64,000 bases of DNA from positions 1-64,000 of the forward strand of contig NZ_VCYH01000002.1 of assembly GCF_030464345.1 (NCBI RefSeq), given 5' to 3'. Under the pieces are notes generated by a model. That model was not told the DNA's origin and made no database searches. It was given only the letters and a program-made list of their open reading frames with translations. This DNA comes from Methanoculleus frigidifontis. Its GTDB lineage: Archaea > Halobacteriota > Methanomicrobia > Methanomicrobiales > Methanoculleaceae. A program made the translations under genes and the position numbers. Positions 1 through 64,000 of this stretch are shown piece after piece (position 1 is the stretch's first letter; each line of letters begins with the position of its first letter).

Positions 1-228
1 CCGAGCGGTAGCTCTCGAGAAAATCCAAAAGAACCCCTAAAGGCAAGAGTTCAGGAAGAAAGCGGCTCAGCAGTGGCGGAACGAAAGAGCAAATCCTTGA
101 TGGAAGAGAGGGTTAATCGCAATTCTCATCTGATTGATAAAAAAAGTCCTCGTTATGTGTCGCTCAAACACGTAACGATGAAGGGCTTGTTTCAAATATC
201 CGATATTTGGCAACTAAATCGCGATTAA
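1..228 (+). CDS. Possible 3' end of an unidentified gene
   Basis: One frame is open from the window edge to a TAA at 226-228 (75 codons). The predicted peptide is rich in Lys, Arg, Glu and Ser and matches no family I recognise. It could be the C-terminus of a gene starting outside the window or a chance open frame. The remaining bases up to 375 show no other credible gene. Confidence 0.2.
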   Translation, partial: PSGSSRENPKEPLKARVQEESGSAVAERKSKSLMEERVNRNSHLIDKKSPRYVSLKHVTMKGLFQISDIWQLNRD

Positions 229-375
229 ATCCCTATTGTGCCCCCCTACTTTTACATTGTTATGTGTGACGGGAATCCAGGATTCGCAATTCTCTCTCAA
301 ATGCCCTTGTAATAATGGCGGCAAGTTGCTCACGGCTCATAATAGGGAGAGTAATGGGTTCATCGTAATTCCTAC

Positions 376-388
376 TTATTTATATTTT
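376..388 (+). promoter_or_regulatory. TATA box for the FAD oxidoreductase gene
   Basis: An AT-only stretch (TTATTTATATTTT) is centred about 26 bases before the ATG at 408. That is the normal archaeal TATA-to-start distance, so transcription should begin at or very near the ATG. This argues for a leaderless message and for ATG 408 rather than the upstream in-frame TTG at 387, which overlaps the box. Confidence 0.5.
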
Positions 389-407
389 GATATCTCCAAC
401 TAACCAT

Positions 408-1646
408 ATGGATGTAATAATTCTTGGGGGGGGACTGGCAGGTTGTAGTACAGCATATTACCTTAAACAAATGGGGAATGAAGTTACCATAGTTGAAAAA
501 AATAGAATTGGAGGCCTTTTAAACCAAATTCATTTCCAAAATTCAGAATGTTATTGTGATTTGGGCCCTCATTTTTTATTTTTAGACAAAGACATTGATG
601 ATGTAAGAAAGTTATTTTCGCAATATTCAGAATTAATCAAGGTAGAACCTTACGCATGCACGTTTCCCACGGGTAATTTAACAGAACCTCATGATTATCC
701 AATATCACATTCAAACATTGAGAGATGGATCGATAAAGAGCAAATAAAAAAAGAAATTAATCCCACCCCTAATTCATCAAATTTTGCCAATTTCAAGGAT
801 TTCGTGGTACAACAATGCGGTATGACACTATACTCGCGGTATTTTCAAAACTATACGAAAAAGTTCTGGGGAATGGATCCTGCTGACGTTGTTGGAGATT
901 GGATTGGAAAAAAAATCAAGTTTCCAAGAGGGGCTACACCTTTTTTCGGCGAAGATGAGGTCTTTTATCCAAAGGAAAAATATGAAAATATATTGAGCAA
1001 TATGATACAGGACTGCAACATAATATACAATGAAGTTGACAAAATTAAAACTTCACAAGGTAAGATTGTGTCAGTTGCAACAAAAGAAAAAAAGGAATTA
1101 AAAGGCGATATTTTTGTATCAACGGTCGAACCAAGCATCCTTGTAAATGATAGATTCCATATCCCTGAGTATCGCTCAATGATAATTGTTGCAATTTTAG
1201 TTAGTATTAAGTCAGACAAAATATTTAATGAAAATGTATTATGGGGATACTTTCCTAATCACTACCACTTCACACGATTAACCAATTATGCCCATATAGC
1301 TCAGATTCATAAGAGTGACTTAACTCTTGTATCCTTTGAATTCCCATGCTTTTTTCGGGACGGTTTGTGGGGAAAACCTGACGATTGGTTTCAAAGTTAC
1401 GTAACACTTTTTTTAGCTAATCAAAACGTGGTGTTTGAACTCATTGAGTGCAGTGTTCAACGAATAGAAAAAGCTTACCCGATTCCCTCCATCAGTGAAA
1501 TAAGGAAGTTTAATGCAATAGAAGAATATTTTCAAGATTTTTCAAATATTTCTTTCATTGGAAGAATAGGCAGTTATAAATATACTTGGATGAGAGACAT
1601 AGTTCAAGAGGCAAAAGCTCTCAGTGAGCACTTAACCTCCAGGTGA
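408..1646 (+). CDS. FAD-dependent sugar mutase / amine-oxidase-fold oxidoreductase
   Basis: The protein (412 aa) opens with a dinucleotide-binding motif, ILGGGLAG, at residues 5-12, followed by an acidic residue after the second strand (VEKNRIGG). The pattern CDLGPHFLF and the later YTKKFWGMDP resemble UDP-galactopyranose mutase and related FAD proteins that act on nucleotide sugars; this is family resemblance, and the substrate is not shown. The cytoplasmic enzyme probably supplies a modified sugar for surface polysaccharide. Its stop overlaps the start of the epimerase gene by four bases (GTGA), so the two are translationally coupled. The gene is AT-rich compared with the rest of the window, which suggests transfer. 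A phytoene-desaturase or protoporphyrinogen-oxidase-like role is an alternative. Confidence 0.75.
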   Translation: MDVIILGGGLAGCSTAYYLKQMGNEVTIVEKNRIGGLLNQIHFQNSECYCDLGPHFLFLDKDIDDVRKLFSQYSELIKVEPYACTFPTGNLTEPHDYPISHSNIERWIDKEQIKKEINPTPNSSNFANFKDFVVQQCGMTLYSRYFQNYTKKFWGMDPADVVGDWIGKKIKFPRGATPFFGEDEVFYPKEKYENILSNMIQDCNIIYNEVDKIKTSQGKIVSVATKEKKELKGDIFVSTVEPSILVNDRFHIPEYRSMIIVAILVSIKSDKIFNENVLWGYFPNHYHFTRLTNYAHIAQIHKSDLTLVSFEFPCFFRDGLWGKPDDWFQSYVTLFLANQNVVFELIECSVQRIEKAYPIPSISEIRKFNAIEEYFQDFSNISFIGRIGSYKYTWMRDIVQEAKALSEHLTSR

Positions 1647-2656
1647 ATCAAGTGAATTGTCTTGTTACTGGTGGGGCCGGCTTTATCGGTAGCCACATTG
1701 TTGATCAATTAATTGGAAGTGGTCATTCAGTTACAGTAATAGATGATTTATCTGGGGGCTATCTGAGTAATATCAATGAGAAAGCAAAACTCATCCAAAA
1801 GGATCTGACAGCCCTAAAAGCAGATGACCCAATTCTTAAGGACATTGAAATTATATACCACTTGGCTGCATTTCCTGCTGAAGGACTAAGCGTTTTTACG
1901 CCAGAATATGTGACCCAACGTAATTTAACCGCATTTATAAAACTACTTACCGCATCCATTAATAATCAGGTAAAAACATTTTCCTTTGCGTCAAGCATGT
2001 CGGTATACGGAAACAATCCGAATTGTCCTTTTGATGAAACCCATCCGCGAAATCCAACTGATCCTTACGGAATCTGCAAGGCTTCGTGTGAGCGCTATCT
2101 AGAGATATATGGGGTCGAATATAATTTTAACTATAACATAATCAGACCCCATAATGTATATGGCATTCGGCAAAACCTGAATGACCCTTACAGAAACGTC
2201 ATCGGCATCTGGATTAACCGGATTTTAAATGGGAAAAATCCTATAATATATGGAGATGGAGAACAACTTCGCGCTTTCAGTTATATTCAGGATGTTGCTT
2301 CTTGTATGGCGGAGAGTGTATTTATTGAGGATTCATTTGGTGAAATAATAAATCTTGGAGGAGCTAAGCCCTATAGAATTGTTGATGTTTGTTATTCAGT
2401 TATCGATGCTTTCAAATTAGATATCGAACCACTGTTCTATCCTCCACGACCAATGGAAGTAAAGAATGCTTATTGCACTACTGAAAAAAGTGAAAAAATT
2501 CTTGGATATAAAGAAAGCAAAAACCTTGAGGAAGGCATAAGTGAAATGGTTGCTTGGGCAAAAACGCTCCCAAAACCAAAATTCAAGTATTTGAGCAATA
2601 AGACATATGAAATTACTGAACATATGCCAAAGACATGGCTGAACAGGGAAATGTAA
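1643..2656 (+). CDS. NAD-dependent epimerase/dehydratase (extended SDR)
   Basis: This 337-aa protein has the extended short-chain dehydrogenase layout: a glycine motif TGGAGFIGSH near residue 9, an aspartate pair ending the second strand (VIDDLSGG), the serine of SSMSVYG, and the catalytic pair YGICK (YxxxK). Family members epimerise or dehydrate nucleotide sugars such as UDP-glucose; the precise sugar cannot be read from sequence. The length is normal. The start is a GTG overlapping the upstream stop; a second in-frame GTG lies three codons later. With the upstream FAD protein and downstream glycosyltransferase-like gene it forms a sugar-modification cluster, AT-rich and probably horizontally acquired. 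Confidence 0.85.
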   Translation: MNQVNCLVTGGAGFIGSHIVDQLIGSGHSVTVIDDLSGGYLSNINEKAKLIQKDLTALKADDPILKDIEIIYHLAAFPAEGLSVFTPEYVTQRNLTAFIKLLTASINNQVKTFSFASSMSVYGNNPNCPFDETHPRNPTDPYGICKASCERYLEIYGVEYNFNYNIIRPHNVYGIRQNLNDPYRNVIGIWINRILNGKNPIIYGDGEQLRAFSYIQDVASCMAESVFIEDSFGEIINLGGAKPYRIVDVCYSVIDAFKLDIEPLFYPPRPMEVKNAYCTTEKSEKILGYKESKNLEEGISEMVAWAKTLPKPKFKYLSNKTYEITEHMPKTWLNREM

Positions 2657-2736
2657 TAGACTTATCCCTATACATGAGATCATGAAGACAAAATGCCAAT
2701 AAGAATCTATTTGTTTTACAGTGGGGAAAGGTAACC

Positions 2737-3897
2737 ATGAAGATGATTTTTCTTTGCCATGACTTCACTGGTTCACCTGATATATATGACAGCACTCTTT
2801 GGAGTACAATAATGAATTGTCATATGGGTGTTCCTTTAGACATTAACGGTACTTCGTTATTTGAAAATTGGAGAAAATCGCTGGATTCATGGTTTTCACA
2901 ATATTCCAAATATTCACTATCGTGTACAGGTTACTGTCATCTATCTGGAAGCGTATTTCAAGATCATGTCCTAAACAGAGAAGAGAACTATACGCCCGAT
3001 ATAATGTTGTGTGAAAGGTTTGGGGGAAAAATTGTTTCTTTGGATGACTATGATATTATTTTCATCATATGTCAATCGGCACTTTATGGATATATCCGAT
3101 ATATCCGCTCAAGGTACCCTAATAAAATAATCATTGGAATTCAAGATGATTCTCTTCAGGAATTGCAGCTTTTTGATACGAAAGCAAAAATTGTAGTCCA
3201 TGACGCACTCTGCTCTCTCGATGGGTTCATTGCATATAACACGCAGATGAAGAGCTGGATGGAGGGCTTTGACACTAACACAGTCCTCTGTCACCATCCG
3301 ATAACAAAACAGTACATCGAGCAAATCCGGGATAAAACGGCATCCATTCATAAACAAGATCGAATATGCCTAGGCATCACCAACTGGAACTATGATCACA
3401 CGAACTTTTTATCTAATATTGTTGTCTTAAAAAATCTCCGCAAAGACTATCCAAGTCCATTAAAAGGCGAATTCATTGGGGTAAAGGACTACAAAATCGC
3501 TGATCTAAACTTGTTTGCATCGATATGCCCAGACATTGAAATTTTGGGATATCTAAAGGAAGATTATTATCAAACGTTGAAATCATACAAACTGATCATT
3601 CAGATGGGGACACGCGCGGTAGCAGGAAGACCGTGCGCTGAAAGTGCTGTTGTTGGCACACCTATGATTGGAACGAGGAATGCAGATATGCAAGAATATT
3701 GCTGGCCAGATATATCAATCAATGAATTTGATATAGCGCAGGCAATTACATTGGGAAAAAAGTTACTAAGCGATACCGAATTTTATGCGCAGATATGCGA
3801 AAAAGCATATGAAAATTTGGTACTTTTAGCCAAGGACACCCAATTATACACTAAAATGATTAATCAATGGATTGCAGATGATATGTCACTTAAATAA
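2737..3897 (+). CDS. Glycosyltransferase-like protein (GT-B fold suspected)
   Basis: This 386-aa protein has no signal peptide or membrane helix. Its C-terminal third contains GRPCAESAVVGTPMIGTRNA, which resembles the nucleotide-sugar site of GT-B glycosyltransferases, where a Glu precedes a glycine-containing loop; the N-terminal half is less familiar. I infer transfer of a sugar in the cytoplasm during surface glycan synthesis, in agreement with the two upstream sugar genes. A purine-rich AAAGGT lies five bases before the ATG and acts as ribosome-binding site. The gap to the upstream gene is 80 bases, so it may be in the same transcript. Function remains a weak call. Confidence 0.5.
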   Translation: MKMIFLCHDFTGSPDIYDSTLWSTIMNCHMGVPLDINGTSLFENWRKSLDSWFSQYSKYSLSCTGYCHLSGSVFQDHVLNREENYTPDIMLCERFGGKIVSLDDYDIIFIICQSALYGYIRYIRSRYPNKIIIGIQDDSLQELQLFDTKAKIVVHDALCSLDGFIAYNTQMKSWMEGFDTNTVLCHHPITKQYIEQIRDKTASIHKQDRICLGITNWNYDHTNFLSNIVVLKNLRKDYPSPLKGEFIGVKDYKIADLNLFASICPDIEILGYLKEDYYQTLKSYKLIIQMGTRAVAGRPCAESAVVGTPMIGTRNADMQEYCWPDISINEFDIAQAITLGKKLLSDTEFYAQICEKAYENLVLLAKDTQLYTKMINQWIADDMSLK

Positions 3898-4194
3898 GAG
3901 GTAACTGATCTCAACCAGAAGATTGTCACTTTAAGAACTCTCATTATCTTCCTCGGCTTCACTATCGTACTTGTATGAGACATATAAGTGATAATAATTA
4001 GTACCTGGCCATAGCTGTCCAATATGTTGTATTACACCTTCATTACGAATGTTGTTATCTCTAGAGCGCGGCGGATATTGAAATTGTCGTATGTTCTTAA
4101 ATATCTTTAGTAAATCTTTAACTATCATCAAAATTTTTTTGACGTAAAGTAGCAATAAGTTTATTTATTTTACCCTCCGTTTGCGCTACCCTCC
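3898..4194. other. AT-rich intergenic spacer with a doubtful small ORF
   Basis: The spacer separates the sugar genes from the insertion-sequence cluster. It is AT-rich, with T and A runs near 4130-4175. A minus-strand frame at 3931-4155 (TTG start; an internal ATG at 4128) would encode up to 74 aa with a basic hydrophobic start and an acidic end. It has no recognisable domain or ribosome-binding site. I would not call it a gene without homologues. Confidence 0.3.
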
Positions 4195-4230
4195 TGTCAA
4201 CGTCGGAATATCATTCCTCGCCCCACTTAA
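4195..4230 (-). repeat. Terminus of an IS21-type element (element X)
   Basis: The motif TGTCAACGTCGG starts at 4195 and is followed by a degenerate copy of the unit seen three times at 4439-4505 (GTCGG..TA..ATTCC..CCCCA). IS21-family ends begin with TGT and carry several transposase-binding repeats. It lies just past the 3' end of the istB fragment on the minus strand, where the right end of such an element belongs. Confidence 0.5.
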
Positions 4231-4238
4231 ATGCATCG

Positions 4239-4424
4239 TCAATTTTCTGCTAACCATTTGGAAACCTCATATCTGCCAGTTTCTCCTGCTCTGTCCATAA
4301 TTTGTGCTTTTTCCGGTCTTTCATGCGATAACTCTCCCCGGATATTCACGGTGGTACAGCGATGCAGGATCCGATCGAGCAGTGCCGCGGCGATGACATG
4401 ATCCTGGAAGATTTCTCCCCATCG
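4239..4424 (-). pseudogene. IstB-like ATPase, C-terminal remnant (IS21 family)
   Basis: Translated on the minus strand, this piece reads RWGEIFQDHVIAAALLDRIL and continues to a TGA at 4239-4241. The pattern RWGE..D...AAALLDR is the conserved C-terminal part of IstB, the AAA+ helper ATPase of IS21 elements. Only about the last 61 residues remain. The tail after NIRGE departs from the usual ESYR ending, consistent with a frameshift there. The 5' part is lost at 4424, immediately before another IS21-type terminus at 4432, so a second IS21-type element seems to have landed in this gene. Confidence 0.7.
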
Positions 4425-4431
4425 GCGAACG

Positions 4432-4507
4432 TGTCACCGTCGGGATAAGATTCCCCAGTTTCGTCGGTGTAAGATTCCCCACTTGCGTCGGAATAAGATT
4501 CCCCAGT
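4432..4507 (+). repeat. IS21-type left end with three direct repeats (element Y)
   Basis: A terminus TGTCACCGTCGG begins at 4432. Within it are three 19-base units at 4439-4457, 4463-4481 and 4487-4505, each GTCGGNNTAAGATTCCCCA, in direct orientation with an exact 24-base period. Such multiple terminal repeats are typical of IS21-family ends and are thought to bind the IstA transposase. They precede an istA-like N-terminus on the same strand, as expected. They are not CRISPR repeats: the spacers are only five bases and are similar. Confidence 0.7.
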
Positions 4508-4562
4508 TTCAGCGGAACAGCATTGCCCCGTCCGGTACCACAGAGTACCGGGTTGAAGCCGC

Positions 4563-4712
4563 ATGGTCGACGCGGAGGATTATTTCATGCTCAAGGATCT
4601 CGCTCGTGAACAGGAACAGACGACAGGACGGATCAACATTAGCGAACTCTCCCGTGAGACCGGATTCGATCGCAAAACCGTGAGGCACTACCTCGCTCGT
4701 GCCAGTCGGTAG
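4563..4712 (+). pseudogene. IstA-like transposase, N-terminal remnant (element Y)
   Basis: A 49-codon frame starts with ATG at 4563 and ends with TAG at 4710-4712. The peptide contains INISELSRETGFDRKTVRHY, a helix-turn-helix as at the N-terminus of IstA proteins, which bind the terminal repeats. The DDE catalytic domain is absent; the reading stops about 16 bases before the probable end of the IS256-type element at 4728. This is the 5' stub of an IS21-type transposase gene belonging to the repeats just upstream. Confidence 0.6.
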
Positions 4713-4727
4713 CGTCTCAAATTTTCT

Positions 4728-5938
4728 GTAATTTGCCCTGTGCCTTGAATCGCCTCTGATCATTCCTCGTCCATTTGCAAATACTTTTTGCCGGTGACCC
4801 AGTCCTCATTGACGTCCATGAGGATCGAGCCTACCAGTCGAAAGAGTGATTCTTCATTGGGAAATACCCCGACGACCTTTGTTCTGCGTTTCAGTTCCCG
4901 GTTTGTCCGTTCCATCATGTTCGTGGTTCGGATCCGTTTCCAATGCCGTTTGGGGAATGCGGTATAACTGATGAGTCCCGGGAGGAACCGCTCGATGGTA
5001 TTGGCCGCCTTCCGGTATCCGCGTTCGTTCAGATCATCGGCGGCGTCCTGGAGTTTCTGCTCATCACCGTATGCTTCCCGCAGACGTTCAACCACCTCTT
5101 TCTGGCCTTTCCTGGGAATATTCTTCAGAACCGCCCGCGTGCAGTGGACTTCACACATCTGCCAGGACGCCCCGAGGAAGGCGGCCTCGGCCGCTTTCTG
5201 GATGCCGGCATGGCCGTCGGAGATGATCAGCTGGACGCCGGTGAGTCCCCGGTCTTTCAGGTCTTCGAACAGTCCCGACCAGAATTCCTCATTCTCGCAG
5301 TCGGTGATCCGGGCTCCCAGGATCTCCCGGTAGCCGTCGTCACGGACGCCGGCAACCACCAGAACTGCTTTGGTGACGTATCGCGCTCCGTCGCGGACTT
5401 TGAAGTAGGACGCGTCCACGTAGAGGTAGGGGATCGCCTGCTCGATCGGGCGCATGAGAAATTCGCTGACTTGGTCGTCGAGTTCTTTTGCCATCCGGGA
5501 GACGGAGGCAGACGAGAGCTGTTCAATGCCAAGATGCTGGACGATAGCCTGAACGCGCCGGGTCGAGACACCCTGCAGATAGGATTCGACAACAGCATTC
5601 ACCAGTGCCTTCTCCACCCGGGCGTAGCGCCCGAAGACCTGCGTCTCAAACGGAAATTCACGAAACTGCGGCTTTTTCAGCGTTGCATTCCCATACCGGG
5701 TCTTTAGAGACCGTTCTTTGTAGCCGTTGCGGTGAGCCTTCCGCGTCTCGGATCGTTCATATTGCCCTGCTCCGACCTGCTGGTCGGCCTCATGCCGCAG
5801 CACCTGGTTCAGGAACCACGTGAGGACACTCAGCATGCCGGCCTGCTCATCGGAAAGATAATCTTCTATGAATGCTAACGGTATCATTGCCCTGTTTCTC
5901 CTTTCTGCAATTCAAGGTTGGATTCAGGGCATCTTTAC
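4728..5938. mobile_element. IS256-family insertion sequence
   Basis: The intact transposase gene is flanked by short imperfect inverted repeats: GTAATTTGCCCTG at 4728-4740 and, reading the minus strand, GTAAAGATGCCCTG at 5938-5925. They differ by one inserted base and two substitutions. I saw no convincing target duplication, so the outer limits are approximate. It sits between the istA stub and the IS110-type element. Confidence 0.5.
4760..5887 (-). CDS. IS256-family (MuLE) transposase
   Basis: This 375-aa protein is full length for the family. The DDE catalytic residues can be placed: Asp in YLYVDASYFKVRDG, Asp in LIISDGHAGI and Glu in TTNMMERTNRELKRR. The Cys/His pattern CEVHCTRAVLKNIPR in the insertion domain is also standard. 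Members move by a copy-out mechanism through circular intermediates and cause 8-9 base target duplications; that is family knowledge. The ATG at 5887 is preceded on the minus strand by AAAGGAG. Because the reading frame is intact and carries all catalytic residues, the copy could still be active, unlike most of its neighbours. Confidence 0.93.
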   Translation of the reverse strand: MIPLAFIEDYLSDEQAGMLSVLTWFLNQVLRHEADQQVGAGQYERSETRKAHRNGYKERSLKTRYGNATLKKPQFREFPFETQVFGRYARVEKALVNAVVESYLQGVSTRRVQAIVQHLGIEQLSSASVSRMAKELDDQVSEFLMRPIEQAIPYLYVDASYFKVRDGARYVTKAVLVVAGVRDDGYREILGARITDCENEEFWSGLFEDLKDRGLTGVQLIISDGHAGIQKAAEAAFLGASWQMCEVHCTRAVLKNIPRKGQKEVVERLREAYGDEQKLQDAADDLNERGYRKAANTIERFLPGLISYTAFPKRHWKRIRTTNMMERTNRELKRRTKVVGVFPNEESLFRLVGSILMDVNEDWVTGKKYLQMDEE

Positions 5939-6152
5939 TTTCCATGAAAAACCCGGTACATCGGTGAACTCTCTCATCTGCTTGTGTTGGCCATGATCTT
6001 ACGTTGTTCCTGGGTGAAACTTATGTGGATAGAGCTGGCACTGACGAGCACGACTATCATTTCTCCTGGAAACAGTTGTTCTAGGAGAGAGCCTTCACTC
6101 AAGCAGGCAACCGGATTGAGGTTTCTCCTCAAGACTCCCGGATAAAACTTTG
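5939..6152. other. Non-coding spacer between IS256 and IS110 units
   Basis: No credible gene is present on either strand. The stretch lies downstream of the IS110-type transposase and probably holds the right end of that element, but IS110 elements lack clear inverted repeats and I cannot mark the boundary. Confidence 0.4.
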
Positions 6153-7414
6153 TCAGGCTGGATCCGGATCTCGCTTATTGAGGAGATGTACTGCCTCTGC
6201 TACCATGCCGAGCACCTCTTCGAGCGTGTAGTGTGGTGAGACAGGAATACGAATCGTGTGGACCGTTTTGGTTTCTGTCTGGCTGGGATCACTATACCTA
6301 TCGACATACTCCTCATCATTGACGATGAGATGCCAGATGATGACGATCATTTTACGTGCCAATGCAATGGTTGCTTTCCCTGCTCCGATCACGCGTTTTT
6401 TCGTTTCATACCATTCACGGAGGAGATTCTTCCGTGATTTTGCAGCAGCGTGAGCGGCCTGGGTGATCATCCCCCGTGCATGGCGAGAACCTCGTTTCGT
6501 AATGGATCGCTTCACGATATGGTTTGCGGATTGATGGACTCTCGGTACAATGCCAATCCAGCTGGCAAGTTTCTCACCGGAGATGAAATCCCTGAAATTT
6601 CCGATCTCAGCGATAAGAGTGATAGCAGTGATATCCCCGACTCCGGGAACCGTTCGGAGAATTGCATACTCTCGGGGATAGTTTTGAAGCGTATATGCTT
6701 GAACCTCTTCGGTAATCTGGCCAATTTCTTCATCAAGGTGTTTGATGACACGGAGGCAGTGACGCAGCTGCAGGAGAGCACCGCGTGACATGTTCTGATC
6801 GATCAGTGCACGAATCTCATTTTCCTTCTTTAACCGTGTCCGCAGTGGAATGGACTTGAGAATCTCGTCAGCAGATGCACCACGAAGGATGCCATGCAGA
6901 ATGCGCTGTCCCGAAACACCAAAGATGTCGGTGAGAATCGTTGCCAGAGGAAAGAGTTCACCGTCAAGAATACTGTGGATCCGATTTTTGATATCTGTCC
7001 GTTTTTCTACAAGAAAATGTCTCAGCCGAACCATCTTCCGGAAATCGCGATGGTAGCGAGGCATCACCCGAGAGGGGGAGATCATCCCTTTGAGGGCAAG
7101 CTGCGCGATCATCTCGGAGTCGATCTTGTCGGTCTTCTTGTGGGAGAGAACTTTGATGTCGTGAGCATTTCCGACAAGCACCGGAACGTGATCGATCAAG
7201 AGGTCATAGATATGAACCCAGTAGTCGGATGTGGACTCACAGGCAACCACATCGCATTTATGTTCGAGGATCCAAGCCTTCAGTGCAAGTGAGTCTTGCA
7301 CAGTTCGTTCAAACCGCTGCTGGATCTTGGTTCCATTTGCCCAGAAAGTGTAGCTACGATGAACTTCTTATGGATATCAAGGCCAGCGGCGACATGATAG
7401 TCGCGTGGTGTCAC
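6153..7414 (-). pseudogene. IS110-family transposase with N-terminal frameshift
   Basis: IS110 recombinases have an N-terminal RuvC-like DEDD domain and a C-terminal Tnp20 domain with an essential serine. The long downstream frame (to 7301) covers KTDKIDSEMIAQL and the C-terminal PGVGDITAITLIAEIG plus RGSRHARGMI. The true start is a GTG at 7412-7414 behind a perfect GGAGG; it encodes an N-terminus with AGLDIHKKFIVATLS, which holds the first catalytic Asp. That frame shifts near 7342-7348 (CTTTCTGGG on the minus strand) into the frame reading WANGTKIQQRFERTV. One extra base, or two missing, separates the halves, so the copy is probably dead unless the shift is programmed or a sequencing error. 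Confidence 0.85.
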
Positions 7415-7660
7415 GTTTTATTCCTCCACGGAGAATGTCTGGGCAGATGAATTTCCTTGAAGGTCCCTTTTCCATACGCGATCCTGGTCGCAGTTCAGCC
7501 TTCGAAGCAATTCAACGGTTAGTTTTACAGACGGAGTCATGCTCCCAAAGTAAAGCAACCTGCTCTGCCCGGAAAGGGAGTATGTGTACGGGGGTTCTTG
7601 TGGTTTTTCATCAGTTAAGCCTGAGGCTCCCTGCCTCGTAAGGGTTTTACAGAAATTTCG
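7415..7660 (-). ncRNA. Candidate IS110 left end / bridge-RNA region
   Basis: About 245 bases without a gene lie between the IS110 start codon and the interrupted istA fragment. In IS110-group elements the long non-coding end upstream of the recombinase encodes the structured bridge RNA that pairs with target and donor DNA (established for IS621 and relatives). Position and length fit. I could not fold it or locate the guide loops, so this is an inference from placement alone. Confidence 0.3.
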
Positions 7661-8065
7661 TTACGCTACCTCCTGGGCAATACAGACGTCCCTGAAGACG
7701 GTATGCTGTTTCCATCGCCGAACCTCCCGCTTTACGGTGGAGTAGCTGATCTCTGTGCCGGCATACGTGAGTAGCTGAAATATCTGGTGTGCATTCAGTC
7801 GCTGTTTCTTGGGTTTTTTCTGATTTTCTTCAAGATACCTATGTATTTTAGTGACGACAGCATCAGACAGTGCCGGTTTTGTTCTGTGCAGATTTCTCGG
7901 TGAGGGAAAGATCCTGTTGCCAGTGTCGTTCTGACAATCTTCAAGTTTATTCAGATATTTGGTGACGGTATTTCGGGAAATTCCCATGATATTTGCCACT
8001 TTTCTGCATGACCCGGTTTCCTGATAGAGCTGACGAATGCGGTCAACATCTTCCATTGTTTTCAC
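7661..8065 (-). pseudogene. IstA transposase, N-terminal part (IS21 element Z)
   Basis: The 134-residue product begins MKTMEDVDRIRQLYQETG and has the helix-turn-helix SCRKVANIMGISRNTVTKYL, then the segment YSTVKREVRRWK, as in the first third of IstA proteins. It ends where IstA normally enters its DDE domain (after FRDVCIAQEV), so the catalytic core is missing. The break coincides with the presumed left boundary of the IS110-type element, which suggests that IS110 landed inside this gene; the remaining istA and istB were later lost or lie elsewhere. The terminal repeats at 8117-8178 belong to this element. Confidence 0.8.
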
Positions 8066-8116
8066 CTCCGTGAGTATGTTTTGCAGGCAGTTTCAGTTAC
8101 TGCCGGTGGTACTGAG

Positions 8117-8178
8117 GTGGATCACTTTTTAGTGAGCGTTTTCGCGAAAAGTGGATCAATTCTTAGTGAGCGTTTACA
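8117..8178 (-). repeat. IS21-type terminus with two direct repeats (element Z)
   Basis: Two units of about 25 bases, GTGGATCA..TTAGTGAGCGTTT, occur at 8117-8141 and 8151-8175 with a 34-base period. Read from the minus strand the element begins TGTAAACGCTCACTAAG at 8178. It lies just upstream of the istA fragment, the right place for an IS21 left end. The repeat class is unrelated in sequence to the one at 4432-4507, so at least two IS21 lineages are present. Confidence 0.7.
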
Positions 8179-8796
8179 TATGACCAGAGAACCCTCTCTG
8201 AGCCGGTCGCGTGACTGCCGATAGGTCTTCTTGAAGTGGGTCTGGTCATTGAGATTGCCGGGTTCGATCGTCATCCCGATCGGGACATTGATCGGGTCGG
8301 CAAGTTCTGTGACGCCGACGGTGATCTGTTTCTTATCCGGCCGGTGATCCCGGCTGTAGCCATACTTTCCGAGCTTCGCCGCAGTGCCGTGGAGGACGAT
8401 GCTGGTCCAGTCCATGTTGATGTCGGTATGCTCAAAGTCATACCGCGCAAAAAGGACGTCCTGGATGTCGGAGATGATCTCATCCCGGTTGGCACCCAGG
8501 GTTTCAAGGACATGGTAGAGGGTTCGTTCGCTGAAGGATGGGAGGTTGAATTCGGCACGAACTTCCGGTCGGGTGATCCAGTCGTGGGATCGCTTGATGC
8601 TGAAGTTATCCGTCAGTTTGTAGCTGATCAGGGCGCGAAGCAAACTATTGATATCGATACCCCGCGTCTTGTGTTTCCCGAAAACATCATGAAAGTTCAG
8701 GACGTCATACAGCCGTTCAACGAGGAAAATGGTGCCGATAGGAAAGGATATATTGTCAGTCGGCTCAATGTCATTGGTTCTTAGTCGTGTTTGCAT
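8179..8796 (-). pseudogene. IS1634/IS4-type transposase truncated by an IS21 insertion
   Basis: The N-terminal 206 codons carry features of IS1634-like DDE transposases: RALISYKLTDNFSIKRSHDW, the first catalytic aspartate in DINMDWTSIVLHG, and the following VGVTELADPINVPIG. The coding sequence is cut after REGSLVI, exactly where the second aspartate motif (usually FD.G) should follow; the next bases are the TGTAAACGC end of element Z. An accidental extension of 18 codons runs into that element. The rest of the gene was not found in the window. The start ATG is at 8796. Confidence 0.8.
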
Positions 8797-9068
8797 TTTA
8801 GTCGATCAAACATCACTGAGAACACTCTTATGTCTTGCCAACTGGCAAAGTTGGGCTGCAGGATCTCACGGATCGTATCCATGACTGCAAGTAGGTCGAC
8901 GAAACTGCGATAGTCCAGTTCCAGATCTTCTTTAAGCAGCAAGAGAACCAGCAGTTGGTGCTGGGTGTAGGTTTTCTTCGAGTATTTGCAGGAATAGAGC
9001 GGAATGTGGGACGCCTTGACGGCAGACAGAGCTGCCTCGGTTAATCTGATATACTGGGACGATGACAC
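8781..9068 (-). pseudogene. DDE transposase, N-terminal fragment
   Basis: The reading starts with GTG at 9068 and encodes SKKTYTQHQLLVLLLLKEDL and YRSFVDLLAVMDTIREIL, the conserved N-terminal helical region of archaeal IS4/IS5-like transposases. After REILQ at about 8860 the sequence no longer looks like the family; it runs into the 5' flank of the IS1634-type gene, so that element probably inserted here. The catalytic domain is gone. The last few codons overlap the start of the truncated IS1634-type gene. Confidence 0.6.
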
Positions 9069-9075
9069 TAAGAGT

Positions 9076-9115
9076 AGCTCCTTGCTTTTGTCTTTGGTCG
9101 GATAAACAAGGAGCT
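9076..9115. repeat. Inverted repeat upstream of the transposase fragment
   Basis: AGCTCCTTG at 9076-9084 is exactly inverted as CAAGGAGCT at 9107-9115, separated by 22 bases. It may be part of the end of the IS element whose fragment starts at 9068, or a hairpin downstream of the zinc-ribbon gene. Confidence 0.5.
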
Positions 9116-9168
9116 CCCATTCTCATAACAACTTCGCTGAACTCACCGGGCAAGCCCAAGTACGATTT

Positions 9169-9363
9169 CTACAAAGCCAATATTTCTTTCAGTATCCTTG
9201 AAGCTGCATATCTAATTGCTGGATTATCATCTTCTAGCCCCTTTTTTAAATTTTCTTTTCGATTTTCACTTCCCTTTAAATGATTTGTCGCCTTACAATT
9301 TGAGCATGTTTGACATTCAATGTAGTTTCTTGTCCCACAGATGTAGCAATCATACCACTTCAT
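9169..9363 (-). CDS. Small zinc-ribbon protein with HEAT-like tail
   Basis: This 64-aa protein has two pairs of cysteines, CYIC at residues 6-9 and CSNC at 20-23, spaced as in a zinc ribbon, with an extra Cys at 17. The C-terminal half (NPAIRYAASRILKEIL) looks like one HEAT-type helix pair. The start ATG lies eight bases after the stop of the radical SAM gene, and its ribosome-binding site AGGTGA overlaps that stop codon, so the two are almost certainly co-transcribed and coupled. I do not recognise the family. It may recruit the enzyme to RNA or protein; that is inference. It is AT-rich like its partner. Confidence 0.6.
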   Translation of the reverse strand: MKWYDCYICGTRNYIECQTCSNCKATNHLKGSENRKENLKKGLEDDNPAIRYAASRILKEILAL

Positions 9364-9371
9364 AGAATCAC

Positions 9372-10208
9372 CTAGTATGGAGATAGCAGTTGACCACAGC
9401 CAGCCTCAATATTCAGTCCAAGGCTATCAAATACAACTGTTATTATCCCGTTGTTTTCCAATTCTTCTTTAAATAGATCTCTTTTTTCAATTGGACTCTT
9501 TGAAAGATTAATATTCGGAATTGGATTGTATGAGGCAAGAGTGAGGATAATATCCCTGTCACGCAACAGATTAATTAAATTTTCCAAATCTGTTCTCTCA
9601 TCATTCACCCCTTTTATCATAGTGTAGTTTAGACGTACCCACGTTCCGGTCACTTCTGAAAAGTAGTCGAGAGAACTCATAAGTTCTTCTAATGGATAGA
9701 TTCTATTTATTGGAATAAGTGCATTTCTTGTCTCATTATCAGCTGCATGCAGCGATACTTGAAGTTTAATATGCAGCTTATTATCTGCCAGTTGTCGAAT
9801 TTTTGGTGCCACTCCAACTGTTGATATGGAGCAATACAAATCCTCATCAATCGTATCCCTAACAAAATTCATGGCTTTAACTAATTCTTCGTAGTTATTT
9901 AGTGGTTCACCAATGGAATCAAAATGCCACTGATTATCAAGAGTAGTGGGAGTCAGTAAATCAAACATTTGAATGTACTGATCAGCAATTTCACTCCATT
10001 GAAGGGGTCGGACATATGGGTAATTGGATGTAGCACACATCTTGCAGTTTAAATTGCACCCAACATGGGTTGACGAGCAAAAGTGACTCATAAAGTCATC
10101 CCATATTACAACTAAACTCTCAATTTGATGACTATCTGACGTCTCCCAGATGAATTTAACGCACTGATCTGATGAGTTCAGCTGCTTTTTCAATTTTAAT
10201 CTGTTCAT
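9372..10208 (-). CDS. Compact RlmN/Cfr-like radical SAM methyltransferase
   Basis: This 278-aa protein has the radical SAM cluster motif C51-x3-C55-x2-C58 (GCNLNCKMC). Other marks are those of RlmN/Cfr: DSIGEPLNNY (compare GEP in RlmN), LHAADNETRNALIPINRIYP, and a C-terminal AGCGQL. Two cysteines needed for the RlmN methyl-transfer mechanism have counterparts: C44, seven residues before the cluster, and C271 in CGQL. RlmN methylates C2 of an adenosine in 23S rRNA and some tRNAs. The usual N-terminal helical domain is missing, so the protein is about 80-100 residues short, and the substrate may differ. AT-rich sequence next to insertion sequences suggests horizontal transfer. Confidence 0.8.
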   Translation of the reverse strand: MNRLKLKKQLNSSDQCVKFIWETSDSHQIESLVVIWDDFMSHFCSSTHVGCNLNCKMCATSNYPYVRPLQWSEIADQYIQMFDLLTPTTLDNQWHFDSIGEPLNNYEELVKAMNFVRDTIDEDLYCSISTVGVAPKIRQLADNKLHIKLQVSLHAADNETRNALIPINRIYPLEELMSSLDYFSEVTGTWVRLNYTMIKGVNDERTDLENLINLLRDRDIILTLASYNPIPNINLSKSPIEKRDLFKEELENNGIITVVFDSLGLNIEAGCGQLLSPY

Positions 10209-10569
10209 AGAAAAAAAACGGAAACTCTGTATTTAATAATTACGAAATGCGTGCCCTATATAATCTCGGCTGCTTTGTTGCACAATCCCCCAAGGGTTCC
10301 TCAACAGATATTCCTGCGGCGGCTTCGCTCGAGCCACCGTAGCAAACAGCGTGGTGTAAAAGTTTACTTTCATCCTAATCTCACGGAACATTCTCTCCCG
10401 GAACTTTGCGCGCACCCCTTCCCCACAATTCGTTTGAAACTGAAGAAGTCCCTTTTGACCCGAACTCCGCATGATTTAGGGCATATACTTCCTTCTTCGC
10501 GTTCTTTTTCGGCATTCCCTGATGCAGAAGGAAAGATCTATATATTCATAATCCCTAATATTATATCAT
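10209..10569. other. Intergenic region, no clear gene
   Basis: About 360 bases separate the divergent radical SAM and transposase genes. On the minus strand TATTAAATA near 10230-10240 is a plausible TATA box for the radical SAM operon. The rest includes short open frames of unlikely composition and probably holds the left end of the downstream insertion sequence. No inverted repeat matching the right side was recognised. Confidence 0.35.
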
Positions 10570-11994
10570 ATGGATGCGTGGGTCCGGGCATGGCTGGAGG
10601 AGCAGCGGCGGCAAGGGGAGAGGTGCCTTGAGATCAAGGAGATCCAGGGCAAACCCTACGTCTACCGGTCGACGAGCGTTTACGACAAGACAACCAAATC
10701 GCCGAAGAAGGTCAGCACATACCTTGGCAGGCTCACGAAAGATCAGGGTCTCCTCGCCAAAGGAAAAAGAGGGCAGAGCATCCCGATGTCTCCCCGCAGC
10801 GTTCGTGAATACGGGAATGCCGCTCTGATGGCCGAGGAGTTCGGGGAGGTGCTCCCGGTTCTCCGGGAAGCGTTCCCGACCTGCTGGCAGGAGATCGTTG
10901 CTCTCACCTTCACCCGGATCGCCGGGTATACCCCACTCTCGCGAGTGGGGGATGCCTGGGAGAAACTCGACAACACCCTTGCCCTCTCCGCGGACTGCGA
11001 CCCCCGCACCCTCGCCCGGGTTCTCACCGAAGTCGGCGGCGACCGCGCCGCCCAGCAGAGGGTGTTCCAACATCTCTCCTCGCAGGCGCAGCAGCTCGTC
11101 TACGACCTCTCGTTCATCTTCTCTCACTCCGATACCGTGAACCTCGCCGAGTTCGGCTACAACGCCGAAGGCGTCTGGTTGCCGCAGGTCAACATCGCAC
11201 TCTTCAGCGCGACGGACACCGGCCTTCCCGTGATGATCCGTGCCCTGCCGGGCTCGGTCAGGGATGTCGCCACCCTCGTCGGATCCCTCGCCAAGATCGA
11301 TACCGCCAGGACGACCCTCGTCCTCGACCGGGGTTTCGTCTCGGAGAAAAACGAACAGATCCTGACCGAGGCAAAGATCCCGTTCGTCCTCCCCCAGCGG
11401 CGCAACAGTGTCCGGTATGCAACGCGGATCCATCTCACCGACCACTTCTTCTACCACAAACGGCTCATTCATGCCGGAAGATGCGAGGTTGATGGCTTGA
11501 CACTCTACCTCTACGAAGATGCCGATCTCGCGGTGGAAGAGCAGAAGACCCTCTACCGCCTGCTGGAGGAAGGAGAGATCGATCGGGAGACGTTGAACCA
11601 GCGGCTGAAGCGTGCCGGCAGGGTCCTGATCCTCTCCTCGATCACGGCACCGCCGCAGGAGATCTATGAACTGTATAAGTCCCGAAATATGGTCGAGAAC
11701 CATTTCGCTGCGTTCAAGAGCCTGATTCAGGCAGACAAACTCTATCTCCGGGATGCCACGGCAGTCTTCGGCCATGTCTTCATTGGATTCCTCTGTCTCT
11801 ATCTCTACTGCCGGATCCTGAACCGGATCAAGCAGGCAGGGCTGTCAGCCCACCTCTCACCACAGGGACTGCTCCTGAAACTCTCAAAGGTGTATGCAGT
11901 GATCTACGAGAAGGAGAGACGGATGACCGAGGTGCCAAGACAGGTGCGGGGAATCGCCGAGAAGCTCAACCTCGGCATATTCCCTAATAGGTGA
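10570..11994 (+). CDS. IS1634/IS4-type DDE transposase
   Basis: This 474-aa protein is complete. The catalytic triad can be placed: Asp in FSHSDTVNLAEFGYN, Asp in TLVLDRGFVSEKN and Glu in YKSRNMVENHFAAFKS (the Y-x2-R-x3-E pattern of the IS4 superfamily). An N-terminal region with YLGRLTKDQG is also usual in IS1634-like proteins. Unlike the AT-rich neighbours it has high-GC codons like the chromosome, so it is well adapted to this host or its relatives. The start ATG at 10570 directly follows an AT-rich stretch with no ribosome-binding site. Probably an active element; its terminal repeats were not identified. Confidence 0.88.
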   Translation: MDAWVRAWLEEQRRQGERCLEIKEIQGKPYVYRSTSVYDKTTKSPKKVSTYLGRLTKDQGLLAKGKRGQSIPMSPRSVREYGNAALMAEEFGEVLPVLREAFPTCWQEIVALTFTRIAGYTPLSRVGDAWEKLDNTLALSADCDPRTLARVLTEVGGDRAAQQRVFQHLSSQAQQLVYDLSFIFSHSDTVNLAEFGYNAEGVWLPQVNIALFSATDTGLPVMIRALPGSVRDVATLVGSLAKIDTARTTLVLDRGFVSEKNEQILTEAKIPFVLPQRRNSVRYATRIHLTDHFFYHKRLIHAGRCEVDGLTLYLYEDADLAVEEQKTLYRLLEEGEIDRETLNQRLKRAGRVLILSSITAPPQEIYELYKSRNMVENHFAAFKSLIQADKLYLRDATAVFGHVFIGFLCLYLYCRILNRIKQAGLSAHLSPQGLLLKLSKVYAVIYEKERRMTEVPRQVRGIAEKLNLGIFPNR

Positions 11995-12685
11995 GGAGTT
12001 TGGGTTCTATCGTATGCACCACCTATAAGCACCTGATATAACGGTGCTCCTCGCTGCAGTGGTGCTGCACCAGGTCAAGAAGGCAGGTGAACATCCGATC
12101 GTCCTGCACCAACTCGTCGGGGATTTCCAGATCGAGAACCCGAACGTGTACGACTGCACAGCATAAAAAACGAGGGAGGAGGGCATCCCCCTCGCTCAGA
12201 CTCATGCCCACCGCCCATCAGAACAGTATGGGCATGAGCCGTATTCTATCGTGTGCCCGGGAACAGGAGATGCTGCTCGCTTCCGCAAAACCCAAAAAGA
12301 GCCCCCGCATTTCATCGCTCTCATCAGGCTTCCGGCGGCCTGCCGGCATGCACCTTCCGGAGCAGGGCTCCCCCACCCTGTCCGCGCCCGCTGTTGCATG
12401 CCGACCCTGCCGTACATCAACCTCTCCCGGACACACACACCCTTACCGCACTCACTATACTTAAACGTTCAAGTGGCCTGGAAGGCGGGTTGCTCCACGA
12501 CGACCCGGTGCACGGTGCAGGGACAAACCACCGGATACACCGGTATAGCAGGGAAAATACTCCCGAAAACAGCACGGACCAAAAAGGAGCGGCCACTGCA
12601 GTGAGTGCTGCAGCACGGGGGTGTGGGAATGGCAGAAGGCTGCCCTCACCGAAACCACCCGTGCCGGCCGTTCACAAACCGCGTA
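11995..12685. other. Long non-coding region with a hairpin at 12201-12238
   Basis: No convincing gene is present in about 690 bases. A perfect 10-base inverted repeat (CTCATGCCCA at 12201-12210, TGGGCATGAG at 12229-12238) forms a hairpin with an 18-base loop. Just before it, CGAGGG...CCCTCG near 12170-12195 can also pair. A minus-strand frame at 12023-12211 (62 aa) is possible but shows no domain and runs through the hairpin. The right end of the upstream insertion sequence is presumably near 12000. Confidence 0.4.
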
Positions 12686-13264
12686 TCAGCTCGTATTCGC
12701 GGCACCCATCGTCTCGTTCGCCGTCATATTCCCGGCACCGAGATCGACCGTCGGCGGAACCATCACCGCGTCGATGACGTGAATGACTCCATTGCTTGCC
12801 TCGATGTCACTCTGGATAACAATCGCATCGTCGATGGTAACAGCACCGTCCGTGGCGTTCACCGAGAGCGTGCTGCCCTCAAGGGTCTCGAGCGAATTCA
12901 ACTGTGCAAGATCCGATGCCATATACCGGCCGGGTACGACGTGGTAGAGCAGGATCTGCTGCAGATCGCCTTCAGGGTCCTGCATCAGCTGGTCGAGCGT
13001 GCCCGCCGGCAAAGCCTCGAATGCGGCGTCCGTCGGTGCAAAGACAGTATACGGCCCTTCCTGGCTGAGAGCGTCGGTCAGGTTTGCAGCCTGAACCGCT
13101 GCAACCAGCGTCGAAAACTGAGGATCTGCGGCAGCGATCTCAACGATCGTCTGGCCAGTGGTTTCATTTCCGGTTTCGTTTGCGGGCTGCTCCGTAGTAC
13201 ACCCGCAGCATAGAACCAGCAGCCCGACAATCAGGGCTACCAGCACCACCATAGAATACTTCAT
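12686..13264 (-). CDS. Fasciclin (FAS1) domain lipoprotein
   Basis: The 192-aa protein starts with a hydrophobic segment and the lipobox-like LLVLCCGC, so it is likely a secreted, lipid-anchored protein on the outer face of the membrane. After an Asn/Thr-rich linker come the FAS1 hallmarks: [16 protein letters not shown] near residue 70, LLYHVVPG, and the final [15 protein letters not shown]1 domains mediate adhesion. The start was set at 13264, not the in-frame ATG 33 bases upstream, because GGAGGGGGG lies just before it. A TATA box at 13317-13327 leaves a leader of about 30 bases. It is a paralogue of the fasciclin part of the gene at 18295. Confidence 0.9.
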
Positions 13265-13316
13265 TTCTACCCCCCTCCGTATCAAACGGATATACACTGC
13301 GCTACCATGCGCTCCT

Positions 13317-13327
13317 CATATAAAAGG
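13317..13327 (-). promoter_or_regulatory. TATA box of the fasciclin lipoprotein gene
   Basis: Read on the minus strand the sequence is CCTTTTATATG, a good archaeal BRE/TATA. It is centred 58 bases upstream of the chosen start, leaving a leader of roughly 30 bases that contains the ribosome-binding site. Confidence 0.5.
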
Positions 13328-13900
13328 GTGACTCCTCCGAAAGCGGGGAATGGTTGCTTCCCGGCACCGTCACACCCACGATGCCCTGCCGTTGTGCAGC
13401 CGGATCATCGATATCAAAATCCGGTAGTGCTCCAGCATATACCTGATACGTGATCTCAGAGAATCCGACCGAAATTACGCTATCCACCAACCCGCGTTCA
13501 TGACAAAAAATAACCTGGGGGAAAGATTTCCATTATCGGGCTCTGGTGAAGCCCTATTCCGGCTGTCATTCTTCCCTGACGAGATTGATGCCGGACCAGG
13601 CCTTTTTTCTCACGCATGCCCGCATGCCGTGGACCGTGGTGGCTATCGCCATAGGGGTGGGGCTGACGGGGAGGGGTTTTCCCCTCCCCTGTCTTACGCA
13701 AAGATCCTCACGCCTCACCCCCCACCTCGCCCGGCCTCCGGCCTCCTCCCCCCTCCCCAGGGGGCGGGGGCAGTCATGGCGATACCCAGGGGAAAGCCGT
13801 GCCCCGGGGTGCAATCAATCGGGAACACCCGGATGCGATCGCAACAAAGGGAGTATCAGTTGTTTCGCAGGGCACTGCCCAACATCCGGACGAATACCAT
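13328..13900. other. Non-coding region with a perfect GC-rich hairpin
   Basis: No gene with credible codon use is seen. The most notable structure is GGGGAGGGG at 13668-13676, a TTTT loop, and CCCCTCCCC at 13681-13689. C-rich tracts follow to about 13770. A minus-strand frame at 13302-13490 overlaps the promoter of the fasciclin gene and was not accepted. The hairpin could end transcription of the thioredoxin-NHL gene, though no T-run follows it on the minus strand. Confidence 0.4.
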
Positions 13901-15367
13901 CTATTTCCAGATCGACAGCGTGGAGACAACGCGTTGATCGGGATCGTATACCCGGACGGCATGGTTGCCGGTGTCGACGATGTACCAGAGTCCCTGCAGG
14001 AAGACGAGATCGCCCGGCTCGTTCAACCGTACGTCACCGGCGAGCCCGTCGCGGTATCCCTGCGTACCGCTGCCCGCCATCGAAAGAACCCATGATGTCC
14101 GCGTATTGAGCCACTTCACCTTGTGGTTTTTTGTATCGGCAATATAGACTATGCCATCGGTGTAGGAGATGCCGACCGGGTGGTTGATCCGGGCCATCGG
14201 GGCGACGGTGTCGAAGTCTCCGAAGTCGGAGAGGGCGTGACCGATGAGTGTGGTTACCATTCCTCTGCAGATATGCCGGACCGCCGACGCATTGCTGTCT
14301 GCAACATAGAGCGTGCCGACACCGTCGGTGGTGATTCCGGTCGGCATGGCAAAAGCAGCGTCCACGAGCGGACCGTCCCGAAGGGCTTCCACTCCCGTGC
14401 CGGCATACGGCCGGATCTCGCGCGTTGCAAGATGCATCCGCCAGATCTGATCCGCACCGGCCATAGCGATATAGAGATACTCCCCGAGCAGCGTCAGATC
14501 CCAGGGGGAGTTCAGCGCAGCATCGGTGCCCCACCCCCCGTCACTTCTCTCCGCCGCCTGAAGACCGGTACCGGCAACGGTCTCCACCGTCTCTTCCTGC
14601 AGGGACACCTTTCTGATGAGGTGGTTGCCGGCATCCGCAACATACAGGGCGTCCTCACCGGCATCGTAGACCAGACCCTGAGGCATGTACATCGCCGCGT
14701 CGGTGAAACTGCCGTCCTGTCTCCCGGGCCTGCCCGAACCGGCAGCTGCGAGGATTCTTCCATCCGGCCTGACGGCAAGGATACGGTGATGATTCGAATC
14801 GGCAATAAAGAGTCTGCCACCCCCCAGATCCGCTGCAATCTTTCCCGGATAGTACAGCGTCCCCCCCGCTGCCACGTCCTTTATAAGCCCGAACTTCATC
14901 CGTTCCGTATTCAGGATTCCCCGCTGTGCAGATTCCCTGCTCACCTTCTCGACCATCGGGCCGAGCCGCTCATAGACGCCCTCCCCGACCATCTTGCCGA
15001 CGACGTTTCCCTCCGGATCGATCAGAATAAATGTAGGCCATGACGATATCCCGAACTGCCGCCAGAGGGTCAGATTGCGGTCGACAACCACCGGGTGCTC
15101 AAAATGCGCATGGAGAATCGCCTCGCCGATGTTTGCGGTCACCTTCTCACTCTCATACCGCGTGGAATGCACGCCGATAACGACCAGCTCGGGATAGTGT
15201 TCTACAAGCCGGTGGAGATCAGGCATCATCTGGATGCAGCTGACACAGCTGAATGTCCAGAAACCGAGAAGCACAATCTTACCCTGCAGATCCCGCAGAT
15301 GGAGCGGCCGGTCAGTATTGAGCCACTCGAGATCGCCGGCAAATTCAGGGGCAGACAAGAGGTTCAT
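13901..15367 (-). CDS. Thioredoxin-fold / NHL-repeat protein (NHLRC2-like)
   Basis: The 488-aa protein joins an N-terminal thioredoxin-like domain (residues 1-150) to a six-bladed NHL beta-propeller (about 175-485). The redox pair is visible as FSCVSC (C41 and C44), followed by a cis-Pro-type loop at SSWPTFILIDPEG. The propeller repeats follow the pattern MYMPQGL...LYVADAGNHLIRKV, MPTGIT..LYVADSN and HPVGIS..VYIADTKNHKVKWL. The architecture matches NHLRC2-type proteins found in all domains of life, whose substrate is unclear. No signal peptide is visible, so it acts in the cytoplasm. It stands alone, with short spacers on both sides. Confidence 0.88.
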   Translation of the reverse strand: MNLLSAPEFAGDLEWLNTDRPLHLRDLQGKIVLLGFWTFSCVSCIQMMPDLHRLVEHYPELVVIGVHSTRYESEKVTANIGEAILHAHFEHPVVVDRNLTLWRQFGISSWPTFILIDPEGNVVGKMVGEGVYERLGPMVEKVSRESAQRGILNTERMKFGLIKDVAAGGTLYYPGKIAADLGGGRLFIADSNHHRILAVRPDGRILAAAGSGRPGRQDGSFTDAAMYMPQGLVYDAGEDALYVADAGNHLIRKVSLQEETVETVAGTGLQAAERSDGGWGTDAALNSPWDLTLLGEYLYIAMAGADQIWRMHLATREIRPYAGTGVEALRDGPLVDAAFAMPTGITTDGVGTLYVADSNASAVRHICRGMVTTLIGHALSDFGDFDTVAPMARINHPVGISYTDGIVYIADTKNHKVKWLNTRTSWVLSMAGSGTQGYRDGLAGDVRLNEPGDLVFLQGLWYIVDTGNHAVRVYDPDQRVVSTLSIWK

Positions 15368-15549
15368 GGGGAGTCTCTACAGGCAAAGGATTATATGAAT
15401 GTTGGGTCGGCACGCAGCGTGCAGATGAGAGAGCCCGGGCATTCATTGCAGACAGGATGGCCGAGGATGGCCGCCATCCCGCCACCTGCTCCTCCCGAGA
15501 CGGTACAGACCCGATCCGTCGTTCGGCGAAGGCATAGCTGCATGGCGTT

Positions 15550-16440
15550 TCATCGCGGAAACAGTTCTCTCTCTGCACGATGCAGCATTCCACGGCAGAA
15601 CCCGATGACACTCTCTACGCGGCTTCGCTGATAGACATCGGGTTTGATGAGATACTCGCGGGGTAGTGCACGGATAGAGACGAACACCCTCTCCCAGGGG
15701 ATTTCCGCCGCCTCGTGCAGCTCACGGCCGTTCCTGATATGAAACCCCCGGAGCGATTCCGCCGGTATGATCTCAAGGTCGTTGATGAGATCGCCTCGCG
15801 CAGCTGCATGGAGTTCCCGCAGATTCAGGGCAACGCCTGCAGTATCGACGATCTCCGGACAGGTTGCGGCAAGAAGCGTCCAGAACGACCGGAGCTGGCT
15901 GCCGGTGGAGATGCTCTGGTCGGCCCGGTTCACCAGGAGCAGCAGCGGAGCGGCACCGAACGCACTCTCAAAGACACCGGAGAGGAGAATCATCGCCCGA
16001 AGGAGAACCGACCCGGTATTCTTCCGGTCCCCAGGGTAGATCTCGATCGCATACGGCGGCGTACCGAGACGGTCGGCAACGGCAAGGAGCATATCCGTGT
16101 ACTCACCCGCCCAGGCACCGTCATACCACCGGAGCGGGGGCGTAATCCGCCGTCCATGCCGGTCAACCCTGGGAATAGCGGGATCGGTATGGAGGCTGTA
16201 GCGCAGATCTGCAGGAAGCGATATATCCTGCCGGTAGAGACATTCGATAGACGACCGGGTGAGAAAATCCCCGATCTCCTGTCCGGTGCGTTCCACTTCA
16301 GTTCTATTCTTGATACGATCGGCCGGCACTTCAACGACACTGCAGGAGAGAGCCGTTGCCGGACCCCAGCGGTCAAGGAGGCCGCCCCGCTGCTCCGTTT
16401 CGGTGACGTTCGGATAGACGTACTGCGCTTCACCCATCAT
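15550..16440 (-). CDS. Conserved-looking protein of unknown function
   Basis: The 296-aa soluble protein matches no family I can name with confidence. Visible features are RWYDGAWAGEYTDMLLAVAD in the middle, a hydrophobic stretch LLLLVNRADQSI, a conserved-looking segment ALNLRELHAAARGD and FHIRNGRELHEA, followed by PREYLIKPDVYQRSRVE. Alternating hydrophobic strands and charged helices could fit a TIM-barrel such as the xylose-isomerase/UV-endonuclease group, but I see no metal-ligand set that would prove it. Codon use fits the chromosome and the frame is intact. The start ATG is at 16440, with another ATG directly after it. Confidence 0.6.
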   Translation of the reverse strand: MMGEAQYVYPNVTETEQRGGLLDRWGPATALSCSVVEVPADRIKNRTEVERTGQEIGDFLTRSSIECLYRQDISLPADLRYSLHTDPAIPRVDRHGRRITPPLRWYDGAWAGEYTDMLLAVADRLGTPPYAIEIYPGDRKNTGSVLLRAMILLSGVFESAFGAAPLLLLVNRADQSISTGSQLRSFWTLLAATCPEIVDTAGVALNLRELHAAARGDLINDLEIIPAESLRGFHIRNGRELHEAAEIPWERVFVSIRALPREYLIKPDVYQRSRVESVIGFCRGMLHRAERELFPR

Positions 16441-16632
16441 GCATCGGGCTACCCCATGCAGGAAGAGAAGAAATACATTGGCATCGGGGCGGGAAGATGA
16501 GAATATCGATACGAAATCAGGCTTTCACGGTGAAAACAGAACCTGAAGACAGACCGGTTGCGGATCGACACGGCACGCCTCCCCCCAGCAGGCAAGGGCA
16601 CGCGTATCAGGGATACCGGTGATCCGGCCGGA

Positions 16633-16803
16633 TCAGTCCTCGTAAAGATCCATCGCTTCAAAATCGTCTTCGAAATCATCGGGATACGGAACATCGACGA
16701 CGACTGCACCGTCTTCGAGGACGTCCCCGATCTCAAAGTACAGGCCGGTCGGATACTCCCGTTCTTCCATCTTTCCGTTCGATTGTTTGACGAGCAGCCA
16801 CAT
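16633..16803 (-). CDS. 56-residue acidic microprotein
   Basis: A short frame begins with ATG at 16803, preceded by a perfect GGAGGT five bases upstream, and ends with TGA at 16633-16635. The product starts MWLLVKQSNGKMEEREYPTG, continues with YFEIGDVLEDGAVVVDV, and ends in a very acidic tail rich in Asp, Glu and Phe. The alternating pattern suggests a small beta-barrel or SH3-like fold, and the tail could bind a basic partner. No family was recognised. The strong ribosome-binding site and codon use support a real gene. Confidence 0.6.
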   Translation of the reverse strand: MWLLVKQSNGKMEEREYPTGLYFEIGDVLEDGAVVVDVPYPDDFEDDFEAMDLYED

Positions 16804-17572
16804 ATGCTACCTCCGTATCGCAGGCTGGCAATCAGAGCCGTAGCGCGATGCTATATTCTTGTATCAGCTGGATGATGGATAAGGACTTTGCGATCTTCGG
16901 CGCAACAATTCACCGCGCATATCATATGTTTAAAAGCCACCAGGTGTTCTGCCGGGAATAATACCGAAAAATAACCAGGTGAGCGCGGGAGCCGCCGAGA
17001 CTGACGTGTGGCGGCAGAGAAAAAGCGCATTGTGATTGACCCTCGAAACAGAAGCTGCGCCAGGCAAAAGCCCCCCCGCAGGATCAGGAGTGGCGATGCA
17101 GAAGCACCAGAGCCTGCGCCATACGTCTGGACGACACGGTTATCGGCATTGATGCGTCCGACGGATATACCGAGCACATTCCAAAAGTACTCATGGATGG
17201 AACGATCGATCTAGATTGACACTACTCCTCTCTGGTATATCAGCAAAAAAGGTGCATCGGAGGCGCACCTGCAAGCACGGATATTCCTGGGATGTCGCGT
17301 GGGGGGAGGGTGCGGGAGGGGGGGCCCTGCCCCCTCCTGCTAGCGAGTATTAGGATAACCTCACCGACAGGGCTGGCATCAGCCCGATCGTTGAACGGAT
17401 GGGGATCCGAAACAGGCGCATCGTATTGAACCGATCGGTCAGGTGCAGCGTCCCCGGATACGGTGAAGAGGTGTACATGTGCTCCAGGGCGTTGCTGCTA
17501 TGAAGGTCTCACCGACACGCACAGAACCAACATTTATTTATCCCGGGTTCCGATCCGGGATCGAGTGAGACG
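16804..17572. other. Long intergenic region with hairpin and coding-like tail
   Basis: About 770 bases lack a clear gene. The plus-strand frame 17041-17217 (no good start, TGA at the end) encodes a natural-looking tail, RLDDTVIGIDASDGYTEHIP, perhaps the remnant of a decayed or frameshifted gene. A hairpin with GGAGGGGG at 17315-17322 and CCCCCTCC at 17330-17337 resembles the one at 13668-13689. The right edge holds the promoter of the phosphodiesterase gene (CATTTATTTA at 17531-17540). Confidence 0.4.
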
Positions 17573-18070
17573 ATGCTCGTCGGATTGATCTCTGATACCC
17601 ATGATAATCTGCCCCTCACCAGACGGGCGGTCACAGCACTCAACGATGCCTGCGTCGACCTTGTGCTGCACGCCGGGGATTACGTTGCTCCGTTCGTCAT
17701 CCCGGTTCTGGCTGATCTTGATGCACCGCTCATCGGCGTCCTCGGGAACAACGACGGAGACCTGCCACTGCTGCAGGCGCGGTTTGCCAAGAATGCCGGC
17801 ATGGAGCTCCGCGGCAGGTTCGCCTGTGTGACTGCGGATGATACGACCATAGGTCTGCTGCACGGCGACGAAGGCGAGCTCCTGCAGGGCCTTATCGAAC
17901 GGGAAGCATTCGATGTCATTGTCCACGGCCATACCCACAAGGCCAGGGTCTCAGAGGGCAAAGCGACTCTCGTCGTCAATCCGGGCGAGGTCTGCGGCTA
18001 CCTTTCCGGACAGGCGACTGCCGCTCTCCTCGACACCGACACCAACAACGTGACGATCCTGCACCTCTGA
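17573..18070 (+). CDS. YfcE/MJ0936-type metallophosphoesterase
   Basis: The 165-aa protein has all the metal-binding blocks of the small calcineurin-like phosphoesterases: SDTHDN (residues 7-12), HAGDYV, GNNDGD, LLHGDEGE and VHGHTHKA. These bind two metal ions, usually Mn or Ni, and hydrolyse phosphodiesters; MJ0936 and YfcE are tested relatives, but the natural substrate is unknown. The length is normal and there is no export signal, so it is cytoplasmic. A TATA box at 17531-17540 predicts a leader of only about 12 bases. It stands alone. Confidence 0.92.
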   Translation: MLVGLISDTHDNLPLTRRAVTALNDACVDLVLHAGDYVAPFVIPVLADLDAPLIGVLGNNDGDLPLLQARFAKNAGMELRGRFACVTADDTTIGLLHGDEGELLQGLIEREAFDVIVHGHTHKARVSEGKATLVVNPGEVCGYLSGQATAALLDTDTNNVTILHL

Positions 18071-18294
18071 ACCGGCAAAACACCCCCGGGACGGATATCC
18101 ACATGAACGATCACCTGTGGCGATAGATTACCAACTCCCCCGGACAGAATCTCGCCGTGTCTCTACGAAAGGGTTTGCGGGGTGCGGCGAGGATTCTACC
18201 GGCCGTCCCTGCACGAGATCGGACACTTTGGAACATAATAATATTTTTATAAAACAGCACCCTCTTTTCGAACCGCATCAAGGGGGGAAGGAGT

Positions 18295-19533
18295 ATGAGA
18301 CACATTACGGCCTTGAGCATACTGCTCATCTGCCTGATGATAACCGCCGCTGCAACGGCAGTTCCCATGGCAGAAGAGAACGGAACGCAGGAGAACATGA
18401 CCGCCGATCGGCAGGCAGGCAACCAGACTGCGAACATGAGCGTTCCCGACGTGATCGGGCAGCAGGAGAACCTGACAGTGTTCTATGACGCGATCAACGC
18501 CACCAACCTGACCGGGGCGCTCTCGATCGGCGGGCCGTACACCATCTTCGCACCGACCGACGAGGCCTTCGGGGCGCTCGGCAACGACACCGGGAACCTC
18601 ACCGCGGTTCTGCAGTACCACGCCGTGGAGGGCAATTACACCGCCGAGCAGCTGCTGAACATGACCGCAGAGACCACGACCGGCAACCGGACACAGAATA
18701 CGACCCGGCCGGTCATGCTGCAGACGCTGCTTGGGCAGAACCTGACGATCACACAGGAGAACGGGCAGGTAATGGTGAACAACGCCTCCGTCGTCCAGGC
18801 GGATCTGAACGCACGCAACGGCATCGTCCACAGTATCGACGCGGTCCTGATGCCCGAAGGGCGTGCACCGCCCGTGCCGAACTACACGTTCACCGACGAG
18901 GACAATAACGAGACGGTGGTGCTTCCACTCAATGCGAACGCAACCGTCCGGCTCGGGGAAAACCCCTCGACGGGATATTCCTGGAACGTGACGACTACCC
19001 GTGGATTTGTGATTGCCGGCGATGCATTCATCCCGACGACAACGAACGAGACGATCGTCGGTGCGGGCGGCATCCATGAATGGCGCCTGATAGCGAACAG
19101 AACGGGATTGCAGCAGTTCACGGCAGTCTACGAACGGGCGTGGGAGAATAGAACCGGGAGCGAAGAGCGGTTCCAGATCACGGCGCTGGTCGAGGACAAC
19201 CGAACACATCTCTATTCCGCAGCTGATAACGGCACCACTGTGACGATCCCGCCCGAGACGTACGGCACCGTCAGGCTCGCCGAGAACCCGACGACCGGTT
19301 TTTCCTGGAACGTCTCGGCGACGGAAGGCCTTCTGATCACCGGCGATCTCTTCCTGCAGAATGAAACAGGTCTGATCGGCGCCGGCGGTATCCACGAATG
19401 GTTCTTCAGGACAATCGAAGAGGGAAACCAGACAATCTCGGCGGTCTATGCCCGGCCGTGGGAGAACGCTACCGCCGCTGCAGACAGGTTCGCGCTCGAG
19501 GTGAATGTGTCGGGAAACATGACAGGAATCTGA
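18295..19533 (+). CDS. Secreted fasciclin protein with two chagasin-like (I42) domains
   Basis: The 412-aa protein begins with a signal peptide (ALSILLICLMITAAATAVP). A FAS1 domain covers about 50-195 (GPYTIFAPTDEAFGAL, then NGIVHSIDAVLMPEG). Two tandem domains follow, about 200-305 and 310-410, each with the three loops of chagasin-type inhibitors: ENPSTGYSWN / GAGGIHEW / ERAWEN and ENPTTGFSWN / GAGGIHEW / ARPWEN. Chagasins block papain-like cysteine proteases by these loops (NPTTGY, GxGG, RPW). Many N-x-T sequons suggest glycosylation. It is presumably an adhesive surface protein that also inhibits proteases. TATA-like TTTTTATAAAA near 18245-18255 and AAGGAG before the ATG support expression. 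Confidence 0.88.
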   Translation: MRHITALSILLICLMITAAATAVPMAEENGTQENMTADRQAGNQTANMSVPDVIGQQENLTVFYDAINATNLTGALSIGGPYTIFAPTDEAFGALGNDTGNLTAVLQYHAVEGNYTAEQLLNMTAETTTGNRTQNTTRPVMLQTLLGQNLTITQENGQVMVNNASVVQADLNARNGIVHSIDAVLMPEGRAPPVPNYTFTDEDNNETVVLPLNANATVRLGENPSTGYSWNVTTTRGFVIAGDAFIPTTTNETIVGAGGIHEWRLIANRTGLQQFTAVYERAWENRTGSEERFQITALVEDNRTHLYSAADNGTTVTIPPETYGTVRLAENPTTGFSWNVSATEGLLITGDLFLQNETGLIGAGGIHEWFFRTIEEGNQTISAVYARPWENATAAADRFALEVNVSGNMTGI

Positions 19534-19560
19534 ACCGGTCAGGCAGACAGCCCCGGCATT

Positions 19561-19571
19561 CGTTTTTTTTG
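19561..19571 (+). terminator. Oligo-T terminator after the fasciclin-chagasin gene
   Basis: A run of eight T residues lies about 30 bases after the stop codon at 19533. Archaeal RNA polymerase terminates at T-runs without needing a hairpin, so this is the likely end of the transcript. Confidence 0.5.
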
Positions 19572-19699
19572 CGGGCTGCCAAACGTCCATACGTTACCGT
19601 ATGCGTCATGATGTGGTCGCAGGCGCAAAAAACGCTTTTTGCGCCCGCGCTGGATCCCCAAGATCGGAACCGGGCAGAAAAAGTAGGAATGCTATCCTT

Positions 19700-20848
19700 T
19701 CAGCGTCTCCGCAGGTAGAATATTCCACCGACGGCTGCTACTGCCAGAATGACCACACCGATGATCGCAAGCATCGGAACTTCTCCCTCGGGCGAAGACG
19801 TCCCAACGTCGGACGGAGTCGTCGTGTGGGTCGCCGTCGGCACGGAGGTGGTTCCCTCTTCCGTCGGGATGGCCGGCGTGGCCGGCGTGGTCGTGGTCAC
19901 GTTCGTCGTGTCGGTCACAGACGTGCCGCTGCCGGATGAGCCACCACTGGTGCTGCCACCACCGGTGCCGCCTCCGCCACCGCCTCCGCCGCCACCACCG
20001 CCACCGGTCTGGGTCGGGGTGGGCGACACGCCGGGCACGCCGAAGAGGCCGAAGATGCTGAAGTGATCGACAACGCCTTCAACGTAGTTTGCGTCGGTAT
20101 TGCGTGCGGTCGTGATGTCCTGCCAGGCCGAACCGTCCCACCAGTCGACGGTCAGGCTCGCCTCTGAGATGCCAAGCGCAGCGAGCATCTCGTCGGTATA
20201 GTAGAGCCGGAGCGTTGCTTTCGTGATCGCATCGTTCGGGACCGTCGATGAGATCGTGACGTACTTCATGCCGCTCATGCCAACGATTCCGGTGCCGGCA
20301 GGGTTCTTGTCGTTCGCGTACCCGGCGACGCTCACGTCACCGGTCACGTCGATTCCTGTCACAAGGCCGATCGAGAGGCCGGCGTTCGGGAACGATAACG
20401 GCACTTCCTGGCCAGCTTTCGCGTTCACGGACAGAACCTCGAGTGAATCCGGCGGGAATGCCGGGATGGGTTCCTTCGTGGTCAGGCTGTGGCGCGAGAT
20501 CGCAGCACTCAGAAAGGTCGCCTGCTCGTTCGCCCGGATGCCGTTGACAAAGAATGTGATCGTATCGCCGTTCTTTTCGCCCTGCACAACGAGCATCGGC
20601 TCGTAAATCCGGGCATCGGAGCACCCGTATGACCCGGGCTCCGTTGTGATAACATTCCCTCGCTCCCCGCCGTTGATGTACGCAGCGATCTCCGTTCCCG
20701 CAGGGGCAGGGCTACCGAGGTTATCGGACACCGAGCCGTTGAACGCGTGCGGGAGGAGGGGATCCGATACATCCTGTGCTGTGGCACCGGCAACGAGGGC
20801 AAAGGATACCAGAAGGCATATCAGAATACTATATCCGCTTTTCATCAT
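19700..20848 (-). CDS. Surface protein with poly-Gly/Thr stalk and C-terminal membrane anchor
   Basis: The 382-aa precursor has a signal peptide (YSILICLLVSFALVAGATA), then a beta-rich ectodomain to about residue 270 containing FNGSVSDNLGSPAPAGTEI and FFVNGIRANEQATF, a pattern seen in methanogen surface proteins with carboxypeptidase-regulatory-like folds. It is followed by WWDGSAWQDI...VVDHFSIFGLFG. A stalk comes next: an uninterrupted tract of 13 Gly, then Gly/Ser- and Thr/Pro-rich sequence. The C-terminus is a single helix (MLAIIGVVILAVAAVGGIFY) ending in three Arg, so it is held in the membrane with the domain outside. It lies downstream of the beta-helix gene on the same strand, separated by a terminator. 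Confidence 0.75.
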   Translation of the reverse strand: MMKSGYSILICLLVSFALVAGATAQDVSDPLLPHAFNGSVSDNLGSPAPAGTEIAAYINGGERGNVITTEPGSYGCSDARIYEPMLVVQGEKNGDTITFFVNGIRANEQATFLSAAISRHSLTTKEPIPAFPPDSLEVLSVNAKAGQEVPLSFPNAGLSIGLVTGIDVTGDVSVAGYANDKNPAGTGIVGMSGMKYVTISSTVPNDAITKATLRLYYTDEMLAALGISEASLTVDWWDGSAWQDITTARNTDANYVEGVVDHFSIFGLFGVPGVSPTPTQTGGGGGGGGGGGGGTGGGSTSGGSSGSGTSVTDTTNVTTTTPATPAIPTEEGTTSVPTATHTTTPSDVGTSSPEGEVPMLAIIGVVILAVAAVGGIFYLRRR

Positions 20849-20870
20849 GCTCCATCCTTAAATAACAAAA

Positions 20871-20896
20871 AAGCGGGAACTAAAGAGTTCCCGCTT
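20871..20896 (-). terminator. Hairpin-T terminator of the beta-helix gene
   Basis: AAGCGGGAACT (20871-20881), an AAAG loop and AGTTCCCGCTT (20886-20896) form a perfect 11-base stem. On the minus strand it is followed by TTTTTTGTTATT, like a bacterial intrinsic terminator. It closes the transcript of the giant beta-helix gene. Confidence 0.75.
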
Positions 20897-20940
20897 CTCT
20901 GCTCTTGTGTTCAGCTGTCGATTCGAGTGTTCCTGAGAAC

Positions 20941-23900
20941 TCAGCAGTAGTTGCAGAGATCGCATGCCGGGATCTTCAGGGGTGTCGAACTGAAACCTCC
21001 AAGGGAGTCACAGTTCTCCATGAAGACCCAGTAGCCCTCTCCTACCTGCATCGTCGGTGCATACTCCTCCCCGATGGTGTAGACCCAGCAGCCGTCGCAG
21101 TTCACCGGCGGGCTGACGACCAGCGTGTAGCCGGTCAGGCCTTCCGGAGTCTCCGCAACAGAGATGAGCGTCTCATCAACCGGTTTGGTCTCCCAGTAGA
21201 GGCCGCCGAGGCAGGAGTCCCGGATAACCGTGTTGGAGTCCTGGTCAAGGCAGTACGCCGGACCGATCAGGTTCCAGCCGGGCTGGAGGGACTTCACGGG
21301 CGGGTTTGTGATCTCGGGGTTGATTGCAAGCGGCACCCGGTCAGACTTGTACATCTTGACGTAGATGGCGTCGAGCGGGTCAATCTCGGTAGAGCCGAGC
21401 ACCTGCACCCACTCCTGGCACTCTGCGTCCCAGGTGTAGGCGATGCAGAAGTCAAGGCCGTCGCCGATGTTGCTGATCGATTCCCAGGTGCTGTTCACGA
21501 GCGAGATCGGCGTGGAGAAGGTGTTCCAGCCTGCTTCCAGGGCATAGCACTGGTAGCCGTCGTAGCCTGCGCCGTTAATGTTGTCGAAGCAGCAGGGGAG
21601 CTCGAACCCGAAGGAAGCCTTCTTCTCGCCGACAACGACCTCGAAGGGCTCGGTCAGCCAGGGCTCGTAGTTGCAGGTGCCGTAGACGGCATCGCCGATA
21701 CCCGGTCCGAGGCCGGACGGGCCGCTGATGGCGCCCCAGTAGTTGTAGGTCGCGTCAATGAAGCCGAAGTACTCGGCCTCGGTCTGACCCATGGGAACGT
21801 AGAAGTCGATGGCAATCAGGCCTGCGTCGTCGCTGCCGACCAGGTTGTTGAAGGTGACGTCGCCGCCGATGGCGAGGACGCCGATACCGGCGGAGAACGC
21901 GAGCGTAGCCTCTTCAGTGCGGTAGCCATCAACGTCCGCTTCGGCAACGGCACATCCGTGGCCTTCGACGTTGTTCTGGGTGATCCAGGAGTCGATCTCC
22001 AGGATGCCGATACCGACGCCGGCAGCGAGTGCATAGCCGTCGGCGTTCTCAAGGAGCGCGTCGGTCTCCGCAATGGCGACCGCTTCGGCGCCTCCCGTGG
22101 CAGAGACGTCGTTGCAGGTGACGAAAGAGTCGAGCGAGAAGATACCGACGGCGAGACCGGCGGCGCCGCTGGCGGATCCAACGTAGAGCGAGGATGCTTC
22201 GTAGGTCTCCGCAACCGCACCGTCGACACAGGCGTCGACGCAGACGTCGTTGCCGTTAATGCACGCATAGGGTGCGATGATGCCTGCACTCACGCCGAGA
22301 CCGCCGGCAAGGGCGATCGGATCGCCGATACCCTCTGCGTAGAGGTCAAGGCAGATGCAGTTTGTAACGTTCACATCGTTGCACTCAACAAGGTTGCCGT
22401 GGATGTAGGACTCCATCGTTGTTTCGTCGAAGTTGCCGATGTCGTCGAAGAGATTCAGCGTCACGATACCGACACCGGCCGAGCCAAGGAGGCCGAACGA
22501 ACCGGCAAACTCATCAGGTACGCCCTCGATAGCGGCCGCCTCAAGGGAGCTGCAGATGTCGACGCAGACCGTGTTGTCGGAGACATCGTTTGCATAGGCA
22601 AGAGCGACGATACCGACACCGGCGACGCCGTCAAGGCCTGCGGCGATTGCGTAATTGGCGCCGATATCCTCTTCCGCGTATGCTGCCGCTTCAAGGATGC
22701 TGTTCACAGAGACGTCGTTCCCGGTGATTGCGGCGAACTCGCCGTGCGGACCGATAATACCAAGCCCGACACCAAGCCCTGCCTCAGCTGCCAGGGAATC
22801 TTCGATCTCGATCTCTTCTTCAGAGCAGGCAATTGCGGTGATCTCGCTGTCGACACAGACGTCGACGCAGTTGTCGTAGATGTCGGCGCATCCGTCCGTG
22901 TCCGCAACGATACCGGCGACGACGTTTGCCGAGAGCGCGGCAGCGAGTGCATCTGCGGAACCGATGATCGACCAGAGCGATTCGTCTGTAAGAACTGCCT
23001 GCTCCTGCACGAATGCACCCTGCACGGCGAGCTGTGCCAGCACGGAAGCGTCGTTGATCTCCTCGGTCGCGGTCGCGAAACTACAGAGAGCATTGCCGCC
23101 CGCAGCGGTGACGCAGTTTGCGAAGACAGAGACGTCGTAGGTGTCGTAGAGCGTGATACCGGAGACCCATGTCTCTGCAAGGCCGATCGCCAGGGCGTAC
23201 TCCACATTATCGCCGGCAGCCGCGGCAACCTCGGCGTCGAGGTTCACGCAGACGGTGTTGTCGTAGACGTCACCGCAGTAGGTGTTCCAGACAGCGATAC
23301 CCTCGACGAAGATGTCGGCAAGGGCAAGAGCGAAGCAGTTGTCTTCGTCGACAGCCTCAATGCAGACATCGACGCAGATCTCGTTGCCGTGGACGTCCGC
23401 CTCTTCGGTGCAGCCGATGTCAAGACCGGTCGCACCCGACAGCGCTTCGACAGTGGTGCCGGCCACGTTGTTGTGCATCTCTGAGATGGCCGCAGCCCGC
23501 TCGGAGGTCGCAGCATCGATCGCGCCGTCGATCTCCGCAGCACAGACACAGGCGTCCATGTCGACGCAGTTGTCTGCTATCTGGGGCTGGTAGCTGTCGT
23601 AGACATAGATACCTTCCATCCAGAATGCCGCACCGCAGCCCTCATTGATGGAATTGATGCCCCCGATGCACTCAAGGCACGCGTCGATGTCGACGGTGTT
23701 GCAGAGCACCTGCACCTTCTCGGAGGACATTACAATGATGCCATCACCGAATGCCTCACAGCCGTAGACCTCAATGCAGACGGTGTTGTCGAGGATCTGG
23801 CCCTTCTCGGAGTATTCTACCCAGATACCCCACGGGTTGACCCCAAAGGCCTCGGTGTACGAGCAGATCGAGTTGCCCTCGACCAGAACCTTCAGACCGG

Positions 23901-24996
23901 ATGCGTAGATGCCATCGGCGTAGGCATAGAATGCAGCAACGGCGCAGACATCGACTTCGTTGCACGACACGACGACGTAGTCGCCGCAGGCATCAATGCC
24001 GATGACATAGGCCACGCTGAAGAGAGAGTCGTTCTCGTCTTCGCAGGGAACGCAGACGGTGACATCGTTGCAGCAAACCTCGTTGTAATCACCGTAGGCT
24101 CCGATGCCGACAAGCCAGGCAGCGGTGTAGCCGTCATCCTCATACTCGCAGGTTTCGCAGATGTCGACCACGTTGTCCTTGATACAGGCGTTATCGGCCT
24201 CCACAAAGATGCCGAATACATCAGGCCCATTGGCGGCCTCAAGGTTCTTGACGTTGGACACACCGACCGAAGCCTCCCGGAGGGGAGCGTCGGTGTCCGT
24301 GACCGTGACGACCTGTTCGCAGAAGAGATTAATATCAATGCAGTTAGATGTTACCTGGGGATTTGCGGATTCACCCTGAATCCAGATGCCGTCGGTATAC
24401 CGTGAAACTGCATCGATGCAGATCTCGTTTCCACAGACAACAACGTTCTCAGAGTCATAAATCTCGATACCCACACCACACACAAGGTCGAGATCTATGC
24501 TGTTGTCGAGGATCTGCAGATTATCGGCATACTCGGCAAAAATCCCCCCTAAGTCGGCATTGATGATGCAGAAACCACTGACGGTGACATCCTTTGCATT
24601 GCAGATCTCAAAGCCGTAGTCTTCTCCGTCAGCATCGACGGTCGCGCCGTCCTTAGCTTCGACGGTAATGCCGTCCTTCGTGATCTTAACGGACTCTTCA
24701 TACGTCGCTTTACCGACGTGAACAGTACCGTATTCTGCTACCGCATCAACACCATCCTGGATGGTCTTGAAGTGTGTCGCATCTTCAGTGTATGTCGGAC
24801 AGACCCAGACCTCGCAGGGCGGCGTAGTCGCCTCGATGGTCAGGGCCGGGTCGGCAGTCGGGACACTTCCCACATCTGCCGCACTGACAGGCGCAAACAG
24901 CAGCGCCGCAATGGCCAGTGCAAGCACCGACCAGAGAAGCAACCCGTTTGAGTCGCCTGTTTTAGCCGTAGTCGTGTTTACTTTACCGAATTTCAT
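20941..24996 (-). CDS. Giant cysteine-rich parallel beta-helix surface protein
   Basis: The 1351-aa precursor has an export segment (GLLLWSVLALAIAALLFAPV), then a right-handed beta-helix of the NosD/pectate-lyase type from about 75 to 1120: repeated coils of the form GI.V....V.DN.VCVDIC, typical PbH1 repeats. Cysteine is very frequent, mostly as CVDVC or CICID patterns that recur coil after coil. The C-terminal 200 residues form another domain with GWNTFSTPISL and LQPGWNLIGPAY...GEGYWVFMEN, known from archaeal surface proteins. The protein is rich in Asp/Glu and poor in basic residues. The second ATG (24996) was chosen because GAGG lies eight bases before it; ATG 25002 is the alternative. Likely an abundant cell-surface protein. 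Confidence 0.8.
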   Translation of the reverse strand: MKFGKVNTTTAKTGDSNGLLLWSVLALAIAALLFAPVSAADVGSVPTADPALTIEATTPPCEVWVCPTYTEDATHFKTIQDGVDAVAEYGTVHVGKATYEESVKITKDGITVEAKDGATVDADGEDYGFEICNAKDVTVSGFCIINADLGGIFAEYADNLQILDNSIDLDLVCGVGIEIYDSENVVVCGNEICIDAVSRYTDGIWIQGESANPQVTSNCIDINLFCEQVVTVTDTDAPLREASVGVSNVKNLEAANGPDVFGIFVEADNACIKDNVVDICETCEYEDDGYTAAWLVGIGAYGDYNEVCCNDVTVCVPCEDENDSLFSVAYVIGIDACGDYVVVSCNEVDVCAVAAFYAYADGIYASGLKVLVEGNSICSYTEAFGVNPWGIWVEYSEKGQILDNTVCIEVYGCEAFGDGIIVMSSEKVQVLCNTVDIDACLECIGGINSINEGCGAAFWMEGIYVYDSYQPQIADNCVDMDACVCAAEIDGAIDAATSERAAAISEMHNNVAGTTVEALSGATGLDIGCTEEADVHGNEICVDVCIEAVDEDNCFALALADIFVEGIAVWNTYCGDVYDNTVCVNLDAEVAAAAGDNVEYALAIGLAETWVSGITLYDTYDVSVFANCVTAAGGNALCSFATATEEINDASVLAQLAVQGAFVQEQAVLTDESLWSIIGSADALAAALSANVVAGIVADTDGCADIYDNCVDVCVDSEITAIACSEEEIEIEDSLAAEAGLGVGLGIIGPHGEFAAITGNDVSVNSILEAAAYAEEDIGANYAIAAGLDGVAGVGIVALAYANDVSDNTVCVDICSSLEAAAIEGVPDEFAGSFGLLGSAGVGIVTLNLFDDIGNFDETTMESYIHGNLVECNDVNVTNCICLDLYAEGIGDPIALAGGLGVSAGIIAPYACINGNDVCVDACVDGAVAETYEASSLYVGSASGAAGLAVGIFSLDSFVTCNDVSATGGAEAVAIAETDALLENADGYALAAGVGIGILEIDSWITQNNVEGHGCAVAEADVDGYRTEEATLAFSAGIGVLAIGGDVTFNNLVGSDDAGLIAIDFYVPMGQTEAEYFGFIDATYNYWGAISGPSGLGPGIGDAVYGTCNYEPWLTEPFEVVVGEKKASFGFELPCCFDNINGAGYDGYQCYALEAGWNTFSTPISLVNSTWESISNIGDGLDFCIAYTWDAECQEWVQVLGSTEIDPLDAIYVKMYKSDRVPLAINPEITNPPVKSLQPGWNLIGPAYCLDQDSNTVIRDSCLGGLYWETKPVDETLISVAETPEGLTGYTLVVSPPVNCDGCWVYTIGEEYAPTMQVGEGYWVFMENCDSLGGFSSTPLKIPACDLCNYC

Positions 24997-25002
24997 ACCC
25001 AT

Positions 25003-25200
25003 CGCCTCAACGATGTTACCTGCGCATAGACGTATGTTATATTTATAAGTTTGCCAAGGAGGGTCACGAATGAGGTTTGCTTAAATACAATAACTGCCTG
25101 TCCGACCGCCCCTTTTTATTTACTGTCGATTAATAATAACAAAAATATACTTCGTGTAGTGGATATCCTTATATAGGAGTTCAATACATACGGCACGCCA
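25003..25200. promoter_or_regulatory. Divergent promoter region, beta-helix gene and subtilase
   Basis: On the minus strand ACTTATAAATATAA at 25038-25051 is a strong TATA box for the beta-helix gene, with a leader of about 25 bases carrying GAGG. On the plus strand CCTTATATAGG at 25167-25177 lies 29 bases before the subtilase ATG, so that message is nearly leaderless. The two promoters are about 120 bases apart and could share a regulator. Confidence 0.6.
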
Positions 25201-27444
25201 ATGAAACGGACACTTCTCGTGTGCCTGATAACTCTTTTCGTGATCTGCAGCACGCTCATCACGGGAGCAGGAGCGGAAAGGGTCATTATCGGCTTTCGGG
25301 ACGATCCTGACCAGTCGATGCTCCACCAGGGCACCATACAACACGTTCATCGTGAGATCTCGGCAGTCACGGCGGACCTGCCCGGATCCGTCGTAGAAAA
25401 GATGGGACGAGATCCCAGGATCGCATTCATCGAACCCGATTACCGGGTTTCTGCACTTGCCGAAACCGTCCCCTGGGGCGTTTCCCGGATAGGGGCTCCG
25501 AGAGTGCACACCTCCGTGAACGGAGACGGTGTGCGGATCGCCGTCCTCGATACGGGTATCGACTACACCCACCCGGATCTCGACGAAAACTACCGGGGAG
25601 GGTACGATTTTGTCGGACACGATGCCGATCCCATGGACGATAACGGCCATGGAACCCACTGTGCAGGCATCATCGCCGCCGAAGATGATGGTTCCGGCAT
25701 CGTCGGCGTTGCACCGGGAGCGGAGGTCTATGCGGTCAAGGTTCTTGACAAAAGCGGCGGCGGCTATATCAGCGATGTCGTCGCCGGTATCGAGTGGGCG
25801 ATCGAGAACGACATACAGATCATCTCCATGAGCCTTGGGGGCAACTCCGACTCCTACGCCTTCCGGTCGGCATGCGACGCCGCGTATGATGCGGGGGTGC
25901 TCATTGTAGCGGCAGCCGGAAACGACGGCCGTTACAGCGGATACGGGGACACGGTCGACTACCCTGCCCGCTATGATTCGGTCATCGCGGTCGCGGCCAC
26001 CGATCGGAGCGACCGCCGGGCATCCTGGTCAAGTACGGGGCCCGACGTCGAACTCGCGGCACCGGGCGTCGATATCTACTCCACCTACCCTGGCGGGTAT
26101 AAGACGATCAGCGGCACATCCATGGCATGCCCGCACGTGGCCGGTGTTGCAGCGCTGCTGATGGAGGCGCAGCCGGGGTGGGGGAATGCCCAGGTGCGCG
26201 AACACCTCGCAGAGACGGCCGACGCGCTCGGAAGGTCAACCTGGTATGGCAACGGACTGGTGAATGCCGTCGAAGCCGTCGGCATTCCCGATGCGGATAC
26301 CACCCCGCCTCTCATCTCGGATGTGGATGTGGCAGAGGTCACCGGCAGCAGTGCCGTGATCACCTGGCAGACGGACGAGGCGGCAGATAGCGCCGTGCAC
26401 TACGGCGTATCCGCCTCGGATCTGAGCCGGAGTGTATCGGACTCAGCTCCGGTTACGTCGCACACCCTGCAGGTACCGGAACTCCTGAAGGAGACGACGT
26501 ATTACTTCCGTGTCACATCCACGGACGCTTCCGGGAACGCCGCGACCGATCCTGAGGGAGGCGTGCCCTATCTCTTCTCGACTCCGGCGAATGACCCGCC
26601 CGTCGCAGACGCGGGAGAAGACAGAACGGCGAGCGATGCCGATGGCGACGGGGTCGAATCGATCACCCTCGACGGTTCCGGGTCCTACGACCCCGACGGC
26701 TCCATTGCCGCCTGGCAATGGACAGAGGGAGAGGTGCTCCTCGGCGACGGGGAAACCCTGACCGGCGACTATACGGTGGGCACGCATACCGTCATCCTGC
26801 AGGTCACCGATACCGACGGCGCCTCTGCAACCGATACGGTGACGGTGACGGTCGAACCCAACAGGCCGCCGGTTGCAGACGCAGGCGGCAATGTCGCTGC
26901 TGCCGTGGACGCAGCGGTCTCATTCGACGGTTCCGCATCCTACGACAGCGACGGCACGATTATAGATTTCGTCTGGGACTTCGGCGACGGAACGGGCGGC
27001 GCAGGGTCGACGGTGATGCACACCTACACAGCATCCGGCACCTACACCGCAACGCTCACCGTCGTCGATGATGGCGGAGCATCCGACACCGACACGTTCT
27101 CGGTGACGGTAACGGAGGTGGCAAGCGAACCCGAGATGCACGTGGAGCGGATCGATATGGGCATCCAGAACTTCTGGTTCCGGATCCGGGGCCTGGCCGC
27201 GGTCACCATCGCCGATGCAGACGGGAATCCCGTCAGCGGCGCAGAGGTCTCCGGCCACTGGAGCGGCCTTGGCCGGGGCACCGAACGAGGACTGACCGGC
27301 GCGGACGGGTCAGTTACGTTCACGTCGAACCTCGCCCGGAAGACCAGCGAGCCCTTCGTCTTCACGGTCGATGCGGTTGCCAAAGACGGTTGGGTCTACA
27401 CCCCGTCCGCCAACCGCGAGACATCGGACAGCATCTCCCTCTAG
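25201..27444 (+). CDS. Secreted subtilisin-like protease with FN3 and PKD domains
   Basis: The 747-aa precursor has a signal peptide (residues 1-25), an I9-type inhibitory propeptide (to about 85), and an S8 catalytic domain with Asp117 (VLDTGIDYTH), His150 (NGHGTHCAG) and Ser307 (SGTSMACPHVAG); the oxyanion Asn lies in AAAGNDGR. Behind it come a fibronectin-III-like domain (about 365-460), two PKD domains (SYDPDGSIAAWQW and SYDSDGTIIDFVWDFGDGTG) and a C-terminal beta domain of about 100 residues. It should be exported, self-processed and degrade proteins outside the cell or at its surface. The promoter at 25167-25177 gives a nearly leaderless message. No C-terminal membrane anchor is seen. 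Confidence 0.95.
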   Translation: MKRTLLVCLITLFVICSTLITGAGAERVIIGFRDDPDQSMLHQGTIQHVHREISAVTADLPGSVVEKMGRDPRIAFIEPDYRVSALAETVPWGVSRIGAPRVHTSVNGDGVRIAVLDTGIDYTHPDLDENYRGGYDFVGHDADPMDDNGHGTHCAGIIAAEDDGSGIVGVAPGAEVYAVKVLDKSGGGYISDVVAGIEWAIENDIQIISMSLGGNSDSYAFRSACDAAYDAGVLIVAAAGNDGRYSGYGDTVDYPARYDSVIAVAATDRSDRRASWSSTGPDVELAAPGVDIYSTYPGGYKTISGTSMACPHVAGVAALLMEAQPGWGNAQVREHLAETADALGRSTWYGNGLVNAVEAVGIPDADTTPPLISDVDVAEVTGSSAVITWQTDEAADSAVHYGVSASDLSRSVSDSAPVTSHTLQVPELLKETTYYFRVTSTDASGNAATDPEGGVPYLFSTPANDPPVADAGEDRTASDADGDGVESITLDGSGSYDPDGSIAAWQWTEGEVLLGDGETLTGDYTVGTHTVILQVTDTDGASATDTVTVTVEPNRPPVADAGGNVAAAVDAAVSFDGSASYDSDGTIIDFVWDFGDGTGGAGSTVMHTYTASGTYTATLTVVDDGGASDTDTFSVTVTEVASEPEMHVERIDMGIQNFWFRIRGLAAVTIADADGNPVSGAEVSGHWSGLGRGTERGLTGADGSVTFTSNLARKTSEPFVFTVDAVAKDGWVYTPSANRETSDSISL

Positions 27445-27904
27445 TCCATTCTCTTTTTCACCTCTGCACGGGTGCATTTCAAAATATCTCCAATATCAGC
27501 CTCAAAAGGGAGATTTTACCAATATTTCGCGTCTTTTCCTGAACTGGGCTCCCCTTTGCCGATCTGCGGCCTGAAGGTGAAGCCGCCCCCACACCGTCCA
27601 GGACGGAGGGCACATTGGGGTTGTTTACCGATGTTCCCGGTTGTCCCGAAGGCCGGATTTCGCCAAACCGATTCCACGGAGAATTTTGCCCGGATTGGAG
27701 AAATACGGCATAATCCCAGGACCGTATTGGAGATAGGCAGCAGAGTGATTTTTAGAGGATGGAGACCAGAGCTCACGGTGAGATCGGCCGTCTGAAGGCT
27801 TCTGTGAAGGTCGAAATGCGGTGGAATTCTGCCAGGATTGCTATTATTTAAGGGTTGATGGACGGGACGGCGGCCGGCAGGCGGAAGGGGAATGGGGGGT
27901 ACCC
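27445..27904. other. Intergenic region without a recognised gene
   Basis: The region lies between convergent genes. It holds several partly self-complementary pieces (for example GCGGCCTGAAGGTGAAGCCGC near 27563) and looks unlike its flanks, but no coding frame is credible. It might be a remnant of a mobile element or a structured RNA; I see no defining motif. Confidence 0.3.
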
Positions 27905-29053
27905 TCACCGCAACGGTTCAAGGCGCCAGACGGGAGCGGCGGTGCCAAGATTCGCCTTGAGGTATGCCTCTGAAGTATTCAGCGAGTCGGGAACGTCGAA
28001 GAAGAGGTAACCTGTATCGGTCTCTTCGATAGCAAGCACCCCGCCCGTATACGTCTCGCCCTCGGACGTCGCCGTCGGGATACCGGTCATCAGGGTGTAT
28101 GACTCGCCGCCATACAGCAGCGTGAATGCAGATGGTGCCGGCAGCCGGATCGACGAGCTCTTTCCGTCCCCCCGAAAGCCGATATGAGCAGACCTGATGA
28201 CGACGAGCAGATACGTCCGCCCGCTCTCCGCTTCGAATCGTTTCCGTGAACCGTCTTTTGCCGTAAACACATGGCGTTCCTCTGTTGAATCAACAATGAG
28301 CGAGAGGACGTTGCTGCCTTTCCCGCTCGGATACTCATGGCAGTGCCGCTCCATCAGGCCGAGCGCATCCGGGTATGCCGGCGTCGGCGAAGGCTCCGGT
28401 TCGACCAGCAGGAGAGACGGTTCGGCGGGAATGGCAATCAGCTCCTCGTTGTAGAGACGCATCGCCTCACGGAGACGTTCCGTCCCGAGTGCGATGTGGT
28501 CGAACGCCGTTTCGATGGCAGCCCGGTCAGGAGACGCCATACCCGCGAGCAGATCGCCAGCGGCGAGGAACTCCTCCATTGCAGCCATGTACTCCTCCCT
28601 GACCGATTCGTTCCCGGGCGAGACGTCACAGTCTTCGGCATCCGACAGGGCCGAGGCGGAGAGAGCAGAGAGTTCTTCTGCACTGTCGGCGAGGGAACCT
28701 GCATCCCCGTAATAGACAGCGTGGATGGTCTGAACAGAGAGCGCCGGGAGAGAGATACCGGTATCCGATATCAGTGCAGCCAGTGCATCGTCACCGGAAA
28801 GTGGAAGAGAGGAGTTTTCCTCCGGAATGAACGTCACGTTGTCTGCCGGTTCGTCACCGGGAGGCAAAACTGCGGTGAACAGATTGACCGGGAACGGCAG
28901 CTCAAGCAGATCGGCATCGGATGCCCCTGCGGAGGCATTCTGGATCTGCCGGGCTCCCTGATCGGCGCCGTGCGGCGCGAACAGGGCAACCGTCGCCCCT
29001 CCCAGAAGCCCGGCAACGGTGAGAACGATCAGAAGAACGTATCCGATGCGCAT
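27905..29053 (-). CDS. Secreted DUF4352-like protein, paralogue 1
   Basis: The 382-aa protein begins with an export/anchor helix (IGYVLLIVLTVAGLLGGATV). The middle (about 95-240) is helical with LSVQTIHAVYYGDAGSLADS and a repeated Ala-rich pattern. The C-terminal 130 residues form a beta domain with VLSLIVDSTEERHVFTAKDG, YLLVVIRSAHIGFRGDG and the final LFFDVPDSLNTSEAYLKANL, as in DUF4352/TRF2-like immunoglobulin-type folds on cell surfaces. The start at 29053 rather than the upstream frame at 29146 is supported by a TATA box (29071-29084) just 25 bases away, so the transcript is leaderless. First of three related genes; function unknown. Confidence 0.75.
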   Translation of the reverse strand: MRIGYVLLIVLTVAGLLGGATVALFAPHGADQGARQIQNASAGASDADLLELPFPVNLFTAVLPPGDEPADNVTFIPEENSSLPLSGDDALAALISDTGISLPALSVQTIHAVYYGDAGSLADSAEELSALSASALSDAEDCDVSPGNESVREEYMAAMEEFLAAGDLLAGMASPDRAAIETAFDHIALGTERLREAMRLYNEELIAIPAEPSLLLVEPEPSPTPAYPDALGLMERHCHEYPSGKGSNVLSLIVDSTEERHVFTAKDGSRKRFEAESGRTYLLVVIRSAHIGFRGDGKSSSIRLPAPSAFTLLYGGESYTLMTGIPTATSEGETYTGGVLAIEETDTGYLFFDVPDSLNTSEAYLKANLGTAAPVWRLEPLR

Positions 29054-29245
29054 ACCGCACAATGTTTGGAGACAATATATAATATTTGCGTCGGTCAGTG
29101 AGGCAGCACCGGTCTGCAGTTGCCGCCGCCAAAGTTCCAGGCTCACCTCCAGGCGTGCCGGGGGTGCAGAATAAACGTGCGACAGAAATAGGTTAATTCC
29201 ATGAATTTAAAAGTGGAGATGCGGATCTATCCCGCAGAAATGCTC

Positions 29246-30436
29246 TTACAGTGTCCTTCCGAGCGCCCAGACAGGAGTTCCCTGATCGCCGAGATTAACC
29301 CGGACATATGCGTCGGCACTCTCGAAAGACGCCGGAACATCAAAGAGAATCACTCCTTCCTTCGACTCATACCGATCAAGCGTGCCTGCTCCGTAGGCGT
29401 CGCCGAAAGAGATCCGCGACGGGATCTTCAGAGGAGTGTATGTGGCGTCGAAATACTGGAGAGTAAACGCTCCCGGATCGGGTGTCCGAACGGTATAGGT
29501 TCTGCTCTCACCCTGGTGCCCGATATTGGTGACCTGCAGGGTGACCACGACGAACGCGCGTCCCGGTTCGGCGGCGACGGCGGCACCGTCTCCTCCAAGG
29601 ACATAATAGACCCCTGTTTCCCGGGCTGACTCGAGGATGAGCGAGAGCATGTTTGCACCCGTCCGGTCGGTGAAGGTGTACCGCTGCCTGAGCGGGAGCG
29701 CGTTCTTGAATATGGGAGCAGACTTTGATCGCAGCGTGAACGCTCCGATAGCATCGATCTCCTCCGGGATCTGCAGGTCATCGGAGAGATTACCGACCGC
29801 GAGGCGCAGGTGCTCTGTCCCGTTTATGATGCCGTCAAAAGCCGCGTCCACCTCGGATGCATTCAGGGTGGCTCCATCTTTCATGACCGCACCGGCTGAG
29901 ACATATGCATTGAGCGCAGCGACAAATGTCGCTTGCAGGTGCTCCTGGTCGGGTGAGATGTGAAGCGACCGGACCTCCGGCAGCAGCGCCGAGGCGGCGG
30001 CGTGGAGTCTGGCACCATCTGCATGCACGGCGGCCTCGTCCCAGTAGTACAACGAATAGATGCCCTGAACCGCGAGCATCATCAGAGAGACACTATTGTT
30101 TGCAATCACTCCCCGCAGAACCTCGTCGTCATACTCGGGTAGCGTGACGGTCGTGTTCTCGACGGGAAGCGGCGTCGTATTCAGGGATTCATTCTCCACC
30201 GGCGGCGGCTGCGAAATGGTAAATGCGGTTCCCGCATCCAGCCGGCGGCTCATGTCAGAGAGAGGAGACGATACGTTGCCGCTGAGAGACGGCTCATCAG
30301 GCCCCGGCTCTGCAATCGCCCCCCCGGATACCAAAGGCGGCGGGCTTACCGCGTATGAGATGAGCAGAAGCCCTACGAGGAAAGAGATGCCGGCAATTTT
30401 GGCGGCAGAGTCCCAGCGCTCCATGGAGGGGTACAT
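29246..30436 (-). CDS. Secreted DUF4352-like protein, paralogue 2
   Basis: The 396-aa protein has a membrane helix near the start (IAGISFLVGLLLISYAV) and the same plan as its two neighbours: a variable linker, a helical middle with MMLAVQGIYSLYYWDEAAVH, and a C-terminal beta domain with MLSLILESARETGVYYVLGG, FVVVTLQVTNIGHQGES, and LFDVPASFESADAYVRVNLG. The outside face is predicted for the bulk of the protein. A TATA-like GGTTTATCTGG lies about 22 bases before the ATG, suggesting its own short-leader promoter. An internal ATG four codons later is an alternative start. Confidence 0.75.
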   Translation of the reverse strand: MYPSMERWDSAAKIAGISFLVGLLLISYAVSPPPLVSGGAIAEPGPDEPSLSGNVSSPLSDMSRRLDAGTAFTISQPPPVENESLNTTPLPVENTTVTLPEYDDEVLRGVIANNSVSLMMLAVQGIYSLYYWDEAAVHADGARLHAAASALLPEVRSLHISPDQEHLQATFVAALNAYVSAGAVMKDGATLNASEVDAAFDGIINGTEHLRLAVGNLSDDLQIPEEIDAIGAFTLRSKSAPIFKNALPLRQRYTFTDRTGANMLSLILESARETGVYYVLGGDGAAVAAEPGRAFVVVTLQVTNIGHQGESRTYTVRTPDPGAFTLQYFDATYTPLKIPSRISFGDAYGAGTLDRYESKEGVILFDVPASFESADAYVRVNLGDQGTPVWALGRTL

Positions 30437-30550
30437 GATCCGTCATGCCAGATAAACCTTACAGATCCGAAGAGGCATCCGGATGTGCGTTCACAGGGGA
30501 ACAGCCTCCCGGAACCGGCGCACTGTGCATGCCCGGGCAGGAGTGGGAGC

Positions 30551-30556
30551 AAAAAA
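30551..30556 (-). terminator. T-run terminator after paralogue 3
   Basis: Six A residues on the plus strand, directly behind the stop codon of the minus-strand gene ending at 30558, give a T6 run in the transcript, enough for archaeal termination. Confidence 0.35.
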
Positions 30557-30557
30557 G

Positions 30558-31805
30558 TTACGGGGTGGGCTCGGCCAGGCTCCAGGCGGGCGCCCCGTTT
30601 TGGCCGAGGTCGAGATGCAGACTCGCCTCGGAGACATTCAGCGACGCCGGAACGTCGAAGACGAGATACCCCTCCTTGGACGCATACCGCTCAAGGCTGG
30701 ATCCGGCGTATGATTCACCGAGCGAGGTCTTGGCTGGGAGATCGAGCGGCAGGTACTCCCTGTCGTGGCAGTGGAGCGTTATCGCCGCGGTCTCCGGTGT
30801 GTCCACCTGATAGAGGTCGCCGTTCCCCTTATGTCCGAGGTTCGTGGCCTTCACGACGACCAGAAGGAACTGCCGGTCATTTCCGGCTGCGACGGTCTCC
30901 TTCTCATCACCGGATGCGCAGGTGAAGGAATGTACCTTGCCGGTTGATTCGGCGATGAATGAGAGCATGTTCTCACCTTCGGGATCGTCGTAGCAGAACC
31001 GCTCAAGCAGTGCAAGGTGCTCTTTTGATGCATTCTCCTTCTGGACAGGGGCGGTCATCCCGACCACCGGAGCGGCAGATCCACTCCCCGTCTGCATGAG
31101 GAGCGCCTCCTGCCCCGGCCCCTGCATTGCCACCTCAAGAGAAGAGCAGCCTTCAGCGATACTGACGAGTGCGGAGGATACACCGCTGGCGTTCTCTGCC
31201 GTCAGAAGAGCGCCGGCTTTCTCGTACTGATCCAGCGCCAGCAGAAAATTCGCCTGCGTGGGCTGCAGCTCTCCCGATACCTCCAGCGATGCCGCTTCAG
31301 TGCGTGCATGCGCGGCGAGTTCGTGCATCTCCGCGGCAGCGGTCTGCATCCCGAGGGTGTCGTTGCATCGCTCGGCAGCCATGCTCTGCACGGCAAGTAT
31401 CATAAGCGGCATGGCTGCATCGCTGATAAGGGAACGCATCCTTTCGTCAGCGGAAAAGCCGTTTCCATACGCTTCGCCGGACGTACCGGCGGCATCGAGA
31501 TCGAGATCCATTTCAGAAACGGAGGTGTTCCCGGCGATTGTATCCCCGACAGGGCCGGCGTCTGCAGGTCCGGATAGGTTCTCCTCTGTCCCGGCGGAGA
31601 CGTTGACCGGGATTTCAGGCGAAAGGTACGTCGAGAGCATGCCGACCACAGGGAGCGCCCCCATACCCTGGAGCGCCACGCCGTCCCGTTCGTACGAAAC
31701 ATTGGTTGCATTGGCGGAAACAACAAGCGCCGATGCAGAAAGCAGGAATCCCGAAAGTCCAAGAATTCCTACGATCAACAGTGCAGATACCAGGTGAACG
31801 CGCAT
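30558..31805 (-). CDS. Secreted DUF4352-like protein, paralogue 3
   Basis: The 415-aa protein has an N-terminal signal/anchor (LVSALLIVGILGLSGFLLSA). A helical middle includes MPLMILAVQSMAAERCND, and the C-terminal beta domain repeats the family pattern: MLSFIAESTGKVHSFTCASG, FLLVVVKATNLGHKGNG, YASKEGYLVFDVPASLNVSE. Three tandem copies sharing the pattern VPASL/SF, each with its own near-leaderless promoter, suggest duplication with separate control. Here the TATA box (31823-31839, TTTTATATACTAA on the minus strand) is 26 bases before the ATG. The role is unknown; an outer-face sensory or adhesive function is a guess. Confidence 0.75.
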   Translation of the reverse strand: MRVHLVSALLIVGILGLSGFLLSASALVVSANATNVSYERDGVALQGMGALPVVGMLSTYLSPEIPVNVSAGTEENLSGPADAGPVGDTIAGNTSVSEMDLDLDAAGTSGEAYGNGFSADERMRSLISDAAMPLMILAVQSMAAERCNDTLGMQTAAAEMHELAAHARTEAASLEVSGELQPTQANFLLALDQYEKAGALLTAENASGVSSALVSIAEGCSSLEVAMQGPGQEALLMQTGSGSAAPVVGMTAPVQKENASKEHLALLERFCYDDPEGENMLSFIAESTGKVHSFTCASGDEKETVAAGNDRQFLLVVVKATNLGHKGNGDLYQVDTPETAAITLHCHDREYLPLDLPAKTSLGESYAGSSLERYASKEGYLVFDVPASLNVSEASLHLDLGQNGAPAWSLAEPTP

Positions 31806-32009
31806 ACCAGATTATTTTTCACATTAGTATATAAAAGTATTACAATAAAAATAACCGAATTAATACCGGCATTCAGCCAAACCGGACATGTAACCGAATG
31901 CTCAGGGATACAAACCGTGTCTGGCCGGCACGTTCGGGATCAGGGTACCGCAAATCGGTGTTGGACCACACAGAAGATTCATCTGTTCCAAAGTCCGACA
32001 CCGGCACCG
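31806..32009. other. Intergenic spacer
   Basis: The spacer contains the TATA box of DUF4352-like paralogue 3 near its left edge. An in-frame extension of the DUF427 gene to 31794 exists, but its sequence is not protein-like and was excluded. Confidence 0.4.
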
Positions 32010-32309
32010 ATGCCGCGAGTTACTGCCGCATGGAACGGGAAGGTCATCGCCGCGAGCAACAATACGATCGTCATTGAAGGGAATCATTACTTTCCGTCGG
32101 ACGACGTAAACCATGAATATCTCCGGGAGAGCCGGACACAGACGATATGCGACTGGAAAGGTGTTGCACAGTACTATGACATCATCGTGAATGGAGAGGT
32201 CAATGACGATGCAGCATGGTACTATCCGGAGCCAAAACCGGCAGCGCAGAACATCCAGAACCGGATTGCCTTCTGGCGGGGCGTGAAAGTTCTCCGTGAA
32301 ACCGGATAG
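32010..32309 (+). CDS. DUF427 family protein
   Basis: The 99-aa product from the ATG at 32010 matches the small DUF427 beta-fold: RVTAAWNGKVIAASNNTIVI, EGNHYFPSDDV, then TICDWKGVAQYYDI and DDAAWYYPEPKPAAQNIQNR. Family members have the pattern W.G...DT..t..veGn.YFP...V....l..s...T.CpwKG.A.Yy.v and are widespread, with no established function. The longer open frame reaches back to 31794, but the homologous part starts at the chosen ATG. It is soluble and cytoplasmic. Confidence 0.88.
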   Translation: MPRVTAAWNGKVIAASNNTIVIEGNHYFPSDDVNHEYLRESRTQTICDWKGVAQYYDIIVNGEVNDDAAWYYPEPKPAAQNIQNRIAFWRGVKVLRETG

Positions 32310-32623
32310 TCCTCCAGGAAACACCAGATAAGCCTCGTGCCGGTGGACGGATAGGTTGTGCGCCTCCATAGACACACCCGGATTCCCGGGAATCACAGCC
32401 GATCGGGACTATAGCCGATATGGCTGCATCGTCGGCTTTTGGGGATATACGCCTGGTGCATCATGATCGCACAGAACAGATCGGGTTATCCCGGAGACTG
32501 CTTTTTCAAGTTCCCTCCAGGAGCACTCCCGGAAAGCCCGCTGATGAGAAGATGGGCGCGTCGGCGCTATAAAAGAAACCTTTAATATGCCCTCCGGCAA
32601 TCCCTCACAGTGAGGGATGCTCT
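32310..32623. promoter_or_regulatory. Promoter and palindromic operator of the flavin-protein gene
   Basis: Before the PPOX-like gene, CTATAAAAG (32567-32575) is a good TATA box, predicting a transcription start near 32598-32600. Directly behind it TCCCTCAC-A-GTGAGGGA at 32601-32617 is a perfect 8-base inverted repeat around a single base, ending six bases before the ATG. A dimeric repressor bound there would block transcription initiation. Upstream of 32560 I see no gene or other signal. Confidence 0.6.
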
Positions 32624-33100
32624 ATGGAGATTGTAAAAATTCCCCAGATGGACAAAGCCGAATACGACAACCTCATCGAAGAAGGATATCTCTCCAGGAT
32701 TGCATTCCAGGGGAATAAGTATCCGTATATCGCACCGTTTCTGTATGTCTTCGACGGGAAGTTTCTCTACTTCCTGGCCACCAAGTACGGAAGAAAGAAC
32801 GACCTCTTCCGCCAGCACCCCTATGTCTCGGTTGAAGTCGAACGCTATACAAGCGATCTCTCCTCGTACACATTCGTCACCATGCAGGGGTATCTCGTTC
32901 AGCTGGAGGATGCGATAGAGAAGAAGATCATCAGGCAGAAGTTCGTCGATATGATCAAAAGCAAGAACCTCTCGCAGAATATCCTCGCAGCGCTCGGCCA
33001 CAAACCGGAAGAGCCGATCGAGTCGATTGCATCCGAGGAACGTTCGAACATCTGGAAGCTGACCGGCGTCACCGACATCGTCGCCCTGAAAAACCTGTAA
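32624..33100 (+). CDS. Pyridoxamine-phosphate-oxidase-like flavin protein
   Basis: The 158-aa protein has the split-barrel pattern of FMN-binding PPOX/NimA relatives: an N-terminal LIEEGYLSRIAFQGNKYPYI, then APFLYVFDGKFLYFLATKYG, where the family binds the FMN phosphate, and VSVEVERY. It probably binds FMN or F420 and reduces a small substrate; neither cofactor nor substrate is proven here. The gene stands alone under a TATA box with a perfect palindrome between promoter and start codon, so it is likely repressed until an inducer is present. A T7 run about 10 bases after the stop (near 33112) probably ends the transcript. Confidence 0.85.
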   Translation: MEIVKIPQMDKAEYDNLIEEGYLSRIAFQGNKYPYIAPFLYVFDGKFLYFLATKYGRKNDLFRQHPYVSVEVERYTSDLSSYTFVTMQGYLVQLEDAIEKKIIRQKFVDMIKSKNLSQNILAALGHKPEEPIESIASEERSNIWKLTGVTDIVALKNL

Positions 33101-33209
33101 CCATCTCGCACCTTTTTTTGCCGCCTGCAGGAGCCGGAGAGACCGCCGCGCATGAAGAGTCCGCGGCGATGCCGCCATGTATATATACTCGCCCGGCCCG
33201 GCAAGGGCT

Positions 33210-34208
33210 ATGACCACCCGGAGCGGTATCCTTGGTATCATCATCTGCTGCTGCATCCTGCTGCCCGCAGTGTCTGCACACGTCCCCATTATGGTGGAGG
33301 GCGACACCGACCGGTTGTCTGCTGCGACCATCATCGAAGACCCCACCAAGTCCTGGGTGGTCTATGCACGTCTCAGTGGAAACGACACCGTCGACTACTA
33401 CCGCTTCCGGATGGAAGAAGGTGACCTGATCCGGCTCTCTCTCCAGACGCCCGAGGAGGGAGCATTCGCGCCCGGCATGGTGCTGATGGGGGCCGGGATC
33501 ACTGAAGCCGGTGCAGCACCGCCGGCCGTTACGGTTCCCGGCGGCGCAGGGGCGACGGCCATTCCCGGAACGAGACCCGACCAGCCCTTCTTCGAACCCT
33601 TCACACCGGCAAAGTCCTACAGAACTGCCGAGGTCTCCCTTGCCGCGCCCGAAACCGGCGACTACGTCGTCGCGGTCTACGCCACAGAAGGCTCGGGGCC
33701 GTACGCGCTCGCCGTCGGCACCCGCGAGCAGTACACGCTCACGGAGTGGCTGACCATACCTCTCGACGTCATCGCTATCCACCTCTGGGAAGGCCAGTCA
33801 CTCGCGTTCATCCTCTCACCGCTCGCTGCAGTGGTCGCTCTCGGCGTCGCACTTATAGCCTGGCAGCGGAGAGGCGCGCTCTCCGCCTTCGGATGGACGG
33901 CTGCGCTCGCCGGTCTCCTGTACATCGGCAGCGGGGCGATGACCCTGACCCAGCTCGTCATCGCCCTGATGGGCCCTCCCCTGACGGCGGCGGCACTGGT
34001 GACTCTGATCGCCGCTCTCATCCCCATCCTGCTCGGCGCCCTCATGCTGGCGGTTGGACTCCGGCGCAGCGCCGGCAGCAGAACGGATCGCATCATCGTG
34101 GCTGTGCTGGGAGTCCTCGGTCTCGCCACCTGGGCGGGCGTACTCGCCGGGCCGGTGCTCGCCGTCATCGCTGCGGTGCTGCCGGCGAGCAGGAAAGGGA
34201 AGACGTAA
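33210..34208 (+). CDS. Membrane protein with secreted beta domain
   Basis: The 332-aa protein has a signal peptide (GILGIIICCCILLPAVSA), an ectodomain of about 170 residues whose segment VDYYRFRMEEGDLIRLSLQT resembles bacterial pre-peptidase-like beta-sandwiches, and a C-terminal half with five or six membrane helices starting at LAFILSPLAAVVALGVALIA. It ends in a basic cytoplasmic tail (ASRKGKT). I do not recognise a specific family. The start was placed at 33210: a TATA box (ATGTATATATAC, 33178-33189) lies just 26 bases upstream, so the in-frame ATG at 33177 is inside the promoter. Confidence 0.7.
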   Translation: MTTRSGILGIIICCCILLPAVSAHVPIMVEGDTDRLSAATIIEDPTKSWVVYARLSGNDTVDYYRFRMEEGDLIRLSLQTPEEGAFAPGMVLMGAGITEAGAAPPAVTVPGGAGATAIPGTRPDQPFFEPFTPAKSYRTAEVSLAAPETGDYVVAVYATEGSGPYALAVGTREQYTLTEWLTIPLDVIAIHLWEGQSLAFILSPLAAVVALGVALIAWQRRGALSAFGWTAALAGLLYIGSGAMTLTQLVIALMGPPLTAAALVTLIAALIPILLGALMLAVGLRRSAGSRTDRIIVAVLGVLGLATWAGVLAGPVLAVIAAVLPASRKGKT

Positions 34209-34216
34209 GACCCCGG

Positions 34217-34726
34217 TCACCCGGGGACGAGGAGGGCGCGGGCCACCTCCACCATATCCTCAAGCCGCTCGGGCGTCGCAAAACCCCTTCCCGACCACCG
34301 GATGATCCCCTCGCGGTCCAGGAGATACACGAAGGCCAGATTCCGGTCATCGATACCGAGATCACGCAGGTACGGATCGAGGTCGCCATAGTAGGTGATG
34401 ACGTGACTGTGCTGCGCCGGGGGAATCCCGCCTCGCATCCCGGCATCGATGCTGCCGGAGAAGACCCTCGCCATCAGTCCGTCCATCATGGGAACCTCGT
34501 AGACAGTGCACCGGGGATTGTCACCGAATGCCGCCGTAAAACGATCCGTCCACGAGTCGATCTGCTCCTGCGCCCGCCTGACAAACGCAACGGCGACGAG
34601 CGCGACCAACCCTTTCGCTGCATCCGGGAGCGTCACCATATCGCCCGCAAGCGAGTTGGCGGCGATCGTCGGAAACCGTCGCCCGACGATCGCCGCGCCA
34701 GCATCACCACGCAGCATCCCGTTCAT
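34217..34726 (-). CDS. ATP10-like thioredoxin-fold protein, copy 1
   Basis: The 169-aa protein resembles the ATP10 family, best known as the mitochondrial F1Fo-ATPase assembly factor. Matching features are the start FPTIAANSLAGDMVTLPDAA, a strand with VALVAVAFVRRAQEQIDSW, VYEVPMMD, then ITYYGDLDPYLRDLGI and the family ending AFVYLLDREGIIRWSGRGFA. The fold is like thioredoxin but no CxxC is present, so it is not a redox enzyme in the usual sense. It follows a paralogue by nine bases and is probably co-transcribed. What it does in a methanogen, which has an A-type ATPase, is unknown. Confidence 0.7.
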   Translation of the reverse strand: MNGMLRGDAGAAIVGRRFPTIAANSLAGDMVTLPDAAKGLVALVAVAFVRRAQEQIDSWTDRFTAAFGDNPRCTVYEVPMMDGLMARVFSGSIDAGMRGGIPPAQHSHVITYYGDLDPYLRDLGIDDRNLAFVYLLDREGIIRWSGRGFATPERLEDMVEVARALLVPG

Positions 34727-34735
34727 ACGATCTTC

Positions 34736-35251
34736 CTACCGGTACTCCGCAAGGATCGTCCGTGCAATCTCCAGGAGTCTGTCGAACCCTTCAGGGGTTG
34801 CCGCGCCCTTCTCCGCCCATCGGATCACCCCTTCTCCGTCGACGAGGTAGAGATAGGCAAGCGATATGTCGTCGAGCCCGAGCTGCCCGGCGTATTCGTC
34901 CAGATCTCCGGCATACGTCAGCACCCGACCGTGCCTCTCCGGCGGCAGAACGCCGCGAAGAGCTTCATCGACCCGGTCGGCGAGTGATGCCTCCAGCCTC
35001 CCGGCGACGGCGACGACCATGTACGCTTTCACGCGGGGGTTGCCGGCAAAAGCCTTTTCGAACGGTCCTGTCCAGGTCTCCTGGACCGGCTGCACCCACC
35101 GGGGAAAGGCAACAACGATGAACGCGAGGCTTCCCCGGAGATCGTCAGGCAGCGTCACTGCCGTTCCATCGAGCGACGTTGCCGAGAGATGCGGGAACGG
35201 CCGGTTTTCAACCGCGAAGATCGGTTCAGTGGAGCCAGTTCTTCCAGCCAT
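34736..35251 (-). CDS. ATP10-like thioredoxin-fold protein, copy 2
   Basis: The 171-aa product has the same plan as copy 1: RPFPHLSATSLDGTAVTLPD, LAFIVVAFPRWVQPVQETW, then VLTYAGDLDEYAGQLGLDDI and LYLVDGEGVIRWAEKGAATP. The two are clearly tandem duplicates that have diverged. It also lacks CxxC. The start was set at 35251, not at the far upstream in-frame ATG (35323), since a TATA-like GAGTATTTATC lies about 27 bases before it on the minus strand. The divergent neighbour is a P-loop kinase gene. Confidence 0.7.
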   Translation of the reverse strand: MAGRTGSTEPIFAVENRPFPHLSATSLDGTAVTLPDDLRGSLAFIVVAFPRWVQPVQETWTGPFEKAFAGNPRVKAYMVVAVAGRLEASLADRVDEALRGVLPPERHGRVLTYAGDLDEYAGQLGLDDISLAYLYLVDGEGVIRWAEKGAATPEGFDRLLEIARTILAEYR

Positions 35252-35340
35252 GCCCCTGCAGTGGGAGAGGGAGATGATAAATACTCTGCTCAGTCGCCAT
35301 ATGCGAAGGTTCATCTGAACCAAGCGGCATGATCCGATAA

Positions 35341-36255
35341 ATGAACGATCCCGGGCTTTCCATCGGCGAAGGATGGCAGGATCTCGTCACGGTGCTCGCA
35401 TCAGAACCAGCGCCGCAGCGGACATATATCATCGGGGGAACAGACAGCGGCAAGAGCACCCTCTGCCGGTATCTCACCCGGGAACTGAATGCATACGGCA
35501 CCACAGCGTATATCGACTGCGACACGGGACAGTCGGCGATCGGACCGCCGACGACGGTAGGCCTCGCGATCACGGACAGGAATGTGCCCGCCACTTCTCT
35601 CCTCCGCTTTGTCGGCGCCACCTCACCCCGCGGCCATCTGCTCCAGACCCTGACCGGTGCAAAAAGGCTGCTCGAGACGGCGGTTTCGGCAGGCGCATCC
35701 GCCGTCATCCTCGATTCACCGGGCTACATCTCAGGGGATGCGGCCTTTGAGTTCCAGTTCCAGATGATAGACCTTCTGCAGCCGGACCATATCGTCGCCC
35801 TGCAGCGTGGGCGGGAACTTGAGCGGCTGCTCGCCAATTTCCGCCGCCATCCCGGGATCCGGATCCATCGCCTCGGGATCTCGCCGGCGGTCATCACGCG
35901 CCCCCCGGCAGAGCGGCGCCGATACCGCGAAGAAAAGTTCCGCGCCTACTTCGTCGGTGCAGAGGTGCACGAAGTATCGCTCCGCCGTCTCGGTCTGCAC
36001 GGGAGAGTTCCCGACCTTCGAAAACCGGTACAGGTACACCGCCGCCTCGTCGCCCTCTGCGACCGGTGGAACTTTGCCATCGCACTGGGGGTGATCGGAT
36101 CCGCCGATCCCGAAACGCGCCGGATGCAGGTCCTCATGCCGCCTGTCGATCGGAGCAGAGCTGCCTCGATCCAGTTCGGATCACTCTATCTCGACCTCGC
36201 AGCACCGCCGGGCGAGATGGAGTCGTACTCCCCCTTCGAGGCTACCAGGGGATGA
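35341..36255 (+). CDS. Clp1/Grc3-type polynucleotide 5'-kinase-like P-loop protein
   Basis: The 304-aa protein has a Walker A motif, GGTDSGKST (G32-T40), followed by AYIDCDTGQSAIGPPTT and a Walker B-like VILDSPGYIS. This order, with the DCDxGQ(S/P) block, identifies the Clp1/Grc3/Nol9 family, whose archaeal members phosphorylate the 5'-OH of RNA or DNA, useful for tRNA processing and RNA repair. The C-terminal beta domain of about 90 residues fits. The 3' end overlaps the convergent permease gene by 14 bases. It is cytoplasmic. Sequence alone does not show whether RNA or DNA is the substrate. Confidence 0.85.
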   Translation: MNDPGLSIGEGWQDLVTVLASEPAPQRTYIIGGTDSGKSTLCRYLTRELNAYGTTAYIDCDTGQSAIGPPTTVGLAITDRNVPATSLLRFVGATSPRGHLLQTLTGAKRLLETAVSAGASAVILDSPGYISGDAAFEFQFQMIDLLQPDHIVALQRGRELERLLANFRRHPGIRIHRLGISPAVITRPPAERRRYREEKFRAYFVGAEVHEVSLRRLGLHGRVPDLRKPVQVHRRLVALCDRWNFAIALGVIGSADPETRRMQVLMPPVDRSRAASIQFGSLYLDLAAPPGEMESYSPFEATRG

Positions 36256-37492
36256 CCGCCAGAAAGAGCCAGTACACCGCAGCCTGCAGGAGCGTCAGTG
36301 GAATGCCCACTTCCGCAAACTCCCGAAACGTCAATGTCATGCCGTGCCGTTCGGCGTTCTGAATGATGATCACGTTGCTCGCCGCCCCCATGATCAGCAT
36401 GTTCCCCGCAATGGTGCTCCCTGCTGCAAGAGCAGCGAGCTCCCGGGAGGATACACCGATCTGCGTGAGAATCGGGAGATAGAGGGCAACGAACGGGACA
36501 TTCGAGACGAACTGCGAGAGAATAACGCTCGCTGCAAGTATTACGGGGACGGCGGTGAGATCAAATCTCGCATTGTCGATAAGAGGCTGGAAGAAGCCCG
36601 ACTGCCAGACGCTTCCCAGCAGGACGAAGAGGGCGGCAAAGAAGAGCAGTGTGCGCCAGTCGATCGAACGCAGCACGTCTAGCCGTTTTTCACTTCCAAT
36701 GAGCACGGGAAGCGCTGCGATGAGCGCGACGTAGGGGAGGGGAATCGCAATCTGCACCCCGAGCAGCACGGCGACGACCTTGATGCCGATCAGCAGCACG
36801 AGCGTCGTGAGCGAGATGCGTGCGAGAAAGGCAAGCCGGGCGTCCGTAATCTCCTCGCAAAGGTGGACAAGCGGAATTTCGGGGATCTCATGCCGAAACC
36901 TGAGTATGAGAACGGCATATGCCAGCAGCAGGCAGAGGACGGTCGGGACCGCAAGGTAGACAAAGAATGTGACGAACGGATTTTCGAGCCCGCCGTCGAG
37001 GGCGATCAGGAGGTTCTGCGGGTTCCCGATGGGGCTTGCGACACTGCCGGTGGTCACGCCGAATGCCAGCGCGAGCAGCAGAAGTTTCTCCGAGATGCCG
37101 AACCTGGCCGCATAGTAGAGCATCAGCGGCGTTGCAACGATGGCGAGGGTGTCGTTCATCAGGAGCGCAGAGAGGAGGCCTGTTGCGATGATGATCAGAA
37201 GGACCAGCCGCCGGACGGTTGTCGCCCGCCCGAAGATGCGGTATGCGACGTGAAAGAGGTAGCCGCTTCGTGAGAGAGCCTCGCCGATGACGAATGTCCC
37301 GAAGAGAAAGACCAGGAGATCGGTATTGATCGCTGCCAGCGCGTTCTGAGCGGAGATCTGCCCGGTGAGCAGAACGGCAAGGGCTCCTCCCACGACAATC
37401 TGCCATATCTGAAGGCGGACCGCGCCCACCTTCCGGACGGCGATCAGAAAGAGAACCGCAAGAAGAACAGCAAGAGGAACGACCGAGCCCAT
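36242..37492 (-). CDS. ArsB/NhaD/SLC13-type ion permease
   Basis: The 416-aa integral membrane protein has about eleven hydrophobic helices. The two hairpin motifs of the ion-transporter superfamily are visible: SVASPIGNPQNLLIALDGG in the first half and NMLIMGAASNVIIIQNAERH in the second. LLSALLMNDTLAIVATPLML is also typical. Relatives move arsenite, Na+/H+, citrate or other anions; the substrate cannot be set by sequence here. No arsR or arsenate reductase gene is adjacent, which speaks against a dedicated arsenic operon. The start ATG at 37492 is followed by a normal first helix. Confidence 0.85.
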   Translation of the reverse strand: MGSVVPLAVLLAVLFLIAVRKVGAVRLQIWQIVVGGALAVLLTGQISAQNALAAINTDLLVFLFGTFVIGEALSRSGYLFHVAYRIFGRATTVRRLVLLIIIATGLLSALLMNDTLAIVATPLMLYYAARFGISEKLLLLALAFGVTTGSVASPIGNPQNLLIALDGGLENPFVTFFVYLAVPTVLCLLLAYAVLILRFRHEIPEIPLVHLCEEITDARLAFLARISLTTLVLLIGIKVVAVLLGVQIAIPLPYVALIAALPVLIGSEKRLDVLRSIDWRTLLFFAALFVLLGSVWQSGFFQPLIDNARFDLTAVPVILAASVILSQFVSNVPFVALYLPILTQIGVSSRELAALAAGSTIAGNMLIMGAASNVIIIQNAERHGMTLTFREFAEVGIPLTLLQAAVYWLFLAVIPW

Positions 37493-37598
37493 GAAGACGT
37501 ATCACCGGCAGCAGGCGGGCAGCCGCCCGCATCAGTGCTGCTATCAGGTAGACTGCTCCGGAGAAAAAGGAGGAGGGTGCGGGCGGCAGATGGCCGAA

Positions 37599-38606
37599 TC
37601 AGGACTCGTTTCCGATCAGGTGGTTGATGATGTTTTCACAGATGTCGCCGGAGTATTCACCGATCCTCCGGGTGCTGTCGGATATCGAGCCGAGAGGTAT
37701 GGCGGTGACCGCTTCGTACCGCAACGTCCGGCCGCTGATCTTCCGGGACTGTTCCTCAAGGTTGGGGATCAGTGCCAGGATCTCGTTTGCTTTCGCAATA
37801 TCACCGCTGTAAAACGCTTGCATGCTCTTCTGGAAGACATCAAGAGCGTACGTGCTGGCTGCCTCGATCAGGGAGAGCAGCTCATCGTCGACCTCCCTAT
37901 CGGCAAGAAGCAGGGCGTTCTTCGCGACCTGCGTTGCGTGATCCCCGATACGCTCAATGATCCTGCTGATGAGGAAGTAATGGAGCGCTGTGCCAATCGG
38001 GATATTCATCTTCCGCGAAAGCGTCATATCGAGGAGGATGAGCTGGTTCTGGCGCGCTATCAGCCAGTGCAGGCGATCGACCTCATTATCCCTGGCGATC
38101 ACGTCCTCGGCAAGGGGTGAGTCGCGATTCCGCAGAGCCACAATGGCATCCTCCTGCATCGCTCTGACGATGACCGACATCCTGCGGAGGGTGTTGGCAA
38201 ACGGCATCTCCGAGGGATTGAGGAGATCTTTTATGGTGATCGAATCGTCCGTCTCATTCACCACTTCCTGACCGACCGCCATCTGCGTAAAGTCACGCAC
38301 GAGCTTGCGGATCAATGGCGGGAGACGGCCTTTCGACGTAATCCGGATCGAGGTGTAGCCGGCGATATACGCACCCACGAGATACCGAAGCAGAAATGCA
38401 GGATCCGTCCCTGCATTCGCCTCAAACTCTTTGACGCGCTGGACCTGCTCGCCGCGGATCTTGGGCGTGATCAGGAGCGAACCGTCCGGCTGGGTAATCA
38501 GGCCGACCGGGTCGTTCTTCTGAATACTTGCAGCTTTAACCCACGTTTTCGGGAGAGAGACAATATATGAGGAGCCACCGGTGATCTGAACTTTCCTGAT
38601 TTCCAT
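37599..38606 (-). CDS. AbrB-PhoU fusion regulator, copy 1
   Basis: The 335-aa protein begins with a SpoVT/AbrB-like DNA-binding domain (MEIRKVQITGGSSYIVSLPK, then PDGSLLITPK). From about residue 115 it contains two PhoU-like three-helix units, seen in LRRMSVIVRAMQEDAIVAL and RIIERIGDHATQVAKNALLL. PhoU proteins bind metal clusters and control the Pst transporter, so this fused form probably senses transporter state and acts directly at promoters. The start was placed at 38606, where the homology begins (AGGAG three bases before); an upstream in-frame ATG at 38687 is unlikely. The gene diverges from the pst operon, sharing its control region. Confidence 0.88.
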   Translation of the reverse strand: MEIRKVQITGGSSYIVSLPKTWVKAASIQKNDPVGLITQPDGSLLITPKIRGEQVQRVKEFEANAGTDPAFLLRYLVGAYIAGYTSIRITSKGRLPPLIRKLVRDFTQMAVGQEVVNETDDSITIKDLLNPSEMPFANTLRRMSVIVRAMQEDAIVALRNRDSPLAEDVIARDNEVDRLHWLIARQNQLILLDMTLSRKMNIPIGTALHYFLISRIIERIGDHATQVAKNALLLADREVDDELLSLIEAASTYALDVFQKSMQAFYSGDIAKANEILALIPNLEEQSRKISGRTLRYEAVTAIPLGSISDSTRRIGEYSGDICENIINHLIGNES

Positions 38607-38860
38607 AGACTCCTGTACGGTGGGTTCAGAGAGGATATATACATTCCGTAGGAGTATATACGGCAATAGCGTATATTGGGGATACATATACCCATATATT
38701 TTCTTTCGAGAACGAATTTACCACTTTCTCCCCTTGTTTTAGCAGGTGAACGATCGTTTATGAACTCTGCCACAGAACTGCGTATGCTCTGGAATATATG
38801 TCTCCTTCCTACCCGCTCCGACAGGCACCATGCTGATGCGGGGAAAGGCGTGTCTGAAGC
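38607..38860. promoter_or_regulatory. Divergent phosphate-control region with repeated GTATATA boxes
   Basis: Between the AbrB-PhoU gene and the pst operon lie several related AT boxes: GATATATACAT at 38634-38644, GTATATACGG at 38654-38663, GCGTATATTG at 38669-38678 and ATACATATACCCATATATT at 38682-38700. The second forms an inverted repeat (CCGTA at 38646-38650, TACGG at 38659-38663). Some of these must be TATA boxes for the two directions; the regular recurrence also suggests binding sites for the AbrB-PhoU protein itself. Which box does what is not decidable by eye. Confidence 0.45.
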
Positions 38861-40915
38861 ATGAACCGGAGGGACGGTGACCGATCCATGCAGAAGAGAC
38901 AGGCCGCAGTACCGAATGGGAACGGGAAGACCCGGACAGGATCGACTATCCCGGAACTCCCCTCCGTCATCGGAGACGGATTCGACGCTCTGCACAATAG
39001 TATTACCGGCAGAAAATACAGGAACCTGCGGGAGAATGGCATGCGCTCCCTCTGGTTCATCACCGCCATCTTCGCGGTTCTCGCCATATTTTTTATCCTC
39101 TTCTTCCTCGTTCTGAACGCGTACCCGATCACCGACAGCGTCAGCATCTATGAGTTCCTTGCCGGAGAGACCTGGAATCCGAGCGGCGCCTCGCCTGCCT
39201 ACGGCGTCTTCACCCTCATCATCGGTACGCTCCTGGTGACCATAGGGGCAATGGCGATTGCCATCCCCCTCGGGATCGGCAGTGCCATCTTCATCGCCGA
39301 ACTCGCGTCCCCGCGGGTGAAAAACATTGCAAAACCCGCGATAGAATTGCTTGCCGCCATCCCCTCCGTCGTGTATGGTTTCTTCGGCCTGATCGTCCTG
39401 ACGAGCTGGCTTCGGGTCACCTGTAACGTTCCTTCCGGCGAGAGCTGGCTTGCAGGATCCATTCTTCTCGGGATCATGGCTCTCCCCACAATCGTCAGCG
39501 TCTCGGAGGATGCGATCGCCGCTGTCCCGCGCGGCTACAAAGAGGGGTCGCTTGCGATGGGAGCGACACACTGGCAGACAATCCAGAGGGTCATCGTTCC
39601 GGCTGCGTTCTCGGGCATCACCGCAGCCGTCATACTCGGGATGGGGAGGGCTATCGGAGAGACGATGGCTGTCATCATGGTGGCCGGAAACGCAGCCATC
39701 ATCCCTGACCCGATCTGGAACGTCCTCTCTCCGGTGCGGACGCTCACCGGCACGCTGGGCATCGAGATGGGTGAAGTGGCTGTCGGGAGCGCTCACTATC
39801 ACGCCCTCTTCGGTGTCGCGGTCGTGCTGCTCGCCATCGCGCTCATCGTCAACCTGGGTGCACGGGTCATCCTCAAAAAGATCCAGGAGAAGCAGACAGC
39901 AACAGGAACGAGGCGGCAGTGGCTGCGCCCTGCAACAAAAGACGCAATCAGACCGTATGCCTATGCAGGTATGGGGGCCGCTCTTGCCGCCCTTCTGCTC
40001 CTCACTGTCGGCGCGGCAGCAACCGCCACCACCATTGCCATCGTCCTGGCCCTTGCTCTCGTCAAGAGAAAAATATCCGCAAAGACCGGGCAGAAGGTGG
40101 CGTTCGGGCTCGTATACGCCTCAATCACCATGGTCATGATCTTTCTCGGGATCATCCTCTTCGACATCATCACGAACGGCATTCCGGCGCTCAGCTGGGA
40201 GTTTCTGACCGAACCTCCCCGCAACCTCGGCCGGGAGGGAGGGATCGGCCCGGCGATCGTCGGTACGCTCTACCTCGTCGCCGGCGCAATCCTGACAGCG
40301 CTCCCCATCGGCATCGGTGCTGCAATATACCTGAATGAATACACAAAAGGAGGCAGGATCCCCGAACTCATCCGTGCGGGAGCCGATCTTCTGAACGGAA
40401 CGCCTTCAATCGTCTTCGGTCTCTTCGGCTTTGCATTCCTGGTTCTCTACCTCAACTTCGGAGTGTCGCTCCTTGCCGGCATGATAACCCTCGGCCTGAT
40501 GATCCTGCCGACGGTCATCCGTACAACCGAGGAGGCCTTAAAGAGCATCCCGGACTCCCTGCGTGAAGGAAGCTTCGCGCTCGGAGCAACCAAGTGGCAG
40601 ACCATCTGGAGATGCGTGCTCCCGCCGGCGGTGCCCGGCATCCTGACCGGCGCCATCCTGAGTATCGGCCGGGCCGCTGGCGAGACCGCGCCGATCCTCT
40701 TTACAGCGGTCGTTTTCTCAAAACGCTTCCTTCCGACCTCCGTCACCGAACCGGTGATGGCACTCCCCTACCACCTCTTCATCCTCGCAACCAATGTGCC
40801 GGGGGCCAGCCAGAACCAGTACGGAACAGCCCTCGTGCTCCTGCTGCTGGTGATGGGCATCTACCTCATCGCAATCGTCATCAGAAACCACTATCAGAAG
40901 GCCATCACGTGGTGA
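38861..40915 (+). CDS. Phosphate ABC permease, PstC and PstA in one polypeptide
   Basis: The 684-aa protein contains two complete permease halves. The first, about 55-345, is PstC-like, with the EAA-loop segment PRGYKEGSLAMGATHWQTIQ near residue 223. The second, about 360-680, is PstA-like, with PDSLREGSFALGATKWQTIW near 563 and RAAGETAPILFTAVVFSKRF. In most organisms these are two genes; here one open frame covers both, without a stop or frame change. It should form the whole membrane channel for phosphate import, driven by PstB. The start codon is uncertain (ATG 38861 or 38888). PstB follows after three bases. No substrate-binding PstS gene is next to it. Confidence 0.9.
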   Translation: MNRRDGDRSMQKRQAAVPNGNGKTRTGSTIPELPSVIGDGFDALHNSITGRKYRNLRENGMRSLWFITAIFAVLAIFFILFFLVLNAYPITDSVSIYEFLAGETWNPSGASPAYGVFTLIIGTLLVTIGAMAIAIPLGIGSAIFIAELASPRVKNIAKPAIELLAAIPSVVYGFFGLIVLTSWLRVTCNVPSGESWLAGSILLGIMALPTIVSVSEDAIAAVPRGYKEGSLAMGATHWQTIQRVIVPAAFSGITAAVILGMGRAIGETMAVIMVAGNAAIIPDPIWNVLSPVRTLTGTLGIEMGEVAVGSAHYHALFGVAVVLLAIALIVNLGARVILKKIQEKQTATGTRRQWLRPATKDAIRPYAYAGMGAALAALLLLTVGAAATATTIAIVLALALVKRKISAKTGQKVAFGLVYASITMVMIFLGIILFDIITNGIPALSWEFLTEPPRNLGREGGIGPAIVGTLYLVAGAILTALPIGIGAAIYLNEYTKGGRIPELIRAGADLLNGTPSIVFGLFGFAFLVLYLNFGVSLLAGMITLGLMILPTVIRTTEEALKSIPDSLREGSFALGATKWQTIWRCVLPPAVPGILTGAILSIGRAAGETAPILFTAVVFSKRFLPTSVTEPVMALPYHLFILATNVPGASQNQYGTALVLLLLVMGIYLIAIVIRNHYQKAITW

Positions 40916-40918
40916 ATC

Positions 40919-41683
40919 ATGCAGAACAACGGCAATATCCTCACTACCAGAGACGTAAACCTTCACTACGGTGAAAGTCAGGCGCTCATCGATGTCTCGA
41001 TCAGCATACCCAAAAACAGGGTCACCGCTCTCATCGGCCCATCGGGATGCGGCAAATCAACGCTCCTGCGCTGCTTCAACCGCATGAACGACCTCGTAGC
41101 CAACGCCAGGATCACCGGCGAGATCCTCTTTGAAGGAACGAACATCACCGGCCCGGAGACCGACGTCGTCGAGCTGCGCAAAAAGATCGGGATGGTCTTC
41201 CAGAAACCGAACCCCTTCCCTGCGTCGATCTACGACAACATCGCCTACGGCCCGCGCGTCCACGGAACGAGAGATCGTAAAAAACTTGATGCGATCGTCG
41301 AAGGCAGCCTGAAGAAGGCAGCACTCTGGGATGAGGTCAAAGACCGCCTCCATGAATCGGCCATGGGGCTTTCAGGCGGGCAGCAGCAACGCCTCTGCAT
41401 CGCCAGGACACTTGCCGTCGAACCGGAGATCATCCTCATGGACGAGCCCTGCTCCGCACTCGACCCGATTGCGACCGCGAAGATCGAGGACCTTATCGAC
41501 GAGCTCAAAAAGAACTACACCGTCATCATCGTGACGCACAACATGCAGCAGGCCGCCCGTGTCAGCGACTATACCGGTTTCATGTACCTCGGAAAGATGA
41601 TCGAGTTCGGCGAGACCGTTCAGATATTTGAGTCACCGCAGGAAGAGATGACGAACAACTATATCACAGGACGCTTTGGGTAG
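40919..41683 (+). CDS. pstB: Phosphate ABC transporter ATPase PstB
   Basis: The 254-aa protein is a standard PstB: Walker [10 protein letters not shown], the Q-loop in [15 protein letters not shown] (the NPFP segment is characteristic of PstB), the signature [15 protein letters not shown], Walker [11 protein letters not shown] and the switch His in [10 protein letters not shown]. It hydrolyses ATP on the cytoplasmic side to drive phosphate uptake through the fused permease. The start ATG lies three bases after the permease stop, and the 3' end is followed within ten bases by phoU, so the three genes form one operon. Confidence 0.96.
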
Positions 41684-41693
41684 GTGGGAAAAC

Positions 41694-42344
41694 GTGACCG
41701 AAAAATACCGCGACGATCTCAAAGCCCTCAGGACATCGGTTCTCGACCTGGGCACGCTTGCAACGGATATGCTCCATAACGCAATGCTCGCTCTGAAAAA
41801 CCAGGATCCCGACCTGGCGGAGCGGGTACACGCAAAGAAGGCGGAACTTGCAGACAGGAATAATGATATTGAAGAGCAGGCACTCAAGGTTATCGCCCTG
41901 TATCAGCCGATGGCACAGGATCTCCGGGCAATCTCCTGTGCCATCGGCATGAACGACTCGCTCTACCGGATCGGCAGGTTCGGCAAAGACATCGCCAATA
42001 TGGTGGACGGGTTTGCAGGCGCCCCGCATCTCGCCAATATGATGAATCTCCCCCACATGGCGGATCTGGTCTTTTCCATGATCGACGACGCCCTGAAAGC
42101 ATACCGCTACGAGGATATCGCGCCGCTTAAGGATTTCACGGAGCGGGACGACATCGTCGACAACATGCGCTACTCCATCTTCCGCGAGAGCGTCACCTAC
42201 ATGATGGAAGACCCGAGGAGCATCACCCGCTGTATCGACTACGTGATGATAGCGCGGTATCTGGAACGTTCCGGCGACCATGCCTGCGACATGGCCGAAA
42301 AGATCTATTATATGGTCACCGGGGAGCGCCAGGAGATCAAATAA
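41694..42344 (+). CDS. phoU: Phosphate transport regulator PhoU
   Basis: The 216-aa protein has the twofold three-helix PhoU repeat: TEKYRDDLKALRTSVLDLGT at the start, then MAQDLRAISCAIGMNDSLYR and the second-half motif ARYLERSGDHACDMAEKIYY. PhoU dampens Pst uptake and passes the phosphate state to regulators. I set the start at GTG 41694, with AGGTGG six bases upstream; the longer frame would begin at TTG 41676 within the end of pstB. Length is normal. It lacks the AbrB domain of the two fusion regulators nearby. Confidence 0.93.
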   Translation: MTEKYRDDLKALRTSVLDLGTLATDMLHNAMLALKNQDPDLAERVHAKKAELADRNNDIEEQALKVIALYQPMAQDLRAISCAIGMNDSLYRIGRFGKDIANMVDGFAGAPHLANMMNLPHMADLVFSMIDDALKAYRYEDIAPLKDFTERDDIVDNMRYSIFRESVTYMMEDPRSITRCIDYVMIARYLERSGDHACDMAEKIYYMVTGERQEIK

Positions 42345-42392
42345 CGCTCCCAACCCGACACCCTTTCTTCCTGCTCGCCCATTACCATTCCT

Positions 42393-43382
42393 TCATACGA
42401 GCGGCCCGCCAGGGCCGACGAACAGGGTGACTGCGACCAGAAGACCGATGAGAACAGCGAGTATCATCGCCGATCTGAAGACGTACTTCCCGGCCGCAAT
42501 CTGATCCCGCGACTCTCGCGGCCCGATCTTCAGCACCAGGACGGCAAGGAGCGCCCCGGCGATCAGACCGACGATCTCGTCGACGACCAGAACGGCGGAG
42601 GAGAGGAGGCTGACCGGCTGAAGCACCAGAACGATACCGCTGACCACCACCGGCGGAAGCAGGGCGGCCGCAATGGCCACACCGGCTATGACCTCGGGCG
42701 TCTCCAGGGTGTACGCCAGCACGGCAGCGAATCCGAGCAGCACCGCCATGATGATATAGATCGGATTTGTGACGATACGGCCGGTGATCTCCTCAGTGAT
42801 GGGAAGCGGTATGAACGGATTGATGACGAAGGTGGCGATAGCCGAAAGGAGAAAAACGGCTCCAAGCAACGCCAGAAGGACACCGACGCTCCGCAGAGCG
42901 TCCCCCGGTTTGCCGAGGGCTATGTTGACGGAAAAACTGTAGATCGGCCCGATGATCGGCGAGAGAAGCATCGCACCGATGATGATGACCGAGTTGTTCA
43001 GGAAGAGCCCGAACAGGGCAACGAGCCCGGCGATGGACGTCAGTGAGACTTTTTCAAGGTCGAGCTCCGTATACGGTTTCACCGAATTCAGGAGCTTCTC
43101 GACCGGCGCGTTCTCCTCCTTCTCTTCTGCCTTCTTCTCGGCACGCTGCAGGTACGTCGATACCACAAACTCGGGGCGTGAGACCTCGATCATGTTCTCA
43201 TTATACCGGAGATCGAGAGCATCGCGGATCTTCTCAACGAGGTCATTGACATCCTCGTCGGGGGCGAAGAGGATGAACTCGTTGACGTCACCTACGTGGT
43301 CGGTGACGTAGTACAGCCCCTCGAGGGTATTCACAAGGGCATCGTAGTCTTCGTCCCTCACATGAACAAGGATCTTTTTCAT
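42393..43382 (-). CDS. DUF389 / TIGR00341 membrane protein
   Basis: The 329-aa protein has a soluble N-terminal region of about 100 residues (ILVHVRDEDYDALVNTLEGL) with an ACT-like alternation of strands and helices, then six or seven helices. IIIGAMLLSPIIGPIYSFSV is the signature of the DUF389 family, which occurs in many archaea and bacteria with no proven function. It was predicted to be a transporter or channel. It is convergent with the pst operon, ending about 50 bases from phoU. Confidence 0.9.
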   Translation of the reverse strand: MKKILVHVRDEDYDALVNTLEGLYYVTDHVGDVNEFILFAPDEDVNDLVEKIRDALDLRYNENMIEVSRPEFVVSTYLQRAEKKAEEKEENAPVEKLLNSVKPYTELDLEKVSLTSIAGLVALFGLFLNNSVIIIGAMLLSPIIGPIYSFSVNIALGKPGDALRSVGVLLALLGAVFLLSAIATFVINPFIPLPITEEITGRIVTNPIYIIMAVLLGFAAVLAYTLETPEVIAGVAIAAALLPPVVVSGIVLVLQPVSLLSSAVLVVDEIVGLIAGALLAVLVLKIGPRESRDQIAAGKYVFRSAMILAVLIGLLVAVTLFVGPGGPLV

Positions 43383-43495
43383 GCTGCCGGCAGTGTATCA
43401 CAGGCTGATAGAGCATAATGCTTTTGGCGAAAGCAACGGTGACGGCACACCTTTGAAAAGAGCATACACGAACAATCGCCCCCCTAACCCGGGAG

Positions 43496-43686
43496 CTACA
43501 GCGGCAATCGCGTGGGGGAGGGCGTGCCGGGACTCGGACAGCGGACAAAGGGTGCGCCATCCGGACAGAGCAGCGTATCCGTGACGAACGCAAAGTCGAT
43601 CACGACCGCGTGAGTTCGGTCGGACTCTTCCACAGTGATCTTCAGTTCCGCGCTGCAGCACTACCGGAACGCCAGCCGTCGGGCAT
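43496..43686 (-). pseudogene. Possible frameshifted small gene
   Basis: A minus-strand ATG at 43686 opens MPDGWRSGSAAARN and then stops, but the frame one base away continues with AELKITVEESDRTHAVVIDF and ends at 43496 as FVTDTLLCPDGAPFVRC plus a short tail. The second part has a protein-like strand pattern and codon use. One inserted base around 43650 would explain the break. It may be a decayed or mis-sequenced gene of about 63 codons. The rest of 43383-43696 shows nothing. Confidence 0.3.
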
Positions 43687-43696
43687 CTGCAGGAGG

Positions 43697-44086
43697 TTAT
43701 CCGTATCCGGTGATCTCGTAGTCGATGGCGGTCGAGCTCCGGATACACTCCTCGCCATGTTCGAGGAGGTCTTCAATGCGTTTTTCCAGCATGGCGGGGT
43801 AGACTGCCCCTACGAGCTCCGCAACAGGGCGGCCTTTGCAGAAGAATTTAAACGTCGGCGTCCCCCGGATTCCATAGCGCTCCGCCGTCCACAGGTTTGC
43901 GGCAGAGTTTAACCGGGCGAAAACGATTACCTTGCCGTAGCGTTCCGCCAGCGTTTGAAAATACGGCTCCATCGTGCGGCAGTGGGGGCATTCAGGGCTG
44001 TAAAACATAACAACTGCCGGCATTTCTCCTTTTTCAATCATCGTCTCCCAGGTGGCATCCGTTGCCTCGACGATCTCTGCGCTCAT
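43697..44086 (-). CDS. Thioredoxin-like protein
   Basis: The 129-aa protein is a thioredoxin-fold redox protein with active site CPHC (in MFYSPECPHCRTMEP) and the cis-proline loop RGTPTFKFF. The surroundings VVMFYSPECPHC and LVGAVYPAMLEKRIEDLLEH are close to classical thioredoxins, with the CPHC pair more typical of glutaredoxin- or DsbA-like chemistry. It reduces or exchanges disulfides in the cytoplasm; no export signal is seen. The ATG at 44086 was preferred over the upstream in-frame start at 44110 because GGAAGG precedes it and the family starts here. Confidence 0.88.
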   Translation of the reverse strand: MSAEIVEATDATWETMIEKGEMPAVVMFYSPECPHCRTMEPYFQTLAERYGKVIVFARLNSAANLWTAERYGIRGTPTFKFFCKGRPVAELVGAVYPAMLEKRIEDLLEHGEECIRSSTAIDYEITGYG

Positions 44087-44152
44087 CACCAACACCTTCC
44101 AGTGCCACATATACCGGGAGAGATATTTGATACTTTCCGGGAACTATCTGTC

Positions 44153-45160
44153 CTACTGCTCCTCGCTCACGAGATAGTTTATCACATTCTCGGAGATGTC
44201 TTTGGAGTACTCGCCGAGTCGTCGTACGCTCTCGATGATGTACCCGACGGGAATTGCAACAGGGCTCCGCTGTTGAAGCACGTTGTGGCTGATCTCCTCG
44301 CAGCAGGAAACAAGCCCGGCGACAGCCCGGATATTATCGTTTGATTCCAGTATGTCCTTTTTGAAGAACGACCTGATGCTTGCATTAAAGATGGAGAGGG
44401 CGCTCGCGCTCGCGCTCTCGATATCCGTGATCAGCAAATCATCCAGATCTTGCTCCATCAGCGCAAGCGCATTGGTCGCGATATTGACGGCATGATCCCC
44501 GATACGTTCGACGATCCTGCTGATCATCAAGTAGTTGGTTGCCGTCCCGACAGACATCCCCATCCGCTTCGAGAGGTTTCCATCGGTTACAATCAGGTGA
44601 TACTGCCGGGCGAGCAGCCACTGCAGGCGGTCGATTTCATCGTCCCTGGCGATGACGTCCTCTGCAAGTGCCCGGTTCCGGGTGCGAAGGGTACTGATCG
44701 CGTCCTCGTGCATTCCCCGGGCAAGAATGTACATCCGTTTCAGTGTATTGTCAAACGGCATCTCCACCGGGTTGAGGAGATCCTTGATGGTGATGGATGC
44801 ATCGCTCTCCTCGGCGACCTCCTGCCCGATGGCAATCTGAGTGAAATCACGTACGACTACACGCACTGCCGGGGCAATGCGGCCGGACGATGTTACCATA
44901 ATGGTCGTGTATCCCATAATATACGCAGCGATCAGGCAGCGGAAGAGGAAATCAGGGTCGCTTGAGCGGCTGACGTCAAACGTCTTGATGCGCTGAACCA
45001 TCTCGCCCGAGATCTTCGGCGTGATGAGCAGCGTCCCGTCACTCTGCCGGATCAACCCCAGCGGGTTGTTCTTCTGAATGTTCAGCGATCTTGCCCAATC
45101 TTTGGGAAGAGAGATGACATAGGATGAGCCACCGGTTATCTGGACCTTCCGAATCTCCAT
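44153..45160 (-). CDS. AbrB-PhoU fusion regulator, copy 2
   Basis: The 335-aa protein has the same length and plan as the regulator at 37599: AbrB-like start (MEIRKVQITGGSSYVISLPK, then SDGTLLITPK) and PhoU-like helices (LKRMYILARGMHEDAISTL, RIVERIGDHAVNIATNALAL). Identity is high in the N-terminal 20 residues, so the two probably recognise similar DNA. It is not next to a transporter gene. The start is set by the shared MEIRKV motif; in-frame starts upstream at 45169-45181 were dropped. A TATA box (GTTTATATAGAG, 45215-45226 on the minus strand) gives a leader of about 35 bases. Confidence 0.88.
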   Translation of the reverse strand: MEIRKVQITGGSSYVISLPKDWARSLNIQKNNPLGLIRQSDGTLLITPKISGEMVQRIKTFDVSRSSDPDFLFRCLIAAYIMGYTTIMVTSSGRIAPAVRVVVRDFTQIAIGQEVAEESDASITIKDLLNPVEMPFDNTLKRMYILARGMHEDAISTLRTRNRALAEDVIARDDEIDRLQWLLARQYHLIVTDGNLSKRMGMSVGTATNYLMISRIVERIGDHAVNIATNALALMEQDLDDLLITDIESASASALSIFNASIRSFFKKDILESNDNIRAVAGLVSCCEEISHNVLQQRSPVAIPVGYIIESVRRLGEYSKDISENVINYLVSEEQ

Positions 45161-45339
45161 AGTAATCATACCGCCCGTCACACGATCAGAGACTATGATA
45201 AGTTACCATATCACTCTATATAAACATGCCACACTATAGATCGGTCAGGATGCACCCGGCCTGAAGATTCCGCGCACGCAGAACGCCGCGGCAGATGATC
45301 AAATACCATACTGCGCCGGGGGACTGCTGCCGCCGTAGC

Positions 45340-46983
45340 CTACGGCGTTTCGAGATCCCGGAAGAGAAATATGATCCGCCAGTCCTGCTGCTCCCGCAGC
45401 GTCACCTCGTTCGCTTCCTTGAGAAGGGCATCGAGCTCGACTCTCGTCTCTGCCCGCTTGATCTGGCTGCTGATGGTGGAGAGGTGCTGCACCATATGCG
45501 CATATCGTTCCGCATTTCGGAGATACTCACGCTGCACCCGAATACCCGCAAGAGCGGCACCAAGGGCGGGCAGGATGATGGTAATCGCCACCAGGGAATA
45601 GGGGTGGTCCAGCACCGGCACCGCCGACGGAGGGTGGAGCCCTGCAGCGTGGATTGCAGCCGCGACGAGCGTGACGGCAAAGAGGATCTCGCCGATCTCT
45701 GAAATAATGATGTAGCGCTGCCGGTTCCGTTCACTGTGCCTCATAAAGCAGGCGAGCCTGTTGTCGATCCAGGCGGCCAGGAGGAACGTCTTCAGCGGCT
45801 CGAAGGGTATCTGGATGGAGCAGTATTCGAGCGGGCGCCGGTCTAAAATTCCCTCGAACGCCAGCAGCATCCAGTCGTTCGAACGGTGCGAAAGGCTCAG
45901 GTGGCGCGGTGTCGCCGGCTTTTCGCATCGGACGCAGAGGATGCTCATAAAGAACCCCGCCCTGATCCGCTCCGTCAGGAACCGGTAGTCGATCCATTTG
46001 CGGTGCCACTCGCCGATCCGTGATGCCATCAGCAGGAGCAGGATAATGCTGATCTCAGCAACCTCAAACCAGAGCAGCCAGGGGTATTCAGGGAAGAAGA
46101 GCGTCTGCGTGGTGACCGTAGCGACGGCAAGAGCGGCGAGGGCGTAGACCGCAGTCCCCGCACGCATATACCTTTTCTGGTATCGCGCGGAGAGGAGCCG
46201 TGCACGGGTGTAATCAGGGAGCATCGTCCGGGCGAGAGGTTTTACGAGCTCGGCGGGAAGACCGGAGATCTGCATCTTCCCGGCGAGCCAGCGTTCCCGC
46301 TCGGCAAGGGCACGCGCCATCTGCGCATCGGCAACTTTCTCGCTGTTGTATGCGTTGAGGTCCTCGAACGATTCGAGGATCCCGTCTCCGTGCCGCTCCT
46401 CCACCACGTTTCCGGTCACGGAGTGGATCCAGAAGAGCGTCCGCCCGATCGTCCGTGCGTACCGGACGAGACGTGCGGTGCCGCCCGGTTCAGGGCTGTT
46501 CACGCCGTCCCATACGGCGAGGAGCACGTCACAGGAATTAATGATATGCTTGCCGATCTCCTCGTGAGGGGCAGGAACCTCCTTCTGGCCCTCAAACACA
46601 TCGACCGATGCAGCCCGGTTGAGGAGGCGCGTCAGGCACTCGCGCTCCCGGTCGGTCTCGAGCTGTGCGATGCACTCGGCCGGAGAGACGGAGAGGACTG
46701 CCGTGTACCGGGACTGCTGCCGGTGCATCTCGACAGACTCTGCGAGAATCTCCTCAACAACCGGCTCGAAAGCCTCGTCGATGCAGGATGATACTACGGT
46801 GAACGAGTGTGGTGTCCGACGCAGGATCTCGTCCAGCCGGTGCAGCACCGTCCGTACCCCCGCCCGTACATGCTCCTCGCCAGGAGATGCAAAATGCCCG
46901 ACGACACCGAGCCGGACGGCAAACGGTATCCGAAAGTCGATCCGGGCATCCTGCGCAGCCTCGTCCGCTGGATGAACCGACAC
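45340..46983 (-). CDS. SLOG/SLATT-like predicted nucleotide-sensing membrane protein
   Basis: The 547-aa protein starts with a Rossmann-like region of about 200 residues: LGVVGHFASPGEEHVRAGVR, VVSSCIDEAFEPVVEEIL and CDVLLAVWDG. This order matches SLOG/LOG-type domains, which bind nucleotides or NAD derivatives. Two pairs of membrane helices follow (about 275-322 and 428-481), each with the amphipathic flank of SLATT domains, e.g. IGEWHRKWIDYRFLTERIRA. Burroughs, Aravind and colleagues proposed that SLOG-SLATT proteins are pore-forming effectors in nucleotide-controlled conflict systems. No nucleotide cyclase/CD-NTase gene is next to it. Assignment is by motif reading, moderately sure. Confidence 0.6.
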   Translation of the reverse strand: MSVHPADEAAQDARIDFRIPFAVRLGVVGHFASPGEEHVRAGVRTVLHRLDEILRRTPHSFTVVSSCIDEAFEPVVEEILAESVEMHRQQSRYTAVLSVSPAECIAQLETDRERECLTRLLNRAASVDVFEGQKEVPAPHEEIGKHIINSCDVLLAVWDGVNSPEPGGTARLVRYARTIGRTLFWIHSVTGNVVEERHGDGILESFEDLNAYNSEKVADAQMARALAERERWLAGKMQISGLPAELVKPLARTMLPDYTRARLLSARYQKRYMRAGTAVYALAALAVATVTTQTLFFPEYPWLLWFEVAEISIILLLLMASRIGEWHRKWIDYRFLTERIRAGFFMSILCVRCEKPATPRHLSLSHRSNDWMLLAFEGILDRRPLEYCSIQIPFEPLKTFLLAAWIDNRLACFMRHSERNRQRYIIISEIGEILFAVTLVAAAIHAAGLHPPSAVPVLDHPYSLVAITIILPALGAALAGIRVQREYLRNAERYAHMVQHLSTISSQIKRAETRVELDALLKEANEVTLREQQDWRIIFLFRDLETP

Positions 46984-47401
46984 GCCGTATCACGTATACT
47001 GTGGTATTTTTCTCTGAATTCCATAATGGTTTGGGTGAACGGGGAACCGTGCGCAGGACGAGCACCGGCTTCTGCCACGCCCCGGTTCACACAAAGCTCC
47101 CCCGGTGCAGAACGGCATACAGGGCAGACTCCCGGCCGAGCGCGGGTGAGAGAGATCGTGCGCATTACACCAGATCGGCAGCATGCACCGATAAAGACCA
47201 AAGAATTTCAGAGAAACAGAACAATGCCGGGTATAGAGAGAATCGGATTCGCAAGAAGACGACGTCAAGGGGGGAAGTGTCTTACAGGGATCCAGTATTC
47301 TCTCTAAGTCATAGGTTTAGACACATCCAGTATAAAAATATTCTCATCCAGCGAAAAAGAGAAACGGAATGGTTTGATCCGCTTATCGGGGCCGAAACAT
47401 C
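46984..47401. other. Intergenic region
   Basis: About 420 bases between two genes on the same strand. Several overlapping short frames exist, but none has a ribosome-binding site, domain or coherent codon use. The left edge must hold the promoter of the SLOG/SLATT-like gene, for which no outstanding TATA box was identified. Confidence 0.4.
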
Positions 47402-48364
47402 TCACCGGGACGGCGCAGCTGCAACAGGCTTCTTTCTCGCCTCTCTGCCCTCAACGGTTTCATTCTCCGGGTATGCGGTCCATTCGGTGTACGAGCCTTC
47501 ATACAGCCTGACATCCGGGTACTCGAAGTACCACTTGAAGAGGAGGAACTCGTTCGTCGCCTCCCGGCCGGTTCCGCAGGAGCAGATGATCGTCTTGCTG
47601 CGGTCGATGTTGTGCTGCTCCAGAATATCGATCACCGCGTCGTTCGGCTTGAGAAGCATGGGGTTGCCGTCGTCCATCAGGCTTCGCCACGGCAGGCTGA
47701 TCGCGCCGGGTATATGTCCCGGTTTCCTCCACGGCCCCTGCCCCTCGTAGACCTTCGCCGGGCGCGCGTCGAGAACAACGACATCGTCGCGGTCTTTCAC
47801 CTGCTTAAAATCCTCGTAGCCGATCGGATACTCGCCACGCACCTCGACGGTGAACTGCGAGGGATCGACGGCCGGAAACTCCTGGGAGAGCGTCCGCCCC
47901 TCGTCCTTCCACTTGTCGATGCCGCCGTCAAGGACATAGACGGTGTTGTGGCCGAATTTTGCAAGGGAGTAGGCCATCATGGTCTGTGCAAGGCCGTCAC
48001 CTATACCGGAGAACGCCCCCTTTCCGGTATAGACGACGACCGGAGAGTCGGCAGCAAGGCCGACGCGGCGGAACGACTCCTGCATGCAGGCCTGCGGCCC
48101 GTACGATGTCGGGAACCCGTGGGCGGGCACGCGCAGGAAACCCTCGTTTAAGTAGATCGCGCCGGGAACGTGCTCCTTAATATAGTCGTGGACATTCGGC
48201 TGGACATCGAGTACCGTCATGCCCCTCTCCTGGAGATGGTCCTCGAGCCAGTCCGTGGTGACCAGTTTGACCTTTCCGTCCCCGGGAGGGTACGGCGGAC
48301 TCTGCCGGGCCGTCGCCGACTGCAGCCGCTCCTCGCCGCCGGGTGTGGTAAATTCCTTTCTCAT
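47402..48364 (-). CDS. Double-rhodanese sulfurtransferase
   Basis: The 320-aa protein carries two rhodanese modules, as in thiosulfate or 3-mercaptopyruvate sulfurtransferases. The first (about 35-165) has VTTDWLEDHLQERGMTVLDV and VYVLDGGIDKWKDEGR; the second (about 185-305) has VVVLDARPAKVYEG, HIPGAISLPWRSL and the active-site loop ICSCGTGREA, where the persulfide-forming Cys sits. It transfers sulfane sulfur in the cytoplasm. The start at 48364 follows GGAGGAAATGCGT, giving an eight-base spacing; starts further upstream are unsupported. Confidence 0.9.
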   Translation of the reverse strand: MRKEFTTPGGEERLQSATARQSPPYPPGDGKVKLVTTDWLEDHLQERGMTVLDVQPNVHDYIKEHVPGAIYLNEGFLRVPAHGFPTSYGPQACMQESFRRVGLAADSPVVVYTGKGAFSGIGDGLAQTMMAYSLAKFGHNTVYVLDGGIDKWKDEGRTLSQEFPAVDPSQFTVEVRGEYPIGYEDFKQVKDRDDVVVLDARPAKVYEGQGPWRKPGHIPGAISLPWRSLMDDGNPMLLKPNDAVIDILEQHNIDRSKTIICSCGTGREATNEFLLFKWYFEYPDVRLYEGSYTEWTAYPENETVEGREARKKPVAAAPSR

Positions 48365-48655
48365 ACGCATTTCCTCCGATTCATCGTTCTGTACGCGTCC
48401 CCCCTGAACATTCACTGCATATATACTTATGCGGCACCGGGGATCCGCACAGAAACAGAGGGGCACCGAGCCTGCACTGCTGGAATGCTGCAGAGGAGGC
48501 TCCCGGATGTGAAAAAAGGCCGACGCCCACTTTCCTGCTCAACATCGAAAATGGAGGTGTCCATGTTGCAGGCAGGCATCTGCTTCGGGAACATGACGCC
48601 GCAGATCAAATGGAGCGGAAAGGTGCTCCGAAAATGCCGCACATGGGGGTGGTTT
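48365..48655. other. Intergenic region with a TATA box
   Basis: AAGTATATATGC on the minus strand (48419-48430) is the likely promoter of the rhodanese gene, with a leader of about 35 bases. The rest shows no gene. Confidence 0.4.
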
Positions 48656-51049
48656 TCAGCCCTTTCCAACCACCTGCTGCAGGACCCGTTGCAGCATTGT
48701 CATCGTGTAGGGCTTCGGGAGCACGCCCCGGAACCCATACGAGTGGTACTCCGACATCACGGGATCATGCGAATAGCCGCTGGACACAATAGCCCTGACA
48801 CCCGTATCAAGCGATTTGAGGTTTACCAGGGTCTCTTTCCCCCCAAGACCGCCAGGAATAGTGAGATCCAGAATGACGGCATCAAACGGGCACCCCTCCT
48901 GCATGGCTTTCCGGTACTGCTCGATTGCCTCCGTCCCACTCTTTGTCGGCACCGCTTTGTACCCCAGGCGCCCGAGCATGAGAGCGGTTACATCGAGCAG
49001 CGCCTCCTCGTCATCCATGAGAAGGACTCTCCCTGACCCGGACTGCAGGGCTTCATCGGTGCAGCCGGTGCCTTCGGTTTCTTTGACGCTCGCAGGCAGG
49101 TAGAACGAGACTGTTGTCCCACAACCTGCCTTTGATTCGATCTCGATATGGCCATTGTGTTTTCTGATGATCGATCGAGCTGAAGTGAGGCCCAGACCAG
49201 TCCCCTGCTCCTTTGTGGTGAAAAAGGGATCAAAGATTTTGGATACCTGCTCCGCCGGTATACCGGCACCCTGATCCTCGATCGTTGTGCAGACATACCG
49301 TCCCGGCTTCACGGACGGCAGGTCCCCGTCCTCCACAATCCGGTTGCCCGCCCGGATTGTAACCGTGCCGCCACCCGGCATGGCCTCCCGTGCATTGATG
49401 AGGATGTTCGCAAGCGCCTGGCTGATCTGGCCTTCATCGATCTCCACATCCCAGAGACCCTCCGGGATCTGATACGAACCGTGGATATAGGACTCCCGGA
49501 GGGTACTCTCCGCGGCATTCCGGATGATATCGGCGAGAGGGAGAACTTCTTTGACGGGCATTCCACCCTGTGAAAATGTCAGCAGCCGTTGGGTCAGTCG
49601 TTGTGCCCGGAAGAGGTCCTTCTCCGCCTCGTTAAGGCGATCCGCGGCCGTGCCCGGAGGGATATCCATTCCGGCAACGGTGATGTTTCCCATGACCGAC
49701 GTGAGGACATTGTTAAATTCGTGAGCGATACCCCCGGCAAGGGTTCCGATAGATTCGAGTTTCTGCGATTTGAGGAGCTCCTCTTCATGCCTGCGCCTCT
49801 CCGTGACATCCTGCAGGATCAGAAGGATGCCGAGAGGGACATCGTCACCTTTGCAGATCGTGGATACCGTGAGCGCGATCGTTCGCCTGGCACCTTCGCG
49901 CGCGACAAGGACAAGTTCTTCATCCGCGGTCTCGCGGTCGGCGCGATCGAGATAGTCAGCAAGGTTCATCGACCCGTGCGCTCCCGTTACCGCCAGCACG
50001 TCCTCGACTAATCTGCCGAGGGCCTGATACTGCCTGCACCCGGTCAGGATTTCGGCACCCGGGTTCATCAGGACGATCCTCCCGGAGGGATCGATCACGA
50101 TAATACCGTCGGTGATGGAGCGGAGGACAACGTTGAGGAAATCTTTCTCGGCAAAGAGATCGGCCTCTGCCTTCTTTCGATCGGATATCTCGCACTGGAG
50201 TCTCCTGTTGGCTGCAAGAAGCTCGGCGGTCCGTTCCCGTACGACCTCCTCAAGGCCGTTTCGGTATTCGTCCAGCTCACGCTCGATGCGCCTTCGCTCG
50301 GTGATATCCTGAAACACAAAGACAGCACCCTGTACAGTGCCCCACCTGTTCCGGATCGGTGCTCCGTTCACCGCTACATCGCGTTTCGTTCCCTCCCGTG
50401 GCAGCAGCACCGTTCTGCCCGGGAACATGGCAGAGCCATGATTCTGCATCACCAACGAGAACAGGTCAAACTGCCGCTCTCCAGCCTCGTCAGCGCTGAT
50501 CCGGAAGATTTCACGGAGGTGCTTTCCACGCACCTCGTCCTGCTGCCAGCCGGTCAGCATCTCAGCAGCGGGATTCATGAACTTTACAATGCCATCCCGA
50601 TCGGTGGCGATGACACCGTCGCCGATGCTCCGGAGCGTCGTCGAATACCACTCTCTGCTCTCGCTAACGGCGTTCTCGAGCCTGTGCCGGTACAGGGCAA
50701 GCTCGATAGTGAGGAGGAGATCGCGCTCTCCGAACGGTTTGATCAGGTAGCCGAACGGCCCGGTTCGTTTTGCCCGGTCAAACGTTGCTTCGTCGGCAAA
50801 CGCGGTCAGATATACAACGGGTATATCATGCTGATCCCGGATCTGCTGCGCTGCCTCGATACCGTCCATGACCCCCTGCAACCGTATGTCCATCAGGACG
50901 AGGTCGGGGCGCGTGGCTGCCGCCACGCTGATTGCATCCTCGCCGGACTGGACAACAGCAGGGACGCTGTATCCCGCTCCCATCAGTTTTTTCTCGATCA
51001 CCCTGGCCACGATCGCTTCGTCTTCCACGACCAGGATCGATGATGTCAT
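48656..51049 (-). CDS. Hybrid histidine kinase: REC-PAS-PAS-HisKA-HATPase-REC
   Basis: The 797-aa cytoplasmic protein begins with a receiver (Asp54 in LVLMDIRLQ; GYLIKPFGERDLL). Two PAS domains follow (about 130-250 and 290-415; VIATDRDGIVKFMNPAAEML, IIVIDPSGRIVLMNPGAEIL), then a HisKA helix with His443 (GGIAHEFNNVLTS), an HATPase domain (EDQGAGIPAEQVSKIFDPFF, GTGLGLTSARSI) and a second receiver with Asp728 (DAVILDLTIPGG). It can receive phosphate at the front, sense by PAS, and pass phosphate to its own rear receiver. Its ATG overlaps the stop of the upstream kinase by four bases, so the two are coupled and probably act in one phosphorelay. No output domain is present. Confidence 0.93.
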   Translation of the reverse strand: MTSSILVVEDEAIVARVIEKKLMGAGYSVPAVVQSGEDAISVAAATRPDLVLMDIRLQGVMDGIEAAQQIRDQHDIPVVYLTAFADEATFDRAKRTGPFGYLIKPFGERDLLLTIELALYRHRLENAVSESREWYSTTLRSIGDGVIATDRDGIVKFMNPAAEMLTGWQQDEVRGKHLREIFRISADEAGERQFDLFSLVMQNHGSAMFPGRTVLLPREGTKRDVAVNGAPIRNRWGTVQGAVFVFQDITERRRIERELDEYRNGLEEVVRERTAELLAANRRLQCEISDRKKAEADLFAEKDFLNVVLRSITDGIIVIDPSGRIVLMNPGAEILTGCRQYQALGRLVEDVLAVTGAHGSMNLADYLDRADRETADEELVLVAREGARRTIALTVSTICKGDDVPLGILLILQDVTERRRHEEELLKSQKLESIGTLAGGIAHEFNNVLTSVMGNITVAGMDIPPGTAADRLNEAEKDLFRAQRLTQRLLTFSQGGMPVKEVLPLADIIRNAAESTLRESYIHGSYQIPEGLWDVEIDEGQISQALANILINAREAMPGGGTVTIRAGNRIVEDGDLPSVKPGRYVCTTIEDQGAGIPAEQVSKIFDPFFTTKEQGTGLGLTSARSIIRKHNGHIEIESKAGCGTTVSFYLPASVKETEGTGCTDEALQSGSGRVLLMDDEEALLDVTALMLGRLGYKAVPTKSGTEAIEQYRKAMQEGCPFDAVILDLTIPGGLGGKETLVNLKSLDTGVRAIVSSGYSHDPVMSEYHSYGFRGVLPKPYTMTMLQRVLQQVVGKG

Positions 51050-54021
51050 TCTTTCTTCCTCCTACCCTGCTGATACCATTCGGGAAATGCAATCTCAAAC
51101 GACGTACCCGCTTTCCGCTCACAGGTGAGCGTCCCCCCGAGCTGCCGGGAGAGGATGGTCACCAGTTCAAGTCCGAGCGACTCCGACCGGGGCGCAAGCG
51201 GATCCAGATCTTCCGGCAGCCCGACACCGTCATCACGGACGCTGAGGACGATCCGGCCGTCTACAATACGGTGCATTCCAACCTCCAGCGTTCCCTTCTT
51301 TCGACCTCTGAATGCGTGCTTGAGAGCGTTCGAAACGAGCTCGTTGATGATGAGGCCGCATGGGATGGCAGCATCCAGTTCCAGCGACAGATCTTCGACG
51401 TCAACCTGCAGATCGATATCTGCCGACAGTGTATAGGAAGCGACCAGCTCCCCGACCAGCATCCGGACGTACTCGGCGGCATAAATCCGGGCAAAATCAG
51501 CCGACTGATACAGGGTCTCGTGAACGAGAGCCATCGACTTTACCCGCATCTCGCTCTCCCTGAGAGCATCGACGATCTCATCGTCGCCGGTGGCATATGC
51601 CTGCAGGCTCATCAGGCTTGAGATCACCTGCATATTGTTCTTCACGCGGTGGTGAACCTCCTTCAGGAGAATCTCTTTCTCCCGGAGGGATCGCTCCAGC
51701 TGCTCGCTGTATCGCTTCAACTCGCTGATATCCCTGGCGATGCCCTCCAGGGCAACGAGTCTGCCAGCATCATCATAGATGGGTACATTCTGCTGCTCCG
51801 TCCAGATGACTGAACCGTCTTTCTTCACCCAGCGGAGCGCCAGCGGCTCGTCCCACGATAGCCTGCCGTCAGCAAGCGCCGTGAGCAGGTGGCGGTCGTC
51901 CGTGTGCACCATCTTCCACCCGAGGTCAGGATCGGCGTAGTGCTCTTCCGGAGAGTAGCCGGTGACGGCGGTGGCCGCAGGACTGACGTAGGTGAACCGG
52001 CGCTCCGGTACAAAATCGATCCGGTAGATAAGATCGCGTGCGTTCTCCGCAAGGAGGCGGAACCGCTCTTCGCTCTTACGAAGATCCTCCTCGGCAAGAA
52101 TCCGGTGGAGCGCATTCCCCATCTGTGCAACCATCGTTTCAAGATCGTCGCGCACGGACTGCGGCACCTCGTCAAGGGTGTGCGAAGCAATGAAGCAGCC
52201 TCCGACAACGTCATTCCGGCTGAGTATCGGGAGCAGTGCAAACGAGCGGATCCCTTCACGCAGGGTCACATCCAGCATCGACGGGCTGACATCCAGCGAC
52301 GTGCCATAGATGGGCGTCCGGTTCTCAAACCGCTGCGCACATTCACACTCCCCCGGGAGGTCTGATACCATCTGAAGATACTCCTCGGAAAGATTCACGT
52401 TTGTGACGAGCAGATACATGCCAGTTCCTTCGTCTTTCCGGTAAATCATCCCGGAATCGACGCCCAGAACCTGGATCGCCGTCTTCAGGCAGAGCGCCAT
52501 CGCATCATCCCGGGAGGAGACCGCCGCCAGGTGCAGCCCGAAGTCGCGCTGGATGCGAATCTTCTCCTCGGCCGCCTTCCGTACAGAGATGTCCCGCGCT
52601 ACGGAGAGGACTGCGGGCATTCCCTGGAAATGGATAATACGGCTCGAGAGCTCGATCGGAAAGACCGAACCGTCGGCCCTGACGTGAGCCGATTCGAAGA
52701 TGGCATGTCCGTTCTCCTTAAGCTCGCGGATCCTCGCCGGAACTTCCGATGCATACTCAGGCGAATCGATATCCTGAATCGACATGCCGAGCAGCTCGTC
52801 GCGGGAGCAGCCGAGACGATTGATCGCAGCATCGTTCACCTCAAGGAACCTTCCCCCGAGATCGTGAATGAAGACTGCGTCGGCCACGTTCTCAAAGAGC
52901 GTCCGGTAGCGGTCTTCGCTCTCACGGAGCGCCCATTCCGCCCGGGTGCGTTCGGTGACGTCTTCCACCATACCGATCGCAAACTGCGGGGCGCCCGCGG
53001 CGTCCCGCACGAGCGAAACGGTCTTACGCACCCAGATCGCCCCCCCGTCCTTTCTGATGTTGCGCTTGTCCACCTGGTAGCGATCCAGTCGCCCTCCGAC
53101 GAGATCGCGGTAGAGCACCATCTCCGGTTCGGTATCATCAGGATGCGTCGCCTCGCCGAAGTGCAGCCCGATGAGTTCTTCCCGGGTGTAGCCCAGAACC
53201 TCCTGCAGCATGGGATTGCACTCGACGATCCTGCTGTCGAGATCATACCGCGCCATGCCGATCCCCGCACCCTCAAAGAGGGCCTGCAGCGTGGCCTCAC
53301 GTTCCTGCACCTTCGCTTCGGCGCGTCTCTGGTCCGTGATGTCGATGGTGGTGCAGACGATCAGATCGTCGTCCATCACCGCGGCGGAGAGCAGGACACA
53401 GCGGACATCTCCGTTCTTTCCGGTAAAAGCAGCCTTGAGATCCGCAACCGGTTCGCCCTCCTGCACGGCGGAGAGATGTTCCCGCGCCGCCGGTGCATCC
53501 TGCCAGATACGGCCGATCTCCATCCCCTCCACTTCACCGGGTGCAAACCCGAGCTGATCCTCAAAGTGCCGGTTCGCCTGGAGGATTGTGAAGGTATCTC
53601 TTCTGATAAGGAAGATGCCCGCTCCCGACGTATCGAAGATGCTGCGGTAGCGGCGTTTCTCCCGGTTCAGGGTCCAGGAGAGAAACGAGACGGTGACGGC
53701 GATCCCCAGAAAGATGCTCACCCTGATGGCCGCCGCCGCAAGTGCGTCGAATCCGGGCACCAATGCGGCATGCATGCCAAGGTAGAGAGCACTCACAGCA
53801 ACGGCAAACGGGACGCCGCTCTTTGGATAGCGATAGGAGACAAGAATGATCGGAACGTAGAAGAGATGGGGCGCTACAATCGTGACGCCCCCGATGAGAG
53901 CGACGAGATTTACGAGTATGCTCGCCAGAACCGTGACAACGATAAGATAATCAAAGAACGAAATGCGAACGACACGCCGGCCTATTCTGCAGAGCTGCGA
54001 TTGACGCGTATCATCCGGCAT
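51046..54021 (-). CDS. Membrane-bound multi-PAS/GAF histidine kinase (HisKA_2 type)
   Basis: The 991-aa protein starts with about four membrane helices (17-130), then PAS domains near 136-240, 245-365 and 370-490, a GAF domain (about 490-640; VLGVDSGMIYRKDEGTGM) and a further PAS (655-775). The kinase part is of the HisKA_2/HWE kind: phospho-acceptor His in EVHHRVKNNMQVISSLMSLQ near 790, followed by an HATPase with LIINELVSNALKHAF. Kinases of this type commonly phosphorylate separate receivers; the receiver-headed kinase translated next (4-base ATGA overlap) is the obvious partner. The signal is unknown. GGAGAAAGG lies close before the ATG. Confidence 0.92.
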   Translation of the reverse strand: MPDDTRQSQLCRIGRRVVRISFFDYLIVVTVLASILVNLVALIGGVTIVAPHLFYVPIILVSYRYPKSGVPFAVAVSALYLGMHAALVPGFDALAAAAIRVSIFLGIAVTVSFLSWTLNREKRRYRSIFDTSGAGIFLIRRDTFTILQANRHFEDQLGFAPGEVEGMEIGRIWQDAPAAREHLSAVQEGEPVADLKAAFTGKNGDVRCVLLSAAVMDDDLIVCTTIDITDQRRAEAKVQEREATLQALFEGAGIGMARYDLDSRIVECNPMLQEVLGYTREELIGLHFGEATHPDDTEPEMVLYRDLVGGRLDRYQVDKRNIRKDGGAIWVRKTVSLVRDAAGAPQFAIGMVEDVTERTRAEWALRESEDRYRTLFENVADAVFIHDLGGRFLEVNDAAINRLGCSRDELLGMSIQDIDSPEYASEVPARIRELKENGHAIFESAHVRADGSVFPIELSSRIIHFQGMPAVLSVARDISVRKAAEEKIRIQRDFGLHLAAVSSRDDAMALCLKTAIQVLGVDSGMIYRKDEGTGMYLLVTNVNLSEEYLQMVSDLPGECECAQRFENRTPIYGTSLDVSPSMLDVTLREGIRSFALLPILSRNDVVGGCFIASHTLDEVPQSVRDDLETMVAQMGNALHRILAEEDLRKSEERFRLLAENARDLIYRIDFVPERRFTYVSPAATAVTGYSPEEHYADPDLGWKMVHTDDRHLLTALADGRLSWDEPLALRWVKKDGSVIWTEQQNVPIYDDAGRLVALEGIARDISELKRYSEQLERSLREKEILLKEVHHRVKNNMQVISSLMSLQAYATGDDEIVDALRESEMRVKSMALVHETLYQSADFARIYAAEYVRMLVGELVASYTLSADIDLQVDVEDLSLELDAAIPCGLIINELVSNALKHAFRGRKKGTLEVGMHRIVDGRIVLSVRDDGVGLPEDLDPLAPRSESLGLELVTILSRQLGGTLTCERKAGTSFEIAFPEWYQQGRRKKE

Positions 54022-54327
54022 GGTTCATCCTTTCTCCAACGTATCTCATCCATAAGCAGGTAGACAGATAGATCGCCTGCAATGCGCACTTCCACTACCC
54101 CGGCAAGAAGCCGGATCGGCTTTCGCAGAAGGTACCTCCCGCCTCCCTCACAATATCAGGCGTGAGTTGACCTGCGCCATGCAGATCCGACAGCACCGCG
54201 ACCAGGCCGGGGCGGAAGTTGCAAACCGGCACAGGATGTGCCGTTGCATCCTGAAATGCAGATCAAATAAAGCAGATCGGGAAGAGAAGGTGTCCATCCT
54301 CACCGCACCTTGCCGGCCCCGATCCGC
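54022..54327. other. Intergenic region before the CheW operon end
   Basis: About 300 bases with a hairpin AAGCCG-GAT-CGGCTT at 54109-54123 and no credible gene. It separates the 3' end of the CheW gene from the promoter of the downstream kinase pair; no clear TATA box was picked out. Confidence 0.35.
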
Positions 54328-54807
54328 TCACATGTCAGCGTTACTGACAACCTCCCTCATGATCTTCTGGATGTCGATCCAGATGATCAGATCGCTCTTT
54401 GATTTTCCATCGGAAGACTCCTGCTCACCAATCTTGATGATTCCCTTGACATATGCCTCGTTTGAAACCGCGTCGTCGATCTGCTCGATATCGGTCTCAG
54501 GCACCTGGATAACGCTGTTCACGTCATCGACGATGATGCCGACGTTGGATCCGTTTGCAGCCTCCGATACGAGTACGATGATCTTCTGAACCTCGGATTC
54601 ACCCCGGGACTCCAGCCCGAGGAGCGTCTTGAGATCGATGATGTTGGTGATCTCGCCCCGCAGGTTTATGATCCCGGCGATATACGCGGGTGCCCGGGGC
54701 ACCCGCGTGATTGGGATCATCTCCACGATTTCACGTGCTATTTGAATATCAAGTGCATACCGGGCGCTACCGATCTCGAACTCCACCACATCAATGGTTG
54801 TGACCAT
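54328..54807 (-). CDS. cheW: CheW-type chemotaxis coupling protein
   Basis: The 159-aa protein has the CheW beta-barrel pattern: TIDVVEFEIGSARYALDIQI, the conserved ITRVPRAPAYIAGIINLRGE, then NIIDLKTLLGL and VGIIVDDVNSVIQV. CheW links chemoreceptors to the kinase CheA in the array. It follows the chemoreceptor gene after 14 bases, clearly the same operon. No cheA or cheY gene is in the window, so the rest of the pathway lies elsewhere. Confidence 0.95.
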   Translation of the reverse strand: MVTTIDVVEFEIGSARYALDIQIAREIVEMIPITRVPRAPAYIAGIINLRGEITNIIDLKTLLGLESRGESEVQKIIVLVSEAANGSNVGIIVDDVNSVIQVPETDIEQIDDAVSNEAYVKGIIKIGEQESSDGKSKSDLIIWIDIQKIMREVVSNADM

Positions 54808-54821
54808 AGTGCACCCCGGCT

Positions 54822-57530
54822 TTAGACCCTGAACTTGCCCATGGTCTGCTTGAGACTGCGTGCCATCGCATTGAGTTCGTGGGCTGCGCTGCCGATCTCC
54901 TCGGTCGAAGCACTCGCCTCTTCGGCAAGCGCTGCAAGATCTTCGACCTGCGCCTGGTTCTCCTTGGTCACCTTCGTGCCCTCGGCCATTCCCTGCCCGA
55001 CCTGGTTGGTGACATTGGCCTGATCCTCTGTGGCCTTGGCAATTTCACCGATACCGTGTGCGACGACCTCTGCCTCGGTGATAATGCCGTCCAGAGACTC
55101 AATTGCATTGTTGACGCTGGCGACACCGGAACCGATCTCGTCATGCGCCGACTTTATGGCGGCTGCGGTCTTCTCGCTGCTCACCTGGATGCCGCCGATC
55201 GCCTTCTCGATGTGGCCGGTCGCGCTCTTCGCTTCCCCGGCGAGGTTGCGCACTTCACCGGCGACGACCGCAAACCCGCGGCCGTGCTCGCCCGCCCGGG
55301 CCGCTTCAATCGCCGCGTTCAGCGCCAGCAGGTTGACCTGGTTGGCGATATCGGTGATGAGCTTGACGATGTTGTTGATCTCGCGCATCTGGCCGTTGAG
55401 CTGCTCGATCTCGGCAACACTCTGCTCGGCGATACGCTCGACGAGGCTCATCTTATTCTTCGCGTCCTGGCCTAACTTCTGTGCTTCCTGGCCGCGCTGT
55501 GCAGCATTCCGGGCACGGTCCAGCACATCCTGCGAGGTACTGGCAATCTCTTCGTTCGAGGCGGAGAGATCCGCGACCTGCCGGTCGATCGTCTCGATCT
55601 GTCCGAGGAGCTGCTTGGAGAGATCGGCACACCGCTGGCTGGTGATCGCCACCTGCTCTGCGGCTTTGGCAATCTCGTCAGAGCCTTTGCTCGCCTCGTT
55701 TGTGCCCTCCTCGACCTGCTCGATCGCCCTGTTGATCTCAAGCACGGTCTTTGAAACCTGGATGCCGATGTTGTTGAGTGCCTCCTTGAACGCTATGAAG
55801 TCGCCGGCGACATGCAGTTTCTCATCGACGCGGGCCGCGAAGTTGCCATCTGCATATGCTTCGGATACCCGCATTGCCTCGTTGATCGGGCCGACAACCG
55901 CGTCAAGCGTGTCGTTGACACCCCCGACAAGCTGCGTCCACGCACCATCAAACTTCTCAACATTTCCACGGATCTCAAGTTTGCCGTTTACGGCCGCCTG
56001 CGTGAGCGTGGCAACCTCACCCAGCAGCCCATAGAGGACTTCATGGCATTTATTGATGCTGTCCTTAATGCGGGCGTAATCACCGTGATATTCACCGGTA
56101 ATCTTCTCGATATCCTTACCCATCGCAACATCGCCGATGAAGTCTGCTGCAATATTCAGCGGGCCGATGACCGCGTCAAGCGTGTCGTTGACGCCTTCCA
56201 CAATCTTTGCAAAGTCACCTTTGTGCTTTGAGGCGTCTGCACGGGTGTTCAGACGTCCTTCAACGCCGGCTTTCGCCAGCATATTCGCGTCCGCGACCAG
56301 CAGGTTCACCGCATCGATGCAGGCGTTCAGGTTGTTCTTGATGGCGTTGAAGTCGCCGTTGTACGAATCCGTGATCTTCGGCGGAATGTTTCCGTTGCTG
56401 ATCCGGTCGACGTAGTCGGCGGCGACGTTCAGCGGACCGATGACCGCATCCAGCGTATCGTTGACACCCGCGACGATCGTGCGGTATTCACCTTCATGCT
56501 TGCTTGCATCCGCACGGGTCTGCAGACGCCCCTCAACACCGGCTTTCGCCAGCATATTCGCGTCGCTGGTGAGGCCCTGGAGAGCCTCCAGGGTCCGAAT
56601 GAATCCGGGCACAATTCTGTCCTGTTCTGAACGGCGCTTTACCTGCCGGTATTCCTCCAGTTCCGAGAGGTCGCCGTGGCTGATCTTGTCGATCGAACCT
56701 GCGACATGATTTACACGGTCCTGCACCGCATTGACGGCGGTCGCCACCTCGGCGAAGACTCCCCGGTACTTCCCGGTCATGCGGAGCGTGTGGTCGTTGA
56801 CCGCCATGCGCTGGAGCGACCGGTTTGCCTCGACAAGCCCCTGGAGGCCGTCGATGCACTGGTTGAGGTTGTTCTTGATGACGTTGAAGTCACCATGATA
56901 CTCATCGGTGATCTTCTCCGGGACATCGCCATTGCTGAACCGGTCGACGTAGTCGGCGGCGACGTTCAGCGGACCGATGACCGCGTCCAGGATAGTGTTG
57001 ATACCCTTTGCCATCTCCAGGAAGTCGCCTTCGTGGAGGGCGAGATCGGTGCGCGCCGAGAGGTTCCCCTTCTCCGCCTCGCCGGCGACCCGCAGGATAT
57101 CTTTCACAGCATTCTTCTGCCCGGTCACGTCAGGGAAGTATTCGATTGCGCCGATGATCATCCCATACTCGTCCTTCAGGGGGGCGCCCGTACAATCGAT
57201 AATAAGATCCCCGCAGGTATTGTCGCACCGGTACGTGGTGTTCTTCTCCATCGCAACCCGGCACGGGCACTCGTGCGTGTTGCAGTTTGCGGTTTTATAG
57301 AGCTCGTGGCACTTCCTGCCGATCGCCTGTTCTTTTTTCATTCCCAGCAGATCGGCCGCTGCCTGGTTGATGAATGTGATCCGGTAATCCTTGTCTATGA
57401 GGTGCATCGGAAGAGAGACAGCATCCAGCCCCTGTACCAGGAGCTGCATATCGTCCTGTCCTGATCCCGTATCCTGCACCGATTCAAATGAAGGCTCGTG
57501 CGAGCCAACTGCATCGCCATTGTCTGCCAT
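54822..57530 (-). CDS. Soluble chemoreceptor with Cys-rich PAS and poly-HAMP array
   Basis: The 902-aa protein lacks membrane helices. A PAS domain (about 30-145) has an unusual cysteine set, [17 protein letters not shown] and [14 protein letters not shown], which could bind metal or form disulfides. From 150 to 590 comes a chain of HAMP-like modules repeating [20 protein letters not shown] and [18 protein letters not shown]. The C-terminal part is the MCP signalling domain; its tip contains [20 protein letters not shown]. It presumably controls CheA-CheW from the cytoplasm. The start at 57530 follows GAGGTG by seven bases; a longer frame to 57599 overlaps the microprotein gene. It is co-transcribed with cheW. 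Confidence 0.92.
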
Positions 57531-57540
57531 GTAGTTCACC

Positions 57541-57678
57541 TCACCAGGACATCCGTGACGTCCTCTGTCGTGCTCTGATCTCCACCAGGAGATCCTCAAA
57601 CGTCACTGCAGGCTTTTTTTCCGCGGCCCCGTGCTCCAGGGCGTGCGTTCTGCTGATACGGATCTGCTGCGCATTCAT
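57541..57678 (-). CDS. 45-residue microprotein coupled to the chemoreceptor
   Basis: The ATG at 57678 overlaps the stop of the preceding small gene (ATGA), and its own TGA (57541-57543) is ten bases before the chemoreceptor start, with the receptor's ribosome-binding site in between. The peptide starts [20 protein letters not shown] and continues with [14 protein letters not shown], a likely amphipathic helix; it is basic. No family was recognised. The arrangement as the middle of a tight three-gene chain is the main evidence for a real gene; a chemotaxis accessory role is a guess. Confidence 0.5.
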
Positions 57679-57851
57679 TGCAGATCACCTTTCACCCACG
57701 ATGACGCCGTCCGCAGTTTCGGTTTCTCAAAGTACGATGTCATATCCGCCAGAACCTCCCGGGTAACCTCAGAGAGATGCATGAGCGCGTCGATATCACT
57801 CCGGCTTTCTCTCGGTTCCGCTGCCAGAACCAATCCATGCGTTCTTTCCAT
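57675..57851 (-). CDS. 58-residue protein at the head of the chemotaxis operon
   Basis: The product starts MERTHGLVLAAEPRESRSDI and runs through DALMHLSEVTREVLADMTSY to a basic end. I chose ATG 57851 because GGTGG lies five bases before it; in-frame alternatives are ATG 57878 and GTG 57923. The stop overlaps the next start codon (ATGA), so translation is coupled to the 45-aa gene and then to the receptor. The family is unknown. Confidence 0.5.
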   Translation of the reverse strand: MERTHGLVLAAEPRESRSDIDALMHLSEVTREVLADMTSYFEKPKLRTASSWVKGDLQ

Positions 57852-58013
57852 ACAAACCACCGTAGGAACGCCTAGCATATCTGCAAGGCAAATCCCATAG
57901 AGAGGAAATATCCTCAATGACACTTAAAGATTGTGGAAATGCATGACACATTTGCAATGCAGTTTAGAAGAATATACATACATCCGCACCGCAAAAAGTA
58001 CCGGGAAAGAGTC

Positions 58014-59576
58014 ATGGACGACACCACCCGGAAAGAACTTTCACGCATCAGAAACATTCTCACCAGCAACCCGCGGGGGATGAGTATCAGCGATATCTCC
58101 GAGGAGATGGGTCTCAACAGAAACTCCGTGGCCAAGTACCTCAACATGCTTCTCGTGGGAGGTCATGCGGAAATGAGGACGGTTGCCGCGGCCAAAGTCT
58201 ACTACCCCTCCCGGAGAGTGCCAATCTCAGCAATGCTGGACTTTTCATCCGACTGCATCCTCGTCCTGGACAGCAACCTCCAGATCATCCAGGCCAACGA
58301 CAGCCTCCTGAAATGCATGCAGGCGGAACGGGACACTGTCATCGGCAGATCGCCCCGCTCCCTGCCGCCCGGCCCCCTCTCCGACCCGGAACTGCAGGAG
58401 GCGATCGGCAGAGCGATGCAGGGCAGCGAGCAGACGCGCGAGATAACCGCGGAGATGGGCGGCACGAGGCGTCACTATCGCATTAAAATCGTCCCGACTG
58501 CCTTTGAAGAAGGAAATTCGGGCCTGACGATCCTGCTGGAGGATATTACTGACGAGAGGGGGGCGCAGGAGGCGCTGCAGCAGAGTGAGGCGCGCTACCG
58601 CGCCATCGTTGAAGATCAGACCGAGTACATCGCCCGCTTCACACCGGAGGGGAAGATTACATTCATCAACGAAGCATACGCGCGGCACCTCGGCATTCCC
58701 CGCAGCGAGCTCAGGGGAAGGGATGCCCGGGCAATCATTCCGGATGACGGACAGAGCGGACTGCAGGAGAAGATCCGCGCCGTAAACAGTGCATCCCCTA
58801 TGACGACATGGGAGGCCTGCGCAGACACCCCTGCCGGCGAAGAGCACTGGCACCAGTGGGTCGTGCGCGGACTCTTTGACGAGCAGGGAAACCGGCTCGA
58901 ATACCAGGCTGTCGGGCGCGACATCACCGACCTCAAACGGTCGCTTAAGGAAAAGGAGATCCTGCTACAGGAGGTGCATCAGCGCGTCAACAACAGCCTG
59001 CAACTCATCTCCAGTCTGCTGCACCTGCAGAATTTTACCATAGCCAACGATGAGAGCCGCACGATCATCCAGGATATGCAGAACCGCATCCGTGCCCTCT
59101 CGCTGGTATATGAGACGCTCTATCAGTCCCGCGACCTCTCCCGGATCGATCCCGGCCGGTACCTGACGAGGGCGGCAGCAGATCTCCTCGCAGATCATGA
59201 GGGCGCACAGGAGAGGATTCACATGAACGTGACGGCAGACGAAACCACACTGGATATCGAGCAGGCAATTGCCTGCGGCCTTATTATCACCGAGCTTGTC
59301 CAGAACGCACTCTCCCACGCCTTCCCGGGCGGGAGGAGCGGAGAGATCCGCATCGCGATCCGCAACGCCGAGGAAAGGTGCGTCCTCGCAGTCTCCGATA
59401 CCGGCGTGGGCCTACCGGGCAGTATCGATATCCATACCGCAGAATCACTCGGCCTGTCCCTGGTGCGGGCACTCGTCACCCACCAGCTTGAGGGAGAGAT
59501 TACCGTCGACCGATCGGGCGGAACGGCATACACCATCACCTTCCCATACCCGGCACCGGCAGGGGGGAGCGCATGA
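58014..59576 (+). CDS. HTH-PAS-PAS histidine kinase (HisKA_2)
   Basis: The 520-aa protein starts with a winged helix-turn-helix (about 5-62: ISDISEEMGLNRNSVAKYLN and a wing at GGHAEMRTVAAAKVYYPS), then two PAS domains (72-185, 195-315), a HisKA_2 phospho-acceptor region (LQEVHQRVNNSLQLISSLLH, near 320) and an HATPase with LIITELVQNALSHAF and SLGLSLVRALVTHQ. It therefore looks like a sensor kinase that can itself bind DNA. The start at 58014 was chosen because a TATA box (GAATATACATA, near 57975) lies 40 bases upstream; the longer frame from 57933 would lie before the transcript start. The gene for its likely receiver overlaps the 3' end. Confidence 0.9.
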   Translation: MDDTTRKELSRIRNILTSNPRGMSISDISEEMGLNRNSVAKYLNMLLVGGHAEMRTVAAAKVYYPSRRVPISAMLDFSSDCILVLDSNLQIIQANDSLLKCMQAERDTVIGRSPRSLPPGPLSDPELQEAIGRAMQGSEQTREITAEMGGTRRHYRIKIVPTAFEEGNSGLTILLEDITDERGAQEALQQSEARYRAIVEDQTEYIARFTPEGKITFINEAYARHLGIPRSELRGRDARAIIPDDGQSGLQEKIRAVNSASPMTTWEACADTPAGEEHWHQWVVRGLFDEQGNRLEYQAVGRDITDLKRSLKEKEILLQEVHQRVNNSLQLISSLLHLQNFTIANDESRTIIQDMQNRIRALSLVYETLYQSRDLSRIDPGRYLTRAAADLLADHEGAQERIHMNVTADETTLDIEQAIACGLIITELVQNALSHAFPGGRSGEIRIAIRNAEERCVLAVSDTGVGLPGSIDIHTAESLGLSLVRALVTHQLEGEITVDRSGGTAYTITFPYPAPAGGSA

Positions 59577-59947
59577 CGGGCAGACAGGTCGCCATCGTCG
59601 AAGATAATGCCATCATCGCCCTTGACATCGGGAAACGGCTGGAAAAGCTGGGCCACAGTGTCGCCGGCGTGGCTGCGACCGCGGCAGATGCCCTCCGGAT
59701 TGTCGAAGAGACAGAACCGGACCTTGTCCTGATGGACATCAGATTGAAAGGCGAAGAGGACGGCATCGCTGCTGCCGAAGCGATACGAAGCCGGTTCAAT
59801 ACACCGATCATTTTTATAACCGCCCACTCGGATCAATCCGTAGTCGAGCGTGCACAGGGTACCAATCCGAGCGGCTACCTCGTCAAACCCATCAGGATGG
59901 AAGATTTCACCACTGCAATTGGAGATATCTTCGCCCGGAAAGAGTAA
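59573..59947 (+). CDS. Single-domain response regulator
   Basis: The 124-aa protein is a lone receiver: acidic pair ED at residues 10-11, phospho-acceptor Asp55 (LVLMDIRLKGE), Thr in IIFITAHSD and Lys in GYLVKPIRMEDF. It has no output domain. The ATG overlaps the kinase stop by four bases (ATGA), so it is the obvious phosphate acceptor of that kinase. Effects on a target must go through protein contact or through a relay to another protein. Confidence 0.94.
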   Translation: MTGRQVAIVEDNAIIALDIGKRLEKLGHSVAGVAATAADALRIVEETEPDLVLMDIRLKGEEDGIAAAEAIRSRFNTPIIFITAHSDQSVVERAQGTNPSGYLVKPIRMEDFTTAIGDIFARKE

Positions 59948-60125
59948 TCACAACCAGGGAGGCGACGACCCACCCCACCGGTTTTCAGAGAGAGGGGCGC
60001 TCGCGTACAGCGACGATTCGGCACCACTGGATATTTCAGGGCGCACAATCTATGCAAGGGTTTATGCATTACAAAAGTGATAACCACATCTGGAATGCAG
60101 ATGTATACCAGAGCGAGGCGTACTG

Positions 60126-63100
60126 ATGTCACAGACCGGCGAACTGCTTGACCGGATCAAGGAGGTACTGGGAAATAATCCCCGGGGGATGAGCATCACC
60201 GAGATTGCAGCAGCGATAGACCTGAACAGGAACTCGGTGGCAAAGTATGTCAATATGCTCCTCGTCTCCGGGCAGGTGGAGATGCGGACGCACGCAGCCG
60301 CAAAGGTCTTCTACCTCACCCAGCGGATCCCGCTCTCGAACCTGCTGGGCATCTCCAACGACGGCGTTCTCGTCGTCGATCAGGCACTCAGGGTCGCCCA
60401 GGTAAACGACAATTTCTGTTATCTGACGGGTATCGAGCGGGAAGAGATTGAAGACCGGTACATCCTCGAGATTGCGGACCTCCCACTGAACGCCGGCAGA
60501 ATGCTGACGCATCTGAAGAGCGCGCTTAACGGCAAGAAGATCAGGGAAGAGGACAGCCTCATGAAGGAGGGAGTATGCCGACATCTCCGGGTGCACTACG
60601 TCCCGACGACTTTTGACGACGGGGAATCTGCCGTTGCCGTGATGCTGACCGACATCACCGACCAGAAAAACCTCGCCAGAAGGCTAGAGGAGACCGAGGA
60701 GCGGTACCGCATCCTTGCAGAATCAGCACAGGACATCATCTTCCTGGCGAGTCACGAGGGAAGAATTCTCTATATGAACGCATACGGTGCAGAAATCCTG
60801 AAGAGCGATCCGGACTCGCTCAGGGGGCGCTCCATCACGGAGATCTTTCCCTGCGACGAGGACAAGGACTGCATTGATGAGGTCCTGCAGGCCATACGGA
60901 TATCCGAACCGGTATCCCATGAAGCACGCCACATCCTCGCCGGGACCGATTACTGGTTTGAGCACCGCCTAATACCGATCGACGGTGACGGCAATGCAGC
61001 ACCGTATATCATGGGCCTCTCAAGGGACATCACCCTGCGAAAGAGAAACGAGATAGAGCTTGAACGGCACCGCGAACACCTTGAACACCTGGTCGCGGAG
61101 CGGACGGCCGAACTGCAGCAGAGTGAAGAACGGCTCCGGATGGCTCTTGAAGGAGCAAACGAAGGACTGTGGGACAGGGAGATTGATACCGGAAGAGTCT
61201 ATTTCAGTCCTCGGTACTATACCCTGCTCGGATACGAACCGGGCGAATTTCCTCCAGACTACGACGTATGGAAGAGCCTTGTACACCCCGACGACCTCGC
61301 TGCCGCCCTGGAGGAGATGGAAAAACACAAAGCCGGAGAGAAGCCGTACTACCGAAAAATATTCCGGATGCGCTCGAAATCCGGCGAATATCGCTGGATT
61401 CTCAGCCGGGGCAGAGTGGTGGAGAGAAGCCCGGAGGGAAAGCCGCTCCGGGTCGTCGGCACCCATACGGATATCACCGAGCAAAAGCAGGCAGAAGAGG
61501 CGCTGCGACAGTCAGAAACGCAGTTGAGCCGCATATTCTTGAACAATATGGTCGCGATGGCCATTTGGGCGAAATCAGGTGAGATCGTCAACGCGAACGA
61601 TGCGTTCCTGGACCTTCTTGGCTATACGCGTGCAGAACTCGAAGCCGGACAGATCCGCTGGAACGAGATAACGCCATCCGACTACTCCGAACGCGATCTG
61701 GAGGCCGTCGCCGAGGTTGAAGCAAAGGGATTCTGCTCACCCTATGAAAAATGCTTTCGCCACAAAGGCGGCCATCTCATCCCGATAATTATCGGAGGGG
61801 GAGACTTTGATGAAAGCAGAGGTACGGGCATTCTCTTCGTCGTTGATCTCACCGAGCGAAAGCAGGCCGAAGAGGCGCTGCGGGAGAGCGAAATGACCCT
61901 CGCGGCCGAGCTCGATACCGCAAGGCACCTCCAGCACGTCAGCACGCAGATGATCGAGGCCGAAAACATCCAGACGCTGTATGACCAGATCCTGGATACC
62001 GCAGTGGCGATCACGCACGCCGATTTCGCGAGTATCCAGATGCTCTACCCGGAACGCGGAACCGCAGGGGAACTCCGGCTCCTGGGCCACCGCGGGTTTG
62101 CCGAGGAGGCCGCGCGGATCTGGGAGTGGGTGCATCCGGATTCCGAGAGCGCCTGCGGAATCGCTTTCCGCACCAGGCAACGGGTCATGATCCCGGATAT
62201 CCGGCAATGCGAATTCATGACCGACAGCCCGGATCTGAAGGCCTACCGTGAGACAGGCATCCGGGCCGTTCAGACCACCCCGCTGGTATCCCGATCCGGC
62301 ACGCTCCTTGGGATGCTCTCCACGCACTGGCGCCAGCCGCACGAGCCCACCGAGACCGAACTGCGGTCCTTCGATCTGCTGGCGCGGCAGGCCGCCGATC
62401 TCATCTACCGCAACCAGTCAGAAAAAACGCTGCGCGAGAGCGAAGAGCGCCTTGTGTTAGCGAAAGACGCATCCCGGCTTGGCATTTACGATTACAATCT
62501 CCGAACCGGCGCCCTCCAGTGGGATGCGCGGGTGCGAGAACTCTGGGGCGTCGGACGGGATGAGCCCATCACCTATGAAACGTTCCAGGCCGGCATTCAC
62601 CCGGACGACTGTGAAGCAGTCCAACAGGCAACGGACATAGCACTCGATCCGGCCGGAGAAGGGAAGTATTTCACAGAATACCGCGTGATCAGTCGTGCAG
62701 ACGGCAGTACCCGTTGGGTTGCATCAACGGGACAGGCCTTCTTCGAGAGAGGCCGGGCGATCCGGCTCGTCGGCACCGTTCAGGACATCACAGAACGCAA
62801 GCAGGCGGAAGAAGCGCTCGCCAGATCCGAGGCAGAACAACGGCTCATTCTCGACTCGTCCGTCGAGCAGTTTGCATATTTTGATACCGACTTGCGGGTG
62901 CTCTGGTGCAACCAGGCAATGGCCGATGCAATCGGCCAACCGGAAGAGGGTATCAGAGGAGAGTACTGCTACCGCCTCCGGCACCAGCGGAGCGAACCCT
63001 GCGAAGGCTGTCCGGTGATGAAGGCGCTCGCGACCGGAGAAGCACAGGAAACCGAGTTTGAAGCGCCCGATGGTCGGATCTGGTTCTGCAGGGGACAACC

Positions 63101-64000
63101 TATCCTGGACGAAACGGGAAACGTCGTTAACCTGATAGAGTTCTGCTACGACATCACAAAACGCAAGCAGACAGAAGAGACGCTCCTCAAGAGCGAAGAA
63201 AAATTCCGCACCATCGCCGCTTTCACCTACGACTGGGAGTACTGGCTCGGGCCGGACGGCAGGTACCTCTATGTCTCGCCCTCGTGCGAACGGATCACCG
63301 GCTACCGGGCAGACGAGTTCCTGGAAGATCCCGGCCTGATGATGCGCATTACTCACCCCGACGACCGCGCGCTTGTTGCCGACCATCTGGAACGGGGCGT
63401 GCCGGACAGCAACGACTGCGCGATCGATTTTCGCATCATCACCCGCAGCGGCGAGGTGCGCTGGATCGGACACTCCTGCCGGCCGGTCTACAACGCTGCA
63501 GGGCAGTACATCGGCGTGCGCGGGAGCAACCGCGACATATCCAAACGAAAACAGATGGAGGATGCCCTCAGGGAAGCGGGCGCCTACACCCGCAGCCTCA
63601 TCGAGGCGAGCCTCGACCCGCTCGTCACCATCAGCCCCGACGGGCGGATAACCGACGTGAACGCAGCCACCGAGGCCGTTACCGGCTATTCCCGCGACGT
63701 GCTGATCGGGACCGATTTCTCCGATTACTTCACCGATCCTGCGATGGCACGCGCCGGATACCAACAGGTCTTCAGGGACGGCCAGGTCCGGAACTACCCA
63801 CTTGAGATCCGGCACCGGGATGGGACAATCACCCCGGTGATCTACACCGCCACCGTCTACCGGGACGAAGACGGGAACGTTGCCGGCGTCTTTGCAGCGG
63901 CACGGGACATCAGCGAGCAGAAACGCGCAGACAACGAAAAAACCATCCTGACCCGGATCATCGACGCAGCACCGTGCTCCATCACCGTGAAGGATCTGGA
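60126..64000 (+). CDS. HTH-headed giant sensor with at least eight PAS and one GAF domain (3' end outside window)
   Basis: The frame is open from ATG 60126 (GAGG six bases before) to the window edge, 1291 full codons. It begins with the same winged helix-turn-helix as the kinase at 58014 (ITEIAAAIDLNRNSVAKYVN, wing SGQVEMRTHAAAKVFYL). PAS domains start near residues 74, 194, 336, 467, 777, 907, 1026 and 1156, with a ninth beginning at about 1275; a GAF domain covers about 594-755. Most PAS units end in the linker DITERKQAEEALRESE. The PAS at 907 has cysteines like CYRLRHQRSEPCEGCPV. A histidine kinase end is expected to the right but is not visible. No membrane helix. Confidence 0.88.
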   Translation, partial: MSQTGELLDRIKEVLGNNPRGMSITEIAAAIDLNRNSVAKYVNMLLVSGQVEMRTHAAAKVFYLTQRIPLSNLLGISNDGVLVVDQALRVAQVNDNFCYLTGIEREEIEDRYILEIADLPLNAGRMLTHLKSALNGKKIREEDSLMKEGVCRHLRVHYVPTTFDDGESAVAVMLTDITDQKNLARRLEETEERYRILAESAQDIIFLASHEGRILYMNAYGAEILKSDPDSLRGRSITEIFPCDEDKDCIDEVLQAIRISEPVSHEARHILAGTDYWFEHRLIPIDGDGNAAPYIMGLSRDITLRKRNEIELERHREHLEHLVAERTAELQQSEERLRMALEGANEGLWDREIDTGRVYFSPRYYTLLGYEPGEFPPDYDVWKSLVHPDDLAAALEEMEKHKAGEKPYYRKIFRMRSKSGEYRWILSRGRVVERSPEGKPLRVVGTHTDITEQKQAEEALRQSETQLSRIFLNNMVAMAIWAKSGEIVNANDAFLDLLGYTRAELEAGQIRWNEITPSDYSERDLEAVAEVEAKGFCSPYEKCFRHKGGHLIPIIIGGGDFDESRGTGILFVVDLTERKQAEEALRESEMTLAAELDTARHLQHVSTQMIEAENIQTLYDQILDTAVAITHADFASIQMLYPERGTAGELRLLGHRGFAEEAARIWEWVHPDSESACGIAFRTRQRVMIPDIRQCEFMTDSPDLKAYRETGIRAVQTTPLVSRSGTLLGMLSTHWRQPHEPTETELRSFDLLARQAADLIYRNQSEKTLRESEERLVLAKDASRLGIYDYNLRTGALQWDARVRELWGVGRDEPITYETFQAGIHPDDCEAVQQATDIALDPAGEGKYFTEYRVISRADGSTRWVASTGQAFFERGRAIRLVGTVQDITERKQAEEALARSEAEQRLILDSSVEQFAYFDTDLRVLWCNQAMADAIGQPEEGIRGEYCYRLRHQRSEPCEGCPVMKALATGEAQETEFEAPDGRIWFCRGQPILDETGNVVNLIEFCYDITKRKQTEETLLKSEEKFRTIAAFTYDWEYWLGPDGRYLYVSPSCERITGYRADEFLEDPGLMMRITHPDDRALVADHLERGVPDSNDCAIDFRIITRSGEVRWIGHSCRPVYNAAGQYIGVRGSNRDISKRKQMEDALREAGAYTRSLIEASLDPLVTISPDGRITDVNAATEAVTGYSRDVLIGTDFSDYFTDPAMARAGYQQVFRDGQVRNYPLEIRHRDGTITPVIYTATVYRDEDGNVAGVFAAARDISEQKRADNEKTILTRIIDAAPCSITVKDL

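Follow-up and report, generated by a model that had tools for sequence, protein, structure and literature searches.

The window analysed here comprises 64,000 nucleotides from the start of contig NZ_VCYH01000002.1 of Methanoculleus frigidifontis. Within it, a cassette of ~1.09 kb (9179 to about 10268) lies between two disrupted IS5-type insertion sequences (IS) and carries a gene for a compact radical SAM enzyme and the truncated remainder of a second gene. Its features are the following:

10230 to 10239, minus strand: TATA-box-like TTATTAAATA, at -31 to -22 from the ATG of the enzyme gene
9372 to 10208, minus strand: compact RlmN/Cfr-like radical SAM enzyme, an intact frame of 278 amino acids (ORF and translation)
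9367 to 9373, minus strand: AGGTGAT, Shine-Dalgarno-like, overlapping the TAG stop of the enzyme gene (9372-9374)
9169 to 9363, minus strand: downstream ORF of 64 amino acids, with its ATG at 9363
9179 to 9363, minus strand: native part of the downstream ORF (61 codons and two bases), in which residues 3-23 form a RanBP2-like zinc finger and residues 31-61 a single HEAT repeat
9169 to 9178, minus strand: end of an IS5-type element within the ORF, supplying the third base of codon 62, A63, L64 and the stop

RlmN is the C2-methyltransferase of 23S rRNA A2503 and tRNA A37 (TIGR00048), and Cfr is the C8-methyltransferase of 23S rRNA A2503. The enzyme in the cassette is an apparently intact relative of such bacterial RNA-methylating enzymes, minus the usual RNA-gripping domain. 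In profile searches, the RlmN model TIGR00048 matches it with an E value of 4.5e-61 and 206.8 bits from profile position 68 to 342, whereas no family other than RlmN/Cfr-type models exceeds 30.4 bits; this bears out the RlmN/Cfr-like catalytic core of the original prediction. The score lies under the curated cut-off (290 bits), in part because profile positions 1-67 have no counterpart in the enzyme. Cfr models give 142.8-147.7 bits and do not reach their cut-offs of 468-550; a Cfr-type resistance gene was rejected on these scores. An anti-phage defence gene was also rejected: the enzyme has no PADLOC match, and the small downstream ORF matches only PDC-M03B (E 0.023).

RlmN and Cfr have been described as one-chain enzymes in which an HhH2 domain grips folded RNA. 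A cryo-EM preprint on Cfr (PMC13001441) describes a region of positive charge in this N-terminal domain as crucial to the binding of rRNA. The enzyme has a single radical SAM domain with the CX3CX2C motif, and has no N-terminal HhH2 domain, the RlmN profile aligning from position 68 only; the first residue of the protein falls at the expected end of that RNA-binding domain. The absence of the RNA-recognition domain, also part of the original prediction, does not stem from a misplaced start. Only 8 further open codons lie upstream of the ATG (whole open frame, 286), and an ordinary RlmN with an overlooked N-terminus was therefore rejected; by eye, the upstream ORF at 10233-10472 resembles the C-terminal end of the IS5-type transposase encoded in L030, a stretch of contig C7.

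The fold was predicted with AlphaFold from 46 sequences (mean pLDDT 94.4), and the model opens with the strands that come before the radical SAM barrel. A PDB structure search with this model returned RlmN or Cfr as all of its top 11 matches, with query-normalised TM values of 0.94 to RlmN-type 6fz6, 0.86-0.91 to E. coli RlmN and 0.76 to Cfr 9p0p. The enzyme is acidic (pI 4.8), and the net charge of its core (-14) is below that of all 29 canonical cores (mean +3, minimum -11). The mean for 19 viral compact cores is -5.9, and the lowest is -18.

Comparison with 29 canonical RlmN/Cfr cores and 18 phage-type cores locates the key residues of the active site:

10077 to 10079, minus strand: C44 codon, equivalent of E. 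coli RlmN C118 and Cfr C105, the proton-abstracting cysteine according to PMC13001441; Cys in 29/29 canonical and 18/18 phage-type cores
10035 to 10058, minus strand: codons of the [4Fe-4S] motif C51-X3-C55-X2-C58; Cys in 29/29 canonical cores
9429 to 9431, minus strand: F260 codon, at the place of Cfr Arg327; R in 29/29 canonical and F in 18/18 phage-type cores
9396 to 9398, minus strand: C271 codon, equivalent of Cfr C338 and RlmN C355, the methyl-carrier cysteine; Cys in 29/29 canonical and 18/18 phage-type cores (crosslink at Cfr Cys338 as given in PMC13001441)

All five key cysteines (C44, C51, C55, C58 and C271) are thus kept, in agreement with the original prediction. With C44 and C271 the enzyme has the two conserved mechanistic cysteines that define class A radical SAM methylases according to PMC9692996, and from its sequence the chemistry is likely to be kept. 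Among 32 residues invariant in the 29 canonical cores (counted with the enzyme left out), it keeps 26 and has changed six (Q48H, F57M, M97D, G98S, N223T and R260F); F57M and M97D are unlike all 45 other sequences in the alignment (A7). The equivalence of F260 and Cfr Arg327, which is the ribose contact of A2503 according to PMC13001441, derives from the 11-residue distance to the carrier cysteine. The enzyme is a new, orphan, compact RlmN/Cfr variant with a changed substrate site: this site is unlike that of RlmN, and the substrate may differ.

The two-cysteine mechanism of RlmN and Cfr, as laid out in PMC13001441 and PMC9692996, can be mapped onto C271 and C44. Most likely, the enzyme would use this two-step chemistry, in which a first SAM would methylate C271 and a second would be cleaved at the cluster, giving a 5'-deoxyadenosyl radical that would activate the methyl-Cys. 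The methylene would become attached to an sp2 carbon in the target molecule, an adenine being the most likely one, and C44 would then resolve the crosslink. The enzyme may have a substrate other than that of RlmN, since it has lost the HhH2 domain, has an acidic core and, like the compact enzymes of phages, carries Phe where Cfr has the Arg that contacts the ribose. Because the bare core is acidic and has no Arg260, it is unlikely to grip a large RNA alone; its substrate is probably a nucleotide or an RNA that is either small or pre-presented, or else the enzyme needed a partner, such as the protein once encoded by the second gene. The host 23S gene contains the A2503-equivalent sequence, which does not discriminate. 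A review from 2020 places m2A, m8A and m2,8A in Bacteria (PMC7694415), and a 2024 paper describes m2A in plants (PMC10838301).

As originally predicted, RlmN is not a usual gene in the archaeal lineage of the host, because the enzyme finds a match in 1/232 genomes of its own class (E 1e-15) and in 1/392 genomes drawn from its own phylum (E 1e-10), in each case the host itself, and because only M. jannaschii matches TIGR00048 among the four archaea of a control set. In that whole set of 14 control genomes, 11 match the model and 10 are over the cut-off. Scans of three bacterial phyla (361, 378 and 380 genomes, at thresholds of 1e-44, 1e-47 and 1e-47) gave 2, 1 and 0 matches to the enzyme at 35-36% identity, the third phylum being without a positive control. 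An alignment-based genome scan gave at least 590 stretches and 571 relatives, from which the best 80 of 571 were taken, so that there may be cellular relatives closer than these; when the enzyme alone was used to look for close relatives in viral and genome contigs, the scans led nowhere. The highest identity to the enzyme among the matches listed is 37-38%, to a canonical RlmN from a Thermotogae MAG.

A second, distant RlmN-like protein is encoded in the same genome (L002:1486-2430; contig C13 of G000, near 44695-45549). It scores 46.6 bits, has no equivalent of C44 and lies directly after an ORF that we named, by eye, thioredoxin-reductase-like.

In an unrooted tree of 53 rows built on core columns, the enzyme joins canonical RlmN and Cfr(B) at 98/88, yet stands outside them at 93/91, on an end branch of 1.86 changes per column (1.86-2.44 in two trees). 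Eighteen phage-type rows form a separate group (100/99). An approximately unbiased (AU) test rejected none of four alternative placements, with Cfr(B) (p 0.371), with Thermotogae RlmN (p 0.433), with the 18 phage-type rows (p 0.237) or with a pair of viral sequences, L129 and L007 (p 0.519). The enzyme thus did not fall among radical SAM enzymes that lack methyltransferase activity, an outcome that would have spoken against the affiliation originally proposed; its exact position would be just outside RlmN and Cfr, a placement that the AU test does not favour to the exclusion of the other four.

The bare core is not unique. In one viral-contig scan, 176 of 199 candidate stretches encode compact RlmN-like enzymes without the N-terminal domain. 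The enzyme has 58 open codons before its first cluster cysteine (50 residues and the 8 upstream codons), and phage-type frames have at most 80 in 86/99 cases (at least 105 in 10/99), whereas canonical frames have at least 96 in all 92 that are uncut (95 were examined, and 3 are cut by a contig end). From these counts, the bare-core anatomy of the enzyme is that of the phage-type compact RlmN-like proteins, and the aligned phage-type proteins start at nearly the same point. The phage protein family phrog_27142 matches the enzyme at 2.7e-10, and the best BFVD match of the enzyme is a 284-amino-acid phage 'COG0820' protein (TM 0.89). We also compared columns in which at least 90% of the 29 canonical and at least 90% of the 18 phage-type cores have differing states. 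Of these six columns, the enzyme agrees with the phage-type cores in three (S98, N194 and F260), with the canonical cores in one and with neither group in the other two; for the ten columns diagnostic at 80%, the numbers are four, three and three. The viral pair L129 and L007 has Y at position 260, where the enzyme has F.

These likenesses raise the possibility that the enzyme is itself of phage or virus type, brought in by a mobile element, and that its original targets, in an infected cell, were nucleotides or RNA of the host or the virus. Such an origin overlaps with the explanation that we prefer and differs from it in source and substrate. Compact enzymes are common in viral contigs, the anatomy, the phage state at three of the six diagnostic columns and the best BFVD match speak for a phage source, and the AU test rejects neither the phage clade nor L129 and L007. 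However, identity to phage-type proteins is about 31% or less, lower than that to canonical RlmN among the matches listed; the free tree joins the enzyme to canonical RlmN/Cfr; no viral gene was recognised among the scanned neighbours of the enzyme; and parallel change at three sites could account for the shared states. We regard a phage origin as a tentative alternative with clearly less than even odds.

The phage compact group is widespread in the viral contigs (L037-L116, L129-L195, L004-L006, L010 and L011), has Phe instead of Cfr Arg327 in 18/18 cores and is acidic on average. Among literature on RlmN/Cfr-like enzymes and phages, taken at the level of titles and the beginnings of abstracts, we found no description of a compact phage RlmN, which does not amount to absence from print; the term 'RlmN' does not occur in the text of one jumbo-phage review. 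A small ORF with two CxxC pairs, a zinc ribbon of another kind than that of the cassette, lies directly upstream of the phage compact enzyme at 9/97 loci, against 2/301 other large ORFs at the same loci. The nine loci (L055, L059, L065, L066, L113 and others) include several close relatives, and we treat them as a lead only. In a Moorella phage (L008:3809-4633 and 4649-4771) and a crAss-like phage (L009:3812-4600 and 4603-4734) the RlmN-like protein is split in two: the C-terminal 40-43 amino acids, with the methyl-carrier cysteine in CGQL, form a separate ORF, and the C44 equivalent is absent.

In the archaeal cassette, the enzyme gene and the downstream ORF meet in TAGGTGATTCTATG, in which AGGTGAT stands 3 bases before the second ATG and, as originally described, runs over the enzyme's TAG stop. 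The motif presumably fits the archaeal anti-Shine-Dalgarno sequence, and at the level of sequence the coupling of the two reading frames is confirmed. The TATA-like TTATTAAATA would suit a leaderless archaeal transcript. No structured RNA beside the genes reached the Rfam gathering threshold in window positions 1-14000.

Residues 3-23 of the small ORF fit the pattern W-x2-C-x2-C-x3-N-x6-C-x2-C, which we take to be close to the consensus of RanBP2-type zinc fingers; the Pfam RanBP2 model stays under its cut-off (E 0.16). HEAT repeats of alphaRep proteins match residues 31-61, with whole-sequence E values of the chains down to 8e-11 and each single repeat weak, and Pfam HEAT gives E 0.0021 and 18.6 bits, under the cut-off of 23.5. 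Structure prediction for the small ORF from its sequence alone gave a poor model (pLDDT 60). The product is basic (pI 8.7, net charge +3). The ORF thus exists as originally predicted, but the frame is not an intact microprotein, because its end lies in an IS. The elements around the cassette are the following:

8122 to 8796, minus strand: IS1634-type transposase fragment (87.7 of 100 bits), adjoining the left IS5-type fragment
8784 to 9178, minus strand: left flank, the 5' part of an IS5-type element, with a transposase fragment at 8781-9068 (NCBIfam IS5_2, E 3.6e-7, 30 of 140 bits; 42.6% to an annotated IS5 transposase) and a copy in contig C1
10268 to 10460, minus strand: right flank, the 3' end of another IS5-type element, continuing at 12005-12143 (78-79% to two copies in contig C7; boundary by eye, about 10265-10272)
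10463 to 12007, plus strand: IS1634-type element that interrupts the IS5-type element on the right (96% to C9:3560-5104; transposase 161 bits)

Window positions 9102-9181 are identical to 1248-1327 of C1, a contig of the same genome, and positions 8937-9104 match C1:1-168 at 99%. The end of another element abuts at the edge of the copy in C1, so that this pair alone would not fix the border of the IS. An inverted repeat, GGCTTTGTAGAAA, begins at window position 9178, inside the ORF, and at C1:1324, and a diverged copy of the IS in contig C9 has the variant GGCTCTGTTGAAA at 11899. In an annotated IS5 element on a Methanomethylovorans plasmid, GGCTCTGTAGAAA stands 108 bases before the transposase start and GGCTTTGTAGAAA at the other end; in the window, 110 bases separate 9178 from the start of the transposase fragment at 9068. 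From these repeat positions and the similar spacing to the transposase start we place the end of the IS at 9178, and therefore A63, L64 and the stop belong to the element and the frame is cut directly after the first HEAT repeat. Across the genome the inverted-repeat pattern has two matches on one strand, and a reversed control pattern has one; this search found no second end of the left IS5-type element. On the far side of the second copy of this IS end, at C1:1350-1600 (L028), another cysteine-rich frame is visible by eye on the minus strand.

Read in this way, the 64-amino-acid ORF is an IS-truncated zinc finger-HEAT fragment and no complete gene, and its appearance as a microprotein is an artefact of the truncation. 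The ancestral second protein was very likely longer than 64 amino acids. We consider that the coupled second gene probably encoded a zinc finger and HEAT-repeat protein that the IS cut after one repeat.

The original prediction went further and proposed that a finished 64-amino-acid zinc-ribbon protein binds the bare enzyme and gives it RNA recognition in trans, in place of the lost HhH2 domain. The overlap of the Shine-Dalgarno-like motif with the stop suggests coupling, the zinc part is near the RanBP2 type, of which some members bind RNA, and the small protein is basic where the enzyme is acidic. Against this, the ORF is truncated by the IS, the RanBP2 match in Pfam is no better than the value given above, and no relatives of the small ORF were detected in the genomes searched or in the close-relative scan of viral contigs. 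ORFs with two CxxC pairs lie directly downstream of the enzyme at 2/99 phage-type and 0/92 canonical loci, and none of these 99 and 92 loci has a directly downstream ORF with the HEAT pattern. The alleged partner pair, whose co-occurrence had been expected, is in no other genome searched, a weak test given that no close relatives of the enzyme are known. Guidance in trans as such is possible but unsupported, and as a finished replacement of the lost domain the 64-amino-acid protein is very improbable.

The composition of the locus agrees with the AT-rich, IS-flanked operon first described. In 60-bp steps from 9160 to 10239 the G+C content is 25-43%, compared with 52-65% in 1-kb steps over 11001-64000; values of 36-38% also occur at 1-4000. 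This other AT-rich block (387-3897, 36-38% G+C) contains a UDP-galactopyranose-mutase-like ORF, a sugar epimerase and an unassigned third ORF, and probably represents surface glycan genes. IS110 and IS256 transposases lie farther left of the cassette, and the C7 copy of the right-hand IS5-type element (L030) encodes an IS5 transposase (233.7 bits). A simple composite transposon was rejected: the flanking IS5-type fragments have the same orientation yet do not match each other.

A stretch so full of IS elements, with a broken partner ORF and about 60 bp between the enzyme ATG and the right-hand IS, could also hold a decaying remnant of an ordinary bacterial rlmN that was transferred, shortened at its 5' end and rendered non-functional. 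The long end branch and the six lost canonical invariants would agree with this. However, 278 codons are open, the five key cysteines are kept and the predicted fold is confident, and the start coincides with that of the phage-type compact proteins and not with a random break. We therefore consider a dead remnant unlikely.

We favour the explanation that the locus is a foreign-looking, AT-rich fragment carrying an imported, orphan and compact radical SAM methylase, of class A and of the RlmN/Cfr superfamily, together with a partner gene cut by an IS, and give it a probability of roughly 0.6. The gene, its residues, its architecture and the truncation are seen directly and the fold is predicted; the chemistry, the kind of substrate, the role of the partner and the foreign origin are interpretations. 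Counting against this explanation are the RlmN score under the cut-off, the six changed invariants, the AU result, the assignment of m2A, m8A and m2,8A to Bacteria and the chance that an enzyme with a cut operon partner is itself decaying. If the enzyme works, an enzyme without the HhH2 domain in a lineage that has yielded no other RlmN would imply that the chemistry of class A enzymes can be redirected, either to other substrates or through other proteins, and it draws attention to the large phage group of bare RlmN-like cores. A broader and speculative proposal, to which we assign low odds, is that the bare-core enzymes of phages and of this archaeal fragment form a functional class A group with a substrate other than A2503 or tRNA A37. 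Its members would have an aromatic residue for the ribose-contacting Arg and would leave recognition to separate proteins, here a coupled zinc finger-HEAT scaffold now broken by the IS and in some phages the ORF of the upstream zinc ribbon.

Compared with known systems, the enzyme shares with RlmN the CX3CX2C motif, both mechanistic cysteines, 26/32 invariants and TM values of 0.86-0.94 to solved RlmN structures. Unlike RlmN, it is without HhH2, scores 206.8 of the 290 bits required, has six changed invariants and a net charge of -14, and stands outside the canonical group on the tree. With Cfr it has the catalytic anatomy in common, and it is 32-35% identical to Cfr(B), the value varying with the alignment; it differs in its scores (142.8-147.7 against 468-550), a TM of 0.76 (9p0p), the lack of HhH2, Phe in place of Arg327 and a position on the tree that is not sister to Cfr(B). 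The compact RlmN-like proteins of Vibrio, Salmonella, Aeromonas and Stenotrophomonas phages (phrog_27142, 'Fe-S-cluster redox domain-containing') resemble it in domain limits, start, both cysteines and S98/N194/F260, whereas they are about 31% identical or less, form their own clade and have no zinc finger-HEAT ORF downstream. The small ORF, finally, fits RanBP2 fingers in spacing (residues 3-23) and HEAT/alphaRep proteins in one repeat (residues 31-61), and differs from them in that its single repeat is cut by an IS and its Pfam scores are below cut-off.
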